The notes beneath the pieces were generated by a model. The model was not told the origin of the DNA. It made no database searches and saw only the letters and a list, made by a program, of their open reading frames with translations. A DNA stretch of 64,000 nt from Bacteriovorax sp. BAL6_X. GTDB taxonomy: Bacteria; Bdellovibrionota; Bacteriovoracia; Bacteriovoracales; Bacteriovoracaceae. Every line of letters begins with the position of its first letter. The first letter of the stretch is position 1. The translations under genes and the position numbers were made by a program. Below are positions 1 to 64,000 of this stretch, in pieces. Where the stretch lies: the NCBI RefSeq assembly GCF_000443995.1, contig NZ_AUMC01000010.1, positions 620,001-684,000 on the forward strand, read 5' to 3'.

Positions 1-681
1 TATGGGATGGCCATCGTTCGCCAATTTGAAATGATGGGTGTTTATTGTTTGAACTCTTCCAATGCCATTGGACGCTCAAGAGATAAACTACGCTCTCTTC
101 AAATCTTATCGCAAAAGCATCTCCCTCTTCCTAAGACAGGGATGGCAAATAATACGCAACAAACAGAGAGTCTAATTAAATTAGTTGGTGGCGCACCGAT
201 GGTTGTAAAGCTTATCGAAGGATCACAAGGAAAAGGGGTCATTCTAGCTGAGACAAAGAAGGCAGCAGAGAGTTTAATTGATGCCTTTAGAATTCTTAAA
301 GCGAACTTTCTTGTTCAAGAGTTTATTAAAGACGCAAATGGAGCTGATATTCGCTGCTTTGTCGTTGGTGGTAAGGTGATTGGAACAATGATGAGGCAAG
401 CAAAAGAAGGAGAGTTTCGCTCTAATATTCACAGAGGTGGTGTTGGAACTCCTGTGAAGATTACCCCTGAAGAAAGAAAGGTTGCAATTGCGGCTGCAAA
501 AGCGATGAAACTAAATATGGCCGGAGTTGATATCATTCGCTCAGGTAGTGGCCCAAAGATTCTAGAGGTTAATTCATCTCCTGGATTAGAAGGAATTGAA
601 GGTTGTACAAATAAGAATATAGCCGTTGAAATTATCGACTTCGTTGAAAAGAATTACACAAAAGTTGTAAAGGATAACTAA
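1..681 (+). CDS. rimK: RimK-type ATP-grasp ligase, 5'-truncated by window edge
   Basis: The frame is open from base 1, before the first ATG at 7, so the gene begins outside the window and an N-terminal domain is missing. The visible part matches the ATP-grasp half of RimK, the ligase that adds glutamates to the C-terminus of ribosomal protein S6. Family landmarks are [10 protein letters not shown] at the start, the SRDKLRS segment, [13 protein letters not shown] (ATP lid), [18 protein letters not shown] and the metal-binding [13 protein letters not shown]. The next gene follows with no gap, so the two are probably co-translated. Identity as RimK family is strong; whether the substrate is S6 is inferred from the family. 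Confidence 0.93.
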
Positions 682-1707
682 TTGAATGATCAATTATTTA
701 AATTAAAAGTTGAAGAAGTTGAGATTGGCAGACCGATTGTTGAGTTTGTCAATTTTCCTTCTTTTTATGGGCTACAAAAAGTTAAAGCTCCTGTTTATAT
801 ATACCGTGCAACGAAAGAAATTTCTCCCTGTGTTGTCGTAACAGCTTGTATGCATGGGGATGAGATTAATGGATTAAGAGCTGCCCAACTTTTGATGAAG
901 GGCAAGCTAAAGCTACTTAAGGGAACTTTGATTATTATCCCTGCTGTTAATATCTATGGTTTTCTTAATAAACAGCGCTACCTACCTGATCGAAAGGATT
1001 TAAATCGTTGCTTTCCTGGAAAGCCCAAAGGAAGTTTTGGGGCCCGCTTTGCAAATTTTATTTTCAAACAAATAACAAAGTATGGAGATGTCTTTGTCGA
1101 CCTACACTCTGGTGGACCAGGCCGATTTAACATCCCGCAAATTCGCTGCGATCTTGACACAGAAGGTATGCTAGATCTTGTCAATAATGTCAGCATTCCA
1201 CTTGTTGTTAATAGTACTCTTAGAGATGGTTCCCTAAGAGAGGCAATTAATGATCTTGGCCGTCCTTGCATAGTCTTTGAGGGAGGAGAAGGTCTTCGTA
1301 TTGACGAGACGATTGCAAAGTATGGAGTCAATCTCGTCAAAAGTATTCTAAGCCACTATGGTATGATTAAGAGTAAAAAGAATTTCAAAGAAGAGAAATT
1401 CATCATTCGCAAAACTAAGTGGATGAGGGCCATAAAAGGCGGACTATTAATCAATAAGGCCCATCATGGAAAGATTGTAAAAGAAGGTGAGATTGTAGGA
1501 GAACTAAGACAGCTTACAGGTGAACTTATAGGTCGCATAACGATGGAGCATGATGGAGTGATTTTAGGAATAAGTAAGTCTTCTGTCGTCATGGCCGGAG
1601 ATGCACTTTATAATATAGGTTTCCTCTGTGAAGATACTCATGATGATATTGATGATCTTCAAGAAGGGGAAGGTGAGCTGTCTGATTACTTTGACTTTGA
1701 AGTTTAG
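682..1707 (+). CDS. Succinylglutamate desuccinylase/aspartoacylase-family zinc hydrolase
   Basis: 341 residues starting at a TTG directly after the rimK stop codon. It carries the zinc site of the AstE/aspartoacylase family (M14-like carboxypeptidase fold): CMHGDEINGL supplies the first His and Glu, a DLNRCFPG segment follows, and VDLHSGG supplies the second His. The C-terminal third (about 240-341) resembles the usual beta-rich accessory domain. Members of this family are often found next to rimK. That suggests a role in trimming or modifying acyl-amino or glutamyl groups, but the actual substrate cannot be read from the sequence. A 120-residue antisense frame inside it is a shadow. Confidence 0.85.
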   Translation: MNDQLFKLKVEEVEIGRPIVEFVNFPSFYGLQKVKAPVYIYRATKEISPCVVVTACMHGDEINGLRAAQLLMKGKLKLLKGTLIIIPAVNIYGFLNKQRYLPDRKDLNRCFPGKPKGSFGARFANFIFKQITKYGDVFVDLHSGGPGRFNIPQIRCDLDTEGMLDLVNNVSIPLVVNSTLRDGSLREAINDLGRPCIVFEGGEGLRIDETIAKYGVNLVKSILSHYGMIKSKKNFKEEKFIIRKTKWMRAIKGGLLINKAHHGKIVKEGEIVGELRQLTGELIGRITMEHDGVILGISKSSVVMAGDALYNIGFLCEDTHDDIDDLQEGEGELSDYFDFEV

Positions 1708-1784
1708 CTCTACTATCTATGAGAGAAGAAGTCTTTAAAATACATAATGTGAATTTTTGTAGCGACTACATTTGCTCTAAAACC

Positions 1785-2477
1785 TTATGAACGTTTTAAA
1801 TACCACCATAGAAGCTGGTTCAGTGGTGTAAAGACTCCGTGGAGAAAGTTTAAGCGATTCTCAACCCAAGAAACAACTAAACAACCATCTTCACTTGTAG
1901 TTGATGGTTCATGAATGTCAGACTCCTCAAAAGTTGAAAAATCTCCAGTATCAAGCTTATGGCCATTACTACTGTAATAACCATCGAGAACATAGCTATA
2001 CTCTCTACCGTGGTGGCCATGCTTTGGAATAGTTTCACCTGGGCCTAGGTAGATAAAGTATAGTCCTCCGGTCTTACCTGATGTCACCTGAGCAACAGCA
2101 CTATTCTTCCCAAATTCTTTCCAACTAATATCCTTGTCTGAAATAAATGAAAATGTTTCAGGAAGGGAAAATGTCTTGTTTTGAAACTTTACGATAGGCG
2201 GTTTATGGATATTATTACTTTCTACCTTCGCTTTAGTGCATTCAGCTTTATCTAAAATAAAATTGAAAATATCATCAGTAACATCTTTTTCTAACTTAAG
2301 ATTAGAATTAGTGTAAAAGAAGTTATTTGCCTGACTTTCAAATTCTGACTCAGCTTGTATTCGGCAATCTTCACAATTATTTAGGTGAGCTTTAACAAGA
2401 AGTCCCGGCCCTGCCTCAAGCTCTCCAGTTACAAATCTTTTTATTAATTCAATATCTGGATGATAAAGCTTCTTCAC
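1785..2477 (-). CDS. chrR: ChrR-type anti-sigma factor with cupin sensor domain
   Basis: 230 residues; its ATG overlaps the sigma-factor stop, so the pair is translationally coupled. The N-terminal zinc anti-sigma domain has His6, His31, Cys35 and Cys38, the same positions that bind zinc in Rhodobacter sphaeroides ChrR. The C-terminal half is a cupin with HxHxxxE in KHGHHGREYSYVL and a further His in DIHEPS, again as in ChrR. ChrR holds its ECF sigma factor inactive until singlet oxygen or organic peroxides trigger release. The divergent lipid-modification operon is the expected target. The trigger in this organism is inferred from the family. Confidence 0.92.
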   Translation of the reverse strand: MKKLYHPDIELIKRFVTGELEAGPGLLVKAHLNNCEDCRIQAESEFESQANNFFYTNSNLKLEKDVTDDIFNFILDKAECTKAKVESNNIHKPPIVKFQNKTFSLPETFSFISDKDISWKEFGKNSAVAQVTSGKTGGLYFIYLGPGETIPKHGHHGREYSYVLDGYYSSNGHKLDTGDFSTFEESDIHEPSTTSEDGCLVVSWVENRLNFLHGVFTPLNQLLWWYLKRS

Positions 2478-3037
2478 TTTTGCTCCAATATAATTTTTAA
2501 ATTTTTAACGGCCAGTCGTATACGTGACTTTACTGTGCCAAGCGGTATGTTCTCTTGTTCTGCAAATTCTTTTTGAGTTAAACCTTCTTGATAAATGCCA
2601 TTAAGAACCAGCTGCTGTTCTAATGATAGTTTGGCTATCATTTCTCTTGTATAGGCCAAGTGATAAATTTCTTCAATATTATAATTCTCATCTTCTTGCT
2701 GCAGGTATTCTTCTTCAAATATGTCATAGGCACTGATGATACTTAATGGATCACGGCGCTGCTTTCTTAATATGTCATATTTTTGGTTTCTCACAATTGC
2801 ATAAATCCATGTGTTTATATTTCCTTTATCTTTATCGTATAGGTGAGCACTCTTCCAAATCTTAAGCATTACTTCTTGTGCCATATCTGCAGACTGTTCT
2901 TTATTTAGTCCACTTTTAAGGCCATATCCAAGTACTTTTGGATAATAGAATTCAAATAACTTCTTAAAAGCTTCTCGCGAATTATCCTTCGCTATCTGCA
3001 TAAGCAAATATTCAATGTCTATTAGACTGAGTTGCAC
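2474..3037 (-). CDS. rpoE: ECF RNA polymerase sigma factor, ChrR-controlled (RpoE/ECF11-like)
   Basis: The sigma2 region includes EAFKKLFEFYYPKVLGYGL, then a DMAQEVMLKIW core-binding helix and INTWIYAIVRNQKYD. The sigma4 helix-turn-helix lies at LTQKEFAEQENIPLGTVKSRIRLA. An upstream ATG at 3163 would give 229 residues. I prefer the GTG at 3037, preceded by AGGGAG at normal spacing, giving 188 codons including the stop, the usual ECF length. That choice leaves the divergent promoter region free. Overlap with chrR by 4 bp fixes it as the cognate sigma of that anti-sigma factor. It is probably autoregulated (see the promoter entry). Confidence 0.92.
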   Translation of the reverse strand: MQLSLIDIEYLLMQIAKDNSREAFKKLFEFYYPKVLGYGLKSGLNKEQSADMAQEVMLKIWKSAHLYDKDKGNINTWIYAIVRNQKYDILRKQRRDPLSIISAYDIFEEEYLQQEDENYNIEEIYHLAYTREMIAKLSLEQQLVLNGIYQEGLTQKEFAEQENIPLGTVKSRIRLAVKNLKIILEQK

Positions 3038-3132
3038 CTTTGCTGATCTCCCTATAGTAGGAATTATTTTAGCATAAACTATACACGTGTTATTTAGTAA
3101 GTCATTTGATGCTGTAAATGCCTTCATATTAT

Positions 3133-3162
3133 TTAATACGCTAATTGGATCTATTTGGATCA
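3133..3162 (-). promoter_or_regulatory. Candidate ECF-sigma promoter for rpoE-chrR
   Basis: On the minus strand TGATCC (3162-3157) is followed after 18 bases by TATTAA (3138-3133), about 100 bases upstream of the preferred sigma-factor start. TGATCC is the -35 type recognised by the Rhodobacter RpoE of the ChrR system. The location, in front of the sigma gene itself, fits autoregulation. This is a motif match only, with no transcript data. Confidence 0.5.
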
Positions 3163-3195
3163 CTAAGTAAAAAAATAAATTTACTTCTGTGATGG

Positions 3196-3225
3196 TGATC
3201 TTTTATCTGAATATGCACGTAGCAT
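3196..3225 (+). promoter_or_regulatory. Candidate ECF-sigma promoter for lipid-modification operon
   Basis: TGATCT (3196-3201) is followed after 18 bases by TAGCAT (3220-3225), about 28 bases upstream of the operon's first ATG. The TGATC core and the 18-base spacing match the candidate on the opposite strand, which supports coordinated control by the sigma factor at 2474-3037. The -10 element is weaker than its partner. Confidence 0.45.
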
Positions 3226-3252
3226 AAGTATAAGATAAATAAAGGACTGGTC

Positions 3253-4539
3253 ATGTTTGATTTAATTGTGCTCGTATTATTCTTAGTTATTCTTTATTTT
3301 ACGATAGGATGGCTGATTTCTTTGAATATTAAAGTATTTTCATATTTGGACTTCTACTGGAGCACAAGCTTTCTCGTAGTTATTACTTCATTGCTATTAT
3401 ATCGTCCCGAATTACTTGAATCGTTTCAGGCGATATTACTATGTCTACTTTATGCCTTTTGGTCTATGCGTTTAAGTACACACTTATTTCAAAGGATAAG
3501 AAAGACAGGAGAAGATAGTCGATACTTAACTTTAAAAAAGAAGTGGAAGATTATGTATGGTGTCTATCTTTATGGACTCTTTATTGGCGAGGCCGTTTTA
3601 ACAGTGATCCTATCAATACCTCTATTTCTTCTTAGTATAGAAAGTTTAACTCTTTTTAACTTCTTGGGAAGTACTTTGTTCACCATTGCACTTATAGGAG
3701 AAATGATTGCAGATAGACAACTTAAAAGCTTTATTTCTTCTAAGAATAATAAAGGTAAAGTTTGTGATATTGGTTTATGGAAATACTCACGTCATCCGAA
3801 CTACTTCTTTGAAACATTAATTTGGTTATCATACGGAGTTTATGGCCTTGATATGGAACGACCTATTACTTTTATTGGTTTTATACCGTATATCATCATG
3901 CTTTATCTTATTACTTCTGTTACAGGAGTCCCTGCGGCCGAGGAGTCATCATTGAAATCTAAAGGAGAAGTATACCGAGATTATCAAAAGCGAACGAATC
4001 GTTTTCTTATTTGGTTTCCGAAAAAAATTATAAAACATATCTTAATAATATGTTTAATTGGAGGAGTAAGTGTGAAAGAGCTAAAAGCTACAGGTTTAGA
4101 TAGTCAAAATCTGCAAGCACAACGAATTGAAAAGGTTTTTAATGAGCTACGAGCAGATAATATTGAAATCTTAAATAACTTCTATGACAAGCAGGCGCTC
4201 TTCATTGACCCCATTGGTGAACACAAAGGACTTGATGCGGTAAAAGACTACTATCAAGGAATCTATCAAGGAGTAGAGGATATACGTTTTGAGTTTTCTG
4301 ACATCGTTTCCAATGGCAATCATCATGTTGCCGTTTGGAGGATGATTCTTGTTACACCTAATCTGAACTCTGGGAAGCCGGTCATCTTATATGGAAACTC
4401 TGTCATTAAATTTAATGAATCTGGACTAGTGAGTTATCATCGTGATTATTTTGATATGGGTGAATTCATTTATGAGCATATTCCACTGCTTGGTTCTTTA
4501 ATTAGGTATATCAAGAATAGATTAAAGGGGCCGCAATGA
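3253..4539 (+). CDS. Fusion: DUF1295-family membrane protein + SnoaL-like domain
   Basis: 428 residues, first gene of the presumed ECF-sigma operon. Residues 1 to about 265 form a multi-pass membrane domain of the DUF1295/steroid-reductase-methyltransferase type, with the characteristic LWKYSRHPNYFFE motif and a PAAEESSLKSKGEVYRDYQK segment near its end. After a short hydrophobic linker, residues from about 274 form a SnoaL/NTF2-like domain (FYDKQALFIDPIGEHKG, then a DYFDMGEF ending). In other genomes with this gene set the two domains are, to my knowledge, separate genes. Here they share one frame, yet a ribosome binding site and GTG sit exactly at the junction. Substrate unknown, presumably a lipid. 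Confidence 0.85.
   Translation: MFDLIVLVLFLVILYFTIGWLISLNIKVFSYLDFYWSTSFLVVITSLLLYRPELLESFQAILLCLLYAFWSMRLSTHLFQRIRKTGEDSRYLTLKKKWKIMYGVYLYGLFIGEAVLTVILSIPLFLLSIESLTLFNFLGSTLFTIALIGEMIADRQLKSFISSKNNKGKVCDIGLWKYSRHPNYFFETLIWLSYGVYGLDMERPITFIGFIPYIIMLYLITSVTGVPAAEESSLKSKGEVYRDYQKRTNRFLIWFPKKIIKHILIICLIGGVSVKELKATGLDSQNLQAQRIEKVFNELRADNIEILNNFYDKQALFIDPIGEHKGLDAVKDYYQGIYQGVEDIRFEFSDIVSNGNHHVAVWRMILVTPNLNSGKPVILYGNSVIKFNESGLVSYHRDYFDMGEFIYEHIPLLGSLIRYIKNRLKGPQ
4060..4074 (+). promoter_or_regulatory. Internal ribosome binding site and in-frame GTG at fusion junction
   Basis: GGAGGAG at 4060-4066 lies five bases before a GTG at 4072-4074, which is codon 274 of the fusion and the first residue of the SnoaL-like domain. 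This is the signal expected for a separate SnoaL gene. It suggests either a relic of two ancestral genes or a second start that also yields the free SnoaL-like protein. Confidence 0.55.
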
Positions 4540-5774
4540 GAATAGCAATCATTGGTTCTGGTATTTCTGGACTGACATGTGCTTATAAATTGTCGAATAA
4601 GCATGATATCACGCTTTTTGAGGCCAATGACTATCTTGGTGGCCACACTCATACACACGAAATTGAATACGATGATCAAGAGCTAAAAATCGATACAGGT
4701 TTCATTGTTTTTAATAAAAAGACTTATCCGCATTTCTTAAGTCTAATCAATGAGCTCGGAGTCGAGTATAAATCTACTGCAATGAGCTTCAGTGTTCATT
4801 GTGATAAGACTGGCCTTGAATACAATGGGACAACCTTAAATACACTATTTGCTCAAAGAAGAAATCTCTTTAGGCCTTGGTTTTACTCCATGATTAATGG
4901 GATTATCGACTTTAATAAAAAGGCCAAAGTCTTTCTAGTAAATGACTCGGGCGATATTTCTCTTTCTCACTTCTTTGAAACAAGGGGAATTAGGAAGAGT
5001 GTTATCGACTATTATATTGTACCGATGATGGCGGCCGTTTGGTCGACAGATCCTGTAGCTGTTTGGCGCTTCCCTGCCAAATTCGTTTTACGATTCTTTG
5101 AAAATCATGGGTTTTTAGAAGTTGATGATCGACCACAGTGGTATGTCATCGAAGGTGGTTCAAATTCCTATATTAAGAAAATGGTACCACATTTTAAGAA
5201 ATCAATAAGACTTAAAACTCCTGTTAAATATATTACTCGTGAAAAAGAACAAGTTATTATTACAACGAAAGATGGCCGTGAAAGTTTTGATCAAGTTATC
5301 ATTGCAACACATTCAGATACGGCATTAAAATTACTAGAGAGTCCTACAAATAAAGAAATTGAATTACTTTCTGCAATTCCTTATGTTGTCAATCCAACTT
5401 ATCTTCACACTGATGATAGTTTCTTACCTAAAAGAGAACTTGCAATAGCAGCATGGAATTATCTACTTCCTACAGAGAAGTCGATTGGCCCAACTGTCAC
5501 TTATAATATGAATATTCTCCAAGGCATCAATTTTCATAAGAATTTCAATGTCACACTAAACCCATATCGACCTATTGAGAAAGATAAGATTCTAAAGGAA
5601 ATGAGCTATATGCATCCACTTTTTACTTTAGATGGGATGAAGGCCCAGGCAAGGTGGCATGAAATAAGCGGACATAATCGCACTCACTATTGTGGTGCTT
5701 ATTGGCGAAACGGTTTTCATGAAGATGGTGTCTTTAGTGCCTTGAGAATCGTTGAGGAATTGGAGAAATTATGA
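4536..5774 (+). CDS. FAD-dependent oxidoreductase (COG2907-type, amine-oxidase fold)
   Basis: 412 residues, start overlapping the previous stop by 4 bp (ATGA). The N-terminus is a textbook FAD-binding fold: IAIIGSGISGLTCAYKL, then FEANDYLGGHTHT. The C-terminus keeps a conserved HNRTHYCGAYWRNGFHEDG-like end typical of this group. COG2907 proteins recur next to DUF1365 and cyclopropane-fatty-acid synthase genes, as here. An oxidation or desaturation of a membrane fatty acyl chain is therefore likely. No signal peptide, so probably cytoplasmic and membrane-associated. Family assignment is firm; the reaction is inferred. Confidence 0.88.
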   Translation: MRIAIIGSGISGLTCAYKLSNKHDITLFEANDYLGGHTHTHEIEYDDQELKIDTGFIVFNKKTYPHFLSLINELGVEYKSTAMSFSVHCDKTGLEYNGTTLNTLFAQRRNLFRPWFYSMINGIIDFNKKAKVFLVNDSGDISLSHFFETRGIRKSVIDYYIVPMMAAVWSTDPVAVWRFPAKFVLRFFENHGFLEVDDRPQWYVIEGGSNSYIKKMVPHFKKSIRLKTPVKYITREKEQVIITTKDGRESFDQVIIATHSDTALKLLESPTNKEIELLSAIPYVVNPTYLHTDDSFLPKRELAIAAWNYLLPTEKSIGPTVTYNMNILQGINFHKNFNVTLNPYRPIEKDKILKEMSYMHPLFTLDGMKAQARWHEISGHNRTHYCGAYWRNGFHEDGVFSALRIVEELEKL

Positions 5775-6559
5775 AATCTTGTCTTTATGAAGGAATAGTC
5801 ATGCATTCTCGCTTTCGTCCAAAAGTACACTTTTTCAAGTATAAGCTCTTTCTCGTTTATCTTGATTTAGATGAGGTTGATGAATTTTTCTCACTCTCTC
5901 GTTTCTGGTCTTATATGAAGGGAAATATTGCATACTTCAAAAGAAGTGATTATCACGGTGACAAGACTAAGAATCTTAAAAGTGAAGTTTTAAAGACTGT
6001 TGAAATGCACCTCGGTCGTAATATTGAAGGTTCAGTTAGAATGCTGACAAGCCTTCGATATTTTGGTCACTGCTTTAATCCTGTTACTTTCTACTACTGC
6101 TTTAATAAAGAATGTGAGATTGAAGCTATTATGGCCGAAATTGAAAATACCCCCTGGGGGGAGAGGTTTTGTTATGTTGTTGATGCAACAAAGGCCTCTC
6201 ATGACAAAGAGATTAGGAAAAAATTTAAAAAAGAATTTCATGTATCACCGTTCTTTCCTATGTCTTTGATGTATGATTGGAGATTTTCCAATCCTCATGA
6301 TTTATTAAAAATAAATATGGAAACATTTGAAAAAGGGGAAAAGGTCTTCTTGGCAAGTATGAACCTTAAGAAGGTCGTTGCCACAGAAGGTGCGCTTAAT
6401 AAAATACTAATTAAATTCCCTTTGATTACTTTGAAGGTTGTCCTTGGCATTTATTTTCAAGCATTCCTCTTGTGGATTAAAGGTGTACCTTTCTTTGATC
6501 ATCCGAATCCAGCTAGTCGTAGAGAGTTATTTTCACATACGAATATAAAGGAGAAATAA
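5771..6559 (+). CDS. DUF1365 family protein (COG3496)
   Basis: 262 residues, ATGA overlap with the oxidoreductase. It begins with CLYEGIVMHSRFRPKVHFFKYKLF and has the family hallmark LRYFGHCFNPVTFYYCF, followed by EIENTPWGERFCYV and SPFFPMSLMYDWRF. A hydrophobic C-terminal stretch (ITLKVVLGIYFQAFLLWIKG) suggests membrane association. DUF1365 members are consistently linked to COG2907 and CFA synthase genes in sigma/ChrR regulons, but the biochemical role is unknown to me. A run of C and G (CCCCCTGGGGGG) near 6150 is part of the coding frame. Confidence 0.88.
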   Translation: MKSCLYEGIVMHSRFRPKVHFFKYKLFLVYLDLDEVDEFFSLSRFWSYMKGNIAYFKRSDYHGDKTKNLKSEVLKTVEMHLGRNIEGSVRMLTSLRYFGHCFNPVTFYYCFNKECEIEAIMAEIENTPWGERFCYVVDATKASHDKEIRKKFKKEFHVSPFFPMSLMYDWRFSNPHDLLKINMETFEKGEKVFLASMNLKKVVATEGALNKILIKFPLITLKVVLGIYFQAFLLWIKGVPFFDHPNPASRRELFSHTNIKEK

Positions 6560-7815
6560 TGAGATCAAATATCAAAACTATAGAGAAGTCTCAATTTTTA
6601 AATAAACATGATAGACCAGGTGTGCTCCTTCGAACTCTTCGTGACGCAATTTTAAAGAAGTTGGCCTTATTAGAAAATGTACGATTAACGATTTATGTTG
6701 GCCGTAGGAAGCATATTCTTGGCCGTGGGTCTAAGCGCATTAGTGCTGAGATGATTATTCATGACCAGAGCTTCTTTACAGATATTTTTATCAAGGGCTC
6801 CATTGGTGCTGCTGAGTCTTATATCCTAAAGAAATGGGATACTCCAAATTTAAGTAATGTTATGAGAGTATTTGCTATCAATAAAGACCTTCTTAGTGAG
6901 ATGGATTCTGGCTTTGTAAATTTTCTAAAGCCTGCTAGGTTTTTAGAATATTGGCAAAATCGAAATACTCTTACTGGTTCTAAAAAGAATATAGAGGCCC
7001 ATTACGACTTACCAGATGAACTTTTTAAACACTTCTTAGATGACTCGATGATGTATTCAAGTGCAATATTTGCAAATAAAAAATCTACTTTGGAAGAAGC
7101 TCAACAATATAAGCTAAAACTTATAGGTGAGCGATTAAATATTAGGGCCGGTGATCATATTCTTGAGATTGGAACTGGCTGGGGGGGGCTTGCCATTCAT
7201 CTCGCACAAACCTATGACTGTCATGTTACAACGACGACGATCTCTGAAAATCAATATGAAGAAGCTCAAAGAAGAATTAAGGCAGCAGGACTTGAAGATA
7301 GGATTACTCTTTTGAAAAAAGACTACCGTCTACTTGAAGGGAGCTTTGATCGTGTCGTATCAATTGAGATGATTGAGGCCGTTGGTGAAAAATTCTTAAA
7401 TACATATATGAAAAAGATATCAGACGTTCTTAGAGCTGACGGCCTCGCTCTTTTACAGATAATTACCATTAATGATCAAGAGTATGATCGTGCTGTCAAA
7501 GAGCTAGATTTTATTAAGAAATATATTTTCCCTGGTAGTTTTATCCCTTCTATTCATGCTGTTCTAGATGCAGCTAAGAGGGTTTCAGATTTGCGTCTAT
7601 ACTTTCAAATTGATTTTGCTCAGGACTACGTACGTACTCTTAAAGAGTGGCAGAATCGATTTAATCACGAAACGCATAAGATTCCAAAACTTGGCGAAGA
7701 TGAACAATTTAAACGACTTTGGAATTTCTATTTTTCGTATTGTATAGGGGGCTTTAGCGAAAGGGCCATTGGTGTTTCTCATTTAGTCTTCGGTAAACCA
7801 CTTTATAGATCTTAG
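6559..7815 (+). CDS. Cyclopropane-fatty-acyl-phospholipid synthase family methyltransferase
   Basis: 418 residues; the start shares one base with the preceding stop. The N-terminal region (1-140) is the CFA-type lipid-binding domain. NIEAHYDLPDELFKHFLDDSMMYSSAIF is the classic substrate-side motif, and ILEIGTGWGGLAIHLA is the S-adenosylmethionine loop. FDRVVSIEMIEAVGEKF and a FIKKYIFPGSFIPS stretch complete the family signature. It should transfer a methyl or methylene carbon to a double bond in a phospholipid acyl chain. A second, more divergent methyltransferase of the same family follows seven bases later, so the two may act in series. Confidence 0.92.
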   Translation: MRSNIKTIEKSQFLNKHDRPGVLLRTLRDAILKKLALLENVRLTIYVGRRKHILGRGSKRISAEMIIHDQSFFTDIFIKGSIGAAESYILKKWDTPNLSNVMRVFAINKDLLSEMDSGFVNFLKPARFLEYWQNRNTLTGSKKNIEAHYDLPDELFKHFLDDSMMYSSAIFANKKSTLEEAQQYKLKLIGERLNIRAGDHILEIGTGWGGLAIHLAQTYDCHVTTTTISENQYEEAQRRIKAAGLEDRITLLKKDYRLLEGSFDRVVSIEMIEAVGEKFLNTYMKKISDVLRADGLALLQIITINDQEYDRAVKELDFIKKYIFPGSFIPSIHAVLDAAKRVSDLRLYFQIDFAQDYVRTLKEWQNRFNHETHKIPKLGEDEQFKRLWNFYFSYCIGGFSERAIGVSHLVFGKPLYRS

Positions 7816-7821
7816 GAGGAT

Positions 7822-8844
7822 ATGATGTCTATTTTAATGAGTGCTGCTGAAAGAGGCCTTATTCCTAATCCATTAATTAGAATGGGAATAAGAAAGTTAA
7901 TCAAGAAACGTAAGGATGAGATTTATGAAAATCTCGATTTTCATAAAAATGGAATTATAGAAGAGTTTAATAAGTCCCTTATTGCGGAAGATGTTGATAA
8001 AGCTAACGAACAACACTATGAGCTTCCTGCGGAGTTTTTTAAGTTGGTATTAGGTTCACATTTAAAGTATTCAAGTGCTCTTTTTGATGATGGAGTGAAG
8101 AGTCTCGATGAAGCAGAAAGTGCAATGCTTGAAAAATATTGTGAAAGAGCTCAGATTGAAGATGGGATGGAGATCCTAGAGTTAGGGTGTGGTTGGGGTT
8201 CTCTAAGTTTATATCTGGCCAAGAAGTTTCCTAATTCAAAGATTATCGCCATTTCAAATTCGAATGGACAAAGAGAGTTTATTGAAAGTCGAATAAAAGA
8301 GTGCTCTCTAAATAATCTTAAGATTATAACATGTGATATTAATGAGTTTAGCATTGAGCGTAAATTTGATCGTATTATTTCAATCGAAATGTTTGAACAT
8401 ATGCGTAATTATAATTCTTTATTTTCCAAACTCTCTTCTTGGTTAAATGATGATGGAAAACTATTTATTCATATCTTCTGTCATAAAGATGCCTCTTATT
8501 TCTTTGAAACTCAGGGTGAAGATAATTGGATGGGCCGTTATTTCTTTACCGGGGGAGTGATGCCGAGCTTTGGCCTATTTGAAAAGGTGCAAGATAGTTT
8601 CAAACTAATAGAAAAATGGAAGGTTAATGGAGCCAATTATCAAGAAACTTCAGAGCAGTGGTTTCAAAATATGGAGAAGAGGCGACCTGAAATCATGAAA
8701 GTTATGGCCGCTACCTATGGTGAAGATCGGGCCAATATTTGGTTTCATCGATGGAAGATATTCTTTGCATCATGTGCCGAATTATTTGGTCATGGTAAAG
8801 GTGAAGAATGGTTTGTTGGGCACTTCTTATTTGAAAAGAAGTAG
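7822..8844 (+). CDS. Second CFA-synthase-like SAM methyltransferase
   Basis: 340 residues, with an AGGAGG ribosome binding site just upstream. It keeps the AdoMet loop LELGCGWGSLSLYLA, the EQHYELPAEFFKLVLG and LKYSSALF substrate motifs and FDRIISIEMFEHM. It lacks the longer N-terminal lipid-binding domain of the preceding gene and has a distinct middle (FCHKDASYFFETQGEDNWMGRYFF). This is the COG2230 branch that also contains coclaurine N-methyltransferase-like proteins. In this operon a lipid acyl chain is the likeliest methyl acceptor. The pairing of two different CFA-family enzymes is seen in the sequence; the division of labour is inference. Confidence 0.88.
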   Translation: MMSILMSAAERGLIPNPLIRMGIRKLIKKRKDEIYENLDFHKNGIIEEFNKSLIAEDVDKANEQHYELPAEFFKLVLGSHLKYSSALFDDGVKSLDEAESAMLEKYCERAQIEDGMEILELGCGWGSLSLYLAKKFPNSKIIAISNSNGQREFIESRIKECSLNNLKIITCDINEFSIERKFDRIISIEMFEHMRNYNSLFSKLSSWLNDDGKLFIHIFCHKDASYFFETQGEDNWMGRYFFTGGVMPSFGLFEKVQDSFKLIEKWKVNGANYQETSEQWFQNMEKRRPEIMKVMAATYGEDRANIWFHRWKIFFASCAELFGHGKGEEWFVGHFLFEKK

Positions 8845-8862
8845 TCAAACACGGAGATTAAA

Positions 8863-9555
8863 ATGATTTTTGCAATATGCTTTCTATTTATCCATTGGTA
8901 CTTGTCATTATTTTGTCAGTCCTTTTACTTACATCGTTATATATCTCATAGTCTTTGTAAGCTTACACCTGCTTGGGACAAGTCATTCTTGATTCTTACA
9001 ATTTTAGCTCAAGGGCCAAGTTTTTTACGTCCTCAACATTATAAAGCATTGCATATAAATCATCATAAATATTCAGATGATATTGGAGACCCTCATTCTC
9101 CCGTTATTAGTAAGAATATTATCTCTATGATGTTTAATACGTATAGAGAGTACATGAGCGTAGAAACACAAGATGAAAAATTTCCTTGTGTTGTTGCTGT
9201 CGCTGATTCCGTATTCGTTAGATTACTCTTTATCGTACTATATGCGCTGATGTATCTATTATTTACAGATTCATATTGGTACCTTTTGCTTGTTCCAATT
9301 CACAGCTTACTAGGGCCAATTCACGGTGCGATTGTAAACTGGTGTGGCCATAAATATGGATATCGAAATCATAACTTGGATGATCATTCCAAGAATACTC
9401 TGTTGATAGATTTTCTGATGATGGGGGAATTATACCAAAATAATCATCATGCAAATGAAAGTAGCCTGAATTTCGCTGATAAAAAAAATGAATTTGATTT
9501 TACCTTTATTGCTCTTAAGTTTTTGAAGAGAGCAAAGGTGGTGAGCTATGATTAA
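8863..9555 (+). CDS. Membrane fatty-acid desaturase (DesC/acyl-CoA desaturase type)
   Basis: 230 residues with the three histidine boxes of membrane di-iron desaturases: HRYISH near 24-29, HINHHKYSDD near 68-77 and NNHHANES near 195-202. Hydrophobic segments lie between them (the start, about 45-60 and about 105-140). The protein is short for the family but all boxes are present. It would introduce a cis double bond in an acyl chain, providing or further modifying the substrate of the two methyltransferases upstream. The ORF overlaps the next gene by 8 bp. Confidence 0.9.
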   Translation: MIFAICFLFIHWYLSLFCQSFYLHRYISHSLCKLTPAWDKSFLILTILAQGPSFLRPQHYKALHINHHKYSDDIGDPHSPVISKNIISMMFNTYREYMSVETQDEKFPCVVAVADSVFVRLLFIVLYALMYLLFTDSYWYLLLVPIHSLLGPIHGAIVNWCGHKYGYRNHNLDDHSKNTLLIDFLMMGELYQNNHHANESSLNFADKKNEFDFTFIALKFLKRAKVVSYD

Positions 9556-10015
9556 ACTAATGAGAATGACTGTAGCTTTATTTTTTCTACTTACCTGTGC
9601 CAATGCTTTAAGTGGACAACTACGATTGGTTGGAAAGGGGACTCTTTCATATTTTATCTGGAATGTTTATGAAGTGTCTTATTTTAAAAACTCTAGTGAT
9701 AACGTTGAATTACTTAAGATTAGATATCTTCGAGACGTCGATAGAACAATATCTCAAGAAGGATGGAGGGAGTCATTGAAGAAATATGATAATATTGAAA
9801 AACAAATAAAGCTATTCGTTGATAGTAGTGTTGATGTAAAGGAGGGAGATGTTATATCTATCTATAAACTCAATGGAAACAAAGTAGTCATAAAAAAAAA
9901 TGACAAGGTCATACTTGAGAGTACGGATGATAAAAAACTATATTTCCTAGCACATGCTCCATGGCTTGGTGAGTACCCTGTCGACTCAGGTTTGAAAAGG
10001 GACTTGTTAAAGTAA
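9548..10015 (+). CDS. Exported chalcone-isomerase-like protein
   Basis: 155 residues with a Sec signal peptide (about 1-22, ending near CANALSGQ). The mature part, with LRLVGKGTLSYFIWNVYEVSYF and a YLRDVDRTISQEGWRESL stretch, resembles the small bacterial chalcone-isomerase-like domain. Plant members of this fold bind fatty acids. It is the last gene of the operon and should be periplasmic, so binding or carrying a modified fatty acid is a reasonable idea. It converges on the 10017-12986 gene with one base between them and no clear terminator. Confidence 0.75.
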   Translation: MIKLMRMTVALFFLLTCANALSGQLRLVGKGTLSYFIWNVYEVSYFKNSSDNVELLKIRYLRDVDRTISQEGWRESLKKYDNIEKQIKLFVDSSVDVKEGDVISIYKLNGNKVVIKKNDKVILESTDDKKLYFLAHAPWLGEYPVDSGLKRDLLK

Positions 10016-10016
10016 T

Positions 10017-12986
10017 TTAGATCCATGCCATAGTTCCTGCACTATAGTGACTATTGTTTTCAACTGTCTCTGAACCGAGCTCTTTGTTCACTTTTTTAAT
10101 TGATTCTTTTAAAGCTTTTTCAATTAATATTTGTTCATCATTTGTGAATTCATGTGTTTCTTTAACTCCTATAATAAGATCAATCTTTCCCTTCTTTATT
10201 TGTGTAGGCATTTTTGTCGCAATTGTTAAATTTCTAAGCTTTGAGTGATTGATTTTTCCAGCATCGACACCAGTCAGAATCTTTCTAAGGTGTTTTTCGA
10301 TGAGCTCTCCATGGAGTGCTAAATTTGTTCGATCATTTTGTTTAACCCCTGCAGGAATAATGCTTAGTCTGAACTGTGAAGGGTTTTCTTGTGATGCGAA
10401 TTTACTAACAAGTGCAATCTGATCTTTGGCCGTTAATTCTTTTGATGGAATCATGACACAATCGTCACCACTACAAGCGTTAGTGTATTCAATTTGCCTC
10501 TCATCTAAAACATCTTTTACAATATTATTGAATCGTGCTTTTATTTGATTAAAGGTTTTGGTTACTTTTACTTCGCCTTCTCTTGTAACCTTAACGATAT
10601 CAGAAGGTGAGTTCTTATCATTATTAAGAATATCAAATGCGACTTGGCGAATATTTCTTGCTCCCATTCCTGTGATGTCTCCAGACATTCCCCCAGAAAC
10701 TGCAGAGTTTAAATTTGCATGAACACGCTCTTTAATCCAGAGACCAGGGGTTAGGGAGTCTAAATTTTTAATATATTTCATTAAGTCTTGCCCTTCTTGA
10801 ATTGATAATTTACTTCCAAAGCGTTGATTCAGTTCATTGGCAAGGTATTCCCCTCGGGCATATGAAGGGCCAGTGATTTTTCTCGCCACTTCAAAAACTT
10901 CAAGGGTAGGCACAAATGTGTTTTGATCATCTATTCTTTCAATAAGCCCAACCTTTGCAAGAGGGTGGTTTGGATTCAATCTTGCCGTATATTTTACTAC
11001 ATTTTTAACATCTTCTTCGATTGTAAACTTTACTTTTTGGAAGCTTGCAATTTGACCTGAACGATCTACCGAACGACTTCTCTTTGTAGCCTGCCCAGCT
11101 TCATCTGCCGTCCCTCCAATTCCTGCTTGAAACCAACCTTGAATATTTTCTTGTGTAGGAATTCCCTCCATGGTTTTAACCATATTGGCAAATTCTCTGT
11201 TAGCTTCTTGGTATACCGAATTAAGCTCTTTTGTTAATTGGGCCTTAATTTCACTTGGTATGCCTTTTGGAACAAAGGCGTAACGTGTTGATTTAAAGTC
11301 TGAATATACTTCAATATCAATATTTGGATACTTCTTTAATAATTCATTGATTCTCGTTGCGATAATTGTCTTATGGGAATTCGTTAGTGCTGTCACAAGA
11401 CTCTTGTCACCAATTGTATCGTTTAACCTTTTTAATGCAGAGTTTTCAATATCTAAGTAAAGAGAGGCATTAGTGGCCCTTGCATTTTGAATCCAACGAT
11501 TATTTAATTCTGGTCCCGTGAGAATATAGTCTTCATATTTTGAAATAAAGTTGGCCCTACTTCCAATCTTATCACTTCGGTTAATAAATGTTGATTGACG
11601 ATACAGATCTCTTTTTCTTATTCCCTTAAGGTCGTAATCAATACTAGTTCCTGTTGGGGAGTAGCGCATTGCCTTAGAAGTGTACTTTACACTACTACCG
11701 ATAATTTCTCCTGTTATAGAAAGTGGAGCAAGCAGAAGGGTGAAATCTCTTTCAAATTTTCGATCCTCGTATATCTGAGCTGTTGTAAGACCAGAGTTGA
11801 ATGCTAGTGCAGCTTCTTTATAGCGGTTCTGAGCAAGACTTATTCCAATTGTCTCGGCGGCAACACCGACTCCAATCATACAACCTATACCAGCAGTAAA
11901 AGCGCATACCCCTCCACCAATAAGTGCTGCGCCCGCTAGGGCGAGGTCAGTTCTAATCTCCTTAAACTCTTCTTGATCTTTTAGGTTTTGTGAGACATCA
12001 CACAGAACCTTTGATACTCCTCTGTCTTTAATAAATGAATTTAAAATATTATCATTTCGAATTAGAGAAGCCTCATCTTCTTTTTTTAAATGTGTAAGTC
12101 TATCTATTGAAAGACTTGTTTGTTTGGCTAAATCAGAAATGACAGTAGTGACTTCACTAAGGATTTCTTTATCGCTTTCAGTACCTCTCAGATCAATCTG
12201 GGCCAAAATCGGATTTTTCGCAAGTTTGTTATTATATTGTTTCTTTAGTTCTTTACGGTATTTAGACATATCGTAAGAAACAGCTTCATCAAGTGTACGT
12301 TGATGAAACGACTCACAGGAATATCTGCTTTTTGAAGGGCGAAAGCGAAACGATGTAGGTGATAACTTTTCAATACATTTATTTTTTTCAAAATTTTGTT
12401 CAAACCAAGCTTGTGTAAAATGATACTTTATTGCCTTTGCTTCTTCTTCAATTCTTACTCTTTCTTCTTTAGTTAAAGCTTTAAGTTCTTTATTTAGGAA
12501 TTTATGTTTGATTGTTGTGTTGTAGAGAATTGGTTTCATCCTCTGGAATTTAGGAGGAGGGATCATCATAGACATCATGGCCCTAAGTTTTGGAGACTCC
12601 ATTCTTACTGTTTTTAGTATGGATTCTCTGATATCGTTACAACTTGGATTATTCGAAATAAGACATTCTTTTATTTTATCAAAGTATGCTTTGTTCTTTC
12701 TAAGCTCACTTATTGTGAAATCTCTTAGTTCATTTAGAAGACTGTCTTCGTAAATATTTCTTTCAATAGCGCTTGCTGATTTTGATAGGGTTGTGAGATT
12801 TTCAAAATATCTAATTCGTCCATTTTCACAACCAATATAGTATTCATCACTTTGGTTATTTGTTACTATATTTTGGCATACGGCTATCTCGTAGTCTTTG
12901 TGGGATTCGATGGCCGTAGTTCCTTGCGTATAAGTATTAATTTCGATAATAGTACTTATAAATAGTAAAATAAGCCTTGTTCTCAT
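10017..12986 (-). CDS. Large exported protein of unknown function (989 aa)
   Basis: Not recognised. The N-terminus looks like a Sec signal peptide (MRTRLILLFISTIIEINTYT). The first 330 residues are rich in charged, probably helical sequence. Around residues 350-385 sits a Gly/Ala-rich hydrophobic hairpin-like stretch (AALIGGGVCAFTAGIGC then MIGVGVAAETIGISLA) that could insert in a membrane. The second half is mixed, with a GMSGDITGMGARNIRQ segment, paired cysteines in NACSGDDCVMIP and a C-terminus of alternating helix and strand. Size, export and the amphipathic hydrophobic core would suit a secreted effector or a cell-envelope protein. No catalytic motif was found. Confidence 0.7.
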   Translation of the reverse strand: MRTRLILLFISTIIEINTYTQGTTAIESHKDYEIAVCQNIVTNNQSDEYYIGCENGRIRYFENLTTLSKSASAIERNIYEDSLLNELRDFTISELRKNKAYFDKIKECLISNNPSCNDIRESILKTVRMESPKLRAMMSMMIPPPKFQRMKPILYNTTIKHKFLNKELKALTKEERVRIEEEAKAIKYHFTQAWFEQNFEKNKCIEKLSPTSFRFRPSKSRYSCESFHQRTLDEAVSYDMSKYRKELKKQYNNKLAKNPILAQIDLRGTESDKEILSEVTTVISDLAKQTSLSIDRLTHLKKEDEASLIRNDNILNSFIKDRGVSKVLCDVSQNLKDQEEFKEIRTDLALAGAALIGGGVCAFTAGIGCMIGVGVAAETIGISLAQNRYKEAALAFNSGLTTAQIYEDRKFERDFTLLLAPLSITGEIIGSSVKYTSKAMRYSPTGTSIDYDLKGIRKRDLYRQSTFINRSDKIGSRANFISKYEDYILTGPELNNRWIQNARATNASLYLDIENSALKRLNDTIGDKSLVTALTNSHKTIIATRINELLKKYPNIDIEVYSDFKSTRYAFVPKGIPSEIKAQLTKELNSVYQEANREFANMVKTMEGIPTQENIQGWFQAGIGGTADEAGQATKRSRSVDRSGQIASFQKVKFTIEEDVKNVVKYTARLNPNHPLAKVGLIERIDDQNTFVPTLEVFEVARKITGPSYARGEYLANELNQRFGSKLSIQEGQDLMKYIKNLDSLTPGLWIKERVHANLNSAVSGGMSGDITGMGARNIRQVAFDILNNDKNSPSDIVKVTREGEVKVTKTFNQIKARFNNIVKDVLDERQIEYTNACSGDDCVMIPSKELTAKDQIALVSKFASQENPSQFRLSIIPAGVKQNDRTNLALHGELIEKHLRKILTGVDAGKINHSKLRNLTIATKMPTQIKKGKIDLIIGVKETHEFTNDEQILIEKALKESIKKVNKELGSETVENNSHYSAGTMAWI

Positions 12987-13045
12987 GCTTTTATTATCGG
13001 TTATTTATAGCCTAATTCTTAATAGTAAATGAAGAATTGTGGGTG

Positions 13046-13075
13046 CAGAAAAGATGACTTTGGTCATGTTTTCTG
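13046..13075. promoter_or_regulatory. Inverted repeat in divergent promoter region
   Basis: Arms of 13 bases (13046-13058 and 13063-13075) pair with one mismatch around a four-base TTTG spacer. The element lies between the divergent starts at 12986 and 13123. It could be an operator dyad or, if transcribed, a stable hairpin. It is not followed by a T run, so a terminator is unlikely. Confidence 0.45.
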
Positions 13076-13122
13076 ATTAGATATTATAACATTTTGAACT
13101 TATTCATTTATGGAGAAGAAAT

Positions 13123-13716
13123 ATGTCACACTTTAATCATGCGGCCAATACTTGGGATTCTGAAGATAAAATTTCCTTAATGCAAACACTGGCAGAAAAA
13201 ACTAGAGATCGTCTTAAACTTTCTAGTAAAGTCGACCTTCTTGATTTTGGATGTGGAACAGGCCTTTTTTGTCTCGAGTTTATTGATGATGCTAAAAGTA
13301 TTACAGGTGTGGATACTTCCACAGGTATGCTCGAAGTTTTCGATAAGAAAACAGCTGTCTATGATCATATTAAATCAATCAATACTGATTTAGAAAATGA
13401 AGAACTCAATGAGAAATTTGATTTAATCATAAGTTCGATGACTTTTCATCATCTTAATTCACCTGAAAAAATGACACTGAAACTTGCTGGAATGTTAAAT
13501 GAAGGTGGAAAGATGGCCATCGTCGATCTTGAGTCAGAAGATGGAAGTTTTCATCCTGATCCTAAGGGGATGGGTGTGAAGCATTTTGGTTTCTCTAATG
13601 AAGAAATTGTTTCATGGGCAGACAAAGCGAATCTTAATGTGAAGATAGAAACAATTAACTCACGTACAAAAAATGGCCGTGAGTATAATCAGTTCTTAGC
13701 AGTATTCTATAAGTAG
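13123..13716 (+). CDS. Class I SAM-dependent methyltransferase
   Basis: 197 residues with ribosome binding site GGAGAAG. Motif I is LLDFGCGTGLFCLEF, followed by the acidic ITGVDTSTGML, FDLIISSMTFHHL and the MAIVDLESEDGSFHPDPKG strand, all typical of Methyltransf_11/25 proteins. It starts FNHAANTWDSEDK, a form shared by small cytosolic methyltransferases whose acceptors are unassigned. It stands alone between an inverted repeat and a terminator, so context does not reveal the substrate. Confidence 0.88.
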   Translation: MSHFNHAANTWDSEDKISLMQTLAEKTRDRLKLSSKVDLLDFGCGTGLFCLEFIDDAKSITGVDTSTGMLEVFDKKTAVYDHIKSINTDLENEELNEKFDLIISSMTFHHLNSPEKMTLKLAGMLNEGGKMAIVDLESEDGSFHPDPKGMGVKHFGFSNEEIVSWADKANLNVKIETINSRTKNGREYNQFLAVFYK

Positions 13717-13819
13717 GTAATATGAAAATAGGTGTAGTGGAGTTTACGATCTTGATCTCATTTAATCTTTGGAATGAAGGGTAATATCAAATACTATAAG
13801 AATACAGTTAATTAGAAGT

Positions 13820-13844
13820 GGGCCTTAGAGGCCCTTTCTTATTT
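13820..13844. terminator. Rho-independent terminator shared by convergent genes
   Basis: GGGCC (13820-13824), loop TTAGA and GGCCC (13830-13834) are followed by TTTCTTATTT. It terminates the methyltransferase gene and overlaps the end of the minus-strand gene at 13839. Confidence 0.65.
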
Positions 13845-14342
13845 GATCTCACATTTTGGAATCGATTTTTTGAAATTTCTAAATACTTTATTACAAATTG
13901 ATTTTCTGTACTGATTTTTAAATAAGCTTACTTCTGTACTTGTTGTTACTTCCTTAGATATCACTTTATAATTATTTTTATAAAGCTCTATATTCATACG
14001 GCATAGGTGATCATCAGATTTTTCACCTCTTAAACCGCCCGTTATAATTTGGTATGTTGCACGGTAGAAAAATGCCATCGCTCTTTGATCATTTGCATTT
14101 TGATGAACATATGGATGATCAAGATAAGTTCCAATACTCATTTGATCGACAACATTATACCCTTTGCTTTCGAATGCTTTTCTAAATTTATCAAAGTAAT
14201 CCTTTGGCATATCATAGTTTGCAAACGTTCCGTAGTAAGGACCTTTTGCCATCACTACATTACAAGTTTCATGTTTAATTGTTCTAGCAGCAAATGACTG
14301 AATTGATAGGATTAAAGTTACGATTAAAATTAAAGTTCTCAT
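13839..14342 (-). CDS. Small exported protein of unknown function
   Basis: The start is taken at the ATG at 14342, which has AGGAG eight bases upstream; a longer frame to 14396 has no such signal. The 167-residue product begins with a signal peptide (MRTLILIVTLILSIQSFAAR). The mature part contains four cysteines (near HETCNVVM, DHLCRMNI, RKSICNKV and IPKCEIK), suggesting two disulfides in the periplasm. Not similar to a family I recognise. A short palindrome lies about 50 bases upstream. Confidence 0.7.
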   Translation of the reverse strand: MRTLILIVTLILSIQSFAARTIKHETCNVVMAKGPYYGTFANYDMPKDYFDKFRKAFESKGYNVVDQMSIGTYLDHPYVHQNANDQRAMAFFYRATYQIITGGLRGEKSDDHLCRMNIELYKNNYKVISKEVTTSTEVSLFKNQYRKSICNKVFRNFKKSIPKCEIK

Positions 14343-14389
14343 ATTGTTCTCCTTTTGTTTTTTTGCCAATGTAATCGAAAGGAGGACTG

Positions 14390-14404
14390 TGCTCAATATG
14401 AGCA
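14390..14404. promoter_or_regulatory. Short perfect palindrome, possible operator
   Basis: TGCTCA-ATA-TGAGCA at 14390-14404, about 48 bases upstream of the minus-strand start at 14342. Its position near a likely promoter suggests an operator, but six-base arms can occur by chance. Confidence 0.3.
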
Positions 14405-14470
14405 GGGGCCAATGTGTTGACCCTCGATTGTCATCATATAAATACTACAACTTTTAATAATTTTAAGGAT

Positions 14471-15250
14471 TTATTTCTTCTTTTTCCCACTGAGCGGAAA
14501 AAGTGAAAGACTTAATTGATAGATTGAATCATATTCATTTGTATCTTCTAGAAAATCACAAAGCTTACGCCTGAAGTCTCTAATCAGCACCTTTGCCTCA
14601 ACAATTTTCTTCTTATTAGTTGCCATCATCATTGATGATTGCTCACGAAACTCGGGAGTGACTTCGTCAATGGCAAGCTTTGCAAGATCAAGAATACGAC
14701 GTTGAGATTCTTTATTGGCCATATTGATATCTTCATCACTAAGAGCATGTGTAGAGCTTCCTTCCGTAAGATCGAGCCAATCACCATCCTCACGAATTTC
14801 TAATAACTTTGCTTCAACAAGGTCATCAATTAGGCTTTGTGCATAGTCTTCTGTCGTGTGGAGTTCTTCCGCAATCCACTTTGCTGTTGGATCGAAGCCT
14901 TTAACTTTCATTAGCTCTAGGATAGCGTAATACTGCCAATTCTTTATGACTTCTTGGTGAATCATATCGACACGAGTATATTCTTCTTTTGGATTTTTAA
15001 GACGAAATGACTTTATAACCTCTTTAGATCTTACTTCTTTTTTTATCTTGGAAAGCTCTTCATCTGTAATCCCTAAGAGTTGCGCTCTTGATTCGATGAA
15101 GGCATCCGGAATTTCACGTTTACCATTCAAGTATTTAGAAAGAAGACCTGGGTCCATATCGAGGTAATTAGCAAAAGATCGCATCGAAAAGCGCTTATTC
15201 TTTGCTTTCTTTTTTTCAAGTATATTTGTGAGTAAATCTAAATAATCCAT
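14471..15250 (-). CDS. TIGR02147-family transcriptional regulator
   Basis: 259 residues. The N-terminus reads DYLDLLTNILEKKKAKNKRFSM with an HTH-like segment (MRSFANYLDMDPGLLSKYLNGKREIP), typical of TIGR02147 proteins. The C-terminal domain (about 95-250) corresponds to DUF4423, with HALSDEDINMANKESQRRILDLA. This family is expanded in Fibrobacter and in Bdellovibrio-like predators. The gene is divergent from the exported protein at 15424, 173 bases away, which is a candidate target. Family call firm, regulon unknown. Confidence 0.85.
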   Translation of the reverse strand: MDYLDLLTNILEKKKAKNKRFSMRSFANYLDMDPGLLSKYLNGKREIPDAFIESRAQLLGITDEELSKIKKEVRSKEVIKSFRLKNPKEEYTRVDMIHQEVIKNWQYYAILELMKVKGFDPTAKWIAEELHTTEDYAQSLIDDLVEAKLLEIREDGDWLDLTEGSSTHALSDEDINMANKESQRRILDLAKLAIDEVTPEFREQSSMMMATNKKKIVEAKVLIRDFRRKLCDFLEDTNEYDSIYQLSLSLFPLSGKKKK

Positions 15251-15423
15251 TAGCTATAAGTATGAGGCATCTTTGAAGGAAGTTCCAGATAAAGTTATCG
15301 TCACAAATTCGATAATAAAAGTCCCTGAAATCAGTAACTTGGCGTCTGCTTAAGATATGGACACCATGGAGATATTTTACATAAGGGCCTAAAATCTCTT
15401 AGTTGGCCGATATGTTTTAGCTT

Positions 15424-16422
15424 ATGAAAATGAAACTTATTATTTTATCGATTCTTCTAACTCAGATGCTTTCTGCTTCAGCAAACGACAAGGTAAATCA
15501 AATTCGTGCAAGTCTAAGGGTTGCAAGGCCTGAGATTAATTTACAAGAAACAAAGATTAATAAGAGCTTTCTATTAAAGAAAAGTATCGAAGAAAGAATT
15601 CAAGTTTTAGAGATTTTAAAAGATCGTCCAGAAGATTTTAATATTGACGAAAATATTCTTGATCAGGCATTACGCCTTGGCAGAGAAGGAAATGGTGGTG
15701 ATGATATCGCAGCTGAATTCTTTGAAATTGGAGCGAAGCTTCGTGATCAAATTGAAGGGCAACAGGCACTTCTTTTCTCAAAGCATAGTATCTTTGATGA
15801 TATCAATCTTGATCTATTGGATTTAATTGTTGAAAAGACAGCAGTCTTCTCTGTAAATTATAAACTTTGCTCAAGGGTCGGTGATTACCGTTGTCGTAAT
15901 GAGCGTGGCTTTGTTGCAAAGAATTTTCCTGAGACCTTAGAAATTCACGTTAATCAACAGCGTTGGGAGTCTCTTACTGATCATGAAAAGTTAAAGATTG
16001 TTTTTCATGAATACTTAGGCTTATTAGGGCATGAAGAAGGAACTTATAATTTAAGCTCTCTTCTCGTTGTCGATGCAAAAGAGCAATCATCTTTTAATAA
16101 TGTATCTTGTTCTTTCTCATATATTGATCAGTTAAACCGTCTCCATTCAGGTGCCGCTTCTGGTGTAAAGCATAGCATTCTCTCTGGAGGAGTTCCTCTG
16201 ATGATGGGAAATCATTTCAATTATATGATCTCTTATGTCATCTCAACTGGGTACCTTCGCATTGAATTAAGAGAAGGAAAGCCTTTTGCAAACTCAGTAA
16301 TGCCTAAATTTGAAGTGGAACCAATTCTTCCTGAAGTTATCGTTTTTGATGGAGCTGTAGAAGGGCGTAAGTCAATTGAGTTTGATAAAGGTAAGCTTGT
16401 TATAAGCTGTACCGGTGTTTAA
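15424..16422 (+). CDS. Exported protein with HEYLGLLGHE motif, unknown function
   Basis: 332 residues with a signal peptide (MKMKLIILSILLTQMLSASA). A GREGNGGDDIAAEFFEIGAKL segment and a FHEYLGLLGHEEGTYNLSSL segment stand out. The second has two His-Glu pairs spaced eight residues apart and could bind metal, though it is not a standard HExxH. Two cysteines occur around SRVGDYRCRNERG. I believe related exported proteins occur in Bdellovibrio-like genomes, but I cannot name a function. It is divergent from the TIGR02147 regulator and overlaps the convergent 16419 gene by 4 bp. Confidence 0.72.
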   Translation: MKMKLIILSILLTQMLSASANDKVNQIRASLRVARPEINLQETKINKSFLLKKSIEERIQVLEILKDRPEDFNIDENILDQALRLGREGNGGDDIAAEFFEIGAKLRDQIEGQQALLFSKHSIFDDINLDLLDLIVEKTAVFSVNYKLCSRVGDYRCRNERGFVAKNFPETLEIHVNQQRWESLTDHEKLKIVFHEYLGLLGHEEGTYNLSSLLVVDAKEQSSFNNVSCSFSYIDQLNRLHSGAASGVKHSILSGGVPLMMGNHFNYMISYVISTGYLRIELREGKPFANSVMPKFEVEPILPEVIVFDGAVEGRKSIEFDKGKLVISCTGV

Positions 16423-17405
16423 TTATAGAGACAAGACATAAGCTTTTTTAGATTATTCTTTGTCGAGTTCTGTAGTGGCCCAAAGTGATTGTATGACCAT
16501 CCTGCATAGAAGTGAGGGGTAACACATCTGTCACTTGAGCTCTCAAGTTTTCCACCTTCTTGATTTTGTGGATGAGTGAATCTTTTTTCTGAAGTATTTA
16601 ATTGTACGGAAAATGCTTCAATGACTTTATGAACTCCACAATAAGCATTGAAATGTTGGGCAGTAGAGCCGAAACCTTTAATCAATGCATCTTTCTTTTT
16701 ATTCGTTATCTGACAACTTTCATTTGAATAATAATGATTCCATGAATCTACACAAGGTTTTATATTTCCACCATAGTTTGGCGTGAATTGATAGAGGCCA
16801 ATATTTAATCGACTCACTTTTGGCTGCCATTTATCGTAATAGAATTTTACCCCTTGAGGTCTTTTGTAATTTCTTGGAGCATACTTCTTTGCGAGTTTCT
16901 CACTTACCGCTAAGTCTGCTGTTGTTAAGCTTTCTGTGTATGCTAAACACCCAAAGAACTTTCCCCATAGCTGTTGAAGTTCTTCGTGATTGTCCTGTGC
17001 TCGATATTCATTATGTTCACGAGCAAAACGATTGGCCAATTCAATCGTCATCTCATCTGGCATATTCTTAATCGTCTTTGAAAGAGATTCTTTTGTCACG
17101 GAACATAATGGGTGGCTAAATAGACCGACCTTTTCTTGATCTTCCATTCTAACTGGCATTTTATAAATAGTGCTAACATGAATAAATGTCGACCTCTTTG
17201 ATGCTAGCTCATTAATAAAGTATTGGAGTGATTCACCAAAAGTATTTTGATTCTCTAGTTGAAGGTGACACTTATCGATTTGAAACTCAGATTGATTTCG
17301 TACTTTAGTTAATTCATTACTTTGAAAGTAAGTATCAACTTCATCAACAAATGAATTTGTTGCGAATGAGAATGTTGAGATAAGCAGTGCTATTATTATT
17401 TTCAT
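16419..17405 (-). CDS. Exported protein, possible divergent lysozyme-like transglycosylase
   Basis: Start taken at the ATG at 17405 (signal peptide MKIIIALLISTFSFATNS); a TTG at 17417 is the alternative. The product is 328 residues. FFGCLAYTESLTTADLAV places a Glu after a helix, and about 60 residues later comes LNIGLYQFTPNYGG, which resembles the ES...GLMQ pattern of lytic transglycosylases. Many cysteines are spread through it. A wall-cutting enzyme would suit a predator, but the match is only to short motifs and the enzyme class is inference. Confidence 0.55.
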   Translation of the reverse strand: MKIIIALLISTFSFATNSFVDEVDTYFQSNELTKVRNQSEFQIDKCHLQLENQNTFGESLQYFINELASKRSTFIHVSTIYKMPVRMEDQEKVGLFSHPLCSVTKESLSKTIKNMPDEMTIELANRFAREHNEYRAQDNHEELQQLWGKFFGCLAYTESLTTADLAVSEKLAKKYAPRNYKRPQGVKFYYDKWQPKVSRLNIGLYQFTPNYGGNIKPCVDSWNHYYSNESCQITNKKKDALIKGFGSTAQHFNAYCGVHKVIEAFSVQLNTSEKRFTHPQNQEGGKLESSSDRCVTPHFYAGWSYNHFGPLQNSTKNNLKKLMSCLYN

Positions 17406-17489
17406 CTGTAGAGACAATAGTAAATATTCAACAAATCGAATAGTTTTTTAATAATTGCCTGTAATTGGTCTACGTATTATAAAGGCTTT

Positions 17490-18059
17490 ATGATTAATTA
17501 TTTTGAAGTTATAGTTATTGGCTTAGTTCTATGTGCCGATTCTTTCTCGGCCGCTGTTGCCATGGGGGCCAGACCTCATAAATTTAGCGATACTCTGAAA
17601 TTTGCATTCTCATCGGGGGGAGCTGAAGCACTGGTTGCTTTCTTAGGTGCAATTGCCGGCGCGAAAGTTATTGCACAATTTGATTATATTGATCATTGGA
17701 TTTCATTTGGTCTCTTAACAGCTGTTGCTATTCATATGGCCTATGAGGGTTATGAAGAGCTTAGTGGAAAGAATCATGATGAAGAAGAGAGGCCAAAGCA
17801 ATTTCATAGCTTATTAAAAGTAATCCTGGTTTCATTTGCCACAAGCCTTGACGCATTTGCAGTTGGGGTGACAATTGGTGCATCGGGTAAAATGCTGACT
17901 CCATACATTACTTCGATTGGAGTTTGGGCATTTTGTTCGACAATAGTGGGGATGAGCATTGCTAAACGTGCTTCTGATAAGTTAGGACCTGTTTTTAGCA
18001 TCATTGCCGCGATTATTTTACAAAGCCTTGCAGTGAAATTCCTACTCGAAGGCCTATAA
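17490..18059 (+). CDS. mntP: Manganese efflux pump MntP family
   Basis: 189 residues, six predicted membrane helices in two homologous halves. The hallmark acidic motifs are both present: LCADSFSAAVAMG in the first half and TSLDAFAVGVTIG in the second, with a charged loop GKNHDEEERPKQ between. MntP exports Mn2+ from the cytoplasm. I saw no convincing yybP-ykoY riboswitch in the short leader. Family length and motif order are normal. Confidence 0.9.
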   Translation: MINYFEVIVIGLVLCADSFSAAVAMGARPHKFSDTLKFAFSSGGAEALVAFLGAIAGAKVIAQFDYIDHWISFGLLTAVAIHMAYEGYEELSGKNHDEEERPKQFHSLLKVILVSFATSLDAFAVGVTIGASGKMLTPYITSIGVWAFCSTIVGMSIAKRASDKLGPVFSIIAAIILQSLAVKFLLEGL

Positions 18060-18116
18060 TTGGCAAATTCAATTTATTCACTTATGATTTTGCAAAAAAT
18101 AACATAGGTGAAATTA

Positions 18117-18743
18117 ATGGATATCAAAAAAATTTTTGAAAATAACAAAGAATGGGTTCAATCTAAGTTAGACCAAGATGAAAAATACTTCGATAAACTA
18201 GGGGCAGGACAAAACCCTAATTTTCTTTATATCGGATGCTCAGACTCTCGTGTTACGGCCGAAGAAGTAATGGGTGCCGGACCAGGTGAGATCTTCGTTC
18301 ACAGAAATATCGCCAATATGGTTATCAGTATCGACCTTAATGTAATGAGTGTTCTAAACTACGCAGTTGATCACTTAAAAGTCGATCATATTATCGTTTG
18401 TGGGCACTACGGGTGTGGTGGTGTAAAGGCCGCAATGGAAAGCCAAGACCTTGGAATTTTAAACCCATGGCTTAGAAATATTCGCGATGTGTATCGTACT
18501 CACAAGACAGAACTTAATGCAATTGAAGATGAAGATAAGCGCTATGAGCGTCTAGTTGAGCTAAATGTTCAAGAGCAATGTATTAATGCAATTAAGACAG
18601 CTGCCGTACAAAAAGCAAACCGTGAAAGAGGCCTAAAAGTTTATGGCTGGGTCTTTGATGTTCACACAGGGGAGCTTAAAGATCTCAAGATTGACTTTGA
18701 AAAAACTCTAGAAAATATCATGGAAATCTACCACCTCGATTAA
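18117..18743 (+). CDS. can: Beta-class carbonic anhydrase
   Basis: 208 residues from the ATG at 18117, preceded by AGGTG; an in-frame GTG at 18108 is less well placed. The zinc site is complete: CSDSRV (first Cys and the Asp-Arg dyad) and CGHYGCGGVKAA (His and second Cys). GEIFVHRNIAN is the conserved strand between them. It interconverts CO2 and bicarbonate in the cytoplasm. Normal family length, no export signal. Confidence 0.94.
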   Translation: MDIKKIFENNKEWVQSKLDQDEKYFDKLGAGQNPNFLYIGCSDSRVTAEEVMGAGPGEIFVHRNIANMVISIDLNVMSVLNYAVDHLKVDHIIVCGHYGCGGVKAAMESQDLGILNPWLRNIRDVYRTHKTELNAIEDEDKRYERLVELNVQEQCINAIKTAAVQKANRERGLKVYGWVFDVHTGELKDLKIDFEKTLENIMEIYHLD

Positions 18744-18778
18744 ATAAATTAATATTTCAATAATAGTAATCGTATATA

Positions 18779-18808
18779 CACCTATGATGCCTTGCGGTGT
18801 CATAGGTG
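18779..18808. other. Hairpin-forming inverted repeat downstream of carbonic anhydrase
   Basis: CACCTATGA (18779-18787) pairs with TCATAGGTG (18800-18808), nine bases without mismatch, with a GC-rich inner part. No T run follows, so it is either a weak terminator, a processing hairpin or an operator. It lies in the 170-base gap before ahpC. Confidence 0.45.
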
Positions 18809-18869
18809 GCATCTATCAGGCATTAGATAATAAATATTAGATAAAAATCACCTCTGATGGAAGAATCTT

Positions 18870-18889
18870 ATAAGTAGAATATCACTTAT
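18870..18889. promoter_or_regulatory. Dyad upstream of ahpC, possible peroxide-responsive operator
   Basis: ATAAGT (18870-18875) and ACTTAT (18884-18889) are separated by eight bases, 25-44 bases before the ahpC start. Position fits repressor or activator control of the peroxidase operon. It does not match a standard PerR or OxyR site closely, so the regulator is unknown. Confidence 0.35.
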
Positions 18890-18913
18890 TAAAACTTCTA
18901 AAGGAGATGAATA

Positions 18914-19480
18914 GTGCAAACTTTAATCAACACAAAAGTACAAGACTTCAGTGTACAAGCTTACCACAATGAAGACTTCAAAACAGTTACTGCTAATGAT
19001 CTAGAAGGTAAATGGTCAATCCTTTTCTTCTATCCAGCAGACTTTACATTCGTATGCCCAACTGAGCTTGGAGACATGGCAGATAAGTATGAAGAATTCC
19101 AAAAAATGGGTGTCGAAGTTTACTCTGTATCAACAGATACTCACTTCACACACAAAGCATGGCATGACACTTCAGATACTATCAAGAAAATCAAGTACCC
19201 AATGCTTGCAGACCCAACTGGTCAACTAACTAGAGCATTTGGTGTTCATATTGAAGAAGAAGGCCTTGCTTATAGAGGGACATTCTTAATTAACCCTGCT
19301 GGAGAAATCAAGCTTGCTGAAGTTCAAGACAATGGAATTGGTCGTAATGCTGATGAGCTAATGAGAAAAGTTCAAGCTGCTCAGTTCATCGCTGAAAATC
19401 CAAATGAAGTATGTCCAGCTAAGTGGAAGCCAGGGGCCGAAACACTTAAGCCAGGTTTAGACCTTGTAGGAAAAATCTAA
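18914..19480 (+). CDS. ahpC: Alkyl hydroperoxide reductase subunit C (2-Cys peroxiredoxin)
   Basis: 188 residues from GTG with ribosome binding site AAGGAG. FYPADFTFVCPTELGDMA carries the peroxidatic Cys48, and NEVCPAKWKPG carries the resolving Cys167 near the C-terminus. It reduces H2O2 and organic peroxides and is recycled by AhpF, encoded 73 bases downstream. A hairpin between the two genes may tune their ratio. Confidence 0.96.
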   Translation: MQTLINTKVQDFSVQAYHNEDFKTVTANDLEGKWSILFFYPADFTFVCPTELGDMADKYEEFQKMGVEVYSVSTDTHFTHKAWHDTSDTIKKIKYPMLADPTGQLTRAFGVHIEEEGLAYRGTFLINPAGEIKLAEVQDNGIGRNADELMRKVQAAQFIAENPNEVCPAKWKPGAETLKPGLDLVGKI

Positions 19481-19503
19481 GATTTATCCTCAACGATATT
19501 TTG

Positions 19504-19527
19504 GGCCCGAGCTTTATTGCTTGGGCC
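19504..19527 (+). terminator. Intercistronic hairpin between ahpC and ahpF
   Basis: A nine-base stem (19504-19512 with 19519-19527, one G-T pair) closes a TTTATT loop. No T run follows directly, so partial termination or transcript processing is more likely than full termination. This would favour ahpC over ahpF expression. Confidence 0.5.
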
Positions 19528-19553
19528 TGTCCTAGAATTTTATTGGAGTAATT

Positions 19554-21104
19554 ATGTTAGATAGTGGAATCATTGAACAATTAAAGTCTGTCTACGCTCA
19601 ACTGGAGAGTGAGATTGGGCTTGTTTACAATGAATCAAGTCATACTAAACAACAAGAGCTTGTTGAGATGATTGAGAGTATCGCGACTACTTCTCCAAAG
19701 ATTGTGGCAAAGTCTAGCGGCCAAAATTACGATTACCCACATTTTGAAATTCATGTGAATGGCAAGGCAAATGGAATCAAGTTTTCTGGTATTCCAGGAG
19801 GTCATGAATTTACATCACTTATTCTTGCTATCCTAAATAGTGATCTTAAAGGAAAACTTCCTGATGAGATGATTATTAACCGAATTAAAGCATTAAAAGG
19901 TGAGATAAACCTTAAGACATATATTTCTCTTTCTTGTGAGAATTGCCCAGATATTGTCCAAGCACTTAATCTAATGTCCATCTTCAATGAGGACTTCACT
20001 CACGAAATGATTGATGGAGAGTTTGAGCAGGATGAAATTTCTAGACTTAAGATTCAGGGAGTCCCAAGTGTGATTGATGGAGATGAATTAGTTCACTCTG
20101 GAAAGTCTTCACTTGTTGATTTATTAGAAAAGCTAGAAGCACGCTTTGGAAAAGAAGAGACACAGTCTTCTGGCGAAGCAAAAGACCTAGGTCTATATGA
20201 TGTTATTGTTATTGGAGGAGGCCCTGCTGGTGTTTCGTCAGCGATCTACTCAGCACGTAAGGGACTTAAGACTGCCGTGATCACTGATCGTATTGGTGGT
20301 CAAATGCAAGATACCAAAGGCATCGAAAATTTCATCTCAATTCCATATACGGAAGGTCCGCATTTATCTGCGGCCCTTAATAAGCATATGGATGAATATG
20401 ATATTAAGAGCCTTGAACATCGTCGTGTTGAAAATATTGAAAACGGTGATGTTAAAACTTTATTTTTAAATAGTGGAGAAACTGTTCAAACAAAGGCCCT
20501 CATCATTGCAACAGGTGCAAAGTGGCGTGAGCTTGGTGTTGACGGTGAGAAAGAGTATGTCGGTCGTGGTGTTGCTTATTGTCCTCACTGTGATGGCCCT
20601 TATTATAAAGGCAAAGATATAAGTGTTGTTGGTGGAGGAAACTCTGGTGTTGAAGCGGCCATTGACCTTGCCGGTATTGTAAAGTCAGTGACACTCTTTG
20701 AGTTTGCACCAGAACTTAAAGCAGACTCTGTTCTTGTTAAGAAGCTTGAGTCTCTACCGAATGTAACAATCGTTAAAAATGCACGTACGGATAAGGTTGT
20801 TGGTGACGGCGAAAAAGTTATCGGTCTTGAGTACGAGGATCGTGCAACTGGTGAGATGAAGAAAGTCGACCTAGATGGCGTCTTTGTTCAAATTGGACTT
20901 GTGCCAAATAGTGAATTCCTAGGGGATCTAGTTGAAAAAAATAAGTTTGGAGAAATCATTGTAACTGATAAGTGTCGCACAAATCAGAAAGGTGTTTATG
21001 CTGCTGGAGATGTAACAATTGTTCCGTATAAGCAGATTATTATAGCAATGGGAGAAGGGGCCAAAGCTGGTCTCACTGCCTTTGAAGATTTAATGCTTGT
21101 GTAA
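19554..21104 (+). CDS. ahpF: Alkyl hydroperoxide reductase subunit F
   Basis: 516 residues, the full AhpF architecture. The N-terminal tandem thioredoxin-like domain (about 1-200) has Cys128-Glu-Asn-Cys131. A thioredoxin-reductase-like part follows, with FAD motif [23 protein letters not shown], redox pair Cys343-Pro-His-Cys346 ([10 protein letters not shown]), NAD motif [17 protein letters not shown] and the C-terminal GVYAAGDVT. It passes electrons from NAD(P)H to AhpC. Followed by a strong terminator. Confidence 0.96.
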
Positions 21105-21154
21105 GCGCAACAACTCTCTCTGCGTTACATAAATAATCTAGTTTAACCTAGGGG

Positions 21155-21191
21155 GCCCCTCATCTTCTACTCATACGTGAGGGGCTTTTTT
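21155..21191 (+). terminator. Rho-independent terminator of ahpCF
   Basis: GCCCCTCA (21155-21162) pairs with TGAGGGGC (21178-21185), eight perfect base pairs, followed directly by TTTTTT. It ends the ahp operon and separates it from the minus-strand gene at 21241. Confidence 0.85.
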
Positions 21192-21240
21192 AATTCAAAT
21201 TTTAGTACATTCGTTTTTACAGGCCAGGATATAGCTCTTG

Positions 21241-21765
21241 TTAGATTGAAGCACTAACGGCATATCTTCCAAGTAGTTCACCTGCTTTATTAAGTAGAAA
21301 GTACTTCGTTGTTATGTGCATATTATCCCATTCTCCACCAACTGTTTCGTATTGAAAAAGATAGAGGTTTCCAACCTTATATGCATTTTTAAAACCTGTT
21401 GATGTTCCGTATTCACCATCTGGTGAAGTGTAGCGTCCGCCCATATAGTCCTTTGAGCGAAGTGCCTTTGCCAAAGTAAACTTCATATCAAAGTTTGTGT
21501 CATCATGGATATTAATAAGCTCAAATTCTCCACCGATGATCTCAGCAACCTTAAATGTTATCTTTGTCACCTTAAACTCGTAGCACTTATAGGCATCATT
21601 TCCTGTATTAATGTCCTGATTATCATAAATGTCATAGAGGTTACAGTCTTTGAAGAGCTTGTAGTCATTTCTTAGATCATTAAAGTAGCTCTTTAGTTTT
21701 GGAGTATTTGCGTTGGCAAAAGTAGGAATTAACATTGATAAAACAACTAGCGATAAAGTTTTCAT
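21241..21765 (-). CDS. Small exported protein of unknown function
   Basis: 174 residues with a signal peptide (MKTLSLVVLSMLIPTFANA). The mature protein looks beta-rich and has three cysteines; the pair near KDCNLYD and DAYKCYEF may form a disulfide. The ending FLLNKAGELLGRYAVSASI is strand-like. I do not recognise a family. A short inverted repeat, ACAAAAC-N5-GTTTTGT at 21815-21833, lies about 50 bases upstream and might be an operator. Confidence 0.7.
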   Translation of the reverse strand: MKTLSLVVLSMLIPTFANANTPKLKSYFNDLRNDYKLFKDCNLYDIYDNQDINTGNDAYKCYEFKVTKITFKVAEIIGGEFELINIHDDTNFDMKFTLAKALRSKDYMGGRYTSPDGEYGTSTGFKNAYKVGNLYLFQYETVGGEWDNMHITTKYFLLNKAGELLGRYAVSASI

Positions 21766-21814
21766 AGATATGCTCCTAAGTTACTACTCTACATAGTACA
21801 GCGGGTTTAAATTG

Positions 21815-21833
21815 ACAAAACATTGTGTTTTGT
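21815..21833. promoter_or_regulatory. Inverted repeat upstream of the 21765 start
   Basis: ACAAAAC and GTTTTGT, seven perfect bases each, with spacer ATTGT. It lies in the divergent region between the minus gene starting at 21765 and the plus-strand reading frames from 21908. Possible operator; short and AT-rich, so low confidence. Confidence 0.3.
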
Positions 21834-21907
21834 AAGTTGTGACACTAGATACAATTTACTTAGTTTTAGGACAATATTTTTGAAATATTTGTGTTTTGTG
21901 GAGTTCT

Positions 21908-22012
21908 ATGAGTAGTGCTGCGTCGAGTCTTAAGGGGCGGTTAAAAAGAATTTGGCCATTCTTTTCTGTGGCCCAGTATACAGAGCTCCGATATAAGTTC
22001 TATGGGAAATAA
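21908..22012 (+). CDS. 34-codon upstream reading frame overlapping the hydrolase start
   Basis: ATG at 21908 is preceded by TGGAG at good spacing and encodes 34 residues (basic, with KGRLKRIWPFFSVAQYTEL) ending at 22012. It overlaps the first codons of the hydrolase at 22002 by 11 bases. The hydrolase start itself has no clear ribosome binding site. Either this is a leader peptide whose translation couples to the hydrolase, or it is the true N-terminus separated by a frameshift. Evidence is positional only. Confidence 0.4.
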   Translation: MSSAASSLKGRLKRIWPFFSVAQYTELRYKFYGK

Positions 22013-22964
22013 AGGACTAAAAAAAGATCGCTATCCAATTGAGACTGAATTTCGTTACAAAGGTGAGGAAAGCTTTGGCTCATTCGTTTCAAAGGGAAGT
22101 CTTAGAATTCTACAACTTAGAAAGATCTTTTCTAAGATTGTTGAAAAGAAGAAAGAAGATCCCATTCCAAATGAAACGAGTATACCTCGTGCTTTCTATC
22201 ATGAATTTGATATTCATTGTATGCAGATAAAAGATCGCAACCTCTTCCAATTTAGGCCTATAGGTAAGGAGTGTGCAAAAACAGTTTTCTATATTCACGG
22301 AGGAGCATTTATCTATAATATGAATGTTGGCCAATTCCACTTGCTTACACAGTTGATGCGAAATATAGATATCGAAATTATTGTTCCAGACTATCCCTTG
22401 GTTCCTCATGGAAGCGTTTTAGATGCTCTTTCGATGATAAGAGAATCTTTTGAAAAAACAGCGCAAAGAGTTGGTGCTGAAAATATTATTGTTATGGGAG
22501 ATGCAGCAGGAGGCTGTCTTGCTCTTGCTCTTTGTGAACAAATAAGAAACGAAAAATATCCACTTCCTTCTTCAATTATACTTTTATCACCTTGGCTTGA
22601 TATCAGCATGAGTAATCCTGAAATTGAAAATTTTGATGAACATGAAATGATCTTAGATCGTAAAGGGATTAGAGAATTAGGGCAAATATTTGCAGATGAC
22701 TTACCTGAAGATGATTACCGAATAAGTCCATTAAGAGGAGAGCTAGATGATCTCCCTGAGATTAATATCTTTACAGGAACTCACGATATTCTACATCCTG
22801 ATGCAAAGGAATTAAAAAACCGTTTGAAGGAAGAAAGTCGGCCTTATCGCTACTTTGAATACCCCAAGATGATGCATGGATTTATAGAGATGCCTCATCT
22901 TAGGGAGTCTAGATTTGCTATTAATCAGATTATCTTTTTACTAAAGAGTGAATTTGATCGTTGA
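22002..22964 (+). CDS. HSL-family alpha/beta hydrolase lacking the catalytic serine
   Basis: 320 residues of the hormone-sensitive-lipase branch: oxyanion motif YIHGGAF, then IVPDYPLVPHG, then NIIVMGDAAGGCLALAL, where the normal GDSAGG nucleophile Ser is Ala168. The late acidic residue (FTGTHDILHPDA) and the His (PKMMHGF) of the triad remain. A conventional serine esterase reaction is therefore not expected. The protein may be a binding pseudoenzyme or act differently. The rest of the frame is intact, which argues against simple decay. No ribosome binding site precedes the ATG. Confidence 0.82.
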   Translation: MGNKGLKKDRYPIETEFRYKGEESFGSFVSKGSLRILQLRKIFSKIVEKKKEDPIPNETSIPRAFYHEFDIHCMQIKDRNLFQFRPIGKECAKTVFYIHGGAFIYNMNVGQFHLLTQLMRNIDIEIIVPDYPLVPHGSVLDALSMIRESFEKTAQRVGAENIIVMGDAAGGCLALALCEQIRNEKYPLPSSIILLSPWLDISMSNPEIENFDEHEMILDRKGIRELGQIFADDLPEDDYRISPLRGELDDLPEINIFTGTHDILHPDAKELKNRLKEESRPYRYFEYPKMMHGFIEMPHLRESRFAINQIIFLLKSEFDR

Positions 22965-22972
22965 AGATTTCT

Positions 22973-23158
22973 CTATGAACCACAACCGATGCAGTCGATA
23001 AAGCTCTCAGGTGGTTTTACGCCATCAAGTTTCATTTTTATATTGTGAATTCTGCCACGAATATCCATATCTTCCATCATATTTCCAGTAAGTTGCCCTT
23101 CTAGAAGTGTGATTTCAGCAAGTAGTTCTTCTTTTTGTTGTGGCGTCAATTGACTCAT
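22973..23158 (-). CDS. Small 61-residue protein with C-terminal CxxC
   Basis: A real short gene by its GGGAG ribosome binding site upstream of ATG 23158 and its position in an otherwise empty gap. The product is a helical, charged coiled-coil-like peptide (PQQKEELLAEITLLEGQL) ending in DCIGCGS. The CxxC could bind metal or be redox active. It is divergent from the ZIP transporter. Function unknown. Confidence 0.6.
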   Translation of the reverse strand: MSQLTPQQKEELLAEITLLEGQLTGNMMEDMDIRGRIHNIKMKLDGVKPPESFIDCIGCGS

Positions 23159-23238
23159 GTATTCTCCCTATATTGTGTGTTGTGTGACTTAAATTATCTA
23201 TTAGATTGGAAAAATATGCAAATTATCAAGGCGTTATG

Positions 23239-23261
23239 TTTGATAGTTTATAGCTATCAAA
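23239..23261. promoter_or_regulatory. Inverted repeat upstream of the ZIP transporter
   Basis: TTTGATAG (23239-23246) and CTATCAAA (23254-23261), eight perfect bases with a seven-base spacer, about 85 bases before the ZIP start. Could be a metal-responsive operator. The TTTGAT half-site also occurs in a palindrome upstream of the imelysin operon (41028-41043). Confidence 0.4.
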
Positions 23262-23345
23262 TCTTTAGTTCAATCGAATGTTATCTGGCGTAGAATTTCC
23301 GTAAAATAAATATATTCTCCTTAAAGAGAGGGGAAAGGAGAGTTT

Positions 23346-24122
23346 ATGAGTGCAAATTATATGGCCATTTCCGGTGTTTTAATTGCTGGTTTTGCTACTG
23401 GTTTAGGTGCATTACCAATTTATTTAAAAAGACACTACTCAAAGGAGATGCTTGATATTGCAATGGGCTTCAGTGCCGGAATCATGCTAGTTGCATCCTT
23501 TGTTTCTCTAATTATTCCTGGTATGCAAGAGGCCAGAAATCTTTATTCTGCAACATTGGCCATGCCACTATTTCTTCTGAGTCTATTTTTAGGCTATGTT
23601 TTTATCATTTTTATTCATGATTTTATTCCCCATAAGCATCTAAATAAGAAAAGTGATATGGAGCTTGGTGGCCATGAGAAAAAACTAAGTCGGGTTATGT
23701 TAATCACTATGGCCATTGCGCTTCATAATATACCAGAGGGGCTTGCTGTTGGAGTGGGCTTTGGTGGTGGAAACCATACCGGTGGGATGGCCCTTGCTAT
23801 TGCTATTGCTTTACAAAATATTCCCGAAGGCCTCGTAGTTGCTTTTGGAATTTTAAATGAAGGTGCAACTAGGAATCGTGCTTTTTTTATGGCCTTACTT
23901 TCTGGCCTTGTTGAACCAATTGCTGCAGGTTTCGGATATTTGGCAACAAGTGTATCTTCACAAAGTCTTCCTCTTGCACTAGGTTTTGCAGCAGGAACAA
24001 TGTTATTTGTAATTTGCCAAGAGATGCTTCCTGAACTATTTAGGCAAGGGCATGAGAGAAATGCAACTCTTGGTGTAATTATTGGTGTGATGACAATGCT
24101 TGCAATCGATTTTTACCTATAG
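23346..24122 (+). CDS. ZIP family divalent metal transporter
   Basis: 258 residues, about eight membrane helices. The binuclear metal site of ZIP proteins is visible in helix 4 (ALHNIPEGLAVGVGFG) and helix 5 (ALQNIPEGLVVAFG). A His-containing loop (HDFIPHKHLNKKSDMELGGHEKK) lies before helix 4. This form is close to the GufA/ZupT-like bacterial group that takes up zinc and other divalent ions. Ribosome binding site AAAGGAG. It converges with hemN, and the two stops overlap by 6 bp. Confidence 0.92.
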   Translation: MSANYMAISGVLIAGFATGLGALPIYLKRHYSKEMLDIAMGFSAGIMLVASFVSLIIPGMQEARNLYSATLAMPLFLLSLFLGYVFIIFIHDFIPHKHLNKKSDMELGGHEKKLSRVMLITMAIALHNIPEGLAVGVGFGGGNHTGGMALAIAIALQNIPEGLVVAFGILNEGATRNRAFFMALLSGLVEPIAAGFGYLATSVSSQSLPLALGFAAGTMLFVICQEMLPELFRQGHERNATLGVIIGVMTMLAIDFYL

Positions 24123-25451
24123 AGAACGTGATCCACTATTTTGTTTTGCCTTCATTAAATGGTGGTCGAAAATACTCGCAATATTTCTCATAAATGGCCT
24201 GCCTTCTTCTGTGACAATAATCTTATCACTACTTGTAATAAGGCCATCTTCTTCAAGCTCACAAATCTTATGTCTAATAAGAGAAGCATTCTTTAGGCCC
24301 TGCCATGCTTTATTTGAAACACTATTTGTTGCAAAGAAGTTTTGTAGGATTTCTTCAACGGCCATATCTTCTTGAGAGTGAATATGACCAGTTGTAATAG
24401 CAAGCTTCCTATTACTAATTGATTCATAATAGGCCTTAACATCCTTTTCATTTTGTACAAAGCTCTTAGCAGATGATGAAATTGAAGAGCAACCGAGACC
24501 GATAATTATCGGAGAGCTCTTATGAGTGTGCCCCATAAAATTTCTTCTAAGTTTTCCTTCTTGTTTTGCTTGGTAGAGTTGCGAATTCGACTTTGCAAAG
24601 TGATCGAGTCCAATTTCTTTATATGAATGGTTTTCAAGTAACTTCTTTCCGTGTTCGTATAATGCTCTTTTTACGGCACCTTCAGGTAGAGCTTCTTCTG
24701 GAATCAGTTTTTGATTTTTTATTTTTGACGGAAGGTGAGCATAGCTATAAAAAGCAATCTGCTGTGGGCCAAGTGAAAAAACTTTCTCAATTGTTTCTTC
24801 AACTGATTTTAATGTTTGATAAGGTAGGCCATAGATTAAATCAAAATTGATATCATTAATGCCAATTTCTCGGCAATAGTCCACAAGCTCTTTTACCTTG
24901 TCGAAGGGTTGTATGCGGCCGATTGCTTCTTGAACAGTAGGATCAAAATCTTGAATTCCCATCGATAGGCGGCTGAAACCCAATTTTTTATAAAGGTCTA
25001 ATTGTGACTTTGAACAAGTACGAGGATCAATTTCAATCGATCCTTTAAAATCTTTAGAATCAATTGATTCCCTTAGCTTATCTAAAAGAGTTGAAAATGC
25101 CTCTTCGTTTAAAAAATTAGGAGTTCCTCCTCCAAGGTGAATTGATGAAATCTTAATATCTCCCATCTGTTCGAGATAAAGATCCCACTCTCTTAGTAAG
25201 AAATCAATATATTCAATTCCACGATTTTTATTTTTTGAAATAACTCGGTGACAACCGCAGTAGTAACAAAGTTTTTCACAAAACGGGACGTGGATATATA
25301 GTTCAATACCTTGAGCTTTATCATAACCTTCATTAAGGTGCTCAAACCACATCTCTTGTGATGGTGCCCCCGTCCAATAGGGAACAGCTGGATAACTAGT
25401 GTAGCGAGGTACTGGTACATTATATTTTTGAACAAGACTGTCTTTAATCAT
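24117..25451 (-). CDS. hemN: Oxygen-independent coproporphyrinogen III oxidase
   Basis: Start set at the ATG at 25451, eight bases after AGGAG; an upstream ATG at 25472 lacks this. The 444-residue protein opens with VPRYTSYPAVPYW and has the radical-SAM cluster motif CEKLCYYCGC, including the fourth Cys typical of true HemN. SIHLGGGTPNFL and the SMGIQDFDPTVQEAIGR stretch follow. The reaction is oxidative decarboxylation of coproporphyrinogen III to protoporphyrinogen IX without oxygen. It implies haem synthesis at low oxygen. Confidence 0.95.
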   Translation of the reverse strand: MIKDSLVQKYNVPVPRYTSYPAVPYWTGAPSQEMWFEHLNEGYDKAQGIELYIHVPFCEKLCYYCGCHRVISKNKNRGIEYIDFLLREWDLYLEQMGDIKISSIHLGGGTPNFLNEEAFSTLLDKLRESIDSKDFKGSIEIDPRTCSKSQLDLYKKLGFSRLSMGIQDFDPTVQEAIGRIQPFDKVKELVDYCREIGINDINFDLIYGLPYQTLKSVEETIEKVFSLGPQQIAFYSYAHLPSKIKNQKLIPEEALPEGAVKRALYEHGKKLLENHSYKEIGLDHFAKSNSQLYQAKQEGKLRRNFMGHTHKSSPIIIGLGCSSISSSAKSFVQNEKDVKAYYESISNRKLAITTGHIHSQEDMAVEEILQNFFATNSVSNKAWQGLKNASLIRHKICELEEDGLITSSDKIIVTEEGRPFMRNIASIFDHHLMKAKQNSGSRSL

Positions 25452-25671
25452 CTTTTTATCTCCTAAGGGCAATCTTAGAAGAATTGGAGCAAAAAAAAGA
25501 TGATGTAGCTTAGGTTTTTACTTGAATTGCAAGTTGAATGTGTTTTGTGTTCTTCAAGCTTTAAAGATTATGGCCTTGTTTTAGTTATTAAACAAAAATA
25601 AGGATTTCTTTAAAGCTGCTGTACTATAAAAACCCTTAAGATAGCAAAATAACGAGAACATTGGAGTATAT

Positions 25672-26097
25672 ATGAGTATCTATAGTACCAACACCCACGG
25701 CGAAAGAAATGATGGAAGAATGAAAATCTCTTCTAAAGGTAAGCAGAATTTGGCAGCGACGGCACCTCCCGAGTTTAAAGGGCCAGAAGGAGAGTGGTCT
25801 CCAGAAGATCTATTCTCAGCTAGTATATCAAGTTGCTACTTACTCAGCTTCAAGGCGTTGGCCCAAGCAAGAAAAATGGATTGGGAAACACTTGATGTTA
25901 AAGCAGATGCTAAGCTAGAAAGAAAGGATGGAAAACTCACTTTCACAACGGTAGAGATTCAACCAAGTCTAGTTGTCCATGGTAAGGAGAATGTTGAGGA
26001 CTATCTAAAATTATTAGAAGAGACTCAACACAAATGCCTGGTTACAAATTCAATGAATTGTAAATTCACGCTAAATCCTAAAATTAAAGTAGCCTAG
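25672..26097 (+). CDS. OsmC/Ohr-family peroxidase-like protein
   Basis: 141 residues. Two family cysteines are present: SISSCYLLSFKALA (helix Cys) and THQCLV-like HKCLVTNSMN near the C-terminus, with GPEGEWSPEDLFSASI before the first. Such proteins reduce organic hydroperoxides in the cytoplasm using the two cysteines. It has its own terminator-like hairpin and is not in an operon. The OsmC versus Ohr subgroup is not resolved. Confidence 0.9.
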   Translation: MSIYSTNTHGERNDGRMKISSKGKQNLAATAPPEFKGPEGEWSPEDLFSASISSCYLLSFKALAQARKMDWETLDVKADAKLERKDGKLTFTTVEIQPSLVVHGKENVEDYLKLLEETQHKCLVTNSMNCKFTLNPKIKVA

Positions 26098-26108
26098 TTA
26101 CACCTCAT

Positions 26109-26137
26109 CTATAAGTGGGGAAACACCCCACTTATAG
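26109..26137. terminator. Strong hairpin downstream of the OsmC gene
   Basis: CTATAAGTGGGG (26109-26120) pairs perfectly over 12 bases with CCCCACTTATAG (26126-26137) around loop AAACA. The trailing sequence has only scattered T, but stem length and place, 12 bases after the stop, support termination. Confidence 0.65.
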
Positions 26138-26234
26138 AATGTCTACTTTATCGACGGCCTTGTAAAAACCACTGTTTAACCTCATTTATTAGCTTGAATA
26201 TGGTTAAATGGAAAAAATTTATCAAGGCCAACTA

Positions 26235-27281
26235 ATGAAGAAATTATTCGATTTAATCATACTCTCTTGCTTGATGAGCTCGAGTGCTCTAGCCACAAGT
26301 TTAGCAACTGACTTATCGTCAGAAATAAAAGTCCTAAATGCTGAATATGGGAATGTGAAAGACTACCCAATTGTAATCTTTGATAAGAGTGAAGTGGTTC
26401 CTTTGCTCAAAGGTCATAGTGAAGAAGAGCAGGTTAAGCTTTTAAGCGAGTATATGCTTCAAAAATTTAATATCGTCTTAGAAAGAAATGAGGCGATAAA
26501 TCTTATTCCATATTTTGGTATTTTAAATGGTTCAGCCTCGGCCCTCCCTTTCATGAAAGGTGGCTGGAGTCGTGAATTTAAGTTTTGTGCAGTTCTTCCT
26601 AATGGAGTTATGAATGATCTGCCAAGCGAAGTAAGAAGGGTTCTCGGCCATAGTGATGAAGTTGATGTGTATAAGAACTTTGACTTTTCACAATTTGAAA
26701 AAAAGTTTTCATTAGAGGAATTGCACTACTATTCTCTCTACCACGAATTATCGCATTGCTTGGATGATATTTATCTTCCTGAGAATTATCAAGGGTCAGC
26801 TAGTGGTCATGGAATTCATCAATCTGAATCATTTGCTGAGGTGAACGCCTTATTTCTTATGGCACAAAAGAAAGGATTAAAGCGCATAGGAATCAATAGG
26901 GCGCTTCTAAGAAAGACTTATAGTAAGTATATGGGGCCTTATCTCGCAAGTGATAAAGTTAGCCCATATGCCGGTGAAGTTGTAAAGCAAGGGGGAGGAG
27001 TCTATTTTCTTTCACCTGTTCTTATTGCAGCACAAAGAGAAATTGAAAATTTCGATAAGGATGTTTTAAAATACGATCTTGATGAAACCCTGAAGTTGTC
27101 GGCAACTATTGTTGAACATCATTCGATAAATTCACGAAGTTTCCAAGGTTTTGTAAAATACTTCAAGGATGGAAGAGAAGAAACCCTCGATTACTATAAG
27201 GGACTTGCGGATAGGGATCCTGATCTATTCTTGGCCTCTTATTATGACTTATTATATCTGACTTCAATTCTTGAGAACTAA
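26235..27281 (+). CDS. Exported zincin-like metallopeptidase candidate
   Basis: Start taken at the ATG at 26235 (AAGG upstream), giving a signal peptide (KKLFDLIILSCLMSSSALA) and 349 residues; a frame from 26208 is longer without better signals. SLYHELSHCLDD holds an HExxH zinc motif, and about 30 residues on HQSESFAEVNALF provides a likely third Glu ligand, the gluzincin-type arrangement. No known family was matched. Secretion and the motif fit a protease acting on prey or the envelope. Confidence 0.68.
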   Translation: MKKLFDLIILSCLMSSSALATSLATDLSSEIKVLNAEYGNVKDYPIVIFDKSEVVPLLKGHSEEEQVKLLSEYMLQKFNIVLERNEAINLIPYFGILNGSASALPFMKGGWSREFKFCAVLPNGVMNDLPSEVRRVLGHSDEVDVYKNFDFSQFEKKFSLEELHYYSLYHELSHCLDDIYLPENYQGSASGHGIHQSESFAEVNALFLMAQKKGLKRIGINRALLRKTYSKYMGPYLASDKVSPYAGEVVKQGGGVYFLSPVLIAAQREIENFDKDVLKYDLDETLKLSATIVEHHSINSRSFQGFVKYFKDGREETLDYYKGLADRDPDLFLASYYDLLYLTSILEN

Positions 27282-27286
27282 GATAA

Positions 27287-28150
27287 TTAAAGGATGTCAT
27301 CGATTGACCTTTCGTGGCTCTTTATGGCCTCGTAAAGGTCGTACATCTTGCTATTTGTCCCGTAATCGACCTCTTTAAAGTCATGAATATCTTTAATAAT
27401 GTGAGTAATCTTGGAAATGCGATCAAGATTCTTTTCACAGCGATTTAACGTTTCGTTATCAAAACCTCTCTTTAATCTACTTAAGCATAATTTTGAAACA
27501 GTAAGAGGGTTATTAATCTCATGAGATAAGGTGATAATCATCTTTGAAATGGCATCTCTTTTTTGAAATCGTTTAAGTTCTTTTGATTTTTCGCGATCAA
27601 CTATATGCTTGTAATAGACTACTAATGAAAAAAGACAAATTGGTATTCCTTGATTAATAATCACTTGGAGCTCTTTATCTAATATTCCCGAAAAGCTATC
27701 TCCTGTATAAGAGTTATAAATGATGGCAACGGAGTTAAGAAGTATTCCCACAAAGGCAACTCGAAAAGAAACGGTGTAAGAAATTAGAGAAAAGACCACA
27801 AGCATCCATGGTACTAGTACAATTGCATGAGATTGTAGCTCAAAGGCCCTTAAGTTTAGTATAACGTAGCTCATGCTTAAGATTAATATTCTAAAGAGAA
27901 GAGTATTGTCGTACTTTTTGTAAAAGAAGAGGGAATATGCCGCAATAGGAATAAAAAGGAGAAAGGGAGCATTGTACTTACTAAATACTCCGACGTTATA
28001 AGAGAACACTCCAACCATTATAATAAAAATTAAAACGATAGAAATAAGAGTGAACGCGATTAAGCGAGCCTCGTAACGTTTATCAATAGCTACAAGTTCA
28101 TTTTCATCATTTACAGAATTTGGATAAAAGTATTTGAATAAATCGACGAT
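27287..28150 (-). CDS. Membrane histidine kinase lacking ATPase domain, non-canonical start
   Basis: From the first ATG (28018) the protein would begin inside its first membrane helix. The frame stays open upstream for 44 more codons to an ATC at 28150, which sits six bases after a strong AGAGGTGG. The added part reads KRYEARLIAFTLISIVLIF, a natural first helix. About six membrane segments follow, then a HisKA helix with phospho-acceptor His in ITLSHEINNPLTVSK. The frame stops soon after the dimerisation helices, so the HATPase_c domain is missing. Total about 287 residues. It may be a degenerate kinase or a partner trans-phosphorylated by another kinase. Confidence 0.65.
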   Translation of the reverse strand: MVDLFKYFYPNSVNDENELVAIDKRYEARLIAFTLISIVLIFIIMVGVFSYNVGVFSKYNAPFLLFIPIAAYSLFFYKKYDNTLLFRILILSMSYVILNLRAFELQSHAIVLVPWMLVVFSLISYTVSFRVAFVGILLNSVAIIYNSYTGDSFSGILDKELQVIINQGIPICLFSLVVYYKHIVDREKSKELKRFQKRDAISKMIITLSHEINNPLTVSKLCLSRLKRGFDNETLNRCEKNLDRISKITHIIKDIHDFKEVDYGTNSKMYDLYEAIKSHERSIDDIL

Positions 28151-28209
28151 TATGATCCACCTCTGTTTTACTCAGTCGCTCTCAATTAATATTAGGTTTT
28201 ATCTTTTAC

Positions 28210-29232
28210 TCAGTCAATAAAGTTTGTTTTTCTGAGGTAGCGTTGCTTTATTTCCTCAATTAGAGAAGTGTTGCTATGCATAGGGGAGATTTTAAAAGCG
28301 TTCTTTCTAATCCTCTCGTCCATTTGGGCCTCAATTGAGTCTAGGACAATTTTTATTAATTCTTTTTTTAGTTCTTCTTCATTTTTATTTTTAAAAATTT
28401 TTGGAAGAATTTCTTCTCCTATATATTGGCGAACTAGGGCCAACTCACCGTGCTCTTCATAGAGTCCGCGGTTATCATACTTTGTATTTTGATCCTCAAA
28501 AGATCTAAGTTTGATTAACTGATAGGCTTCATCTGTCATTTCGTCATAGTAAAGAGCATTAAAGATGGCATTGCGGTTATTTGTTACAAGAACGGCCATG
28601 AGATCAGCAAAGAGTTCGTTATATGGAGATGAAAGATGATATTTTTCTAGCTCATTATGGGTCTTGACCCTTTCCTCTATGGACTCGATTTGCTTTGTGT
28701 AGTATTCAACAACATTTCTCGGGTTTCCTTCAGCGTATGCCTTTTGACGATAAATTTTAAAGCGCGAGAGTCTTTCTGCTAATGCCTTGAGCTTTGGATA
28801 GAATAGTTTTCCAATTCTCTTTCCAAAAATGGCATGAGAGTACTCATGGTAAAGGATCGCGTCGGTTCCAATTGCATAAGAATTAAACACTTGTCCCCAT
28901 TGATTCGTAAATGTTAAATGAAGAGGAATGCGTACTGTTTCTCCAATATCAAAAGATGCTCCATTATCCCTTGTTAGTAATTCTAAGTTAACCATTGGTG
29001 CATCAGGTTTAAGATTTGCAACTTTACTTAGTGCTTTCTCGGCCCAATCTACATCACTACAATTAATAGTCTCTCTATGTTTTACTTTAAAAGCTGAGGC
29101 AACGTACTTGTACTCTGTACTACATTTTAACTCTTCTTGAATCTGTTGAAAGTCTAGTAGTCTCGACTTGATGTCAATTGCTGAGGCATTAAAGGCAAAT
29201 AAAGTGAGAATGAGAGGGGCGATTTTTTTCAT
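28210..29232 (-). CDS. Exported zincin-like metallopeptidase candidate
   Basis: Start at ATG 29232 (signal peptide MKKIAPLILTLFAFNASA); a TTG at 29253 is the alternative. 340 residues. AILYHEYSHAIFGKRIG holds HExxH; the likely third ligand is in SSPYNELFADLMAV some 80 residues on. The long middle is helical (KALAERLSRFKIYRQKAYAE). It resembles the protein at 26235 only in the zinc site. Two cysteines near the N-terminus (LKCSTEY, INCSDVD) may pair. Substrate unknown. Confidence 0.65.
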   Translation of the reverse strand: MKKIAPLILTLFAFNASAIDIKSRLLDFQQIQEELKCSTEYKYVASAFKVKHRETINCSDVDWAEKALSKVANLKPDAPMVNLELLTRDNGASFDIGETVRIPLHLTFTNQWGQVFNSYAIGTDAILYHEYSHAIFGKRIGKLFYPKLKALAERLSRFKIYRQKAYAEGNPRNVVEYYTKQIESIEERVKTHNELEKYHLSSPYNELFADLMAVLVTNNRNAIFNALYYDEMTDEAYQLIKLRSFEDQNTKYDNRGLYEEHGELALVRQYIGEEILPKIFKNKNEEELKKELIKIVLDSIEAQMDERIRKNAFKISPMHSNTSLIEEIKQRYLRKTNFID

Positions 29233-29364
29233 ATTTATAAATATCACTTCCAAAGAAGGAATTTTGTTTAATTGAAAGATTTTCTAGTGCGTCTAAATAT
29301 GAAACACAATAATCACTTGTTTAATATTTTTAAATTGTTGATTTTACAAGTTTTGGTGGACTGT

Positions 29365-29389
29365 AAAATTGTACATCACAATTTTTTTT
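29365..29389 (+). terminator. Terminator-like hairpin in leader region of a histidine kinase
   Basis: AAAATTGT (29365-29372), loop ACATC, ACAATTTT (29378-29385), then T to 29389. It points along the plus strand although no plus-strand gene lies upstream in the 220-base gap between divergent genes. It could end a small RNA or act as a leader attenuator. The stem is AT-rich, so this is tentative. Confidence 0.4.
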
Positions 29390-29455
29390 CTCGAATCTCG
29401 ATATAAATTATAGTAAAGACTAATTGTTTACGTTTAATATTTAAAGGAATTGCTA

Positions 29456-30751
29456 TTGGAAGCCCTAATTAATTCTTTTGGCGAGTTTAAGTCTCGTTGT
29501 GAAGAGAGAAACTATCTTCAAACATCTTGGCCAAAGGATCGTACATATACACTATTGTCGTATTTAGTATGTTGTGTTCTACTCTTACTTGCTGGAATAC
29601 TTGCTGACTATCAACGTTACTATACTTTTGGATCAGCAAATATTCTTACATTCTTTAGAGCTTTACTTGTCGCTTATGGCCTTATTTTTTTTATTACATT
29701 TAGAAAAAGTGATTATAGTGACAATATTGAAATCCACTTATTCTTTATTAAGTTGGCATCAGTCGCCATTGTTACACTAATGACATTTATGATTATGGGA
29801 ACTAGTACTACATTGCTTGCTGGAGTAATGATTATGACTACATCATTCTATGTGATGTTACCGGGAAGATTAAATGGAATCATTGTAAACTGTGTACTTC
29901 TTTTTACATTATTTATTATTGTTCCAATTTTAAATGAATCAGTTGATCTAGAAAAACATTTTTATAAGGCCTTTATTCTTCTATCGTTAAATATAGTTCT
30001 CTTTGCCTTTAGGTCAATGTTTAATAGAGCGTGGAGGCTGTTCTATATATCGAATCGCCGTCTAGAAGAGCTTAATAAAACTAAAGACGATGTTATTTCA
30101 ACGATTGCTCATGACTTAAAAAGTCCACTACAAGTAATCCTAACGTCAGCATCTCTTGTGTCGAGAAGAAATGAAGAATTGTCTGTTGAGAGAATTAAGA
30201 TTTACCAAGATCGAATTATTAAATCAGCGAAGAAGACAGATGCACTTTTAAAGGATCTTCTTACTTGGGTGTTAACGAGTAATGAAAGCTTAGGTTATAC
30301 TCCAAAAGAGCTTAATATAAAGGATACAATTACAAGTGCTGTTGAATTTGCTTATGAGTTAGCACAAACAAAAGACCTCGAAATTGAAGTTGATTTAGAG
30401 GACTACATCTTTAATCACGATAGTAATATGATTGAAACTTGTGTTCGTAATATTATTTCAAATGCTATTAAATTTTCTCCTGAAGGAAAGAGGATTGTCG
30501 TCAAGGGGGCCATCGAAGATGGTTACGAAATCCAAGTTTGTGATGAAGGAGAAGGGGTTCCTGATATTGTTATTGATGGGATTCAAAGTGGGCAGACCTT
30601 CCATGTAAAGAAGGGGACAATGGGAGAGAAAGGAACAGGGGTTGGTCTAAAACTAGTTCATTCTTTTCTAAAGAAACATGGTGCAGATTTACTAATCGAG
30701 AATATGCCAAATAGTGGCTCACGCGTGACTTTAAAATTTCCAGTGATATAA
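29456..30751 (+). CDS. Membrane sensor histidine kinase
   Basis: TTG at 29456 is six bases after AAGGA and is preferred over a TTG at 29450. About 431 residues. Six membrane helices span roughly residues 30-190, then a HisKA domain with phospho-acceptor His219 in TIAHDLKSPLQVI. HATPase_c follows with N box NIISNAIKFSPEG, G1 box VCDEGEGVPD and G2 box GEKGTGVGLKLVHSF. No response regulator is adjacent, so the partner is elsewhere. The small membrane sensor gives no ligand clue. Confidence 0.9.
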   Translation: MEALINSFGEFKSRCEERNYLQTSWPKDRTYTLLSYLVCCVLLLLAGILADYQRYYTFGSANILTFFRALLVAYGLIFFITFRKSDYSDNIEIHLFFIKLASVAIVTLMTFMIMGTSTTLLAGVMIMTTSFYVMLPGRLNGIIVNCVLLFTLFIIVPILNESVDLEKHFYKAFILLSLNIVLFAFRSMFNRAWRLFYISNRRLEELNKTKDDVISTIAHDLKSPLQVILTSASLVSRRNEELSVERIKIYQDRIIKSAKKTDALLKDLLTWVLTSNESLGYTPKELNIKDTITSAVEFAYELAQTKDLEIEVDLEDYIFNHDSNMIETCVRNIISNAIKFSPEGKRIVVKGAIEDGYEIQVCDEGEGVPDIVIDGIQSGQTFHVKKGTMGEKGTGVGLKLVHSFLKKHGADLLIENMPNSGSRVTLKFPVI

Positions 30752-30791
30752 TAAGTACTTTATTGATCTATTAATTTAAAAAGGATTCGCC

Positions 30792-31259
30792 ATGAGCTTT
30801 TGGCAAAAAATAGCACCAGAAAAGGCCATTAAGCTAATTAACTTTTGGCCACCTTATCTTGGTGCGGGAATTAAGGTCTTATCAATCAATGATGAACGCA
30901 CAAAGATCTGTGTTCAAATGAAACAAACATTTCTTAATACAAATTATGTTGGAGTTCACTTTGGGGGAAGCTTATACTCAATGTGTGATCCATTCTATAT
31001 GCTATTGTTAAGTTTTCATTTAGGGAAAGAGCATATCATTTGGGATAAGTCTGCGGAGATTGAATTCTTAAGACCGGGCAAGGGTATAGTTAAGGCCGAA
31101 TTTGAAATTACAATGGAAGAAATCGAAAGAATAAATAAACAGGCCAGCGAGGAAAAAAGAATTCATCCTGAATTTGAGACTTATATATATGATAAAGACG
31201 GAGTAAAAGTGGCAAGAGTTAAAAAAACTCTATATGTTCGTCAAAAAAATAAAGGTTAA
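30792..31259 (+). CDS. DUF4442 hotdog-fold thioesterase-like protein
   Basis: 155 residues with ribosome binding site AAGGA. It has the DUF4442 pattern: INFWPPYLGAGIKVLSI at the start, then TNYVGVHFGGSLYSMCDPFYMLLL and IEFLRPGKGIVKAEF. These are hotdog-fold proteins related to acyl-CoA thioesterases. It lies 40 bases after the kinase and 14 before the next gene, so a three-gene transcript is possible. Enzymatic activity is not demonstrated by motif alone. Confidence 0.82.
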   Translation: MSFWQKIAPEKAIKLINFWPPYLGAGIKVLSINDERTKICVQMKQTFLNTNYVGVHFGGSLYSMCDPFYMLLLSFHLGKEHIIWDKSAEIEFLRPGKGIVKAEFEITMEEIERINKQASEEKRIHPEFETYIYDKDGVKVARVKKTLYVRQKNKG

Positions 31260-31273
31260 GTCAGTTTTCTATT

Positions 31274-32623
31274 ATGAAAGTCGCAATTGCTGGTGCCAAT
31301 GGTTTTATTGGTCGTAATCTCATTCAAAAGATCAAAGGCCACTATCATATTAGGGCCCTGGGACGTAGTGAGTCCTATTTAGACGAGAATATTGAGTTTT
31401 CAAAAACAGACCTCTTTTCTTATCGCAGCACTAAAGAAGCCTTAAAAGATATTGATATTGCAATTTATCTTGTTCACTCAATGCTACCATCATCACGTCT
31501 ATTTCAAGGAAGTTTCCGTGATACAGATCTTCTTTTGGCCGATAACTTTGCAAAGGCATGTCAGTACAATGGTGTAAAACATATTATATATCTGGGAGGA
31601 CTTGTTCCGACAGGTGAAAGTAGTGAACACCTAAAAAGTCGACTTGAAGTAGAGGAGGTTTTTAAGTCTTCAGGTATTGCTTATACACTTTTGCGAGCGG
31701 GGATGATTGTTGGAGACGGAGGATCATCTTTTGAGATATTGAAGAACCTTGTAATTAACTTACCTGCAATGATTTTACCTAAGTGGACAAAAAGCCGCAC
31801 TCAAATGGTCTACATAGATGACTTGCTACGTGTTGTCTCGCATTTGATCGGTAATAAAAAATTCTTTAATCGAACTCTTAATATTGTTAATGGAGAGGAT
31901 GTTACCTACGAGGACTTGATTAAGAAGACTTCTCACCGTTTTAGAAAATTCTGTCCCATGATTCCTGTTCCAATTAATTATTTAAAATTATCAAAATGGT
32001 GGGTGACTATTTTTGGTGAATCACAATTTGAGTTAGTTTCTCCTTTAGTCGATAGCTTAAAATGTCACCTTCCAAAAGTTGAGATCGAAAAAGATATCAG
32101 AGACCTAATCAAATTAAGATCATATGATGAAATGTTAAATTTGATTAATTTAAGAAAAACTAAAAAAGCATCTCATAAAGCAAGGCGAAAAGAAGAGAAA
32201 ACTGTTCGCTCCATACAACGACTCGAAAATCCAAGCTCTCTTGAAATGCGAGAGCTTGCGAATTCTTATATGAAGTGGCTTCCACGCTTTATTCGATTTA
32301 TTATTCATGTCCATGAAGAAGAAGGGACTATTACTTTCAATATTTTTGGGCTTAAAAAACCATTACTTATTCTTAAGTTTATCGAAAATAAGTCTAATTT
32401 AAGAAGGGCAAAGTTTCATATTGTTGGCGGAGTTTTAAGTGCATCCAAAGATACTGGTTGGTTGGAGTTTAGAAGTGTTGCAAATGGAAAATTTACTTTA
32501 GTTTCAATTAATAATTTTCGTCCTTCGCTCCCTTGGTATATCTACTGCTATACGCAGGCTCCAATACATCTCTTTGTCATGAGATCTTTTAGTTCTTATT
32601 TAAAGCATTTTAAAATATCTTAA
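31274..32623 (+). CDS. NAD(P)-binding SDR-type protein with C-terminal extension
   Basis: 449 residues. The N-terminal 220 residues are an extended/atypical SDR (NmrA-like) fold with VAIAGANGFIGRNLIQKI as nucleotide loop, IYLVHSMLPSS, IIYLGGLVP and YTLLRAGMIVG. A DUF2867-like or unrelated C-terminal part follows (about 300-449) with an RKTKKASHKARRKEEK basic linker and a beta-rich end. Membership in the SDR superfamily is clear; the substrate and the role of the C-terminal part are not. Confidence 0.82.
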   Translation: MKVAIAGANGFIGRNLIQKIKGHYHIRALGRSESYLDENIEFSKTDLFSYRSTKEALKDIDIAIYLVHSMLPSSRLFQGSFRDTDLLLADNFAKACQYNGVKHIIYLGGLVPTGESSEHLKSRLEVEEVFKSSGIAYTLLRAGMIVGDGGSSFEILKNLVINLPAMILPKWTKSRTQMVYIDDLLRVVSHLIGNKKFFNRTLNIVNGEDVTYEDLIKKTSHRFRKFCPMIPVPINYLKLSKWWVTIFGESQFELVSPLVDSLKCHLPKVEIEKDIRDLIKLRSYDEMLNLINLRKTKKASHKARRKEEKTVRSIQRLENPSSLEMRELANSYMKWLPRFIRFIIHVHEEEGTITFNIFGLKKPLLILKFIENKSNLRRAKFHIVGGVLSASKDTGWLEFRSVANGKFTLVSINNFRPSLPWYIYCYTQAPIHLFVMRSFSSYLKHFKIS

Positions 32624-32750
32624 GTTTATCCGACTCTTTCGCAATGATAAGATGGCATTATCTTAATTAACAAGAGATAGATGACGATGTTTATCTATTG
32701 ACGTCGTTATGTATTCTCTACAAGACACATAAGGGTTAAAGGAGATTTCC

Positions 32751-33245
32751 ATGATTAGACGTTCAATTGTTCCCCGAAAAAGTTCAAATTTAAATTCAGA
32801 TTTTTTTGGTTCTGCTAATTTTGACAATGAGTTTAGGGATATTATTACTGGCCTAGAGGATATCTGGCAGGGCAGAGGAAGTGGAAGCAGTAATACCTTT
32901 GGTGAAATGAAGGAAACAGACAATGCTTTTCTGCTAAGTATTGATATGCCTGGTGTTAAGAAAGAAGACCTCAATATTCAAGTTGATGATGGCCTAGTTA
33001 CTATTGAAGCCGAACGAAAAACTCTTTTTGAAGGTGGTGGCGGAGAAACTCGACGTATTTCTCGCAGTATAACAGTTCCTCATTTTATCAATCGAAATGA
33101 AGTTCAGGCCCAAATTCAAGACGGTATTCTCTATTTAGCATTACCAAAAAGTGCAGAGAAGAAGTCTCATAAGATAGAAGTTTCAGATGCTTCTGATAAC
33201 TTTGTTAAATTATTTTCAGATGATAAGAGTAAATCATCACATTAA
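32751..33245 (+). CDS. Small heat shock protein, Hsp20/alpha-crystallin family
   Basis: 164 residues with ribosome binding site AAAGGAG. The alpha-crystallin domain runs about 55-145: FLLSIDMPGVKKEDLNIQVDDGLVTI, then ISRSITVPHFI and DGILYLALPKSAEKK with the I/L-x-I-like tail further on. ATP-independent chaperone that holds unfolding proteins. The 127-base leader contains only weak short repeats; no clear heat-shock promoter or thermometer was seen. Confidence 0.93.
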   Translation: MIRRSIVPRKSSNLNSDFFGSANFDNEFRDIITGLEDIWQGRGSGSSNTFGEMKETDNAFLLSIDMPGVKKEDLNIQVDDGLVTIEAERKTLFEGGGGETRRISRSITVPHFINRNEVQAQIQDGILYLALPKSAEKKSHKIEVSDASDNFVKLFSDDKSKSSH

Positions 33246-33254
33246 ATTTCATAG

Positions 33255-33280
33255 AACACTAGGCTTAATGGCCTAGTGTT
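33255..33280. terminator. Bidirectional terminator after hsp20
   Basis: AACACTAGGC (33255-33264) pairs over ten bases with GCCTAGTGTT (33271-33280), loop TTAATG. It lies just after the Hsp20 stop, and the stop of the convergent gene at 33265 falls in the loop, so it can serve both. Confidence 0.7.
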
Positions 33281-33897
33281 TCTGAATCTAATAAGTAGAT
33301 AAATATCGGTAGTGTGGAAGTTATTAGAACTTCTCCAGAAGCTTTATTTGATAAGGTCAAACAGCTAAGAGCTCTAACTTTCTTTTCCGAAGAAAGAGGG
33401 AAGTCACATGCGCCGCTGATTTTAAGGTCTTGTTCCTCAAGGCTTATGAGTGAAAATAAACCATTGTGAGTAAATGAGAAATCACCACTTGAGCTTACAA
33501 GAAGTTTTTTTTCAAAATTACACTTTGTCTGTAATTTCCTTACTTTTAAAAAATGATGAATTGAGCCGAGTGCAATCATTTGATGATCGAGCCGTCCACC
33601 TAAGAAGCCAAATAAGTTAATCTCGGTGATATTATTTGGTATCAGCGTTAGAGCAAAGGTGAGGTCAGAGTAGTCTTTATTTACTTCTAACTTGATATCA
33701 AGACTATCACTTGTTTGGTTTGAGTCATCATCTCCAATTGAGAGGTAGGCGTGGTCATCGTTTGGCCTATGATTAAGTCCGCCATCAACGTAAATAATAG
33801 GAGAATCGATTATATAAGGAAGAGTTAAGGCCATTGGCCCAATAATTGTAATCTTATTTGTTTTTTTAAGCTCTTGTTTAAAAGTTTCTATCTTCAT
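33265..33897 (-). CDS. Thiamine pyrophosphokinase-like protein
   Basis: 210 residues with the catalytic-domain landmarks of thiamine pyrophosphokinase: YVDGGLNH (DGG), YLSIGDDDSN (usual GDFDS), KDYSDLTFAL (usual DxTD) and NLFGFLGGRLDHQMIALG (GGRxDH). The C-terminal part is the smaller beta domain. It would convert thiamine and ATP to thiamine diphosphate. The substitutions (Asp for Phe in GDFDS, Ser for Thr in DxTD) are mild but leave some doubt over thiamine as the substrate. Confidence 0.78.
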   Translation of the reverse strand: MKIETFKQELKKTNKITIIGPMALTLPYIIDSPIIYVDGGLNHRPNDDHAYLSIGDDDSNQTSDSLDIKLEVNKDYSDLTFALTLIPNNITEINLFGFLGGRLDHQMIALGSIHHFLKVRKLQTKCNFEKKLLVSSSGDFSFTHNGLFSLISLEEQDLKISGACDFPLSSEKKVRALSCLTLSNKASGEVLITSTLPIFIYLLDSETLGH

Positions 33898-34162
33898 TAA
33901 AATTTTTCTCTTTGTTCCTAAGACAAGTTATATCATACCGCATCGATGACTAAAATATGCTCTAAAAGAATTTGGAAAATTCACTGAGACAATTTTTCTA
34001 TATAACAACTGAATTATTTTTAACTTATTTCGTAAATGGCCTCTTGGGCCAATTGAAGTTTTACGTGGTGCTTTAAAGTAATTTCGGGGAATTATGAAGC
34101 TTTTTTGCTAAATTGATAAATTTTCTCAATACTTTTTAGCTATATAATGATAATTTGAAAAA

Positions 34163-36049
34163 GTGAATTGGGTTAGGGCAATAATCTTTACATTTACTCT
34201 TACTATCTTTGCGCTTCCAAGCATCGCATTAGATAAATATGAAGTTCTTATTCTTCATTCTTACTCGCGTGATAGTATTTGGACGGACCTTATTGATCAG
34301 TCAATTAAGAAGTATCTTCATAGTGATAGGAATCACTTAGATGTGTATACAGAGTATATGGATTCTAAGCGTTTCTTTGGCCAGGACTATAGTGAAAAAT
34401 TATATAACCTATTCTCAATTAAATACTCCGACAGAAATATTAAATTAATTATCACTTCTGATGATAATGCTTTTGCATTCGCGATGAAGTATCGTGAAAC
34501 ATTATTTCAGAATAGTCAGATTATATTCGCAGGAGTTAATGGTTATCATAACGAGTTTAAGCAGAAGTATCGAAATGAGAATAATTATACGGGATTAGTT
34601 GAGAGCTTCAAGATCAAAGAAATGCTTGAACTTTCTCAGAAGTTACACACCAAGGCAAATAAGTTTTATATTATCAACACAATACATACTCCAAGTGGTC
34701 AGTACCTAAAGAAAGAGTTCCAAAAGTCTATTATTGAGTTGAAACTAGAGGACAAAGTTGAGTTCTTAGAAGATTTAAGTGCAAGCGATCTTTATAAAAA
34801 AGTCAAAACACTAGAAAAGGGCTCATTTGCTCTTTATGGTGGCTTTTCTCGTGATCGTGATGGAAATTTTCTAGACTTTGAAAAGAATCTTAGCGAGTTA
34901 GCAAAACATTCGAATGTGCCTATATACGGCTTCTTAAAATACTATCTTCCGTACGGGTTGACAGGGGGCTACTTCACAAGTGGTGAGCTATACGGAAAGG
35001 AAGCTGCTCTTATTGCAAATAAAGTCATTTCGGGTGTAGATATAAATTCTATTCCAATTGTTGAAAACGTGGATGCTCCGATAATTTTTGATTACGCAAA
35101 GATTGTTAAGTATGGCCTAGACTTTCACAAGCTACCGGTAAATGCACAGATTATAAATCGCAATAATAAGCTACTTCGTTTTTATGAAGAATATACCTTT
35201 GAGTTTTGGTTTATTCTATTTTCATTTGCGTGTCTATTTATTAGCCTGGTGGTTCTTGCTTATCATTTTGAACAACAGAAGAAACATAAGAAGGCCGTTC
35301 TTCGAATTAATGAACAACTTGAGGAACGAGTCGAAAAGAGAACAAGACAGCTAATTGAACAACAGTCAAAACTGATTAACTCGGCCAAGCTTGCTTCAAT
35401 TGGGGAGATGGCCAGCGGGATTGCTCACGAAATTAACAATCCTCTTACAATCATTGACTTGAGTGCTTATCGAATCGTTCAAATGGCGGATAATGAAATT
35501 GTTTTAAAGTCTGCTCAGAAGATAAAGCTTACAGTTGATCGTATCTCTAAAATCATAAAAGGGCTTAAACAACTGGCCAAGGAAGACGCTAGTCTTACAA
35601 GTGAGCTTGTCAATATTAAGGCAGCGATTGAAGATGTCATCTCAATTTGTAAGACAAAATTTAAAGAGAATGAAATTCATTTTAAAATTGATGTCGATGA
35701 AAATTTAAAAGTTCACGGCGCCCCTGTTCAAATCTCTCAGGTCGTTTTAAATCTTCTTAATAACTCTTTTGATGAATTAGTGCAGGGTGATACTGAACGT
35801 TGGATTAAGCTTGAAGGTAAAAAAGAGATGGATATTGTTGAAATCTCTGTAACGGACTCAGGTAAGGGGATCTCTGACGAGATTTTTGAAAAAATCATGG
35901 AGCCATTCTTTACAACTAAGGTTGATCAAAGAGGTACTGGCCTTGGGCTAAGTATCTGTAAGAATATTATTGAGCACCACAAGGGCCGCATCTTTGTCGA
36001 TAGGTCTTGTCCGAACACTCGTTTTGTTATTCAACTACCTACTGCGTAA
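34163..36049 (+). CDS. Sensor histidine kinase with periplasmic ABC-substrate-binding-like domain
   Basis: 628 residues from GTG. Signal/first helix at 1-22, a periplasmic domain of the ABC_sub_bind type (about 25-340, ILHSYSRDSIWTDL to YGLTGGYFTSGELYG) and a membrane helix at about 350-370. Then a coiled coil, HisKA with His422 in MASGIAHEINNPLTIID, and HATPase_c (LNLLNNSFDELVQ, VTDSGKGISDE, RGTGLGLSICK). It should sense a small periplasmic molecule. A close paralog follows 42 bases downstream, so this is a tandem duplication. No response regulator is adjacent. Confidence 0.9.
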   Translation: MNWVRAIIFTFTLTIFALPSIALDKYEVLILHSYSRDSIWTDLIDQSIKKYLHSDRNHLDVYTEYMDSKRFFGQDYSEKLYNLFSIKYSDRNIKLIITSDDNAFAFAMKYRETLFQNSQIIFAGVNGYHNEFKQKYRNENNYTGLVESFKIKEMLELSQKLHTKANKFYIINTIHTPSGQYLKKEFQKSIIELKLEDKVEFLEDLSASDLYKKVKTLEKGSFALYGGFSRDRDGNFLDFEKNLSELAKHSNVPIYGFLKYYLPYGLTGGYFTSGELYGKEAALIANKVISGVDINSIPIVENVDAPIIFDYAKIVKYGLDFHKLPVNAQIINRNNKLLRFYEEYTFEFWFILFSFACLFISLVVLAYHFEQQKKHKKAVLRINEQLEERVEKRTRQLIEQQSKLINSAKLASIGEMASGIAHEINNPLTIIDLSAYRIVQMADNEIVLKSAQKIKLTVDRISKIIKGLKQLAKEDASLTSELVNIKAAIEDVISICKTKFKENEIHFKIDVDENLKVHGAPVQISQVVLNLLNNSFDELVQGDTERWIKLEGKKEMDIVEISVTDSGKGISDEIFEKIMEPFFTTKVDQRGTGLGLSICKNIIEHHKGRIFVDRSCPNTRFVIQLPTA

Positions 36050-36091
36050 ATAAATAATTGCATTTTAGGGATTAAGTGATATTTATTTATA

Positions 36092-37993
36092 ATGATAAGC
36101 TTAAAGGCCATTGGTCGTACCATTGTATTTTTATTCTTTTTATTAAGTTCACTTGTCCAAGCTTCAGAAACATTTGAGATTCTTGTGTTGCACTCTTATG
36201 AAAAAGGGAATGTGTGGACTGAAGAACTTGATAGCTCCTTTCGCTTTCATTTACACCGACGCAGTAATTATTCAATGAAATTCTATACAGAGTATATGGA
36301 CTCTAAAAGATTCTTTGGACAAGAATATGATCAGATCTTAGCGAAGTTATACGCGACAAAGTTTAGCACGCATAAAATTGACCTTATTGTAACAACTGAC
36401 GATTATGCATTTGATTTTGCTATTAAATATCGAAAAGAGATTTTCAATGATGCGCCTATCATTTTTAGTGGCGTAAATGGCTATGATAAGTTTAAGCGTG
36501 ATCTCTATCAAACAGAAAAGAACTTTACGGGTGTCGTTGAAACTTTTGATGTTATTCCCACTGTTAAGGGGGCTCTTGATATGAACCCTATGGCCAAAAA
36601 GATCTATGTGATAAATACTCAATTTACTCCAACTGGCCGTTATCTTAAGAAACAATTTGAAAATTCATTTAAAAAAATGAAGCTCAAGCAACAAATTATC
36701 TATATTGAAAATTACAATATGGAAGAAATTTATGAAATGGCCAAGGGGTTTGAGGATGATTCGATTGTTCTCTTTGGTGTTTATGCAAGGGATCGAGATG
36801 GAAAGTACTTTGAATTAGATGAAAACATTAAGAATCTTAGTAAAGTTTCAGCCCAACCAATCTATGGTTTTAATAAAGTCTTTTTAAATAAGGGGATCGT
36901 CGGAGGTAATGTTTCTGATGGATCGATTTATGGAAGAGAGATAGCTCGAATGGCAGATGAGTTTCTTTCTGGCGAAAAGAAAATATCAGAGATTCCATTA
37001 ATTATTGAATCGATAAATGACCTTGTTTTCGACCTTGATCAACTAAAGAGATATGATATTGATATCAATACGCTACCTGAAAAATCTAGGGTCATCAGTT
37101 ATTCATCTAGTTTCTTTCAATTCTATCATGAGTATAAGTCAGAACTTTTAGTGGTTTTTGCATGCTTTGTTTGCCTGTGTATTTTCTTCTTTATCTTATT
37201 ATACTTTTTTGAGAAGCAGCGTAGCTATAAAGACTCTCTCATGAGAGTGAATGAGAAGCTTGAAAGAAGTGTCCATGACCGTACAGTACAGCTCGTACAA
37301 CAACAGTCACAAATTATTAACTCTGCCCGTCTCGTTTCAATTGGGGAGATGGCCAGTGGGATTGCTCACGAGATTAATAATCCGTTAACAATTATCGACC
37401 TGAGTGCTAACCGAATCTCTCAGCGTACAGGCTCTGATGATATCATCAAGAATGCAGGCCGAATCTCAAATACAGCATTTAGAATTTCAAAAATTATTAA
37501 GGGCCTAAAACATCTTGCCAAGGATGGAGATAAGTCAAAATATACTGATTTCCATCTAATTGAGGCCGTAGAAGATGTCACATCTCTGTGTTATGAGAAG
37601 TTTAAAGAGAACGATATCGTATTTAATATTAATGTTGATGAGTCAATTGTAATTCATGGCTCTGTTATTCAAATCGCTCAAGTTCTTCTAAATTTAATAA
37701 ATAACTCATTTGACGAACTAATCAATGTTAAAGGAGAGAGAAAGATCAATGTAAAGGCCGTTCCTATTAAGAATTATGTGGAAATCTCAATTACTGATAC
37801 TGGGAGAGGGATACCGGAGGATATTCGAGCTAAAATTATGGAGCCTTTCTTTACAACAAAGAAAAAGAATAGAGGAACAGGACTTGGTCTAAGTATTTCT
37901 AAAAGTCATATTGAAAAACATGGTGGTGAGTTTTATTTGGATGAAAGCTCTTCTTTGACTCGTTTTGTTTTTACCATTCCACATAAGGTATAA
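36092..37993 (+). CDS. Paralogous sensor histidine kinase (tandem duplicate)
   Basis: 633 residues with the same domain order as the gene before it: signal peptide, ABC-substrate-binding-like periplasmic domain, one membrane helix, coiled coil, HisKA with His426 in MASGIAHEINNPLTIID, HATPase_c ending in RGTGLGLSISKSHIE. The sequences share TEYMDSKRFFGQ and near-identical kinase cores, while the sensor domains have diverged more. That suggests duplication followed by a change of ligand, or heterodimers. Confidence 0.9.
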   Translation: MISLKAIGRTIVFLFFLLSSLVQASETFEILVLHSYEKGNVWTEELDSSFRFHLHRRSNYSMKFYTEYMDSKRFFGQEYDQILAKLYATKFSTHKIDLIVTTDDYAFDFAIKYRKEIFNDAPIIFSGVNGYDKFKRDLYQTEKNFTGVVETFDVIPTVKGALDMNPMAKKIYVINTQFTPTGRYLKKQFENSFKKMKLKQQIIYIENYNMEEIYEMAKGFEDDSIVLFGVYARDRDGKYFELDENIKNLSKVSAQPIYGFNKVFLNKGIVGGNVSDGSIYGREIARMADEFLSGEKKISEIPLIIESINDLVFDLDQLKRYDIDINTLPEKSRVISYSSSFFQFYHEYKSELLVVFACFVCLCIFFFILLYFFEKQRSYKDSLMRVNEKLERSVHDRTVQLVQQQSQIINSARLVSIGEMASGIAHEINNPLTIIDLSANRISQRTGSDDIIKNAGRISNTAFRISKIIKGLKHLAKDGDKSKYTDFHLIEAVEDVTSLCYEKFKENDIVFNINVDESIVIHGSVIQIAQVLLNLINNSFDELINVKGERKINVKAVPIKNYVEISITDTGRGIPEDIRAKIMEPFFTTKKKNRGTGLGLSISKSHIEKHGGEFYLDESSSLTRFVFTIPHKV

Positions 37994-37994
37994 T

Positions 37995-38014
37995 AGTGGC
38001 ACTTGTGTGCCACT
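37995..38014. terminator. Hairpin between convergent genes
   Basis: AGTGGCAC (37995-38002) pairs with GTGCCACT (38007-38014) around TTGT, directly after the kinase stop. There is no long T run on either strand; probable but weak terminator. Confidence 0.5.
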
Positions 38015-38021
38015 GTATATA

Positions 38022-38537
38022 TTACTGAGCTCGACGATCAAAAATTAATCTTACGCGTGTTCCATCACAAACTTCATTTTCTTCATTCAGTATATCGACA
38101 GCGATATAGCGAATACCTCTTTTAGAAGCTTCATATTTTGCAGATTGTAGCTTACTTTTTATTAGCATTTCATTTTCTAGACACGCTTGAGCTGATCCAT
38201 TAGATTTAGATTTTGTATAATCAAGATCAAGTGTTCTCGTCTCTCTTGCACGATTAAAGAAAAGACCAAATTGACAATGTTGACCAGATTCTGTGTTCCA
38301 AGATGTTTCAATAGAAAAGACATTTAAGTCACTATCTGCAGTTAAAAGGTCAAAATTAATTCCTTTTTCAGAGAATAGTTTTGGTGTTGTTGTATATTCA
38401 ACTTTGTAGCGTTTGATGAATTCACCACAGTCGTATCCTGTTCCCTTAACGAAATATGTTGTTCCTGTTGGTAGTGGCCAAATTTGAGCACTAACTGAAG
38501 ATGCTATAAGTATTGTTAGTAGAAATAGTCTTTTCAT
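38022..38537 (-). CDS. Small exported protein, last gene of the imelysin operon
   Basis: 171 residues with a signal peptide (MKRLFLLTILIASSVSAQ) and ribosome binding site AGGAG. Four cysteines in the mature part (GYDCGEF, GQHCQFG, QACLENE, NEVCDGT) suggest disulfides. Its start shares one base with the stop of the di-haem oxidoreductase, so it is translationally coupled to that gene. Not a family I recognise. Context suggests the same iron-linked periplasmic process. Confidence 0.72.
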   Translation of the reverse strand: MKRLFLLTILIASSVSAQIWPLPTGTTYFVKGTGYDCGEFIKRYKVEYTTTPKLFSEKGINFDLLTADSDLNVFSIETSWNTESGQHCQFGLFFNRARETRTLDLDYTKSKSNGSAQACLENEMLIKSKLQSAKYEASKRGIRYIAVDILNEENEVCDGTRVRLIFDRRAQ

Positions 38538-39901
38538 TATAGACTCCTAAGAAATTTAATAAGATCTTGGCGATCCTTCTTTGTTAATTTAATAAATTTG
38601 TCTTTGGACTTTTGTGCTTCTCCACCGTGCCACAGGATTGCTTCTTGAAGGTTTCGCGCACGCCCATCGTGAAGAAGTCGCGTGTGGCCATTTACAGTCT
38701 TTACTAGCCCTAGGCCCCAAAGAGGTGGAGTTCTCCATTCTCTTGTTGTGGCGTTTCCTTCAAATTCATAAGAGCGTGTATCATCGGCCAGCGCATCTCC
38801 CATATCATGTAGTAGCATGTCCGTATATGGATATATCTTTTGATTATTTAAGACATGATATTTAGAGTTTGACCCTGTTGTAAATTCAGGCCTATGACAT
38901 GCTTGGCAGTTAATTTGGTGAAATATCTTCTGCCCGTTCTTAATACTTGTGTCATTAAAGATTCTTCTGGCCGGGACAGCGATTAGTTGTGTGTATAGAG
39001 TTACTTTGTCTAAAAGTTCTTTTGAGATATCTTTCTGTGTTTTTTTCTCTAAGCAGTCAATTTGTAAGAGACTACATTCTTCAGTTGGGAAAAGGGGACT
39101 TGTAATTCCTAGGTCTCCATTGAAAGCAGCAGCATTTTGTTCCAAGAGGTTTGGACGAGAAGCTTTCCAACCAAAGCGACCAAGTGCTTTTCTTTGTTCA
39201 ATAACTGAGTAGACGTAATTTGCACGTCCTGAAATTCCGTCATTATTTAAATCTTCAGGATCTTCTCCTGCAAGAATTTCTTCTTTGTTAATATTTTCAA
39301 GTAGACCAAGCCCAATCATTTGTGGCCCAACTCGTGGTGAGACAATTGTATTATCTCCTAGGCTTCCATGAGTAAGCTTTCTAAAAATGTAATTTGGTTT
39401 TTTTAACTCATAGGTTTCACCATCGGCAAAGCTTCCTATGATCGTTTCAAATTTTACGAAGACTTCACCTTCACCTTGGACCCCTTCAATACTGTGAGGT
39501 TGGAATTGGTCACCGTAGGCAGGGTGGGCCTGTAACTTCCCATCCTCTCCAATTGTTTTTAAACGAAAGAGTAGGGAGATATCAGTTTTACCATCATCTT
39601 CAGGAAGCCCACGTCCACGCCCATCTAGAAGGTGGCATGCTGTACAGGAAGTCGCATTAAAGATTGGCCCTAGTCCATCTCTTAAAGGAGTCGAAGAAGG
39701 AGATGTTACCCAAGCTCCTTTAAAAAAACTATTTCCAACTTGAAATTGGCGCCTTAGCATTCCACGTGTTCCACTCATTGGGTGAGAGAAGGCATTCACT
39801 GAAAAGTCCAGTGTGGTCCCGGCACCGGCCGGGAACTTTTCACTGGAATATGTATTAAAACTTAATACTGAAACTAATGTGAGAACGAGAGCTCTTACCA
39901 T
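38537..39901 (-). CDS. Di-haem c-type oxidoreductase (DHOR family, COG3488)
   Basis: 454 residues with signal peptide. Two c-type haem sites are visible: FNATSCTACHLLDGRG (CxxCH) and INCQACHRPEFTTG (CxxCH), with GNATTREWRTPPLWGLG and a C-terminal HGGEA segment typical of the COG3488 thiol-oxidoreductase/DHOR group. Its start overlaps the imelysin stop by 7 bp. Pairing with imelysin is a recurrent iron-regulated arrangement. The likely location is the periplasm; the electron partner and substrate are unknown. Confidence 0.9.
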   Translation of the reverse strand: MVRALVLTLVSVLSFNTYSSEKFPAGAGTTLDFSVNAFSHPMSGTRGMLRRQFQVGNSFFKGAWVTSPSSTPLRDGLGPIFNATSCTACHLLDGRGRGLPEDDGKTDISLLFRLKTIGEDGKLQAHPAYGDQFQPHSIEGVQGEGEVFVKFETIIGSFADGETYELKKPNYIFRKLTHGSLGDNTIVSPRVGPQMIGLGLLENINKEEILAGEDPEDLNNDGISGRANYVYSVIEQRKALGRFGWKASRPNLLEQNAAAFNGDLGITSPLFPTEECSLLQIDCLEKKTQKDISKELLDKVTLYTQLIAVPARRIFNDTSIKNGQKIFHQINCQACHRPEFTTGSNSKYHVLNNQKIYPYTDMLLHDMGDALADDTRSYEFEGNATTREWRTPPLWGLGLVKTVNGHTRLLHDGRARNLQEAILWHGGEAQKSKDKFIKLTKKDRQDLIKFLRSL

Positions 39902-40983
39902 TGTACAGGTGTCTCTAGTTCTTCAGAGATTTCAACAAGTTCAATTGCTAGTTGTTCCATCTCTTCGATTGAAGCTAGAATTTGTGGCCTTGCATTCTCA
40001 TCAAGAATTGCTTGATCAAATGGTACAGGAAGGCCTGCTAGCATTTTGTTAATCTTTGTAACTCTGTTATTAATTGTTGTCGTAAGAATTGTGTTGTCTG
40101 TTAGGTTTAGAATTCCCGTTGCTTTAAGGACATTTGCAACACCCCAGAAGTTCCACTGAATATCCATATGAGTCATATCAGAAAAACATGAGTGTTCATC
40201 TTCTTGTCCTTGAGTTTCCCAGGCAACAAACATTCTTTCACCTGAAAGCTCATCTCCAGACATATAGATCATTCCTGAAAGGATATTATTAAGGGCCTCT
40301 TTTTGGTCTTTTGCTTCAAATGCTGCTCTATAGTTTTCTTTGTTTGGTGCCCAAGCATCAACTAGTTCAGTTAGGTGATCAATTAAAAGCTCTGTTGCTG
40401 TTGATAAATATTTTGCACGTCTTTGAGCGTTCTTTCCAAGACCAACGATATAATCTGTGTGAGGTCTTTCTCCAGCACCATCAACTGATAGGTCTTGTCC
40501 CCAAAGTAAAAATTCAATGGCGTGGTAGCCAGTAGAAATATTCTTTTCACCATTAAGTTCATTAAGTGAAGAAAGGATTTCTTTTGAAATTACTGGATAG
40601 TCTGCAACGTTATTTACGATACCTGCATTTGGGGCACCTTCAACATAGTCGATATAAGCTTCATCAAGTGGCCATGCATTTAGTAGACCTTCTGGACCTT
40701 CATCGCTATCAATTGGTCCATTGTAGAATCTAAATACTTCTGATTGTCCGTAAGGTGCTCTTGCTTGTCTCCAAGACTCTCTGGCCATCTCAAGCGTCAT
40801 AACCGCTGGGTTTGAGATGAAGAACTCAACGTCTTCTTGAAGAGTGATCGCCTTATCAAGAGATTCTGTATAAGTTTTGTGAACTAGGTTAGAGTAACCT
40901 TCGATTACTGATTGTGCTGTTGTAGCAGCAGATGCATTTATACCTAAACCTAATGAAATCAGTAAGATAGATCTTTTTAACAT
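39895..40983 (-). CDS. Imelysin-family periplasmic protein
   Basis: 362 residues with signal peptide (MLKRSILLISLGLGINASA). The imelysin GxHxxE motif is present in STGYHAIEFLLWGQDL, and the N-terminal ESWRQARAPYGQSEVFRFYNGP and WPLDEAYIDYV are family hallmarks. Imelysins are iron-regulated and thought to act in periplasmic iron handling. It is the first gene of a three-gene operon with the di-haem oxidoreductase. A palindrome lies 45-60 bases upstream. Confidence 0.92.
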   Translation of the reverse strand: MLKRSILLISLGLGINASAATTAQSVIEGYSNLVHKTYTESLDKAITLQEDVEFFISNPAVMTLEMARESWRQARAPYGQSEVFRFYNGPIDSDEGPEGLLNAWPLDEAYIDYVEGAPNAGIVNNVADYPVISKEILSSLNELNGEKNISTGYHAIEFLLWGQDLSVDGAGERPHTDYIVGLGKNAQRRAKYLSTATELLIDHLTELVDAWAPNKENYRAAFEAKDQKEALNNILSGMIYMSGDELSGERMFVAWETQGQEDEHSCFSDMTHMDIQWNFWGVANVLKATGILNLTDNTILTTTINNRVTKINKMLAGLPVPFDQAILDENARPQILASIEEMEQLAIELVEISEELETPVQW

Positions 40984-41027
40984 ATTCTTGTCCTTTGTTA
41001 TATTTCTGATCGTTTATTGAAACATTG

Positions 41028-41043
41028 GTTTGATACATCAAAC
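41028..41043. promoter_or_regulatory. Palindrome upstream of imelysin operon
   Basis: GTTTGAT (41028-41034), two-base spacer AC, ATCAAAC (41037-41043). Perfect arms, 45 bases before the imelysin start in the divergent gap. It may be a metalloregulator operator; it does not fit the standard Fur box. Confidence 0.45.
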
Positions 41044-41119
41044 ATAAGTTAATATCAACAATTAAATTCATTTTTTATGGTAATAGACTTTATTCATATA
41101 GGATGATTTAATTTTCCTC

Positions 41120-42274
41120 ATGTATTTACTTCGAATTGTAGTGCTGGTGCTATTTTCACTAAGTCTATTTGCATTACCTATTGGCCATGAGTCAGGTTTT
41201 TTGGGGGATACTACATCTCGCCCAGGAGATATTGGTGCGGCATTAGTCTATCCATCTGCAACGGCCTATCTGAAGCGTGATGAAATCAAGATCTACTTTG
41301 GCCTTATGTACTCTAGACAAGATATTGATGTTGAAGAATCTGAGGGGAGTGATTTTGAAAGTCAGTTCATTCCATACTTTACCGGCTTCGCAGGGGACCT
41401 TTTTGGGATAACATTCACAAATTTTGTCACGTATAGTGGTACAAATAATGGAACACTTTCCTTTAACACAAATGGACTAAAGGGGAATGTAAACATTCAA
41501 GCTGAAGAAACACTTCTTGGCATAAGTGCTGCTAAGAAATTGAATGAAAAATTCGCTATCGGTTTTTCTGGAAATCTAAATATTCAATCTTCTAAAACAT
41601 TCTCTACTTTCTATGGGAGTATAGGGGGCAGTGATTATTTGCAAACAGTAAATAATCGAACAAAGTATATTATTATTAATACACTCTTAAGTGCTTCCTA
41701 TATTGAAAGAGAGCACTTCCTAAGCGCTTCCTTGGCATTCCCTGGTATTAAGTATTCTTCAACAAGTATCGAAGAGAGCTACCATCGAATAGATGCTGAT
41801 CCTGCGGTGTTTACTAGAGAAGTAAGCAAGCCTGACTATAAGAGTAACCCAGGTATAAATATTGGTTATAGCTATCTGTCACCAGTCAGTTGGAGTCCTT
41901 CTTTTGAGATCTTCTATGATATTTCGAAAGATATTATTTCGTTTGATCCTAATCAGGAGCAGAATCGAAATAATTTTTCTGACGACTTTTGGCTTCGATT
42001 TGGCCTAAGTACACCAGAGTATACGATGTCTAAGTTTTATAAGGGGACAACATATTCATTCTTATTTGGTCTTCAGTACCGTGAAGTCGAAAATAAAGTC
42101 TCAGAGGAGCTTCCTGAAACAATCTCCCGTACCTATGAGGCATCCATGGGATTTAAGCTAACCAATCGAAAGGCCAGCCCCATTTTCGGCCTTTATTACC
42201 AGAATCAAGACGGTGGTTCAGACACTAGTGTTGTCGGGCTCATGTACTCTTCAAATTATAATATTTTTGACTAA
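41120..42274 (+). CDS. Outer-membrane beta-barrel-like protein
   Basis: 384 residues with a signal peptide (LLRIVVLVLFSLSLFALP). The rest alternates short polar and aromatic strands (FGLMYSRQDIDVE, GINIGYSYLSPVSW, YSFLFGLQYREVENK), as in transmembrane beta barrels, though it ends in NIFD rather than a terminal Phe. The N-terminal GDTTSRPGDIGAALVYPSATAYL is reminiscent of FadL-like or OprD-like openings but does not identify a family. Divergent from the imelysin operon. Confidence 0.65.
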   Translation: MYLLRIVVLVLFSLSLFALPIGHESGFLGDTTSRPGDIGAALVYPSATAYLKRDEIKIYFGLMYSRQDIDVEESEGSDFESQFIPYFTGFAGDLFGITFTNFVTYSGTNNGTLSFNTNGLKGNVNIQAEETLLGISAAKKLNEKFAIGFSGNLNIQSSKTFSTFYGSIGGSDYLQTVNNRTKYIIINTLLSASYIEREHFLSASLAFPGIKYSSTSIEESYHRIDADPAVFTREVSKPDYKSNPGINIGYSYLSPVSWSPSFEIFYDISKDIISFDPNQEQNRNNFSDDFWLRFGLSTPEYTMSKFYKGTTYSFLFGLQYREVENKVSEELPETISRTYEASMGFKLTNRKASPIFGLYYQNQDGGSDTSVVGLMYSSNYNIFD

Positions 42275-42346
42275 TTTATGTAGACTTGGATCTACAATGT
42301 GGTGTAATAAGTCTCGTTCTATTTTGGCTATGTCAGGAGATTTATT

Positions 42347-43312
42347 ATGAGTACAATGGCCCAATTCTTTAGTCGCAATTATCGACACTTTAATGCCGCT
42401 TCACTAGTTGATGCTTCTAAAGCCTATGTCGACCATTTAAATAGTGGGAAGAAGATGATGGTCACTCTTGCTGGTGCCATGAGTACGGCCGAGTTAGGGG
42501 TTTCTCTTGCTGAGATGATTCGCCAGAATAAGGTTCAAATTATTTCTTGTACTGGTGCAAACCTTGAAGAAGATATTATGAATCTCATTGCGTATAACCA
42601 TTATAAACGTATTCCAAACTATAGAGACTTAAGCCCTGAGCAAGAAGTGGAGCTTCTTGAGCAAGGTTTTAACCGTGTGACTGATACTTGTATTCCAGAA
42701 GAGACGGCCTTTAGAAAATTACAAAAGTATCTCTTTGAAGAGTGGTCAAATGCTGCAAAAGCAGGAGAGAGACTCTTTCCACACGAATTTCTTTATCGAA
42801 TTCTTCGCCGTGAAGACTTTGCAAAAGAATTTGAAACAGATGTGGCCAATTCATGGGTTATGGCCGCTTGTGAGAAGAACCTTCCTATTATCGTTCCAGG
42901 TTGGGAAGACTCAACAACGGCAAATATCTTTGCTTCATACTGCTTAACTGGAGAGCTTGAGCCTTCACTTGTCAAAAATGGAATTGAGTACATGATGTTT
43001 CTTGCAAAGTGGTACCCTGAAAATTGTGGTGACGGTGGTATTGGCTTCTTTCAAGTCGGTGGTGGAATTGCTGGAGATTTTCCAATTTGCGTTGTTCCAA
43101 TGCTTAACCAAGATATGGAAGACGATGTACCTCTATGGTCGTATTTCTGCCAAATCTCTGATTCGACAACAAGCTACGGTTCTTATTCAGGAGCGGTTCC
43201 AAATGAGAAGATCACTTGGGGAAAACTATCTTCAAATACTCCAAGATTCATTATTGAGTCAGATGCAACGATCGTAGCACCACTAGTTTTTCAATACGTA
43301 TTGGAAAACTAA
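42347..43312 (+). CDS. Deoxyhypusine-synthase-like protein
   Basis: 321 residues. MMVTLAGAMSTAELGVSLAEMI and the GANLEEDIM stretch are NAD-binding features of deoxyhypusine synthase, IIVPGWEDSTTANIF follows, and the catalytic-type lysine is Lys293 in KITWGKLSS. In eukaryotes and archaea the enzyme modifies eIF5A; bacteria lack eIF5A, so a small-molecule polyamine reaction (homospermidine-like) is more probable. Strong ribosome binding site (AGGAG). The two small membrane proteins and the SRPBCC gene follow closely, suggesting one operon. Confidence 0.9.
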   Translation: MSTMAQFFSRNYRHFNAASLVDASKAYVDHLNSGKKMMVTLAGAMSTAELGVSLAEMIRQNKVQIISCTGANLEEDIMNLIAYNHYKRIPNYRDLSPEQEVELLEQGFNRVTDTCIPEETAFRKLQKYLFEEWSNAAKAGERLFPHEFLYRILRREDFAKEFETDVANSWVMAACEKNLPIIVPGWEDSTTANIFASYCLTGELEPSLVKNGIEYMMFLAKWYPENCGDGGIGFFQVGGGIAGDFPICVVPMLNQDMEDDVPLWSYFCQISDSTTSYGSYSGAVPNEKITWGKLSSNTPRFIIESDATIVAPLVFQYVLEN

Positions 43313-43337
43313 GCTCATTGTTCTAAGATAAAGGGAC

Positions 43338-43694
43338 ATGAGAGTACAATTTTTATACAAATTTGGGGCATTCTTTTTAGGATGCCTTTTTTGTTTCATC
43401 CTACATTCACAACTTGACTGGTCACCAGTGATTGCTTCAGCAATTATTGGCCTAATCGCTAGTCTGATTCCCATGAGAACAACTCTACAAGCGGCAGTCT
43501 ATAGTGGAAGCTTTGCGGGTATGTGCTCTAGTTCGTTGGTATCTAACTACTGGGAGATTTTAGGAATTTCTCTTATTGGTGCAATTCTATACTTTTATAC
43601 ATTAAGAATTTTTCAAGGCTTTGGTGGAAAGCTTGGAGCGATTGCCTTTGTTAGTGTTGCCTTATTCTTTTTTATCAAGGGGAGCATCATATGA
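43338..43694 (+). CDS. Small four-helix membrane protein, first of a homologous pair
   Basis: 118 residues, almost wholly hydrophobic with about four membrane helices. The motif YSGSFAGMCSSSLVSN followed later by GFGGKLGAIAFVSVALF recurs in the next gene as FFGSSFVGMSCPVKMHN and GYGGALGMSAFLSVLV. The two are diverged duplicates or halves of one transporter-like protein. The ATG of the next gene overlaps this stop by 4 bp, so coupled translation and a heterodimer are likely. Family not recognised. Confidence 0.75.
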   Translation: MRVQFLYKFGAFFLGCLFCFILHSQLDWSPVIASAIIGLIASLIPMRTTLQAAVYSGSFAGMCSSSLVSNYWEILGISLIGAILYFYTLRIFQGFGGKLGAIAFVSVALFFFIKGSII

Positions 43695-44065
43695 TAACTG
43701 CAATTTGCGTTTCACTTATCGGTGCACTTTCAACTTTTCATCTCTCTCGATTTAATAAGATAGGAACCATTAGAGCTTCCGCATTTTTAACTTTAGTTGC
43801 TTATACTATCTTATATTTTACTGTTCCTGATTATGAAATGATGGCCGTGATATTCTTTGGTTCAAGCTTTGTTGGAATGAGTTGTCCTGTAAAAATGCAT
43901 AATTATACCATTATCATAGGCGCAGTTTTCTTTGCTCTTTTCTTTCAATACTTAGTTCCATATCTTGAAGGATATGGGGGAGCACTTGGAATGAGTGCGT
44001 TCCTGAGCGTTTTAGTCATCCAATTGGCTTTATATTTTGGACGTAAACTTGCCAGATCAAATTAA
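43691..44065 (+). CDS. Small four-helix membrane protein, second of a homologous pair
   Basis: 124 residues, about four membrane helices, start inside the ATGA overlap with its partner. It shares the Gly-Ser/Gly-Met and GYGGxLG motifs with the preceding protein. The cysteine and histidine in FVGMSCPVKMHN differ from the partner. Pairs of homologous half-size membrane proteins often form a pseudo-symmetric carrier or channel. The cargo is unknown, but the deoxyhypusine-synthase-like gene upstream hints at polyamines or related amines. Confidence 0.75.
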   Translation: MITAICVSLIGALSTFHLSRFNKIGTIRASAFLTLVAYTILYFTVPDYEMMAVIFFGSSFVGMSCPVKMHNYTIIIGAVFFALFFQYLVPYLEGYGGALGMSAFLSVLVIQLALYFGRKLARSN

Positions 44066-44083
44066 GATTGCCATCATTTTTAT

Positions 44084-44590
44084 ATGAGAAATCTTTTACT
44101 TCTAATTACACTACTTATTTCTAATATCACTTTCGCAATTGAAACTGTCCAAGTCACTGGCAGTATTGAAATCAATACACCAATTGAAGAAGTTTTTGAA
44201 TTTGTGGCCGATCCAATGAACGACCATCATTGGCGTAGTGAAGTAAATGATATGGCAACAAATTCTCGTACTTTTGAAATAGGGAGCACTTTTAGAGAAG
44301 ATGCGTGGATTGGTATTCGTAAACACTTTATTACGACAACTGAGCTAATTGAATTAAATGCTCCTCATCAAGCTTTATTTGAAACAGTAAGATCAAATCC
44401 ATATTTCTTAAGAAGTAATCGTATGTTTAAAGAAAGTGAGAATGGAACTATCTTTACATATGTGGTGGACTTTGATCGTCGTATGATTAAAGAGACCTTT
44501 GGCTTTAATGCCAAGCCAGAGGTCGTGGTAAAATTATATGGTGTTCTTATGAAGAAGTACTTGAAGAAGTTAAAAAGGAAACTAGAGTAG
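44084..44590 (+). CDS. Exported SRPBCC/START-like domain protein
   Basis: 168 residues: signal peptide (MRNLLLLITLLISNITFA) then a SRPBCC (polyketide-cyclase/START) fold with ETVQVTGSIEINTPIEEVFEFVADPMNDHHWRSEV, the usual opening of the family, and a C-terminal helix rich in Lys. The fold binds hydrophobic ligands in a deep cavity. An exported copy is unusual, since most are cytosolic. It is 18 bases after the membrane pair and probably co-transcribed; its end overlaps the convergent TauE gene by 9 bp. Confidence 0.85.
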   Translation: MRNLLLLITLLISNITFAIETVQVTGSIEINTPIEEVFEFVADPMNDHHWRSEVNDMATNSRTFEIGSTFREDAWIGIRKHFITTTELIELNAPHQALFETVRSNPYFLRSNRMFKESENGTIFTYVVDFDRRMIKETFGFNAKPEVVVKLYGVLMKKYLKKLKRKLE

Positions 44591-45319
44591 AGTTTCTCTA
44601 ATAATCATAAAAATTCCCATCGCAATTAAAAAGTAACCAAATATCCTTTTAAGTTTTTCTTGTGGAAGCTTATGGGCGAGGGCCGCGCCAAAGACTGAAC
44701 CAATAATGGCCAAAATTGTAAAGATTGCAATAAATTGATAATCAAGTTCTAGGTTAGGAGAGTTTATAATATTTCCCATAAATCCAATGTAAGAGTTAAT
44801 TGCAATTATCAGGAGAGAAGTCCCAATGGCCTTCTTCATCGGGATATAAAAGAAGTTTAACAGAGCTGGAACAATGAGGAATCCGCCACCAACTCCAATT
44901 AGACCAGTCACGATCCCGACAACACTTGCGGCCCCAAAAATTGTTAGATTTGATGAAGGTTTAATTTTGATTTTTTTGCCATTCTTTAGCATTGAAGCTG
45001 AGGCCAAGAGCATGACTCCCGCAAATATGTAGAGTTGAAGCTGTCCACTTATGAAAGATGCGAGGTAAGTTCCAAGATAGGTTGAAAGCATTGTCATTGC
45101 TCCAAATTGAAATGCTAATTTCACCATAACGTTCCCATTCTTGTGGTGTCTTAGAGTTCCCATAAGGCCAGTTAAGCCAACAATTGCTAAGCTCATGGTA
45201 ATAGCAATTTTAGGATCGACTTTGACAATATAAACTAAGATTGGAACCACGAGGATAGAGCCACCTCCACCTAAGAGTCCAAGAGTTATTCCCACAATAA
45301 GTGCTAGTAGATATTCCAT
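44582..45319 (-). CDS. TauE/SafE-family membrane transporter
   Basis: 245 residues, about eight membrane helices, with the two family repeats LGLLGGGGSILVVPILVYI and TGLIGVGGGFLIVPALL. TauE/SafE members export sulfite, sulfonates or related sulfur anions. Strong ribosome binding site (TTAGGAG). It is divergent from the metallo-beta-lactamase-fold gene 105 bases away, a frequent neighbour in persulfide or thiosulfate handling. Confidence 0.9.
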   Translation of the reverse strand: MEYLLALIVGITLGLLGGGGSILVVPILVYIVKVDPKIAITMSLAIVGLTGLMGTLRHHKNGNVMVKLAFQFGAMTMLSTYLGTYLASFISGQLQLYIFAGVMLLASASMLKNGKKIKIKPSSNLTIFGAASVVGIVTGLIGVGGGFLIVPALLNFFYIPMKKAIGTSLLIIAINSYIGFMGNIINSPNLELDYQFIAIFTILAIIGSVFGAALAHKLPQEKLKRIFGYFLIAMGIFMIIRETLL

Positions 45320-45424
45320 ATATATTTCTCCTAAAGTCAGAATAAAGGATTAATCTTTCTTAAACATTGATGGGGGTCAATGTCTTTTCTCATAAATTTA
45401 TTTACTCTGTACTAGGAGGAAATT

Positions 45425-46291
45425 ATGGATAATTTAAATGTAGAAACATTCTTTGATGAGCAAACTTACACACTAACTTATATCGTCTATGATAAGGTGA
45501 CAAAAGATGCTGTGATTATCGACCCAGTTCTTGATTATGATCAAGCGTCATCAACAATCACGACAGAGTCAGTCAAAAAAATTGCAATTTATGTTAAGGA
45601 AAGAGGACTTAAACCTCACTATATTTTAGAAAGTCACGCTCACGCTGACCATTTAACTGGGGCCTTAAAACTTAAGAGCTTTTTTCCTGATGTAAAAGTT
45701 GCGATTAATAAGAATATTAAAATCGTACAAGAAGTTTTTGGTACAAAGTTTAATATCTTAAAAGAGATTAAGCTTGAAGACTTTGATACCTTTTTAAATG
45801 AAGATGAACTACTAGTGGCCGGATCAATTGAAGTAAAAGCGGTTTTTACTCCTGGGCATACTCCTGCATGTACTTCATTTATCATTGGTAATAATGTCTT
45901 CACAGGGGATGCTCTTTTTATGCCTGACTATGGTACAGGAAGATGTGATTTCCCTGGTGGAGATGCAAACGCTCTTTATGATTCAATTACAAAGAAACTT
46001 TATACGTTACCTGATGAGACAAATGTTTACACTGGTCACGACTATCAACCAGGTGGAAGAGAGTTAAAGTACAAGAGTACAATTGGTGAGAATAGGAAGA
46101 GTAATGTACACCTTAGTGCAGATACAAGTCGTGAAGAGTATGTGAAATTTCGTACCAGTCGCGATAAAACACTTGCAGCACCAAAGCTGCTTCTTCCAAG
46201 TATTCAGGTAAATATTCGTGGGGGGCATATGCCTGCGCCACAAGATAATGGAGTGAGATACCTTCAAATGCCACTAACATTTAAAGATTAA
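45425..46291 (+). CDS. MBL-fold hydrolase, persulfide-dioxygenase-like (ETHE1/Blh type)
   Basis: 288 residues with ribosome binding site AGGAGG. Metal ligands appear as ESHAHADHLTGAL, the GHTPACTSF strand, FTGDALFMPDYGTGRCDFPGG and VYTGHDY, the pattern of ETHE1/Blh-like proteins rather than classical glyoxalase II. These oxidise glutathione persulfide to sulfite. With the TauE-type exporter next door a persulfide-oxidation and sulfite-export pair is probable. No rhodanese domain is fused to it. Confidence 0.88.
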   Translation: MDNLNVETFFDEQTYTLTYIVYDKVTKDAVIIDPVLDYDQASSTITTESVKKIAIYVKERGLKPHYILESHAHADHLTGALKLKSFFPDVKVAINKNIKIVQEVFGTKFNILKEIKLEDFDTFLNEDELLVAGSIEVKAVFTPGHTPACTSFIIGNNVFTGDALFMPDYGTGRCDFPGGDANALYDSITKKLYTLPDETNVYTGHDYQPGGRELKYKSTIGENRKSNVHLSADTSREEYVKFRTSRDKTLAAPKLLLPSIQVNIRGGHMPAPQDNGVRYLQMPLTFKD

Positions 46292-46293
46292 AT

Positions 46294-46325
46294 AGAGAGT
46301 ATTATAAGTGCTCTCTTTTCTTTTC
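46294..46325 (+). terminator. Terminator of the MBL gene, overlapping the convergent stop
   Basis: AGAGAG (46294-46299) pairs with CTCTCT (46311-46316), then TTTCTTTTC. It starts three bases after the stop and overlaps the end of the gene at 46302-47360. Confidence 0.55.
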
Positions 46326-47360
46326 TTCAGCTAGGATTTCATCTTTGGCCTGGCCTTGTAGGTCCTCAACTTCATCAAACTCATCCATAATTTCAATTCC
46401 AAAAAATGTCTCTACAATATCTTCAAGTGTGATTACTCCTAGAATTGTTCCGTAGTCGTCACTTACCATAGCGATATGTTCATTTTCCCGAATAAAGCGT
46501 TTAAATAGATTTCGAAGAGGGGTTTGGCGATTAATAATTGCGATGGGCCTTATAATTTGTAATTCATAAAGTTTCTTGTCTTTATTATTTTCAATAATTG
46601 ATTTTGCTATATCTTCTTTGTGGATATAGCCGCTAATTTCATTAACATTCTCTCCATAACATGGGATGCGAGTTACTGGAGCTTTTAGGTCATAGACAGA
46701 GGCAATAGTATCTTCGACATGTACCATGAAGACCTTGCGTGCTGGAGTCATGACTTCTTCGATGACTTTTCTAGATGCCAAAAGAGACTCTTTTAAGAAT
46801 TCTCCCTCATCTTTTGCTAGCGCCTTTGTTTGAACACCTAGCTCTATCATTGACTCAACTTCCTCTCGGCTCATCTTGTGTTCAGTTTCTGTTTTTAATA
46901 GTCTCATTAATGTCATTGATATGAATAGGATTGGCCTTAGAATAAAAATCAGAGGTGGAAGTATTCTTAGTAAATATGGAGTCAGGGATTTCCAATAGTG
47001 ATGTCCTAGAGATTTAGGAATAATTTCTGAAAGGTATAGGATGGCCAATGTTAAAACAATGGAAACTGCCGATAAGTAATACTCTAAGTTTACGCCACTA
47101 ACTCCCATTTCTTTAAATATTTGTATTGCCTCTGAACCTACCCCAGCAGCACCAAGAGTGTGTGCAAATGTATTTAGAGTGAGAATTGCGGAGATGGATT
47201 CATCTTTGTTTGAGGCATATTTTTTTAATGCTTGTGCATAACTACGATTCTGGCGCTGAGATGCCAAAATGAAACTTGGTGTAATGGAAAGTAGAACGGC
47301 CTCCATTATAGAACATAGAAAGGAGACACCAATCGATATGACAATATAGATTATTAGCAT
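46302..47360 (-). CDS. CNNM/CorC-type DUF21 and CBS-domain membrane protein
   Basis: 352 residues. N-terminal DUF21 domain with about four helices (SIGVSFLCSIMEAVLLSITPSFI, the Ser-Met-Glu motif, and YLSEIIPKSLGHHYW), then a CBS pair from about residue 190 to 330 (EEVMTPARKVFMV, then GTILGVITLEDIVETFFG). The acidic C-terminal tail has no CorC_HlyC domain. Such proteins are linked to magnesium or cobalt transport. Alone in its operon. Confidence 0.88.
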   Translation of the reverse strand: MLIIYIVISIGVSFLCSIMEAVLLSITPSFILASQRQNRSYAQALKKYASNKDESISAILTLNTFAHTLGAAGVGSEAIQIFKEMGVSGVNLEYYLSAVSIVLTLAILYLSEIIPKSLGHHYWKSLTPYLLRILPPLIFILRPILFISMTLMRLLKTETEHKMSREEVESMIELGVQTKALAKDEGEFLKESLLASRKVIEEVMTPARKVFMVHVEDTIASVYDLKAPVTRIPCYGENVNEISGYIHKEDIAKSIIENNKDKKLYELQIIRPIAIINRQTPLRNLFKRFIRENEHIAMVSDDYGTILGVITLEDIVETFFGIEIMDEFDEVEDLQGQAKDEILAEEKKREHL

Positions 47361-47542
47361 TTTTATACTTTAAATGGGCCTTAAATTTGTGTCAAATTAA
47401 GTAACAGCCAAATATAAGACAAAATATATATTAAATACTGGTACTTTATCGTTCTAGTCAGTTATGGGTACTGTTCATTATGATAGCTTAGGGGCCAAGT
47501 TTAAGTTAAAATATTTAGGGTTAACACAAAATTGAGGTTTAT

Positions 47543-47992
47543 ATGAAAGTAACTGATTTTATGACTAAAAATGTAACAACTTGTCGCGATACTCAAACTG
47601 TTTCAGATGCTGCAAAAGCAATGCTTGATCTAGGTGTGAGTGTTATGCCAATTCTAGATAGTGGTGATAAGCTTGTTGGAATTGTAACTCAATCTGACTT
47701 TATCGGTAGAGAAGTTGAGATTCCACATGCACTTGCTTCTATTAAGAGACTATTTGGAATGGATTATAATCTTGGTGATGTAGAAGAAATTTACAAGAAA
47801 GCAAAGAATAAGCCATTAACTGAAATTATGACTAAGAATGTAACTACTGTTACTTCTGATTATTCTCTAACTGCTGTAGTTGAACTTATGATGAAAAAAC
47901 AACTAAAGAGAATTCCTGTTTGTGATGGGGATAAGTTAGTTGGTATCATTACAAGAAAAGATATTTTAAAAGCATTTGAAGGGATGAAATAA
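47543..47992 (+). CDS. Stand-alone CBS-domain pair protein
   Basis: 149 residues, two CBS domains: VTDFMTKNVTTCRDTQTVSDAA to VGIVTQSDFIGRE and LTEIMTKNVTTVTSDYSLTAV to VGIITRKDILKAF. CBS pairs bind adenosine nucleotides and regulate partner proteins. A paralog with the same inserted EIPHAxA segment lies at 52135-52575. No catalytic domain. Terminator immediately follows. Confidence 0.9.
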   Translation: MKVTDFMTKNVTTCRDTQTVSDAAKAMLDLGVSVMPILDSGDKLVGIVTQSDFIGREVEIPHALASIKRLFGMDYNLGDVEEIYKKAKNKPLTEIMTKNVTTVTSDYSLTAVVELMMKKQLKRIPVCDGDKLVGIITRKDILKAFEGMK

Positions 47993-47994
47993 AT

Positions 47995-48017
47995 AGGCCT
48001 CATTAGAGGCCTTTTTT
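47995..48017 (+). terminator. Rho-independent terminator
   Basis: AGGCCTC (47995-48001), ATTA loop, GAGGCCT (48006-48012), then TTTTTT. Strong canonical form just after the CBS gene. Also serves the convergent small gene at 48022. Confidence 0.85.
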
Positions 48018-48021
48018 CTTT

Positions 48022-48381
48022 TTATTGCATTTCTGCAGTCATTTCACATTTTACTGATTCTACATTGTACCAGTTAGCTTTTTTAGTTTCTTGATCGTAA
48101 CCATCGTATAGCCAAGACTCTATTGTAATTTCATAGTGATCAAACATATTTTGGTCATATCTTTGTTTTCCTGTAAAAGTTGATATGAACTTGTAGTCTA
48201 CGATACCTTGGTCAATTACTACTTTTACTTTCTTTGTTGAAACAAGAGTAAGATCTTTCATAACGTTACAATTGTTAATGATAGCATCAATAATTTTGTC
48301 ATTGTGACGTGCTTCAAAAGTTGAGTTGATGATTGAAGCTGATGCTGAAAGTGTCATAAGTGCTACTAGAATAAATTTCAT
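48022..48381 (-). CDS. Small exported protein, paralog of its neighbour
   Basis: 119 residues with a signal peptide (MKFILVALMTLSASAS). KVVIDQGIVDYKFISTFTG matches, in position and pattern, the DQGITDFYYKIELT segment of the next protein. Two cysteines (INNCNVM, SVKCEMT) may pair. The two genes are 32 bases apart on the same strand. Function unknown; a small periplasmic two-strand domain is a guess. Confidence 0.68.
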   Translation of the reverse strand: MKFILVALMTLSASASIINSTFEARHNDKIIDAIINNCNVMKDLTLVSTKKVKVVIDQGIVDYKFISTFTGKQRYDQNMFDHYEITIESWLYDGYDQETKKANWYNVESVKCEMTAEMQ

Positions 48382-48413
48382 TTTTTCTCCGTTGTTAGTA
48401 AGTGTATTATTAA

Positions 48414-48800
48414 TTAAAGATTACAATTTCCTCTCACATCAGATAGTAATTGAATCGATAGCTTCTCTTCGTAACGGCGCCAGTTACTATAATCAGCATC
48501 TTCAATTTCAATTTTGATGTCATTTAGATTATTTCCAATATTATCGAAGTGTGTAAGTTCAATTTTGTAGTAAAAGTCAGTGATCCCTTGATCAACTTCA
48601 TCCTTAGTTATTGCAATATTCTTAATGTCGAATCTCTCTTGAGTTAAGCCCAGTGAGCACTTTGTTAACTCTTTAGAAAGATAACTTCTAATTTCTTTTT
48701 GAATATTAAATTGTCCCGTTAAGATTACTCTTCCGCGCTCAACACCATTCCCAGCATAGGTCGTAAGGCAAATTAGTAGCAGAGAAATTAGCTTTTTCAT
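48414..48800 (-). CDS. Small exported protein, paralog of its neighbour
   Basis: 128 residues with a signal peptide (MKKLISLLLICLTTYA). It shares the VDQGITDFYYKIELTHFD segment and overall plan with the 119-residue protein at 48022-48381, with cysteines near TKCSLGL and RGNCNL. A tandem duplication is likely. It is divergent from an HTH regulator at 48900 across a dyad-containing gap, so it may be a target of that regulator. Confidence 0.68.
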   Translation of the reverse strand: MKKLISLLLICLTTYAGNGVERGRVILTGQFNIQKEIRSYLSKELTKCSLGLTQERFDIKNIAITKDEVDQGITDFYYKIELTHFDNIGNNLNDIKIEIEDADYSNWRRYEEKLSIQLLSDVRGNCNL

Positions 48801-48824
48801 TTATTATTATCTCCAAATTTTATT

Positions 48825-48857
48825 AATGAATTAGTTCTATAATTCCGATAATTCATT
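48825..48857. promoter_or_regulatory. Dyad between divergent small gene and HTH regulator
   Basis: AATGAATT (48825-48832) and AATTCATT (48850-48857), eight perfect bases each with 17 between. It lies between the start at 48800 on the minus strand and the regulator start at 48900, a place suited to autoregulation. Confidence 0.4.
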
Positions 48858-48899
48858 GAAAAGTATTCTATTGGGCGACAATCGCCTGTCAGGAGATAT

Positions 48900-49694
48900 A
48901 TGGATCACTTTGGTCAAGATTTGGTTAAGATTAGAAAAGCAAATGGTTATAAGAGTGCGAAATCATTCTATGAAGTATTGGCAAAGAAAGGCCTGGAGTG
49001 CAATTATCAATATTTCGTTAAGATTGAAAAGGGAGCTGCTTTTCCTTCTTCTGCTATTGTTAACCAAATTGCTAAGTGTCTTAAGACCAAGGATGCCAAT
49101 ATTCTAATCTTGAGTTTTTGTCGAAACCAATTCTCTTCTTTTGATTACCTATTTAAAGAAGACAATCAGAGTGATGAGGAAGTCATTGAAGTCGCTTCCA
49201 AGGCCAAACAAGGGCAACGTTACTTATCTGTCATGCAAATCAATTCACTTGCTCAAACGAAATCACATTACTTTCTCTTTCTTATTTTGACCCTGTCAAG
49301 AAGTGCCTTGAAGATTAGTGAGCTTAAAACTTATGCCATTAAAAAAAGTGTCGTCAACGATCTTATCAAGGCCGAGGTTGCCTTTGAGGAAGATGGCCTA
49401 ATCTATGCAAGATCAACTGAGTTTCGCTTTCCAAACGAGGTGAGTGAAACGATTAAGAAAGCCTATGGTAAGTTTGATGATTGGGATATGGAATTTGGCA
49501 GAAACTTTAAGTTTCAAAATCTCGTGAATAAGATGATGATTCGCAGGATCTCGCCTAGGTATCTTTCTCTTATTAAGAACCAGATCGATTCAATTTCAGA
49601 TATTGTGCGCTTATCAGACGAGTCTGATAATCGTTATAATAACGAAGTTCTACATCTTCATATTTCTCTTAATCGAGGACAATTACCTGGTTAG
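48900..49694 (+). CDS. HTH transcriptional regulator with unknown C-terminal domain
   Basis: 264 residues, ribosome binding site GGAG. The N-terminal 60 residues are an XRE-like helix-turn-helix (LVKIRKANGYKSAKSFYEVL with NYQYFVKIEKGAAFPSS). The larger C-terminal part is helical with a TRSALKISELKTYAIKKSVVNDLI-like second winged-helix feature (a SELKTYAIKKSVV segment), reminiscent of the DUF4423/TIGR02147 style. It may control the divergent small secreted genes. The last 12 bases overlap the convergent gene at 49683. Confidence 0.75.
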   Translation: MDHFGQDLVKIRKANGYKSAKSFYEVLAKKGLECNYQYFVKIEKGAAFPSSAIVNQIAKCLKTKDANILILSFCRNQFSSFDYLFKEDNQSDEEVIEVASKAKQGQRYLSVMQINSLAQTKSHYFLFLILTLSRSALKISELKTYAIKKSVVNDLIKAEVAFEEDGLIYARSTEFRFPNEVSETIKKAYGKFDDWDMEFGRNFKFQNLVNKMMIRRISPRYLSLIKNQIDSISDIVRLSDESDNRYNNEVLHLHISLNRGQLPG

Positions 49695-50741
49695 AAAAAC
49701 TTTAAAGAAGTCATCATTGGCCTTTAAGAATAAGGGGTAGCGCTTGTCATCTTTTATCTTTGTTTTGATATTAGTGATTAGACAATCATTATTGCTGCAA
49801 GTTTTACGGGCCCTTAAGATTAACTTCTCTAAGTAGCTTTTTACCGGAGTATGAGAACAGCTAGATCCATTAAGATATTCTTGTCCTAAGAAAATATAGT
49901 CACGAATAAAGGCGTACTTCTTTGGAGACACTTTTTTTAAATGAGTAGGATTTAAACGGTAAGCAGAAATACTTTCAGCTGCATCTTCACTTGGATTTGT
50001 TTGTCCATAGAGAGAGACCATTTCATCGCGATTATAGCGCCAACCCATAGGGTGGTCGATCCATCCAGACATATCCCACCAAAAAGATGAGTAGTTTAAG
50101 TTATAGAAGTAGGCGAGGTTATGTCCAAGTTCATGAAAGAGACTATAGGCCTTTCCATCTTCATCTAGTTCACGATCCCAAGGAGCGTAAAGCTCAATTG
50201 AAGCATTCGCAAAGATCATTCCACGATGGCCGTAACCAATATCATTCTTTATATGACGAACTAGTCTTTTACTTACCCAAAGCTTTGGAAGATGAGCTGG
50301 AAGAAGATTAACGCCTTTAATAATGGCATCCATTTGTTCAAGATCAAGTAAAGCCGCATCCTTATTTGCATATGGAGAAGTATTAAGCCCATATTTAAAA
50401 AGTAAGTAGATTGATTTTTCAATGAGTTCATCACTTTCAAATAACTCTTTAAGTTTACATGATTTACTCTGGCACTTATTGGCCGCTGCTATTTTACTTT
50501 TAAATTCTGCTTTCTTTTTTAGGCCACGATAGACGTAAGACTTAACAAGTAGTGAATAGGCTTCATCAATTTTTGTATTAAGATATGGCCTTGCAAATTG
50601 TGTAATTTGCCAATTACTTGGTACCTTGGTGCTACATTTCGCACTATTTACAGTCTCAAAGCTAGCGGCATATTCACTAAGTGCGTATGCTTGAATTGAT
50701 AATGAAATAAATAATAAACACTTAATGAAGGATTTTTGCAT
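49683..50741 (-). CDS. Exported zincin-like metallopeptidase candidate
   Basis: 352 residues with a signal peptide (SFIKCLLFISLSIQAYA). YSLFHELGHNLAYF contains the HExxH zinc motif; about 50 residues later NPSEDAAESISAYRL gives a candidate third Glu. Cysteine pairs (AKCSTKV, NKCQSKSCKL, SSCSHTP, KTCSNNDCL) indicate several disulfides. It is the third secreted HExxH protein of the window with otherwise unrelated sequence. Protease activity is inferred from the motif. Confidence 0.68.
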   Translation of the reverse strand: MQKSFIKCLLFISLSIQAYALSEYAASFETVNSAKCSTKVPSNWQITQFARPYLNTKIDEAYSLLVKSYVYRGLKKKAEFKSKIAAANKCQSKSCKLKELFESDELIEKSIYLLFKYGLNTSPYANKDAALLDLEQMDAIIKGVNLLPAHLPKLWVSKRLVRHIKNDIGYGHRGMIFANASIELYAPWDRELDEDGKAYSLFHELGHNLAYFYNLNYSSFWWDMSGWIDHPMGWRYNRDEMVSLYGQTNPSEDAAESISAYRLNPTHLKKVSPKKYAFIRDYIFLGQEYLNGSSCSHTPVKSYLEKLILRARKTCSNNDCLITNIKTKIKDDKRYPLFLKANDDFFKVFLTR

Positions 50742-50808
50742 AATTCTTTATGACAAAAATCCCTATTGATCTCAATTGAAATAGGCGAAATCGCAATAAT
50801 TATACGGT

Positions 50809-52101
50809 CTAACGTCTTGTAAAGATGAAGCCTAGCGCGATAAACGGCAGAATCATACAATAGTATGAGTTTGTGACAACTTCCCAAGGTGAGATCTTAA
50901 ATGTTACTCCTAGAAGTAATGCCTGGGCACCATAAGGAAGTAGGCCTTGAACCACACAGCTAAAAATATCAATGAGAGAAGCACTTCTCTTAGGTGAAAT
51001 TTTTCCCTGTAAAGCAAGTTTTTTTGCAATAGGGCCAACGATAATAATAGAAACCGTATTATTTGCAACACATATATTTGTGAGTGCTGATAAGAGTCCA
51101 ATACCAATTTGATCGGCTGCATTCTTATTTAAGTGTGCTAGCTTTGAAATAAGTCTTTGAATCTTATGAGAGATATAGTCTAGTCCACCTTCTGATCTTA
51201 TGAACTCACTTAACCCGCCAATTAGAAGAGAGAGTAGAAAGATCTCTTGCATATTGCTAAAGCCTCGGTAAGTCAGTCCTATAATTGATGAGAAATCAAA
51301 TCCATTAAATAGAGCAACTGTTCCAGCGAGGATGATTCCTCCAGATAAGACAACAAAGACATTCACTCCTAAGATCGCAAGTAAGAGAATGAAAAAGTAT
51401 GGAAGCCCTAAATATAAGTTGGTTGGTTTTTCTACTGCAACATTTGGTGCTGATATAAGAAAGAAGTAAATAACTATAGCGATAAGGGCCGCAAATGATG
51501 CTATTTTAAAGTTTTCCTGAAACTTGTCACGCATATTACAACCCTGCGTTCTTGTAGCAGCAATAGTTGTATCAGAGATAATTGATAGGTTATCACCAAA
51601 CATTGCTCCAGACATTACTGCACCTGCTAGGACACCTAAGTTAATATCAGTTTTGGTTGCCATTGTTAGTGCGATTGGCCCGATCGCTCCAATAGTTCCC
51701 ATTGATGTTCCCATCGCCGTTGAGACAAGGGCCGAGATAACAAAGACCCCTGGAAGAATGAGAGAGTTTGGTATGATTGATAGTCCAAGGTTAACAATGG
51801 CATCAACTCCACCAGTCTCTGTAGCAATCGTTGAGAATGCACCAGCAAGTAGATAGATGAGACACATTGTTATAATATCAGGGTGTCCAATTCCTTTTAC
51901 AAATTTAGAAACATTATTATTTATAGTATCTTTTGTAACAAAGAAGGCAAGAAAGATTGCAGGTAAGATCGCAATAGGAGCTGGTACCTGATAGAAGGCA
52001 TGTTTCACACCTTTTATTTGAAAATATATCCCAGCGCCTAAGTAGATAATGACAAATAATAATAGCGGTAAAAGTGAAATCTTTTGCTTTATATGAGACA
52101 T
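50809..52101 (-). CDS. nhaC: NhaC-type Na+/H+ antiporter
   Basis: 430 residues, about eleven membrane helices. The NhaC family regions are present: PAPIAILPAIFLAF, TETGGVDAIVNLGLSIIP, TAMGTSMGTIGAIGPIALTMA and GAVMSGAMFGDNLSIISDTTIAATRTQGC. It would exchange sodium for protons, in line with a marine or salt-exposed habitat together with the BCCT transporter downstream. Ribosome binding site AAGGTG. 33 bases separate it from the CBS gene behind it on the same strand. Confidence 0.9.
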   Translation of the reverse strand: MSHIKQKISLLPLLLFVIIYLGAGIYFQIKGVKHAFYQVPAPIAILPAIFLAFFVTKDTINNNVSKFVKGIGHPDIITMCLIYLLAGAFSTIATETGGVDAIVNLGLSIIPNSLILPGVFVISALVSTAMGTSMGTIGAIGPIALTMATKTDINLGVLAGAVMSGAMFGDNLSIISDTTIAATRTQGCNMRDKFQENFKIASFAALIAIVIYFFLISAPNVAVEKPTNLYLGLPYFFILLLAILGVNVFVVLSGGIILAGTVALFNGFDFSSIIGLTYRGFSNMQEIFLLSLLIGGLSEFIRSEGGLDYISHKIQRLISKLAHLNKNAADQIGIGLLSALTNICVANNTVSIIIVGPIAKKLALQGKISPKRSASLIDIFSCVVQGLLPYGAQALLLGVTFKISPWEVVTNSYYCMILPFIALGFIFTRR

Positions 52102-52134
52102 GAAATCACCTTACCATATCACCCCAAATTGCGT

Positions 52135-52575
52135 CTAGAGAAATGACTTGATGATATCTTTTCGAGTGACGATACCAACTAGCTTATTATCTTTGATCAC
52201 AGGCACACGTTTGATATGTTTTTCAATCATAAATTGGATATAACCTTCAAGATCAGTCTCTTCTGTGAGTGACTTCACATTTCTTGACATGACCTCTCCA
52301 ACTCTTACTTCTTTAATTCGCTCATATGTTTTTTCAAGTTGAGTAAAATTTAAATTGTGTCCAAATGCTTGTTTTAGTTTTGCCATTGCGTGAGGGATTT
52401 CAACTTCTTTACCAACAAAGTCTGACTCTGTAATAATTCCCACGACATCACCATCTCTATTTAGAACTGGTAAAGCACTAACTCGATTATCACACATAAG
52501 CTTTGCAGCATCTCTAATTGTCTTTTCTTCTGTAATCGTAATAGGTTTCTTAGTCATTATCTTTGTGATTTCCAT
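52135..52575 (-). CDS. Stand-alone CBS-domain pair protein, paralog of the 47543 gene
   Basis: 146 residues: CBS1 IMTKKPITITEEKTIRDAAK to VGIITESDFVGKE, CBS2 VMSRNVKSLTEETDLEGYI to VGIVTRKDIIKSF. It keeps the same EIPHAMAKLKQAFGHN segment between domains as the 47543-47992 protein. Upstream of nhaC on the same strand, so it may regulate the antiporter. Ribosome binding site GAGG. Confidence 0.9.
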   Translation of the reverse strand: MEITKIMTKKPITITEEKTIRDAAKLMCDNRVSALPVLNRDGDVVGIITESDFVGKEVEIPHAMAKLKQAFGHNLNFTQLEKTYERIKEVRVGEVMSRNVKSLTEETDLEGYIQFMIEKHIKRVPVIKDNKLVGIVTRKDIIKSFL

Positions 52576-52730
52576 ATTTTCCTCGTTGTTGTAACAGAAG
52601 GTATAACGGAGGAATACATGGTTTGTGTGAGTAATTAATTTGTTAACTTAAATCAAAGAAATTTAACTTTAAAATTACTGATCGATCTGCCGATAAGAAT
52701 ACATTGGTTTTTATACGTTATTTTGTGTTG

Positions 52731-52747
52731 GTCCCGGTACGGGTCCA
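52731..52747 (+). other. Short GC-rich inverted repeat before the BCCT gene
   Basis: GGTCCCG-GTA-CGGGTCC has CCCG/CGGG as a perfect core and outer GG/CC pairs around one T-T mismatch. It lies six bases before the ribosome binding site of the BCCT gene. It may form a small leader hairpin or be an operator. Confidence 0.35.
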
Positions 52748-52765
52748 ATTAAAGGGGAGTTTGTT

Positions 52766-54745
52766 ATCAATAAGGAATCGAAATCGACGGAAGTCGTCGA
52801 ATCAACAATTAACAAGAATGTTTTCTTTACCTCAGCTTTCTTCATTCTCTTAATCACTGCTGTTGGCTCTTTTTGGCCAGGACACTTAAGTCAATTTTTT
52901 AAGGGGATACAAGCATGGTTAATTGCTAAGGCCAGTTGGGTCTATGTTTTAGCAATGGGAATCATTTTATTCACATCACTTTGGCTAATGGTAAGCCGTC
53001 TAGGTGATATTAAACTCGGCCCAGACCACTCAGAACCTAGTTATACAAACTTGTCTTGGTTTGCAATGCTCTTTTCGGCAGGGATGGGGATTGGTCTACT
53101 GTTCTTTGGGGTTGCTGAGCCAATCATGCACTTTAATTCTCCACCAGTGGGGGATCCTCAGAGTATTGAAAGTGCTCGGGAGGCAATGAAGATTACTTTC
53201 TTTCATTGGGGACTACATGCTTGGGGAGCGTATGCCCTTTTGGCCGTTTGCCTCGCTTACTTTTGTTATCGCAAAGGTTTGCCACTGCTTCCTAGATCGG
53301 CATTCTATCCTATTTTAGGAGATAAAGTTCATGGCCCACTCGGTGATATTGTCGATACATTTGCGGTTATAGGAACAATGTTTGGTGTTGCAACATCTCT
53401 TGGTTTTGGTGTTGCTCAAGTTAATGCCGGGCTCCACTACTTAATAGGTATTCCACAATCAGAGACAATTCAAGTTGGACTAATTGCTATTATTACGGCA
53501 ATGGCAACTGTTTCTGTTGTTCTAGGTCTTGATGGTGGAATTAAGAAATTATCAAATATTAACCTTGCTGTTGCTGTTTTACTTCTCGTTGCAGTCATGG
53601 TCTTAGGTGATACGGTCCATCTTTTTCAGCAGTATGTACAAAACACTGGGTCTTATCTTTCTGACATAATCTACAAAACTTTCAATCTTTATGCTTATGA
53701 GAAGAAAGAAGAGTGGATTGGTGGTTGGACACTTCTATACTGGGGTTGGTGGATTTCATGGTCACCATTTGTTGGAATGTTTATTGCTCGTATTTCAAGA
53801 GGACGTACCATTCGTGAGTTTATGATTGGAGTCCTATTTGTTCCCGCAGGTTTTACATTCCTTTGGATGACTGTTTTTGGAAACTCTGCGATCTCAATTG
53901 CACTTAAAGATACAACGGGAGAATTTGTTGCAGCTGTTACTGGTAACGTTCCGGTTGCTCTATTTCGATTTTTTGAATTCTTTCCGTTCTCGAGTGTGCT
54001 TTCAATTTTAGGTGTTATCCTAGTTGTTACTTTCTTTGTTAGTTCATCTGATTCAGGATCACTTGTAATTGATACTCTTGCCTCTGGTGGGAAGCAGGAG
54101 CCACCTGTTTGGCAAAGAGTTTTCTGGGCAGTAACAGAAGGTGTTGTCGCAGCTGTACTTCTACACTCAGGGGGTCTTGAGGCCCTGCAAACAATGACGA
54201 TTGCTTCAGCATTTCCGATGATCTTCTTGTTGTTAATCGCAGTTTATTGTTTAATAAAGTCCTTACGTAGCGATTATCTCTTACGTAATCAGGTTCTAAA
54301 TCATACAAGCTCTGTTCAATATGAGAAGGCGAGTATGACTTGGAAGGAGCACTTAAGCGCTCTCTTAAGTCACCCTAAGCACAAAGTTGCAGAAGAGTTC
54401 TTAGCTGATGTTGTTGAGCCTGGCCTTAAAGAATTACAGCAAGAGTTTATCAAAAATGGACTAGAAGCTGTTATTCGCTATGGTAAAGATGATGCAATCT
54501 CTCTTGTTATTGAAAAGGAAGGAGTTGAGGACTTTAAGTACGAAGTATACCTAAGGTCTTTCGAAGTTCCTGATTTCTTACCTGGTAATCAAGAGAAGTA
54601 TTATCGTGCAGAAGTTTTCCTACTTAGTGGAGGGCAAGAGTACGATATCTATGGTTATTCGAAAGAACAAATTGTTGCTGATGCTGTAACTCAATACGAA
54701 AAGCACTATCAGTATCTGCATTTAACGAACTCGGAGCTTGTTTAG
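52766..54745 (+). CDS. BCCT-family compatible-solute transporter, non-canonical start
   Basis: A start at the first ATG (52955) would cut off the first membrane helix. The frame stays open for 63 codons upstream to an ATC at 52766, six bases after AGGGGAG; in between there is no ATG, GTG or TTG. The added part contains NKNVFFTSAFFILLITAVGSF, the expected first helix. About 659 residues. Family motifs are FSAGMGIGLLFFGVAEPI, FHWGLHAWGAYALLA and GWTLLYWGWWISWSPFVGMFIARISRGRTIREF. The cargo is probably glycine betaine, choline or carnitine. A long soluble C-terminal tail (about 470-596 of the short form) may sense osmotic state. Confidence 0.85.
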   Translation: MNKESKSTEVVESTINKNVFFTSAFFILLITAVGSFWPGHLSQFFKGIQAWLIAKASWVYVLAMGIILFTSLWLMVSRLGDIKLGPDHSEPSYTNLSWFAMLFSAGMGIGLLFFGVAEPIMHFNSPPVGDPQSIESAREAMKITFFHWGLHAWGAYALLAVCLAYFCYRKGLPLLPRSAFYPILGDKVHGPLGDIVDTFAVIGTMFGVATSLGFGVAQVNAGLHYLIGIPQSETIQVGLIAIITAMATVSVVLGLDGGIKKLSNINLAVAVLLLVAVMVLGDTVHLFQQYVQNTGSYLSDIIYKTFNLYAYEKKEEWIGGWTLLYWGWWISWSPFVGMFIARISRGRTIREFMIGVLFVPAGFTFLWMTVFGNSAISIALKDTTGEFVAAVTGNVPVALFRFFEFFPFSSVLSILGVILVVTFFVSSSDSGSLVIDTLASGGKQEPPVWQRVFWAVTEGVVAAVLLHSGGLEALQTMTIASAFPMIFLLLIAVYCLIKSLRSDYLLRNQVLNHTSSVQYEKASMTWKEHLSALLSHPKHKVAEEFLADVVEPGLKELQQEFIKNGLEAVIRYGKDDAISLVIEKEGVEDFKYEVYLRSFEVPDFLPGNQEKYYRAEVFLLSGGQEYDIYGYSKEQIVADAVTQYEKHYQYLHLTNSELV

Positions 54746-54874
54746 CACTGACAAGAATACTTGGCATATAATTTTAGTTATTTACTAATATTGGCGCCTT
54801 TTCCTACTCAATTATTGATTTATTTAAAGATATATTAAAATTAACCGATAAGAAGAGTAGGGGAAGGTGTTTAT

Positions 54875-56335
54875 TTGAGTTCAGAATTTCGCTCACTTTT
54901 AAGAAATATATTTGGTGCTGGAGCATTAGCTGCAGTTGTTTCTTATTTTAGCTTCCTCGCTCCTGAGTCCTCAACTTCTCCTGAAGATAAAATGCTTTCA
55001 GACTCTCTTGACTCTCAAGAGAGATTCGAAGGGCAAGAAGTAGATGAATATGGACGATCAAAGCGTCGACCTTCTTCTTTTGAGGAGGAGATCAGTCGAC
55101 AATTTCCTACGAGAAAAAGAAAGAATGAAGCATCACGTGTGAATGTCGGTGGCAAGGTTGTGAGAGATCCTGCCTATGAAGCTCAGCAATTAGAAGGCTC
55201 AAGCTATGAAGAAAATTTAGGTGGTGGCAGTGGCCGTGGAAGTATTTCTGCAGGAGGCTCATATGCTGGCCCTTCAAATAGCGGTGGAGATACAGGCCAT
55301 TCTGGTGGCGATAGCTCTGGGACAAATAACTTTTCTTCTGATAGTGGTGGAACAAGTTCTACTAACTCAGTTGCTTCAATATCAAATGATGATCTTGGTG
55401 TTAAGAGTGGCTCATCAATTTCAACAACTGATGATTCGGATGACACTGATACATCTTCGTCATCATCAAATGGAAGTGGAAGCTCAAGTGATCCTGTGAT
55501 TACTCCTGTGACATGTTCTGTGGATCGTGCTGAGGGAATGTATTCAGCAACAATCAATGTAACAATCACTTGTAGTGAGAATTCAAAAATATCATATTGT
55601 TTACAAGCTGGTGGGGGATTTTGTGACCCTGTCTCAACACCTACAATATACTCTGGTCCAATTGCAGTCGGTACTGTGGATGGAGAGTTTGGCCTGTCAT
55701 ATTTTGCTGAATCATTGAGTACAACGAGCTCAACAGAGGTGGCCGAATTGACCTATCATATTGACTCAACTCCGCCAGACTTAATGGTAACATTTCCAAA
55801 AGTCTACGCACAAACAACATTTAATTCTGTATCGAATTACACTCAGTCCGCTGATTTTGGTAAATCAAACTATTATTATCATCAGATTAACTTTAAAGGG
55901 ACAAATCCAGGTGCAGGAGGTCTTAATTGGACATGTGATCAAATTTATCATGATTATAATGTTTCTGGTTTTACATCAATTGCATCGGATGTTGATGTCT
56001 CTGGCCTTGATCCGGCCACTCAACAGATTGATCAATTAATAGGAATTACTGACTTCGTAACAGGAGATAACTATATTGCAACAGTTATCGAGGATCGAAA
56101 TCTCGGGATCATTTCATGTCAGGTACAAAATGTTGTGGTAAGAGATTTTGCCATTGCGGCCTTTACGGGGACGGGAAAGACTTCCGTTATTTCTGGAGTT
56201 CGTACTACTTATGGAGGCTTTGTTGGCTATGGTCATTTCCAAGCAACTCCAAATACTTCTAATTCAGGTCAGCTAAGTAATGAGCAAGGGATTACTTCAA
56301 ATAAACAAGGGCTCTATACTATAACTCATCAATAG
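54875..56335 (+). CDS. Exported Ser/Gly-rich protein with chitobiase-C-like domain
   Basis: 486 residues from TTG, with GGGAAGGTG upstream. An N-terminal hydrophobic helix (FGAGALAAVVSYFSFLAP) is followed by a charged stretch. A low-complexity region of about 80 residues, rich in Ser, Gly, Thr and Asp, follows. Next comes a beta domain resembling the CHB_HEX_C/chitobiase C-terminal type (CSENSKISYCLQAGG to EVAELTYHIDSTPP). The last 160 residues are unassigned. First gene of a surface-protein group. Confidence 0.65.
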   Translation: MSSEFRSLLRNIFGAGALAAVVSYFSFLAPESSTSPEDKMLSDSLDSQERFEGQEVDEYGRSKRRPSSFEEEISRQFPTRKRKNEASRVNVGGKVVRDPAYEAQQLEGSSYEENLGGGSGRGSISAGGSYAGPSNSGGDTGHSGGDSSGTNNFSSDSGGTSSTNSVASISNDDLGVKSGSSISTTDDSDDTDTSSSSSNGSGSSSDPVITPVTCSVDRAEGMYSATINVTITCSENSKISYCLQAGGGFCDPVSTPTIYSGPIAVGTVDGEFGLSYFAESLSTTSSTEVAELTYHIDSTPPDLMVTFPKVYAQTTFNSVSNYTQSADFGKSNYYYHQINFKGTNPGAGGLNWTCDQIYHDYNVSGFTSIASDVDVSGLDPATQQIDQLIGITDFVTGDNYIATVIEDRNLGIISCQVQNVVVRDFAIAAFTGTGKTSVISGVRTTYGGFVGYGHFQATPNTSNSGQLSNEQGITSNKQGLYTITHQ

Positions 56336-56470
56336 GGCCGAAAGTTACACTAATTCTTGGCAGCTTTCTTTAGGTTGTGCAAATTATTCCTCTCTAAGTT
56401 ATTAAATTTCTTTTAGTTAATAAATTGACTTAAAATGTCGATACACCACTGTATTAACAGAGGAAGTTAG

Positions 56471-59400
56471 TTGTACGTTAGTCGAAAATTAATATTTATT
56501 TTAGCAATTTGTTTAGGTCTATTCTTAAATCTAAGCGCTTTTGCGTCGACAACAAAGCTTGGCTACTCTGGCCGTCTTGTCCTGACAAATGGCACACCAG
56601 TTACTGGAACTCCCGATCTTAAATTTGATCTTTTTTATTCTGGCACAACTGGAATAAATAGGGGAACTCAGACAATTAGTGCTGTTCCACTTTCAAATGG
56701 AATTTACACAGTTGAGTTAGACTTTGCTGGTATTGCAAGTGTGATCGATGCTATTCCAACAAATGAAACTTTAGTGATTCAAGTAACAGACATAACGGAT
56801 GCGATGAATCCAGTTGTCTATGATTCTCAAAATATTCTAGCAACTCCAATTGCAGTTTATGCCAATCATGCAGCTCTTGCTGAAACGATTGCAAACGATG
56901 CTGTCACTCCTGATAGCGTTGACTTCACTGGTTCTTGTTCAACAGGACAGGTTGTTTCTGTAAATGCTTCAAATGAATTTGAATGTGTGGATCAAACAGC
57001 AGCAGTTGCTGTTGATTCAACTCTTGTGAATAATGCGGGAGTCATTGGACTTCCAGCCGTTGTGACTAGTGATACTTATTATTCTGTAACAGTTGATGAT
57101 TATGGACGAGTGACAGGTGGTTCAACAACTCCTCCTTCAACGACAGCAAGTGATATTCAAGACAACTTAATTGTGGATGCTGATATCAATACGAACGCAG
57201 CGATTTCTTGGTCAAAGATTAACAAGACAGGGGCAACTCCAAGTGATGTTGGCCTAACTGTAAATAGTGCTGGCCCTCTTGGAACGACTTCTGCTGTTGC
57301 CACAGAGAATGTCGTTAAAACGTACGTCGATACTTTTGCAACTTCTGCGGCAGATGCGAAAGTTATTGATGATATGAGTGGAGTGCAAACGACAATTGCT
57401 CCTTCTGTAAATGCTGTAAAGAATTATGTGACAGCACAAACTGGTGGTATCACTTCTTCGCAGTGGACAGATTCTGGTTTGGATATTTATTTTAATACTG
57501 GTTTTGTTGGTGTAGGAACGAATACTCCTTTGGGGCCTTTACATGTTGTTGGTAGTGCTAACGATTTAAATATTATGCGCTTTGGTGCAACTGATGCTGA
57601 TATCTCGAGTCTTACTAATCTTTCTAACATGTCGGGTCTTCTTATTGCAAATGAAGGCGTCAATAATGCTTATCATTCATTTAGAATTGTAAGCGATGTG
57701 GATGCAACTCAAATTGAAAGTTTAGCAGTAACAAATGCTGGACGAGTAGGTATTGGCGTTTTAGCACCAACGCAAAAATTAGATGTTGATGGCAATATAA
57801 AAGCAACAGGAGTTTGCATTGGGGGCGACTGTCGCACAGCTTGGCCGACAGGAAATGCTGGAACCGTTACTTCTGTCACTGGTGGGACAGGGCTTACTGG
57901 AGGAACGATTACTTCCTCTGGAACTCTTGCTGTTGATGTGGGAATAACAAATGGCAAGATTGCTCAAGTTGGGGCGGGAGATAAGCTAGCTGATTCAATT
58001 ATTAATTATAACCCTGCTCTTGATGTAGCGTTAACAGGGTATGCAATAGGAGCTGCTTCTAGTGTTGTGGCAACAGATACGGTTCTAGAGGCCTTTGGTA
58101 AAATTCAGGGGCAGTTAGATGCTCACGCATCTTCGATTGCTGGTAATTCAACTTTGGTTATTAATTCAACGGCAGGAAATGAAACTGGGCAAGCCGCTTC
58201 AGTAAATGCCATGAAAAATTATGTTACAACTGAAATAGCTGGTGTTAATCAGTCTCAGTGGACAAATTCTGCAAGTGATATCTACTTTGATAGCGGACGA
58301 GTTGGTATTGGGACGAACTCGCCAATAACAGCACTTGAAGTTGATGGACAAATCACTGGTGGTTTTGGTGCAAGAACGACTTCTGGAGTTCTCGATTGGG
58401 ATGATGCAAGTAACGCAAGGCCAGGTAGTGGTTACACACTTCTAATGGGGGATGCGCCAAATGGGCCAGGCCCTTCATACTACTTCCATCCATTCTCATA
58501 TGAATACAATTCTAAAAATGGTAATGGGAATATGACTCAATATGCGATTCCTTACAATGGTACAGATATGTACCTGCGCTATCGCTATAGTGGCGTTTGG
58601 TCTGGATGGAGCAAGGTTCTAACAACAAATTCTAGTGGACGAGTCGGTATTGGAACTACAAACCCATCTGAAATGCTTGAAGTTGTCGGAAGAGTTAAAG
58701 GGACAGAGCTTTGTATCGGTGGTGACTGTCGAACTTCTTGGCCTACTGGAAGTGGTGGTACTGTTACTTCTGTTACCGGTGGAACAGGTCTTACAGGTGG
58801 AACCATTACTTCAACTGGAACTCTTGCGGTTGATGTGGGGACAACAAATGGCAAGATTGCTCAAGTTGGAGCAGGGGATAAGCTTGCGGATTCAATTATT
58901 AATTATAACCCTGCAGTTGATGTTGCTTTAACTGGCTTCTCAACTGGTGCCGCTTCAAGTGTTGCGGCAACTGATACAATCTTAGAAGCATTAGGAAAAG
59001 TTCAAGGGCAATTAAATGCTCATTCAACTTCCATTGCTGCAAACTCAAACCTTGTCATTAACTCAATGGCCGGAACAGAAACGGGGCAAGCTCCATCGGT
59101 AAGTTCGATAAAGACTTATGTTGATGATCGCGCAACTCAGTGGGCGACTAGTGGAAGTGATATTTCATTCACTGGTGGTAATGTTGGAATTGGTACAGCA
59201 TCTCCTACAAGAAAACTTCATGTTGTTGCTGATGATGCAGTCGACGGAAATGATTTTATCGCTTTATTTCAAGAGCCTGGGATTACACCTGAAGCTTCGG
59301 CGACTGTTGGTATTGCCGCTGATCGAATGGTAATGGTTCAAGGTAGTGGCGGAGCGTTTTATGGTGGTCGAGATGTCGCAAATGATATTGAGTTTGCAAT

Positions 59401-62400
59401 GGGGACAAGTATTGCAGGTGAAGCCTTTTCTGGTTCCATGACGAACCATAAGTATGGATTAAGAACAAATAATATTACGAGAATGACAATTGATGAAACC
59501 GGAAATGTCGGAATTGGAATAACGGCACCAACTGCAAAATTATCAGTTGATGGTGATGCAGAGTTTTCTGGATTCTATACTAATGAACAGGTCACTTACG
59601 CTAATTACGATTATACTAATCTTTCATATCTTCTACTTGCTAAAACATCTAGTGAAGACAAAGTCTATGGACGCATCTACGGACATCGTGGAAGTGCCAC
59701 GGCCATCCCTCGTCCTTACTTTGTTGATGTTGTGATTGATACATCTTCTGTCTATGCCGATGTAGGTGAAATCACAAATGCTTATCGAGTTGATTCAAAG
59801 ATTGCTCTGGCCGAAATTACTTATAAGGGTGAAACATGGTGGGCGCTACGCTACGATGCGGACAGTACGTTTCATGCTAATAATATTGGATTCCAAGGTT
59901 TTCGATCTCAAGCAGATGCTGATGGCTTTAAGTTCATTAATGAAGACGATGCTGATTTAACAGCTGTTTTAAATGTTAAAGAGTACTCTCGTATTCGTGG
60001 AAGCCTTTATTATACAAAAGCTGGTAACCTCGGTCTTGGAACAACAACACCTACTGAAAAATTAGAAGTTAGTGGAAACGTAAAGGCTACGGCTTTCATT
60101 GGTGATGGTTCAAGCTTAACTGGTGTTAACTCGTCATCATCTTCTAATATCGCAGATAATACAATCTCTGCTGATACTGATGTTAATGGAACTGGTGCTA
60201 TAAATTTTGAAACTGGTGGCACAACTAAGATGACGGTTGATAACACTGGAAATGTAGGTATTGGAACAAGTGCTCCAGGTGCTCTTTTAAATATTGCTTC
60301 AACAGCTCCAACATTTAGATTAACGGATACTGATCAAGGTGGAACAAATGAGCATCTTATTGTTGCAATGGATGGTGGAAATGCAACCTTTGACGTTTCT
60401 GATGCTGGTGCAGGAAGTTCGATGACTTTACAAGGTGATGGAGATGTTATCCTTGCGGAGAGTGTTGGTAGAGTTGGTGTTGGAACAACAACACCTACTA
60501 CGGCTTTAGATGTCGTGGGAACTATTAAGGGAACAAGTGTTCAATCAATTGATCCAATGTATCTTGTAGCAGCTAGTGAGTGGAGTAATACAACTTACGA
60601 CTTTTCTGATGGTGCAACAGCAACAGGAATTAATATTACTTTTGATTTTGATAGTACTGGTTCTGACCCATTTCAATTTGGCTTAGATAGTGACAATTAT
60701 TATCGTGTCTCACACGAGAGTGATAATGAGCAGACTGTAAGAAAGACTATTGCTGGTGCCTCAACTGTTCTTGGAAATGTTGGGCATACTTATGTTTCAG
60801 GTCAAAAAGGTTTAAAAGGTCATGTTAATATCACGAATAATATCATCACGTGGAAGATAACAAAGCCCAACGGTGCTTATACACAATCAAGTGGTGCTGT
60901 GGATACAGGAAGCTTACCGCTTTCAAATTTTAAAATTAGAGCTAATGCAAATCTAAGAAATGTGAAAATCTATTCGGGACAAAAAGTCGATCTCGCTGGT
61001 GGGAAGGCATTAGTTGTTGACCATACTAGTGGAAAGATTGGAATGGGTACAACAGCACCTTCTGCACGTCTTTCAATTCAACAAAATGGAGTCGCCGATA
61101 ATTATGAAGGTATTCGACTAATCGCTGATAAGAATAGTGACGGGACAAATGATGAGTATCTTGATGTTTATATCGATTCTGCAGGGAAGAAAATTATTCA
61201 AACTCAGTCTTCCGGGGCGGCAGTTCACGACCTTCTTTTAAACCCTGCTATTGGTAATGTAGGGATTGGAGTCGCAATACCACGTACAACTCTAGATGTT
61301 GGGACTGATGGTAACGTTGCAATTTTTGGTGATAATAGTTTAGATGATAAGTACATTTCTATTAGAGATAATAACCAAGGACTGTACATGGGCCTTGATG
61401 TAAGTCTTAACGGTGGAAATGGTGCAGGACTTATTCAATCAGGTCTAAGTAAGGGACTGGGATTCAAGGCCAATTCTGCAACTTTTGGTGATGCTAATCC
61501 AGACTTATATATTAATGAAGCAGCTAATATTGGAGTTGGAACAATAGCTCCTACCTCAAAGCTTGAAGTAAGACGAACTTCTGATAACGGAAGCCCAATG
61601 GTGCTCTTTCAAGACGCTACGGCCGCTAATAATACATCTGATGTTAAAATGATTGCATATCGTCCAGGTCTTGTTCTTGAAGATGCATCTCTTAATGCAG
61701 ATGATTTTAGACTTGGCCTTGATGAAGGTAAGCTTTATTTTACTTTTGATACTAATGACGACGACGCTAAGGACTTGAACTCTAACTTTGATGATGCGTA
61801 TGCAATGACGCTAACTTCCTCTAAGCAGCTTGGTATTAATACAACTAATCCTGCAGCAACTTTTCATGCCCATGGTGGTGCAAGTACTGCTGAATATCCT
61901 ACTGATACAACACAAGGAAATATCGTTTCTAAATTTTCAAATAGTAATAACGCCGTTGAGATTGGGACAAGCGGAGTCCTTAACGCCCGAAAAGCATGGA
62001 TTTTAGCAAGACATACAACAACTAGTACTTATGGACATTATTTTTCAACTCTTCATCTTCAACCTGATGTGGGAGATGATTCATATTATCGTGGGGTCGC
62101 AATTGGTCTTTCTGCTGGGGTACAACTTTCTGAAAATGGTGAGCGATTAGTGGTTAACGGAACGGCAGCAAAACCAGGTGGTGGTTCTTGGGCGACATAT
62201 TCTGATGCGCGCTTAAAAGATATTACTGGCAAATTTGATTATGGCCTAGATGCTATTATGGCCATCGATACAATTAAGTATCGTTATAAAGACAATAACG
62301 CTCTTGGTATTCTCAATGAAAGAGAACACTCTGGTTTTATCGCTCAAGATATTCAAAAAGTTATTCCAGAAGCGGTTAGAAAGACGACTGATGATTATTT

Positions 62401-62626
62401 AACTGTTGATAATGACCCAATATTCTTGGCCTTAATTAATGCGACAAAAGAGCAGCAATCTCAGCTTGATGAAAATAGGCGTATGCTAAATCTCATGCAA
62501 GAAGGGATTTCTCGTCGTGTGGCCTCTTTGGAAGAGCAAGTTGAGACTCTAAAAGAAGAGAATGAGGTTCTTAAGGCCTACTTATGTCAGAAAGATCCTG
62601 ATATGCCACTTTGCCCGAAAATTTAG
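56471..62626 (+). CDS. Giant fibre/adhesin with C-terminal S74 intramolecular chaperone
   Basis: 2051 residues from TTG (GAGGAAG upstream), with signal peptide (LIFILAICLGLFLNLSAFA). The body is built from repeated beta units containing VGIGTxxPTxxLxVxG, as in trimeric fibres. An 897-bp-period internal duplication is present (see the repeat entry). Near residue 1911 comes YSDARLKDITGKF, the Ser-Asp start of a peptidase S74 chaperone domain that in phage tail spikes self-cleaves after folding. A coiled coil (ASLEEQVETLKEENEVL) ends the chain. No other phage genes are nearby, so it is probably a cell-surface fibre used for attachment. Function is inferred. Confidence 0.85.
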   Translation: MYVSRKLIFILAICLGLFLNLSAFASTTKLGYSGRLVLTNGTPVTGTPDLKFDLFYSGTTGINRGTQTISAVPLSNGIYTVELDFAGIASVIDAIPTNETLVIQVTDITDAMNPVVYDSQNILATPIAVYANHAALAETIANDAVTPDSVDFTGSCSTGQVVSVNASNEFECVDQTAAVAVDSTLVNNAGVIGLPAVVTSDTYYSVTVDDYGRVTGGSTTPPSTTASDIQDNLIVDADINTNAAISWSKINKTGATPSDVGLTVNSAGPLGTTSAVATENVVKTYVDTFATSAADAKVIDDMSGVQTTIAPSVNAVKNYVTAQTGGITSSQWTDSGLDIYFNTGFVGVGTNTPLGPLHVVGSANDLNIMRFGATDADISSLTNLSNMSGLLIANEGVNNAYHSFRIVSDVDATQIESLAVTNAGRVGIGVLAPTQKLDVDGNIKATGVCIGGDCRTAWPTGNAGTVTSVTGGTGLTGGTITSSGTLAVDVGITNGKIAQVGAGDKLADSIINYNPALDVALTGYAIGAASSVVATDTVLEAFGKIQGQLDAHASSIAGNSTLVINSTAGNETGQAASVNAMKNYVTTEIAGVNQSQWTNSASDIYFDSGRVGIGTNSPITALEVDGQITGGFGARTTSGVLDWDDASNARPGSGYTLLMGDAPNGPGPSYYFHPFSYEYNSKNGNGNMTQYAIPYNGTDMYLRYRYSGVWSGWSKVLTTNSSGRVGIGTTNPSEMLEVVGRVKGTELCIGGDCRTSWPTGSGGTVTSVTGGTGLTGGTITSTGTLAVDVGTTNGKIAQVGAGDKLADSIINYNPAVDVALTGFSTGAASSVAATDTILEALGKVQGQLNAHSTSIAANSNLVINSMAGTETGQAPSVSSIKTYVDDRATQWATSGSDISFTGGNVGIGTASPTRKLHVVADDAVDGNDFIALFQEPGITPEASATVGIAADRMVMVQGSGGAFYGGRDVANDIEFAMGTSIAGEAFSGSMTNHKYGLRTNNITRMTIDETGNVGIGITAPTAKLSVDGDAEFSGFYTNEQVTYANYDYTNLSYLLLAKTSSEDKVYGRIYGHRGSATAIPRPYFVDVVIDTSSVYADVGEITNAYRVDSKIALAEITYKGETWWALRYDADSTFHANNIGFQGFRSQADADGFKFINEDDADLTAVLNVKEYSRIRGSLYYTKAGNLGLGTTTPTEKLEVSGNVKATAFIGDGSSLTGVNSSSSSNIADNTISADTDVNGTGAINFETGGTTKMTVDNTGNVGIGTSAPGALLNIASTAPTFRLTDTDQGGTNEHLIVAMDGGNATFDVSDAGAGSSMTLQGDGDVILAESVGRVGVGTTTPTTALDVVGTIKGTSVQSIDPMYLVAASEWSNTTYDFSDGATATGINITFDFDSTGSDPFQFGLDSDNYYRVSHESDNEQTVRKTIAGASTVLGNVGHTYVSGQKGLKGHVNITNNIITWKITKPNGAYTQSSGAVDTGSLPLSNFKIRANANLRNVKIYSGQKVDLAGGKALVVDHTSGKIGMGTTAPSARLSIQQNGVADNYEGIRLIADKNSDGTNDEYLDVYIDSAGKKIIQTQSSGAAVHDLLLNPAIGNVGIGVAIPRTTLDVGTDGNVAIFGDNSLDDKYISIRDNNQGLYMGLDVSLNGGNGAGLIQSGLSKGLGFKANSATFGDANPDLYINEAANIGVGTIAPTSKLEVRRTSDNGSPMVLFQDATAANNTSDVKMIAYRPGLVLEDASLNADDFRLGLDEGKLYFTFDTNDDDAKDLNSNFDDAYAMTLTSSKQLGINTTNPAATFHAHGGASTAEYPTDTTQGNIVSKFSNSNNAVEIGTSGVLNARKAWILARHTTTSTYGHYFSTLHLQPDVGDDSYYRGVAIGLSAGVQLSENGERLVVNGTAAKPGGGSWATYSDARLKDITGKFDYGLDAIMAIDTIKYRYKDNNALGILNEREHSGFIAQDIQKVIPEAVRKTTDDYLTVDNDPIFLALINATKEQQSQLDENRRMLNLMQEGISRRVASLEEQVETLKEENEVLKAYLCQKDPDMPLCPKI
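57751..59150 (+). repeat. Internal tandem duplication in the fibre gene, period 897 bp
   Basis: Two copies (about 57751-58250 and 58645-59150) encode CIGGDCRTxWPTG, GTVTSVTGGTGLTGG, TNGKIAQVGAGDKLADS and INYNPAxDVALTG in the same order. The first copies of CIGGDC begin at 57815 and 58712, offset 897 bp (299 codons). Long stretches are nearly identical at DNA level, implying recent duplication or gene conversion, with length variation by recombination possible. Confidence 0.85.
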
Positions 62627-62770
62627 TCAATATTAATACTAAGTTGTCTCATGACCTTTCGTAATTTCAGACATTTATAAACTTATCTTCTTAATTATTA
62701 AAGACGTCGTACAATATGAATTATTGACTGTCTTGCTAGTTTGTTAGTTGTACGTTGGTCAGGAGAAAGT

Positions 62771-63187
62771 ATGGTCTTTATAAAATTCGCAATTCTTTAT
62801 TTTGCACTAATATATTCATCAATTGGTTTCGCCCAAGATTCACAACTGGATAGCTTGCTACGTTGTAGCGAAGTTGCACAAGTTCGCTGTCTTGAGGTTC
62901 AAGAGTATGGACAAGACTTTGTTGGACCGCTGCAGGATGAGACCGTTATTCAGGCCAAAGTAAGCGAGGTCGTTTCACCTAGTATAAGGGAGCTTATTTG
63001 CTGTGAGGATGATGAAAACCTTAGAAAGTCTATTGTTGGTCATATCTTCAACCAGATGAAGCCTGATGATATGATCGTGGCATTGATTGCACACAAGAGT
63101 GTCGATGAGGTTCGTGGCCCATCAAGTGTGGATATGGTCTATAACGACGATCGTTTTGTTGGCCCAAAGCTACCAAATAAGAAGTAA
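62771..63187 (+). CDS. Small exported protein downstream of the fibre
   Basis: Start set at the ATG at 62771, which follows AGGAG; an upstream TTG at 62741 has none. 138 residues with a signal peptide (FIKFAILYFALIYSSIGFAQD). Four cysteines (LRCSEVAQVRCLEV and LICCEDD). Probably periplasmic or surface-bound, associated with the fibre by position. Not recognised. A terminator follows. Confidence 0.68.
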   Translation: MVFIKFAILYFALIYSSIGFAQDSQLDSLLRCSEVAQVRCLEVQEYGQDFVGPLQDETVIQAKVSEVVSPSIRELICCEDDENLRKSIVGHIFNQMKPDDMIVALIAHKSVDEVRGPSSVDMVYNDDRFVGPKLPNKK

Positions 63188-63219
63188 ATTACTAGCTATC
63201 AATTAATTTAGATACTTAA

Positions 63220-63240
63220 GGCCCTCAAGAGAGGGTCTTT
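63220..63240 (+). terminator. Terminator of the surface-protein group
   Basis: GGCCCTC (63220-63226), loop AAGA, GAGGGTC (63231-63237) with one G-T pair, then TTT. Between the small exported gene and the copper operon. Confidence 0.6.
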
Positions 63241-63271
63241 GTCATTTCTATGTCAATTAACCAATCTTTAG

Positions 63272-63300
63272 TTGCTTTATTTCCTTCGTGGACTTATTAT
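63272..63300 (+). promoter_or_regulatory. Candidate promoter of the copZA operon
   Basis: TTGCTT (63272-63277) and TATTAT (63295-63300) with 17 bases between, immediately before the CsoR-like palindrome. The arrangement would place the operator over the transcription start. Confidence 0.5.
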
Positions 63301-63304
63301 TTCA

Positions 63305-63323
63305 TATACCCTATGGGGGTATA
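63305..63323. promoter_or_regulatory. CsoR-type copper-responsive operator
   Basis: TATACCC (63305-63311) and GGGTATA (63317-63323) are perfect arms around five bases. The form TACCCTAxGGGGGTAT closely resembles the CsoR operator before Bacillus subtilis copZA. CsoR represses copper-export genes until Cu(I) binds. No csoR gene is in the window. Confidence 0.75.
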
Positions 63324-63348
63324 TGGTTTAGTTAGTGATGAGGTTAAT

Positions 63349-63573
63349 GTGAAAAAAGTTAAATTTGCTGTTAGTGGAATTAAATGTGGAGGATGCGTAG
63401 GTAAAGTTGTGAATCAGCTAAAAGATCTTTCAGGAGTGGTAAATATAAATGTAGATATCGAAAAACAAGAAGTTCTTGTAAGTGGTGAACACGGTTTTTC
63501 AAATATGCTAATCAAGTCAATGCTTGGGGAAATAGGATTTACTGTTACAAGTATGAAAAAGCTTGAGGCTTAG
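63349..63573 (+). CDS. copZ: Copper chaperone, heavy-metal-associated domain
   Basis: Start moved to GTG 63349, five bases after GAGG; a frame from 63250 would translate through the operator. The 74-residue product is a single HMA domain with the Cu(I)-binding motif GIKCGGCVGKV and the usual EVLVSGE and EIGFTV strands. It is translated just ahead of the copper ATPase. It would hand Cu(I) to that pump in the cytoplasm. Confidence 0.85.
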   Translation: MKKVKFAVSGIKCGGCVGKVVNQLKDLSGVVNINVDIEKQEVLVSGEHGFSNMLIKSMLGEIGFTVTSMKKLEA

Positions 63574-63581
63574 GAGACTAG

Positions 63582-64000
63582 GTGGAAACACAAAATAGTG
63601 TAAACTTAAAAATTTCAGGTATGAGTTGTGCAAGTTGTGCAGCTTCAATCGAAAGTGAAGTTTCAAAAATTGATGGTGTTAAGCTTTCAAGTGTAAATTA
63701 CGCAATTGAAAGTGGTCACTTTGAGTATGATAATAAAGACGTTTTAGATAATATTGAAAATAAAATCGTTGAACTTGGTTATTCAATTCAATCTGAAGAA
63801 GAAATAGTAAATGCTGTAGCGCCAGAAAAATCAATCGAAAAAGATAATTTCCATAAATTTGTTATCGGAATGAGTCTTGCGATTGCGGTCTTTATGTTTG
63901 AAATGGGGCCACTCAAAGGGTGGCCATCAAAGAAGGCCAATTGGTATATTCAGTTAGTTTTAACGACACCTATTTGGGCATGGATTGGCCTAAAGTTCCA
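63582..64000 (+). CDS. copA: Copper-exporting P-type ATPase, 3'-truncated by window edge
   Basis: Starts at GTG 63582, five bases after AGGAG, and runs open to the window end (139 codons seen). The N-terminal HMA domain has ISGMSCASCAASIESEV with the CxxC copper site, then a linker and the beginning of the membrane part (VIGMSLAIAVFMFEMGP, a GWPSKKANWYIQLVLTTPIW segment). That is the domain order of Cu+-ATPases such as CopA. The catalytic DKTGT and ATP domains are beyond the edge. Co-transcribed with copZ. Confidence 0.88.
   Translation, partial: METQNSVNLKISGMSCASCAASIESEVSKIDGVKLSSVNYAIESGHFEYDNKDVLDNIENKIVELGYSIQSEEEIVNAVAPEKSIEKDNFHKFVIGMSLAIAVFMFEMGPLKGWPSKKANWYIQLVLTTPIWAWIGLKF

What the first reader, a model, noticed from the sequence alone, without database searches (positions are those of the whole stretch)
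1785..10015. ECF sigma/ChrR pair divergent from a seven-gene membrane-lipid remodelling operon in a predator-like bacterium
The anti-sigma factor keeps the exact Zn ligands (H6, H31, C35, C38) and cupin ligands of Rhodobacter ChrR, known to respond to singlet oxygen and organic peroxide. In Rhodobacter the regulon includes CFA-synthase homologues and the Ufa enzymes that make methylated furan fatty acids. Here all probable lipid genes sit in one operon. It has two CFA-type methyltransferases, a membrane di-iron desaturase, a COG2907 flavoprotein, DUF1365 and a periplasmic chalcone-isomerase-like protein that could bind the product. A branched, methylated or furan lipid made under photo-oxidative stress is the natural reading. 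The product itself is inference.
Basis: partly seen in the sequence, partly recalled or inferred. Interest (0 to 1): 0.62.

Follow-up and report, generated by a model that had tools for sequence, protein, structure and literature searches.

The report
ChrR-controlled furan fatty acid operon
A light-and-peroxide alarm (a sigma factor with its zinc-binding inhibitor) sits back to back with an operon holding close relatives of all four enzymes known to turn membrane fatty acids into antioxidant furan fatty acids; this is a known kind of system in a bacterial group where I found no report of it, and it ties an uncharacterised membrane enzyme, DUF1295, to the last methylation step.

Summary
An ECF sigma factor (best solved match: Rhodobacter RpoE) and a ChrR-like anti-sigma with all eight zinc ligands lie divergent from a tight operon. 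The 90 bp between them carry two exact, divergent ECF11 promoters (TGATCC/T-N16-CGTA). The genome's six other matches to this motif all lie inside ORFs, so this locus is probably the whole regulon. COG2907 is a UfaD homologue and DUF1365 a UfaO homologue. The first methyltransferase falls in the UfaM clade and has the UfaM-type active-site change (EA/Q instead of EH/H of cyclopropane synthase). The second falls with Rhodopseudomonas FufM (about 41% identity), which makes dimethyl furan fatty acids. The most likely product is therefore a dimethyl furan fatty acid, sacrificed to singlet oxygen. Product and induction are inferred. The full-length ChrR type occurs in none of 75 relatives searched; gene lineages suggest lateral transfer. 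DUF1295 sits directly upstream of FufM across alpha-, beta- and gamma-proteobacteria. The apparent DUF1295-NTF2 fusion hangs on one A7 run and may be two genes. Verdict: new member of a known kind, with a testable new lead (DUF1295).

The parts
1785..2477 (-). ChrR-like anti-sigma factor: zinc anti-sigma domain + cupin domain, 230 aa
   Evidence: Pfam Cupin_7 and zf-HC2, TIGR02451 109.7 bits, below its cut-off of 124.5, ligands aligned to 2z2s; the only full-length ChrR type among 76 genomes searched
2474..3037 (-). ECF (ECF11-like) sigma factor, 187 aa from GTG 3037 (ORF opens at 3163)
   Evidence: R. sphaeroides RpoE 2q1z 96 bits, next solved ECF 39 bits; start chosen because GTG 3163 lies upstream of the -10 element
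3137..3162 (-). ECF11 promoter of the sigma/anti-sigma unit, TGATCC-N16-CGTA
   Evidence: exact match to the consensus of PMC5507510 and PMC4336711
3196..3221 (+). ECF11 promoter of the lipid operon, TGATCT-N16-CGTA, 31 bp before ATG 3253
   Evidence: exact match; 8 sites in the genome, the other 6 inside ORFs
3253..4071 (+). DUF1295 membrane enzyme (steroid-5-alpha-reductase/ICMT-like fold class), part of ORF 3253-4539
   Evidence: DUF1295 188 bits; aligned with stand-alone DUF1295 proteins that end near residue 265
4021..4027 (+). A7 run on which the DUF1295-NTF2 single reading frame depends
4072..4539 (+). NTF2/SnoaL-like domain or separate gene (GTG 4072, Shine-Dalgarno GGAGGAG 4060-4066)
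   Evidence: SnoaL_2; aligned end to end with stand-alone NTF2 proteins of gamma-proteobacterial furan operons
4536..5774 (+). UfaD homologue (FAD-dependent methyl-fatty-acyl desaturase, COG2907)
   Evidence: Amino_oxidase; always next to UfaO in relatives and Rhodopseudomonas; 32-row alignment
5771..6559 (+). UfaO homologue (DUF1365, furan-forming oxygenase family)
   Evidence: DUF1365 256 bits; keeps all residues invariant in 34 homologues, e.g. H12, R14, N126, T127, K154, S159, P160, F161
6559..7815 (+). UfaM homologue (SAM-dependent cis-monoene methyltransferase)
   Evidence: in the UfaM clade, 98/92 support; A274 and Q300 replace H240 and H266 of E. coli Cfa, as in 29/29 UfaM-type rows
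7822..8844 (+). FufM homologue (furan fatty acid methyltransferase; coclaurine-NMT-like)
   Evidence: 41-42% identity to Rhodopseudomonas FufM-type proteins; clade 100/100; best PDB match coclaurine N-methyltransferase 250 bits, E. coli Cfa 107
8863..9555 (+). membrane di-iron fatty acid desaturase
   Evidence: FA_desaturase, DesA family; HX4H, HXXHH, QXXHH boxes read directly; same partner in G028, G008 and Acinetobacter loci
9548..10015 (+). secreted chalcone-isomerase-like protein
   Evidence: Chalcone_3; signal-peptide-like N-terminus read directly; recurrent in furan operons

Best explanation
This is a self-contained singlet-oxygen/organic-peroxide response that makes a (probably dimethyl) furan fatty acid in membrane phospholipids. 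At rest the zinc-bound ChrR-like protein holds the ECF sigma factor. Oxidative damage leads to loss of ChrR, and the freed sigma factor fires two divergent promoters: its own gene pair and the lipid operon. UfaM methylates a cis double bond of a phospholipid chain to a methyl-branched trans-monoene. UfaD (FAD, O2) makes the methyl-diene. UfaO inserts oxygen from O2 to close the furan. FufM adds the second methyl. The desaturase probably supplies the cis-monoene. DUF1295, NTF2 and the secreted CHI-like protein are accessories, perhaps for product handling or for reducing the electrophilic ene-dione left when a furan has trapped singlet oxygen. Shown here: gene identities, clades, active-site signatures, promoters, conserved gene order. 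Taken from Rhodobacter/Rhodopseudomonas work: each chemical step and the ChrR turnover loop. Inferred: that they hold in this organism, the final product, and the roles of the desaturase, DUF1295, NTF2 and CHI.
For: ChrR ligands exact. Sigma closest to RpoE of R. sphaeroides. Two exact divergent ECF11 promoters, the only intergenic ones of 8 in the genome; the same promoter type flanks the same genes in Shinella, R. tropici and Pseudoalteromonas. UfaD-UfaO-UfaM gene block conserved in relatives, gamma-proteobacteria and Rhodopseudomonas. UfaM clade and EA/Q signature (further rows). FufM clade, with five Rhodopseudomonas proteins that are FufM by elimination. Enzyme functions: PMC7380195. ChrR loop: PMC3818230, PMC6852236. 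Only one DUF1365 and only two full CMAS genes in the genome, all in this operon.
Against: No lipid or expression data. The ChrR homologue is below NCBI's curated cut-off. R. palustris FufM was recognised by elimination and gene context, not by its accession. UfaM clade support is good, not maximal. The common ancestor of the bacterial FufM-type group apart from plant N-methyltransferases is weakly supported (59/48). RSP1087-1089-type accessories had no effect on fatty acids in Rhodobacter, so accessory genes here may also be dispensable for synthesis.
Confidence: 0.8

Rival explanations
1. The pathway stops at the monomethyl furan fatty acid, and the second methyltransferase acts on something else (another lipid or an amine, as its plant coclaurine-NMT relatives do).
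For: Best solved relatives of this enzyme are plant N-methyltransferases; FufM-type genes are absent from many furan operons, so the pathway does not need them.
Against: It sits in the furan operon here and in many unrelated loci, and groups with the Rhodopseudomonas FufM-type proteins; R. palustris FufM methylates furan lipid in vitro (PMC7380195).
Confidence: 0.17
2. The product is a cyclopropane or simple methyl-branched fatty acid, not a furan: MT1 is a CFA synthase and COG2907/DUF1365 play other roles.
For: Pfam and NCBIfam name MT1 CMAS/CFA synthase; UfaM over-expression in E. coli also raised cyclic fatty acids in Halomonas work (PMC12089945).
Against: MT1 lacks the His pair (H240, H266) kept in E. 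coli Cfa and in the RPA3082-like enzymes, and falls in the UfaM clade; DUF1365 and COG2907 homologues are the furan enzymes in two species (PMC7380195).
Confidence: 0.08
3. The operon's main use is signalling: UfaD/UfaO or their lipid mainly trigger ChrR loss (positive feedback), with little bulk protection.
For: RSP1090/1091 are needed for singlet-oxygen-driven ChrR proteolysis (PMC3818230); the predicted regulon here is only this locus, so the output of the response is the lipid genes themselves.
Against: A seven-or-eight-gene operon including FufM and a desaturase is more than a signal needs; most loci with the lipid genes have no ChrR.
Confidence: 0.15

Closest known systems
R. sphaeroides sigmaE-ChrR core regulon (rpoE-chrR, RSP1091-1087, RSP2143-2144)
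   Same: ECF11 sigma, ChrR ligands, TGATC-N17-CGTA promoters, UfaD, UfaO and UfaM homologues
   Different: All lipid genes in one divergent operon; adds FufM, DUF1295, NTF2, desaturase, CHI; no photolyase, SDR or GPH transporter in the operon; sigma and ChrR only distantly similar
R. palustris dimethyl-furan pathway (RPA2569-2571 + RPA0924)
   Same: All four enzymes UfaM, UfaD, UfaO, FufM
   Different: There FufM sits at a second locus, directly after DUF1295; here all are in one ChrR-linked operon
sigma-ChrR-DUF1295-FufM loci of Shinella, Mesorhizobium, Ensifer and Rhizobium plasmids
   Same: Same sigma/ChrR type, DUF1295-FufM pair, UfaD/UfaO nearby, same promoters
   Different: Other gene orders; DUF2147/DUF2177/lipocalin genes instead of desaturase/CHI
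Lipid operons of relatives G028 and G008 (L024, L031)
   Same: Same order DUF1295-UfaD-UfaO-UfaM-FufM, then desaturase, with CHI in L024
   Different: No sigma/ChrR pair beside them, DUF1295 not joined to NTF2
Chlamydomonas SAK1-dependent singlet-oxygen genes (CFA1, CFA2, DUF1365, DUF1295, DUF2177)
   Same: The same protein families induced by singlet oxygen (PMC4067076)
   Different: Eukaryote, other regulator, products unknown; relation is by family name only

Membership tests
ChrR anti-sigma (ZAS + cupin) | Zn ligands H6, H31, C35, C38 and cupin ligands H141, H143, E147, H177 | tested here: met
   ligands from PMC6852236
ChrR anti-sigma (ZAS + cupin) | NCBI curated score for TIGR02451 (124.5 bits) | tested here: not met
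   109.7 bits over 206 of 216 positions; so 'ChrR-like, works like ChrR' rather than a formally named member
ChrR anti-sigma (ZAS + cupin) | Turnover and sigma release on singlet oxygen or organic peroxide | not testable with these tools
   needs a bench test
ECF11 sigma factor | Closest to R. sphaeroides RpoE, next to ChrR, autoregulated from TGATCC-N16-CGTA | tested here: met
   promoter activity itself not tested
UfaM | In the UfaM clade, encoded with UfaO/UfaD, and not a CFA synthase | tested here: met
   clade 98/92 and EA/Q signature in 29/29 UfaM-type rows; adjacent to UfaO. The signature was defined here; its catalytic meaning is inference
UfaD | FAD-binding COG2907-type flavoprotein paired with UfaO | tested here: met
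   activity not tested
UfaO | DUF1365 over gathering score, invariant residues kept | tested here: met
   255.7 bits, cut-off 25; activity not tested
FufM | Groups with R. palustris FufM, apart from UfaM and Cfa | tested here: met
   clade 100/100 without plant rows; with plant rows the FufM+NMT group holds 95.5/96, bacterial group 59/48; R. palustris FufM assigned by elimination
Cyclopropane fatty acid synthase | E239-H240 and H266 of E. coli Cfa | tested here: not met
   MT1 has A274 and Q300 at the positions of H240 and H266
Furan fatty acid pathway | Furan fatty acid in the phospholipids | not testable with these tools
   needs GC-MS

The most novel reading that the evidence does not exclude
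DUF1295 is an unrecognised member of dimethyl-furan fatty acid metabolism working with FufM. It is encoded directly upstream of FufM, often with overlapping ends, across alpha-, beta- and gamma-proteobacteria, and shares the locus in most FufM-bearing relatives of the window. It would act either in making the dimethyl product or in reducing the ene-dione formed when the furan traps singlet oxygen; the Chlamydomonas singlet-oxygen response would be the eukaryotic counterpart.
Probability: 0.45. Interest if true: 0.62.

Novelty: new member of a known kind. Interest (0 to 1): 0.42.

Why it matters
It places the complete mono- and dimethyl furan fatty acid pathway, with its ChrR alarm, outside the Proteobacteria classes in which the ECF11 core regulon was described, in one 8-kb unit with a predicted regulon of a single locus. 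That makes the link between singlet oxygen, ChrR and furan lipids testable with very few parts. The comparison also gives practical markers: EA/Q tells UfaM from cyclopropane synthase in sequence data, and DUF1295 next to a coclaurine-NMT-like gene marks FufM. It also shows the same lipid genes beside ChrR, NrsF-type, RskA-type and MerR regulators, so the output is more conserved than the sensor.

Tried and rejected
PDB search with UfaO found nothing. A Rhodobacter/Rhodopseudomonas plasmid as anchor was not held; a light-harvesting peptide was used to find named Rhodopseudomonas genomes instead. The idea that the ECF11 motif marks a wide regulon was rejected: 8 matches against 9 for the backward control, six inside ORFs. 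The mBio paper on ChrR activation was not held. A DUF1295-NTF2 Rosetta-stone fusion was considered and downgraded because it rests on an A7 run. FabA search: two FabA/FabZ-family genes found and not told apart, so the source of the cis-monoene is open; two more desaturases lie elsewhere.
Full report
What is there. Window 1785-3037 on the minus strand encodes a ChrR-like anti-sigma factor and an ECF sigma factor; window 3253-10015 on the plus strand encodes DUF1295+NTF2, a COG2907 flavoprotein, DUF1365, two CMAS-type methyltransferases, a membrane desaturase and a secreted chalcone-isomerase-like protein. The lipid genes overlap or are 6-18 bp apart, so one transcript is likely.

Regulator. The sigma factor's best solved match is R. 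sphaeroides RpoE (96 bits; next ECF 39 bits). The anti-sigma aligns without gaps over the cupin to ChrR 2z2s and keeps all eight zinc ligands (ligand list in PMC6852236). It stays under NCBI's cut-off for the ChrR family (109.7 against 124.5 bits), so I call it ChrR-like. Among 76 genomes searched (the window's and 75 relatives, five of the same genus), no other holds a full-length ChrR type; the other matches are cupin-only, mostly as tandem pairs.

Promoters. ECF11 sigmas read TGATCC-N16-CGTA (PMC5507510, PMC4336711). The intergenic region has exact sites on both strands, each facing its own unit: 3137-3162 minus and 3196-3221 plus. TGATCY-N16-CGTA occurs 8 times in the 3.23-Mb genome, 9 for the backward control; the other six sites lie inside ORFs. 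By simple proportion, one such site on each strand in this short stretch has a chance probability near 1e-8. The inference is that the regulon is this locus. Shinella has the same divergent pair of sites between UfaD and its sigma gene. The sigma ORF's first GTG (3163) lies upstream of the -10 element; GTG 3037 is the likely start.

Enzymes. In R. sphaeroides and R. palustris, UfaM methylates cis-vaccenoyl chains, UfaD (FAD protein) makes the methyl-diene, UfaO (DUF1365) inserts oxygen from O2 to give the furan, and FufM adds a second methyl (PMC7380195). Named Rhodopseudomonas genomes were found with a light-harvesting peptide. Most carry three CMAS-type genes: one beside UfaO (UfaM), one more Cfa-like, and one 40-43% identical to the window's second methyltransferase. 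The paper's RPA0924 (FufM) is the most distant of the three from UfaM, as is this third gene here, so it is taken as FufM (inference by elimination). In a 55-row tree the window's first enzyme lies in the UfaM clade (98/92, 30 rows) apart from E. coli Cfa and the RPA3082-like enzymes; the second lies in the FufM clade (100/100, 21 rows). With plant N-methyltransferases added, FufM-type and plant enzymes group together apart from UfaM/Cfa (95.5/96), but the bacterial FufM group alone is weakly held (59/48). Two positions sort the families: E. coli Cfa E239-H240 and H266 are E-H and H in Cfa-type and FufM-type rows but E-A and Q in 29 of 29 UfaM-type rows, the window's first enzyme included (A274, Q300; EA also in four further rows). 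Loss of the active-site histidine fits a changed fate of the carbocation; that link is inference. UfaO keeps the residues invariant in 34 homologues.

Gene order elsewhere. UfaD-UfaO-UfaM are contiguous in nearly all relatives that have DUF1365 (24 of 78 genomes), fused as UfaO-UfaM in two (L022, L029). Relatives G028 and G008, of other genera in the window's family, have the window's order DUF1295-UfaD-UfaO-UfaM-FufM followed by the desaturase, G028 with CHI too, but no ChrR. Named loci with the same genes: Acinetobacter, Caballeronia, R. tropici, Shinella, Burkholderia, Cupriavidus, Mesorhizobium, R. brockwellii, Ensifer, Pseudoalteromonas, Salinivibrio, Klebsiella and Legionella plasmids. 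The DUF1295 domain is in 14 of 16 loci with a FufM-type gene and 1 of 13 without (Fisher p 2e-5; rows are related and some contigs cut, so indicative only). DUF1295 is directly upstream of FufM in five Rhodopseudomonas loci and in all annotated proteobacterial plasmid loci read in which both are listed; R. palustris RPA0923 is thus probably DUF1295. NTF2 and CHI recur too, chiefly in gamma-proteobacterial operons and in same-genus relatives.

Origin. The window's UfaM groups with G028, G008, G068 and gamma-proteobacteria (100/98), while same-genus relatives G001 and G004 fall near Caballeronia, Rhizobium and Rhodopseudomonas, and G003 falls in a third group (concatenated tree). This, and the lone ChrR, suggest lateral transfer of module and sensor, separately or together. 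Guards differ between loci: ChrR here, NrsF in G068, RskA in Caballeronia, MerR in Klebsiella and Salinivibrio.

Caution on gene 1. The DUF1295 part ends where stand-alone homologues end; the frame then runs through an A7 run, 15 residues and a GTG with a strong Shine-Dalgarno into an NTF2 domain that matches stand-alone NTF2 proteins end to end. One base in the A7 run decides between fusion and two genes; the sequence cannot settle it.

How it most likely works. ChrR loss frees sigma; sigma raises itself and the lipid operon; UfaM, UfaD, UfaO and FufM turn a cis-monoene in phospholipid into a dimethyl furan; the furan is spent on singlet oxygen. UfaD and UfaO are needed for ChrR proteolysis in Rhodobacter (PMC3818230), so a positive loop is likely. 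The desaturase probably supplies the monoene. DUF1295 might reduce the ene-dione left by furan oxidation, since its fold class holds enone reductases; it could instead use SAM, as the ICMT branch does. These last points are hypotheses.

Novelty. The ECF11 core regulon is described for alpha-, beta- and gamma-proteobacteria (PMC6852236, PMC3818230). I found no report of it with the furan pathway in this group, in a library that lacks most subscription papers. The system is a new member of a known kind; DUF1295-FufM is the new lead, and no held paper links DUF1295 with furan fatty acids.

Noticed in passing
L022 5118-7109 (-); L029 9949-11913 (+): UfaO and UfaM are fused in one frame of about 660 aa in two genomes of another family of the phylum (G076, G069), a natural UfaO-UfaM fusion.
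   Followed up: partly
L023 11257-12470: In G068 the furan operon follows an ECF sigma with an NrsF-type membrane anti-sigma; in Caballeronia (L042) and probably Burkholderia (L206) the anti-sigma is not ChrR (RskA type in L042). The same lipid output sits beside different sensors.
   Followed up: partly
L190-L202: Several relatives carry cupin-only proteins, mostly two tandem ChrR-type cupins of about 221-252 aa, without the anti-sigma domain.
   Followed up: no
L043, L206, L210: Furan-pathway genes lie on plasmids typed as conjugative (R. tropici CIAT 899, B. anthina, Neorhizobium), so the pathway can travel.
   Followed up: no
window 18914-21104: AhpC/peroxiredoxin and AhpF-type flavoprotein pair, about 9 kb from the furan operon, with no ECF11 site.
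   Followed up: no
window 56471-62626: 2051-aa ORF ending in a Peptidase_S74 chaperone, like trimeric fibre proteins; such fibres are known from predatory Bdellovibrio (own knowledge), the only hint found that the host is a predator.
   Followed up: partly
window 34163-37993: Two adjacent, similar ORFs (628 and 633 aa) that read as periplasmic-sensor histidine kinases, apparently a tandem duplication.
   Followed up: no
L035 11712-12987: DUF1295 (-) and NTF2 (+) ORFs overlap on opposite strands downstream of UfaM in G009; gene calls there need checking.
   Followed up: no

Follow-up and report, generated by a model that had tools for sequence, protein, structure and literature searches.

Where does translation begin in a gene whose reading frame offers no ATG, GTG or TTG ahead of its first membrane helix? 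The question is raised by a transporter gene of the BCCT family in Bacteriovorax sp. BAL6_X, located on contig NZ_AUMC01000010.1 within a stretch of 64,000 nucleotides, which was analysed as a whole and is called the window here. An earlier note on this DNA had stated that no standard start precedes the ATG at 52955, and had proposed that translation begins at an ATC at 52766, well spaced behind a Shine-Dalgarno (SD) motif. The first statement has held up and the second is strongly supported, as the ATC with its SD recurs in 11 to 13 of 20 orthologues. The features involved are the following.

52766 to 54745, + strand: ORF of a BetT-like choline/betaine transporter (BCCT), 659 codons from the AUC start, identified by Pfam, TIGR00842 and a 6-orthologue alignment
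52766 to 52768, + strand: ATC initiation codon, its third base C in 11 clear ATC-type orthologues (13 with the ambiguous ones)
52754 to 52759, + strand: Shine-Dalgarno motif GGGGAG, 6 nt before the ATC
52765, + strand: T at position -1 of the ATC, found in 13/13 ATC-type and 1/7 ATG orthologues
52694 to 52696, + strand: upstream in-frame stop TAA, from the frame scan
52955 to 52957, + strand: ATG, the earliest standard start in frame, 63 codons into the ORF read from the ATC, past the first membrane helix and lacking an SD

The sequence of 52750-52768 is TAAAGGGGAGTTTGTTATC, in which the ATC stands in the frame of the BCCT ORF, six bases past the last G of GGGGAG. The frame is open from the TAA at 52694 onwards (ORF 52697-54745, +), and a codon scan found no in-frame ATG, GTG or TTG between that stop and the ATG at 52955. 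A TTG at 52761, between the SD and the ATC, is out of frame. The same applies to the TTG near 52703 that the earlier note had considered as a far start: it occupies 52704-52706, and the BCCT frame reads ATT at 52703. The protein read from the ATC is a full-length BCCT transporter, scoring 645.7 bits against PF02028 (gathering score 27) and 526.4 bits against TIGR00842 (cut-off 407.55). It also matches the BetT choline transporter subfamily model NF007399 over nearly its full length with 632.9 bits, below the curated cut-off of 695, and is for this reason named BetT-like only. If translation began at the ATG at 52955, the protein would lack its first membrane helix. A gene caller restricted to ATG, GTG and TTG would lose the first 63 residues, helix included. 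The gene thus combines the sequence traits of a conserved non-canonical start: no standard start, a suitable SD spacing and an odd codon kept in orthologues. Around it, no Rfam match was found in 52500-53000 at E up to 1, the predicted fold of 52720-52800 is ordinary (z -1.14), and a promoter scan of 52500-54900 gave no site on the + strand.

Conservation was followed in 129 genomes of the predatory family Bacteriovoracaceae, 29 of which contain a BCCT match at E up to 1e-100. The counted set comprises 20 full-length orthologues with 59-100% identity; nine BCCT genes of the family that form a shorter group (45-51% identity) were left out, and the three of these nine that were read (L008, L009, L010) have an in-frame ATG. 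An SD motif followed by ATC at a distance of 5-9 bases is present in 11/20 orthologues (L001, L002, L003, L004, L006, L054, L055, L057, L059, L060 and L063), while seven carry ATG (L005, L056, L058, L007, L062, L064 and L065). The remaining two, L061 and L066, are ambiguous, as their SD-placed ATC is preceded, at a distance of 12 and 6 codons, respectively, by an in-frame ATG that lacks a well placed SD. The ATC-type orthologues are spread over genera g1, g10, g54, g55 and g56, and their motifs are GGAG, GGAGG or AAGGAG, with GGGGAG in the window gene; in L003 an in-frame ATG overlaps the SD, and in L006 a TTG does likewise. Their ORFs are open over about 650 codons, those of L063 and L066 being shorter and running off short contigs. 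Bacteriovorax sp. UBA1852 (L073) and DB6_IX (L074) have start regions like those of L004 and L006, respectively, and DB6_IX carries the ATC form. The ATC aligns with the ATG of the remaining orthologues, and since 7/20 use ATG, AUC is not indispensable. Outside the family, a standard start codon is present in frame in 51 of the 52 relatives that were read. As a separate observation, the BCCT gene of Siccirubricoccus deserti (L095, at about 2876) reads TAG-GAGGACGCC-ATT-CCC, followed by about 25 codons without a standard start, which makes it an independent candidate for an ATT start outside Bacteriovoracaceae.

The identity of the codon itself is also constrained. When the DNA of five orthologues is aligned, TATC is the same in all of them and most nearby bases vary. 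At 13 internal columns that are isoleucine in all 13 ATC-type orthologues, the codons are ATT 104 times (62%), ATC 40 times and ATA 23 times, and none of the 13 columns is ATC throughout; the start codon is ATC in 13/13 rows against 40/167 codons at these columns, the 13 start rows having been chosen for an ATC behind an SD. Neither ATT nor ATA occurs at the start in any row of the orthologue group. The chance of eleven ATCs in a row, (40/167)^11, is about 1.5e-7, and the contrast in T at -1 between ATC-type and ATG orthologues gives a Fisher value of 1.8e-4, both taking rows as independent and hence overstated, because the orthologues share ancestry. For comparison, a T at -1 precedes 39.5% of 415 long ATG ORFs in the same genome. 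Weak GUG and UUG starts tend to have stronger SD motifs in compensation (PMC5622118). In the BCCT group the SD match is 4-7 bases long in ATC rows and 4-5 in ATG rows, with a genome mean of 4.05 and a value of 4 in the window gene, so that the match in ATC rows is only slightly longer than in ATG rows or in the genome mean. On an unrooted protein tree the ATC/ATG label changes three times; start columns were included in this first tree, and a repeat without them, with the two ambiguous rows unlabelled, again gave three changes, from which it follows that ATC has persisted along long branches. The pattern agrees with an ancient AUC start that has a few times given way to AUG or replaced it, the tree being unrooted as to direction.

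Conservation therefore strongly supports the ATC at 52766 as a genuine AUC start that has been conserved. This assignment is based on the sequence and its conservation, on the bias in the third base, on the association with U at -1 and on the fact that no alternative start is conserved. How such a codon would be used is what we infer: that fMet initiates, that the yield is low, that it depends on IF3, and what purpose this would serve. With a probability of roughly 0.87, the AUC is placed by the SD, read by fMet-tRNA and mostly rejected by IF3, so that synthesis is slow and increases as IF3 becomes limiting. The SD motif would position the 30S subunit at the AUC, where the initiator tRNA (anticodon CAU) would read A and U, the third base being a C-C mismatch. 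A U at -1 could pair with A37 of the initiator tRNA, and the one found here would perhaps help in this way. IF3 would then reject most AUC complexes, so that little BCCT protein would be made until IF3 runs short. Low translation under IF3 control is probable by analogy with infC, pcnB and Streptomyces sigR. That AUC has been kept across several genera suggests that BCCT production is held low or tied to the state of the translation machinery; the purpose might be a ceiling on osmolyte import, or a coupling of import to that state.

Other explanations place the start, or the cause of the ATC, elsewhere. It is improbable that a standard codon is used instead, be it the ATG at 52955 or a TTG or GTG of another frame combined with programmed frameshifting, with the ATC as an ordinary isoleucine codon or untranslated. 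Such a reading could draw on the out-of-frame TTG at 52761 close behind GGGGAG, and on a TTG two codons past the ATC in L004, but the fixed C of the third base speaks against it, and the ATG at 52955, in addition to costing the helix, has no SD of its own. A frameshifted leader or an upstream ORF was considered by scanning the other frames at the 11 clear ATC loci, which yielded no consistent start; as 5/11 have no overlapping standard start in either of the other frames, a frameshifted leader is no general explanation. The constancy of the C, never T or A, would also be expected if the lineage decoded AUC starts by an initiator tRNA of their own, with the anticodon GAU. This is less probable still: among 31 tRNA matches, 30 loci of which were read, the one initiator-type tRNA has CAU (L220) and none has GAU, in a set that is incomplete and in which tRNA-Ile(GAU) itself was not found. 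Least credible of all, with a chance close to nil, is that the ATC reflects a mistake in sequencing or assembly, or the loss of an ATG from a gene in decay. Single-base errors can occur in draft genomes, and nothing specific was found that points to one here; the identical ATC in 11 to 13 separate genomes, ahead of open ORFs of about 650 codons, speaks against both.

A closer competitor accepts the AUC start and is a variant of the explanation preferred here. It holds that the AUC merely sets a constant low yield of a protein that becomes costly when abundant, as a throttle of the pcnB kind and without IF3-responsive regulation, and we regard it as quite possible, at somewhat less than even odds. 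The conservation of a weak start together with its SD is in line with it, and E. coli pcnB is reportedly limited at translation, an observation attributed to Binns and Masters. On the other hand, a weak SD or an AUU or AUA start could give a constant low rate as well, and none of the 13 rows has AUU or AUA. A bolder extension of the IF3-controlled AUC start, to which we give only a slim chance, is that UAUC, the -1 U together with AUC, would be an initiation signal of its own kind, distinct from weak starts in general. The constant third base and the U before the codon would then be kept for a response that AUU and AUA lack, for instance to the ionic state of the cytoplasm or to IF3 occupancy, and the ribosome itself would gate the uptake of choline/betaine as osmotic conditions change or in the course of the predatory cycle.

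The earlier note had further supposed that this lineage uses ATC starts, perhaps to limit the expression of membrane proteins, and had suggested a genome-wide search. Such a survey, covering 1.48 Mb (46% of the genome) and 1311 gene calls, found 7/73 ATC codons to stand behind a suitably spaced SD and ahead of the first standard start, against 95/3667 for all codons together; in 1.084 Mb the SD-to-ATC rate was 16/136. The rate for ATC is above that of most codons, yet few genes are concerned: of the seven ATCs, the two in L038 seem to be inside an ORF and another two belong to a kinase gene, and the credible starts are those of BCCT, EgtB (L039:17081), a TolA/TonB-like protein (L187:10293) and the kinase (ATC 28150, -). 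With about 4 cases in 1311 gene calls, the supposition holds for a handful of genes, and ATC is a rare start in this genome, not a general one. The limiting of membrane proteins is possible for BCCT and is not a general rule, because EgtB is a soluble enzyme family.

The kinase is most likely what the earlier note had counted as a first case before the BCCT gene. This histidine-kinase-like ORF (27287-28171, -) ends soon after HisKA, and its SD-placed ATC is followed by 44 codons without ATG, GTG or TTG; no close orthologue of it was found among the 58 genomes searched. The egtB gene (G000:C10:617081, 2.9 kb before the window; NCBIfam EgtB, 481 bits) reads TTGGAG-CCATT-ATC, with 67 codons lacking a standard start. 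Its ATC is shared by none of the 29 other loci read, out of 33 other matching genomes, and the orthologues read start with ATG or other standard codons. In the TolA/TonB-like gene (G000:C3:450293) the ATC is the only plausible start before the membrane helix; it lies one base after the stop of an upstream frame, so that re-initiation is possible there, and none of the 29 other loci read, out of 116 other matching genomes, shares it. Two further candidates, L344:13349 (ATC, G007) and L310:7386 (ATT), have no Pfam match. A possible CTG start was seen in passing in the gene for a zinc/iron-chelating CxxCxxCC protein (L182:19350), which reads CGGAGGT-CGAG-CTG and has 63 codons without a standard start. 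In infC, the start is ATT after GGAGGTGATTT in this genome and ATT in the five same-genus genomes read; by alignment it seems to be ATC in four more distant loci (among L017, L020, L021, L024 and L028) and ATA in one, which indicates that the phylum does initiate at such codons.

Among the papers covered by a literature search on AUC/ATC starts, non-canonical starts of BCCT genes and start codons in Bacteriovorax, no earlier report of a BCCT gene with an AUC start was seen. The gene is a new instance of a kind of start that was already known. Conserved starts other than ATG, GTG and TTG have been described for few bacterial genes, which in the literature cited here are infC and regulators. A transporter gene that has retained AUC in several genera, its third base and the U at -1 being invariant, is a natural test case for initiation fidelity in gene control.

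Among the known systems, infC is the textbook gene regulated by IF3. The weak, AUU-type start of E. coli pcnB resembles the BCCT start in that it is said to limit expression, and differs from it in codon and gene. Autoregulated infC genes, with AUU, AUC or AUA, share with BCCT a conserved non-canonical start behind an SD, and it is AUC in some relatives and in Streptomyces infC (PMC5472188); unlike the BCCT gene, a transporter without known feedback on initiation, infC encodes the discriminating factor itself. PMC5472188 also describes for Streptomyces sigR a conserved GTC start (GUU in 2/34 species), whose product becomes scarcer when more IF3 is supplied and more abundant in mutants with impaired IF3 fidelity. 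By that account sigR is like BCCT in its non-canonical start with a conserved SD, retained within one lineage and missed by annotation; it differs in being a regulator gene that starts with GUC and in having an experimental IF3 effect, where that on the BCCT AUC would follow by inference. In Staphylococcus aureus, cvfC1 (AUU) and ccpN (AUA) have conserved non-canonical starts with lower reporter yield (PMC13009471). They resemble the BCCT gene in having such starts with an SD outside infC, whereas they belong to a Firmicute, have an extended SD, were mapped by Ribo-Ret, and are neither AUC starts nor transporter genes (PMC13009471).
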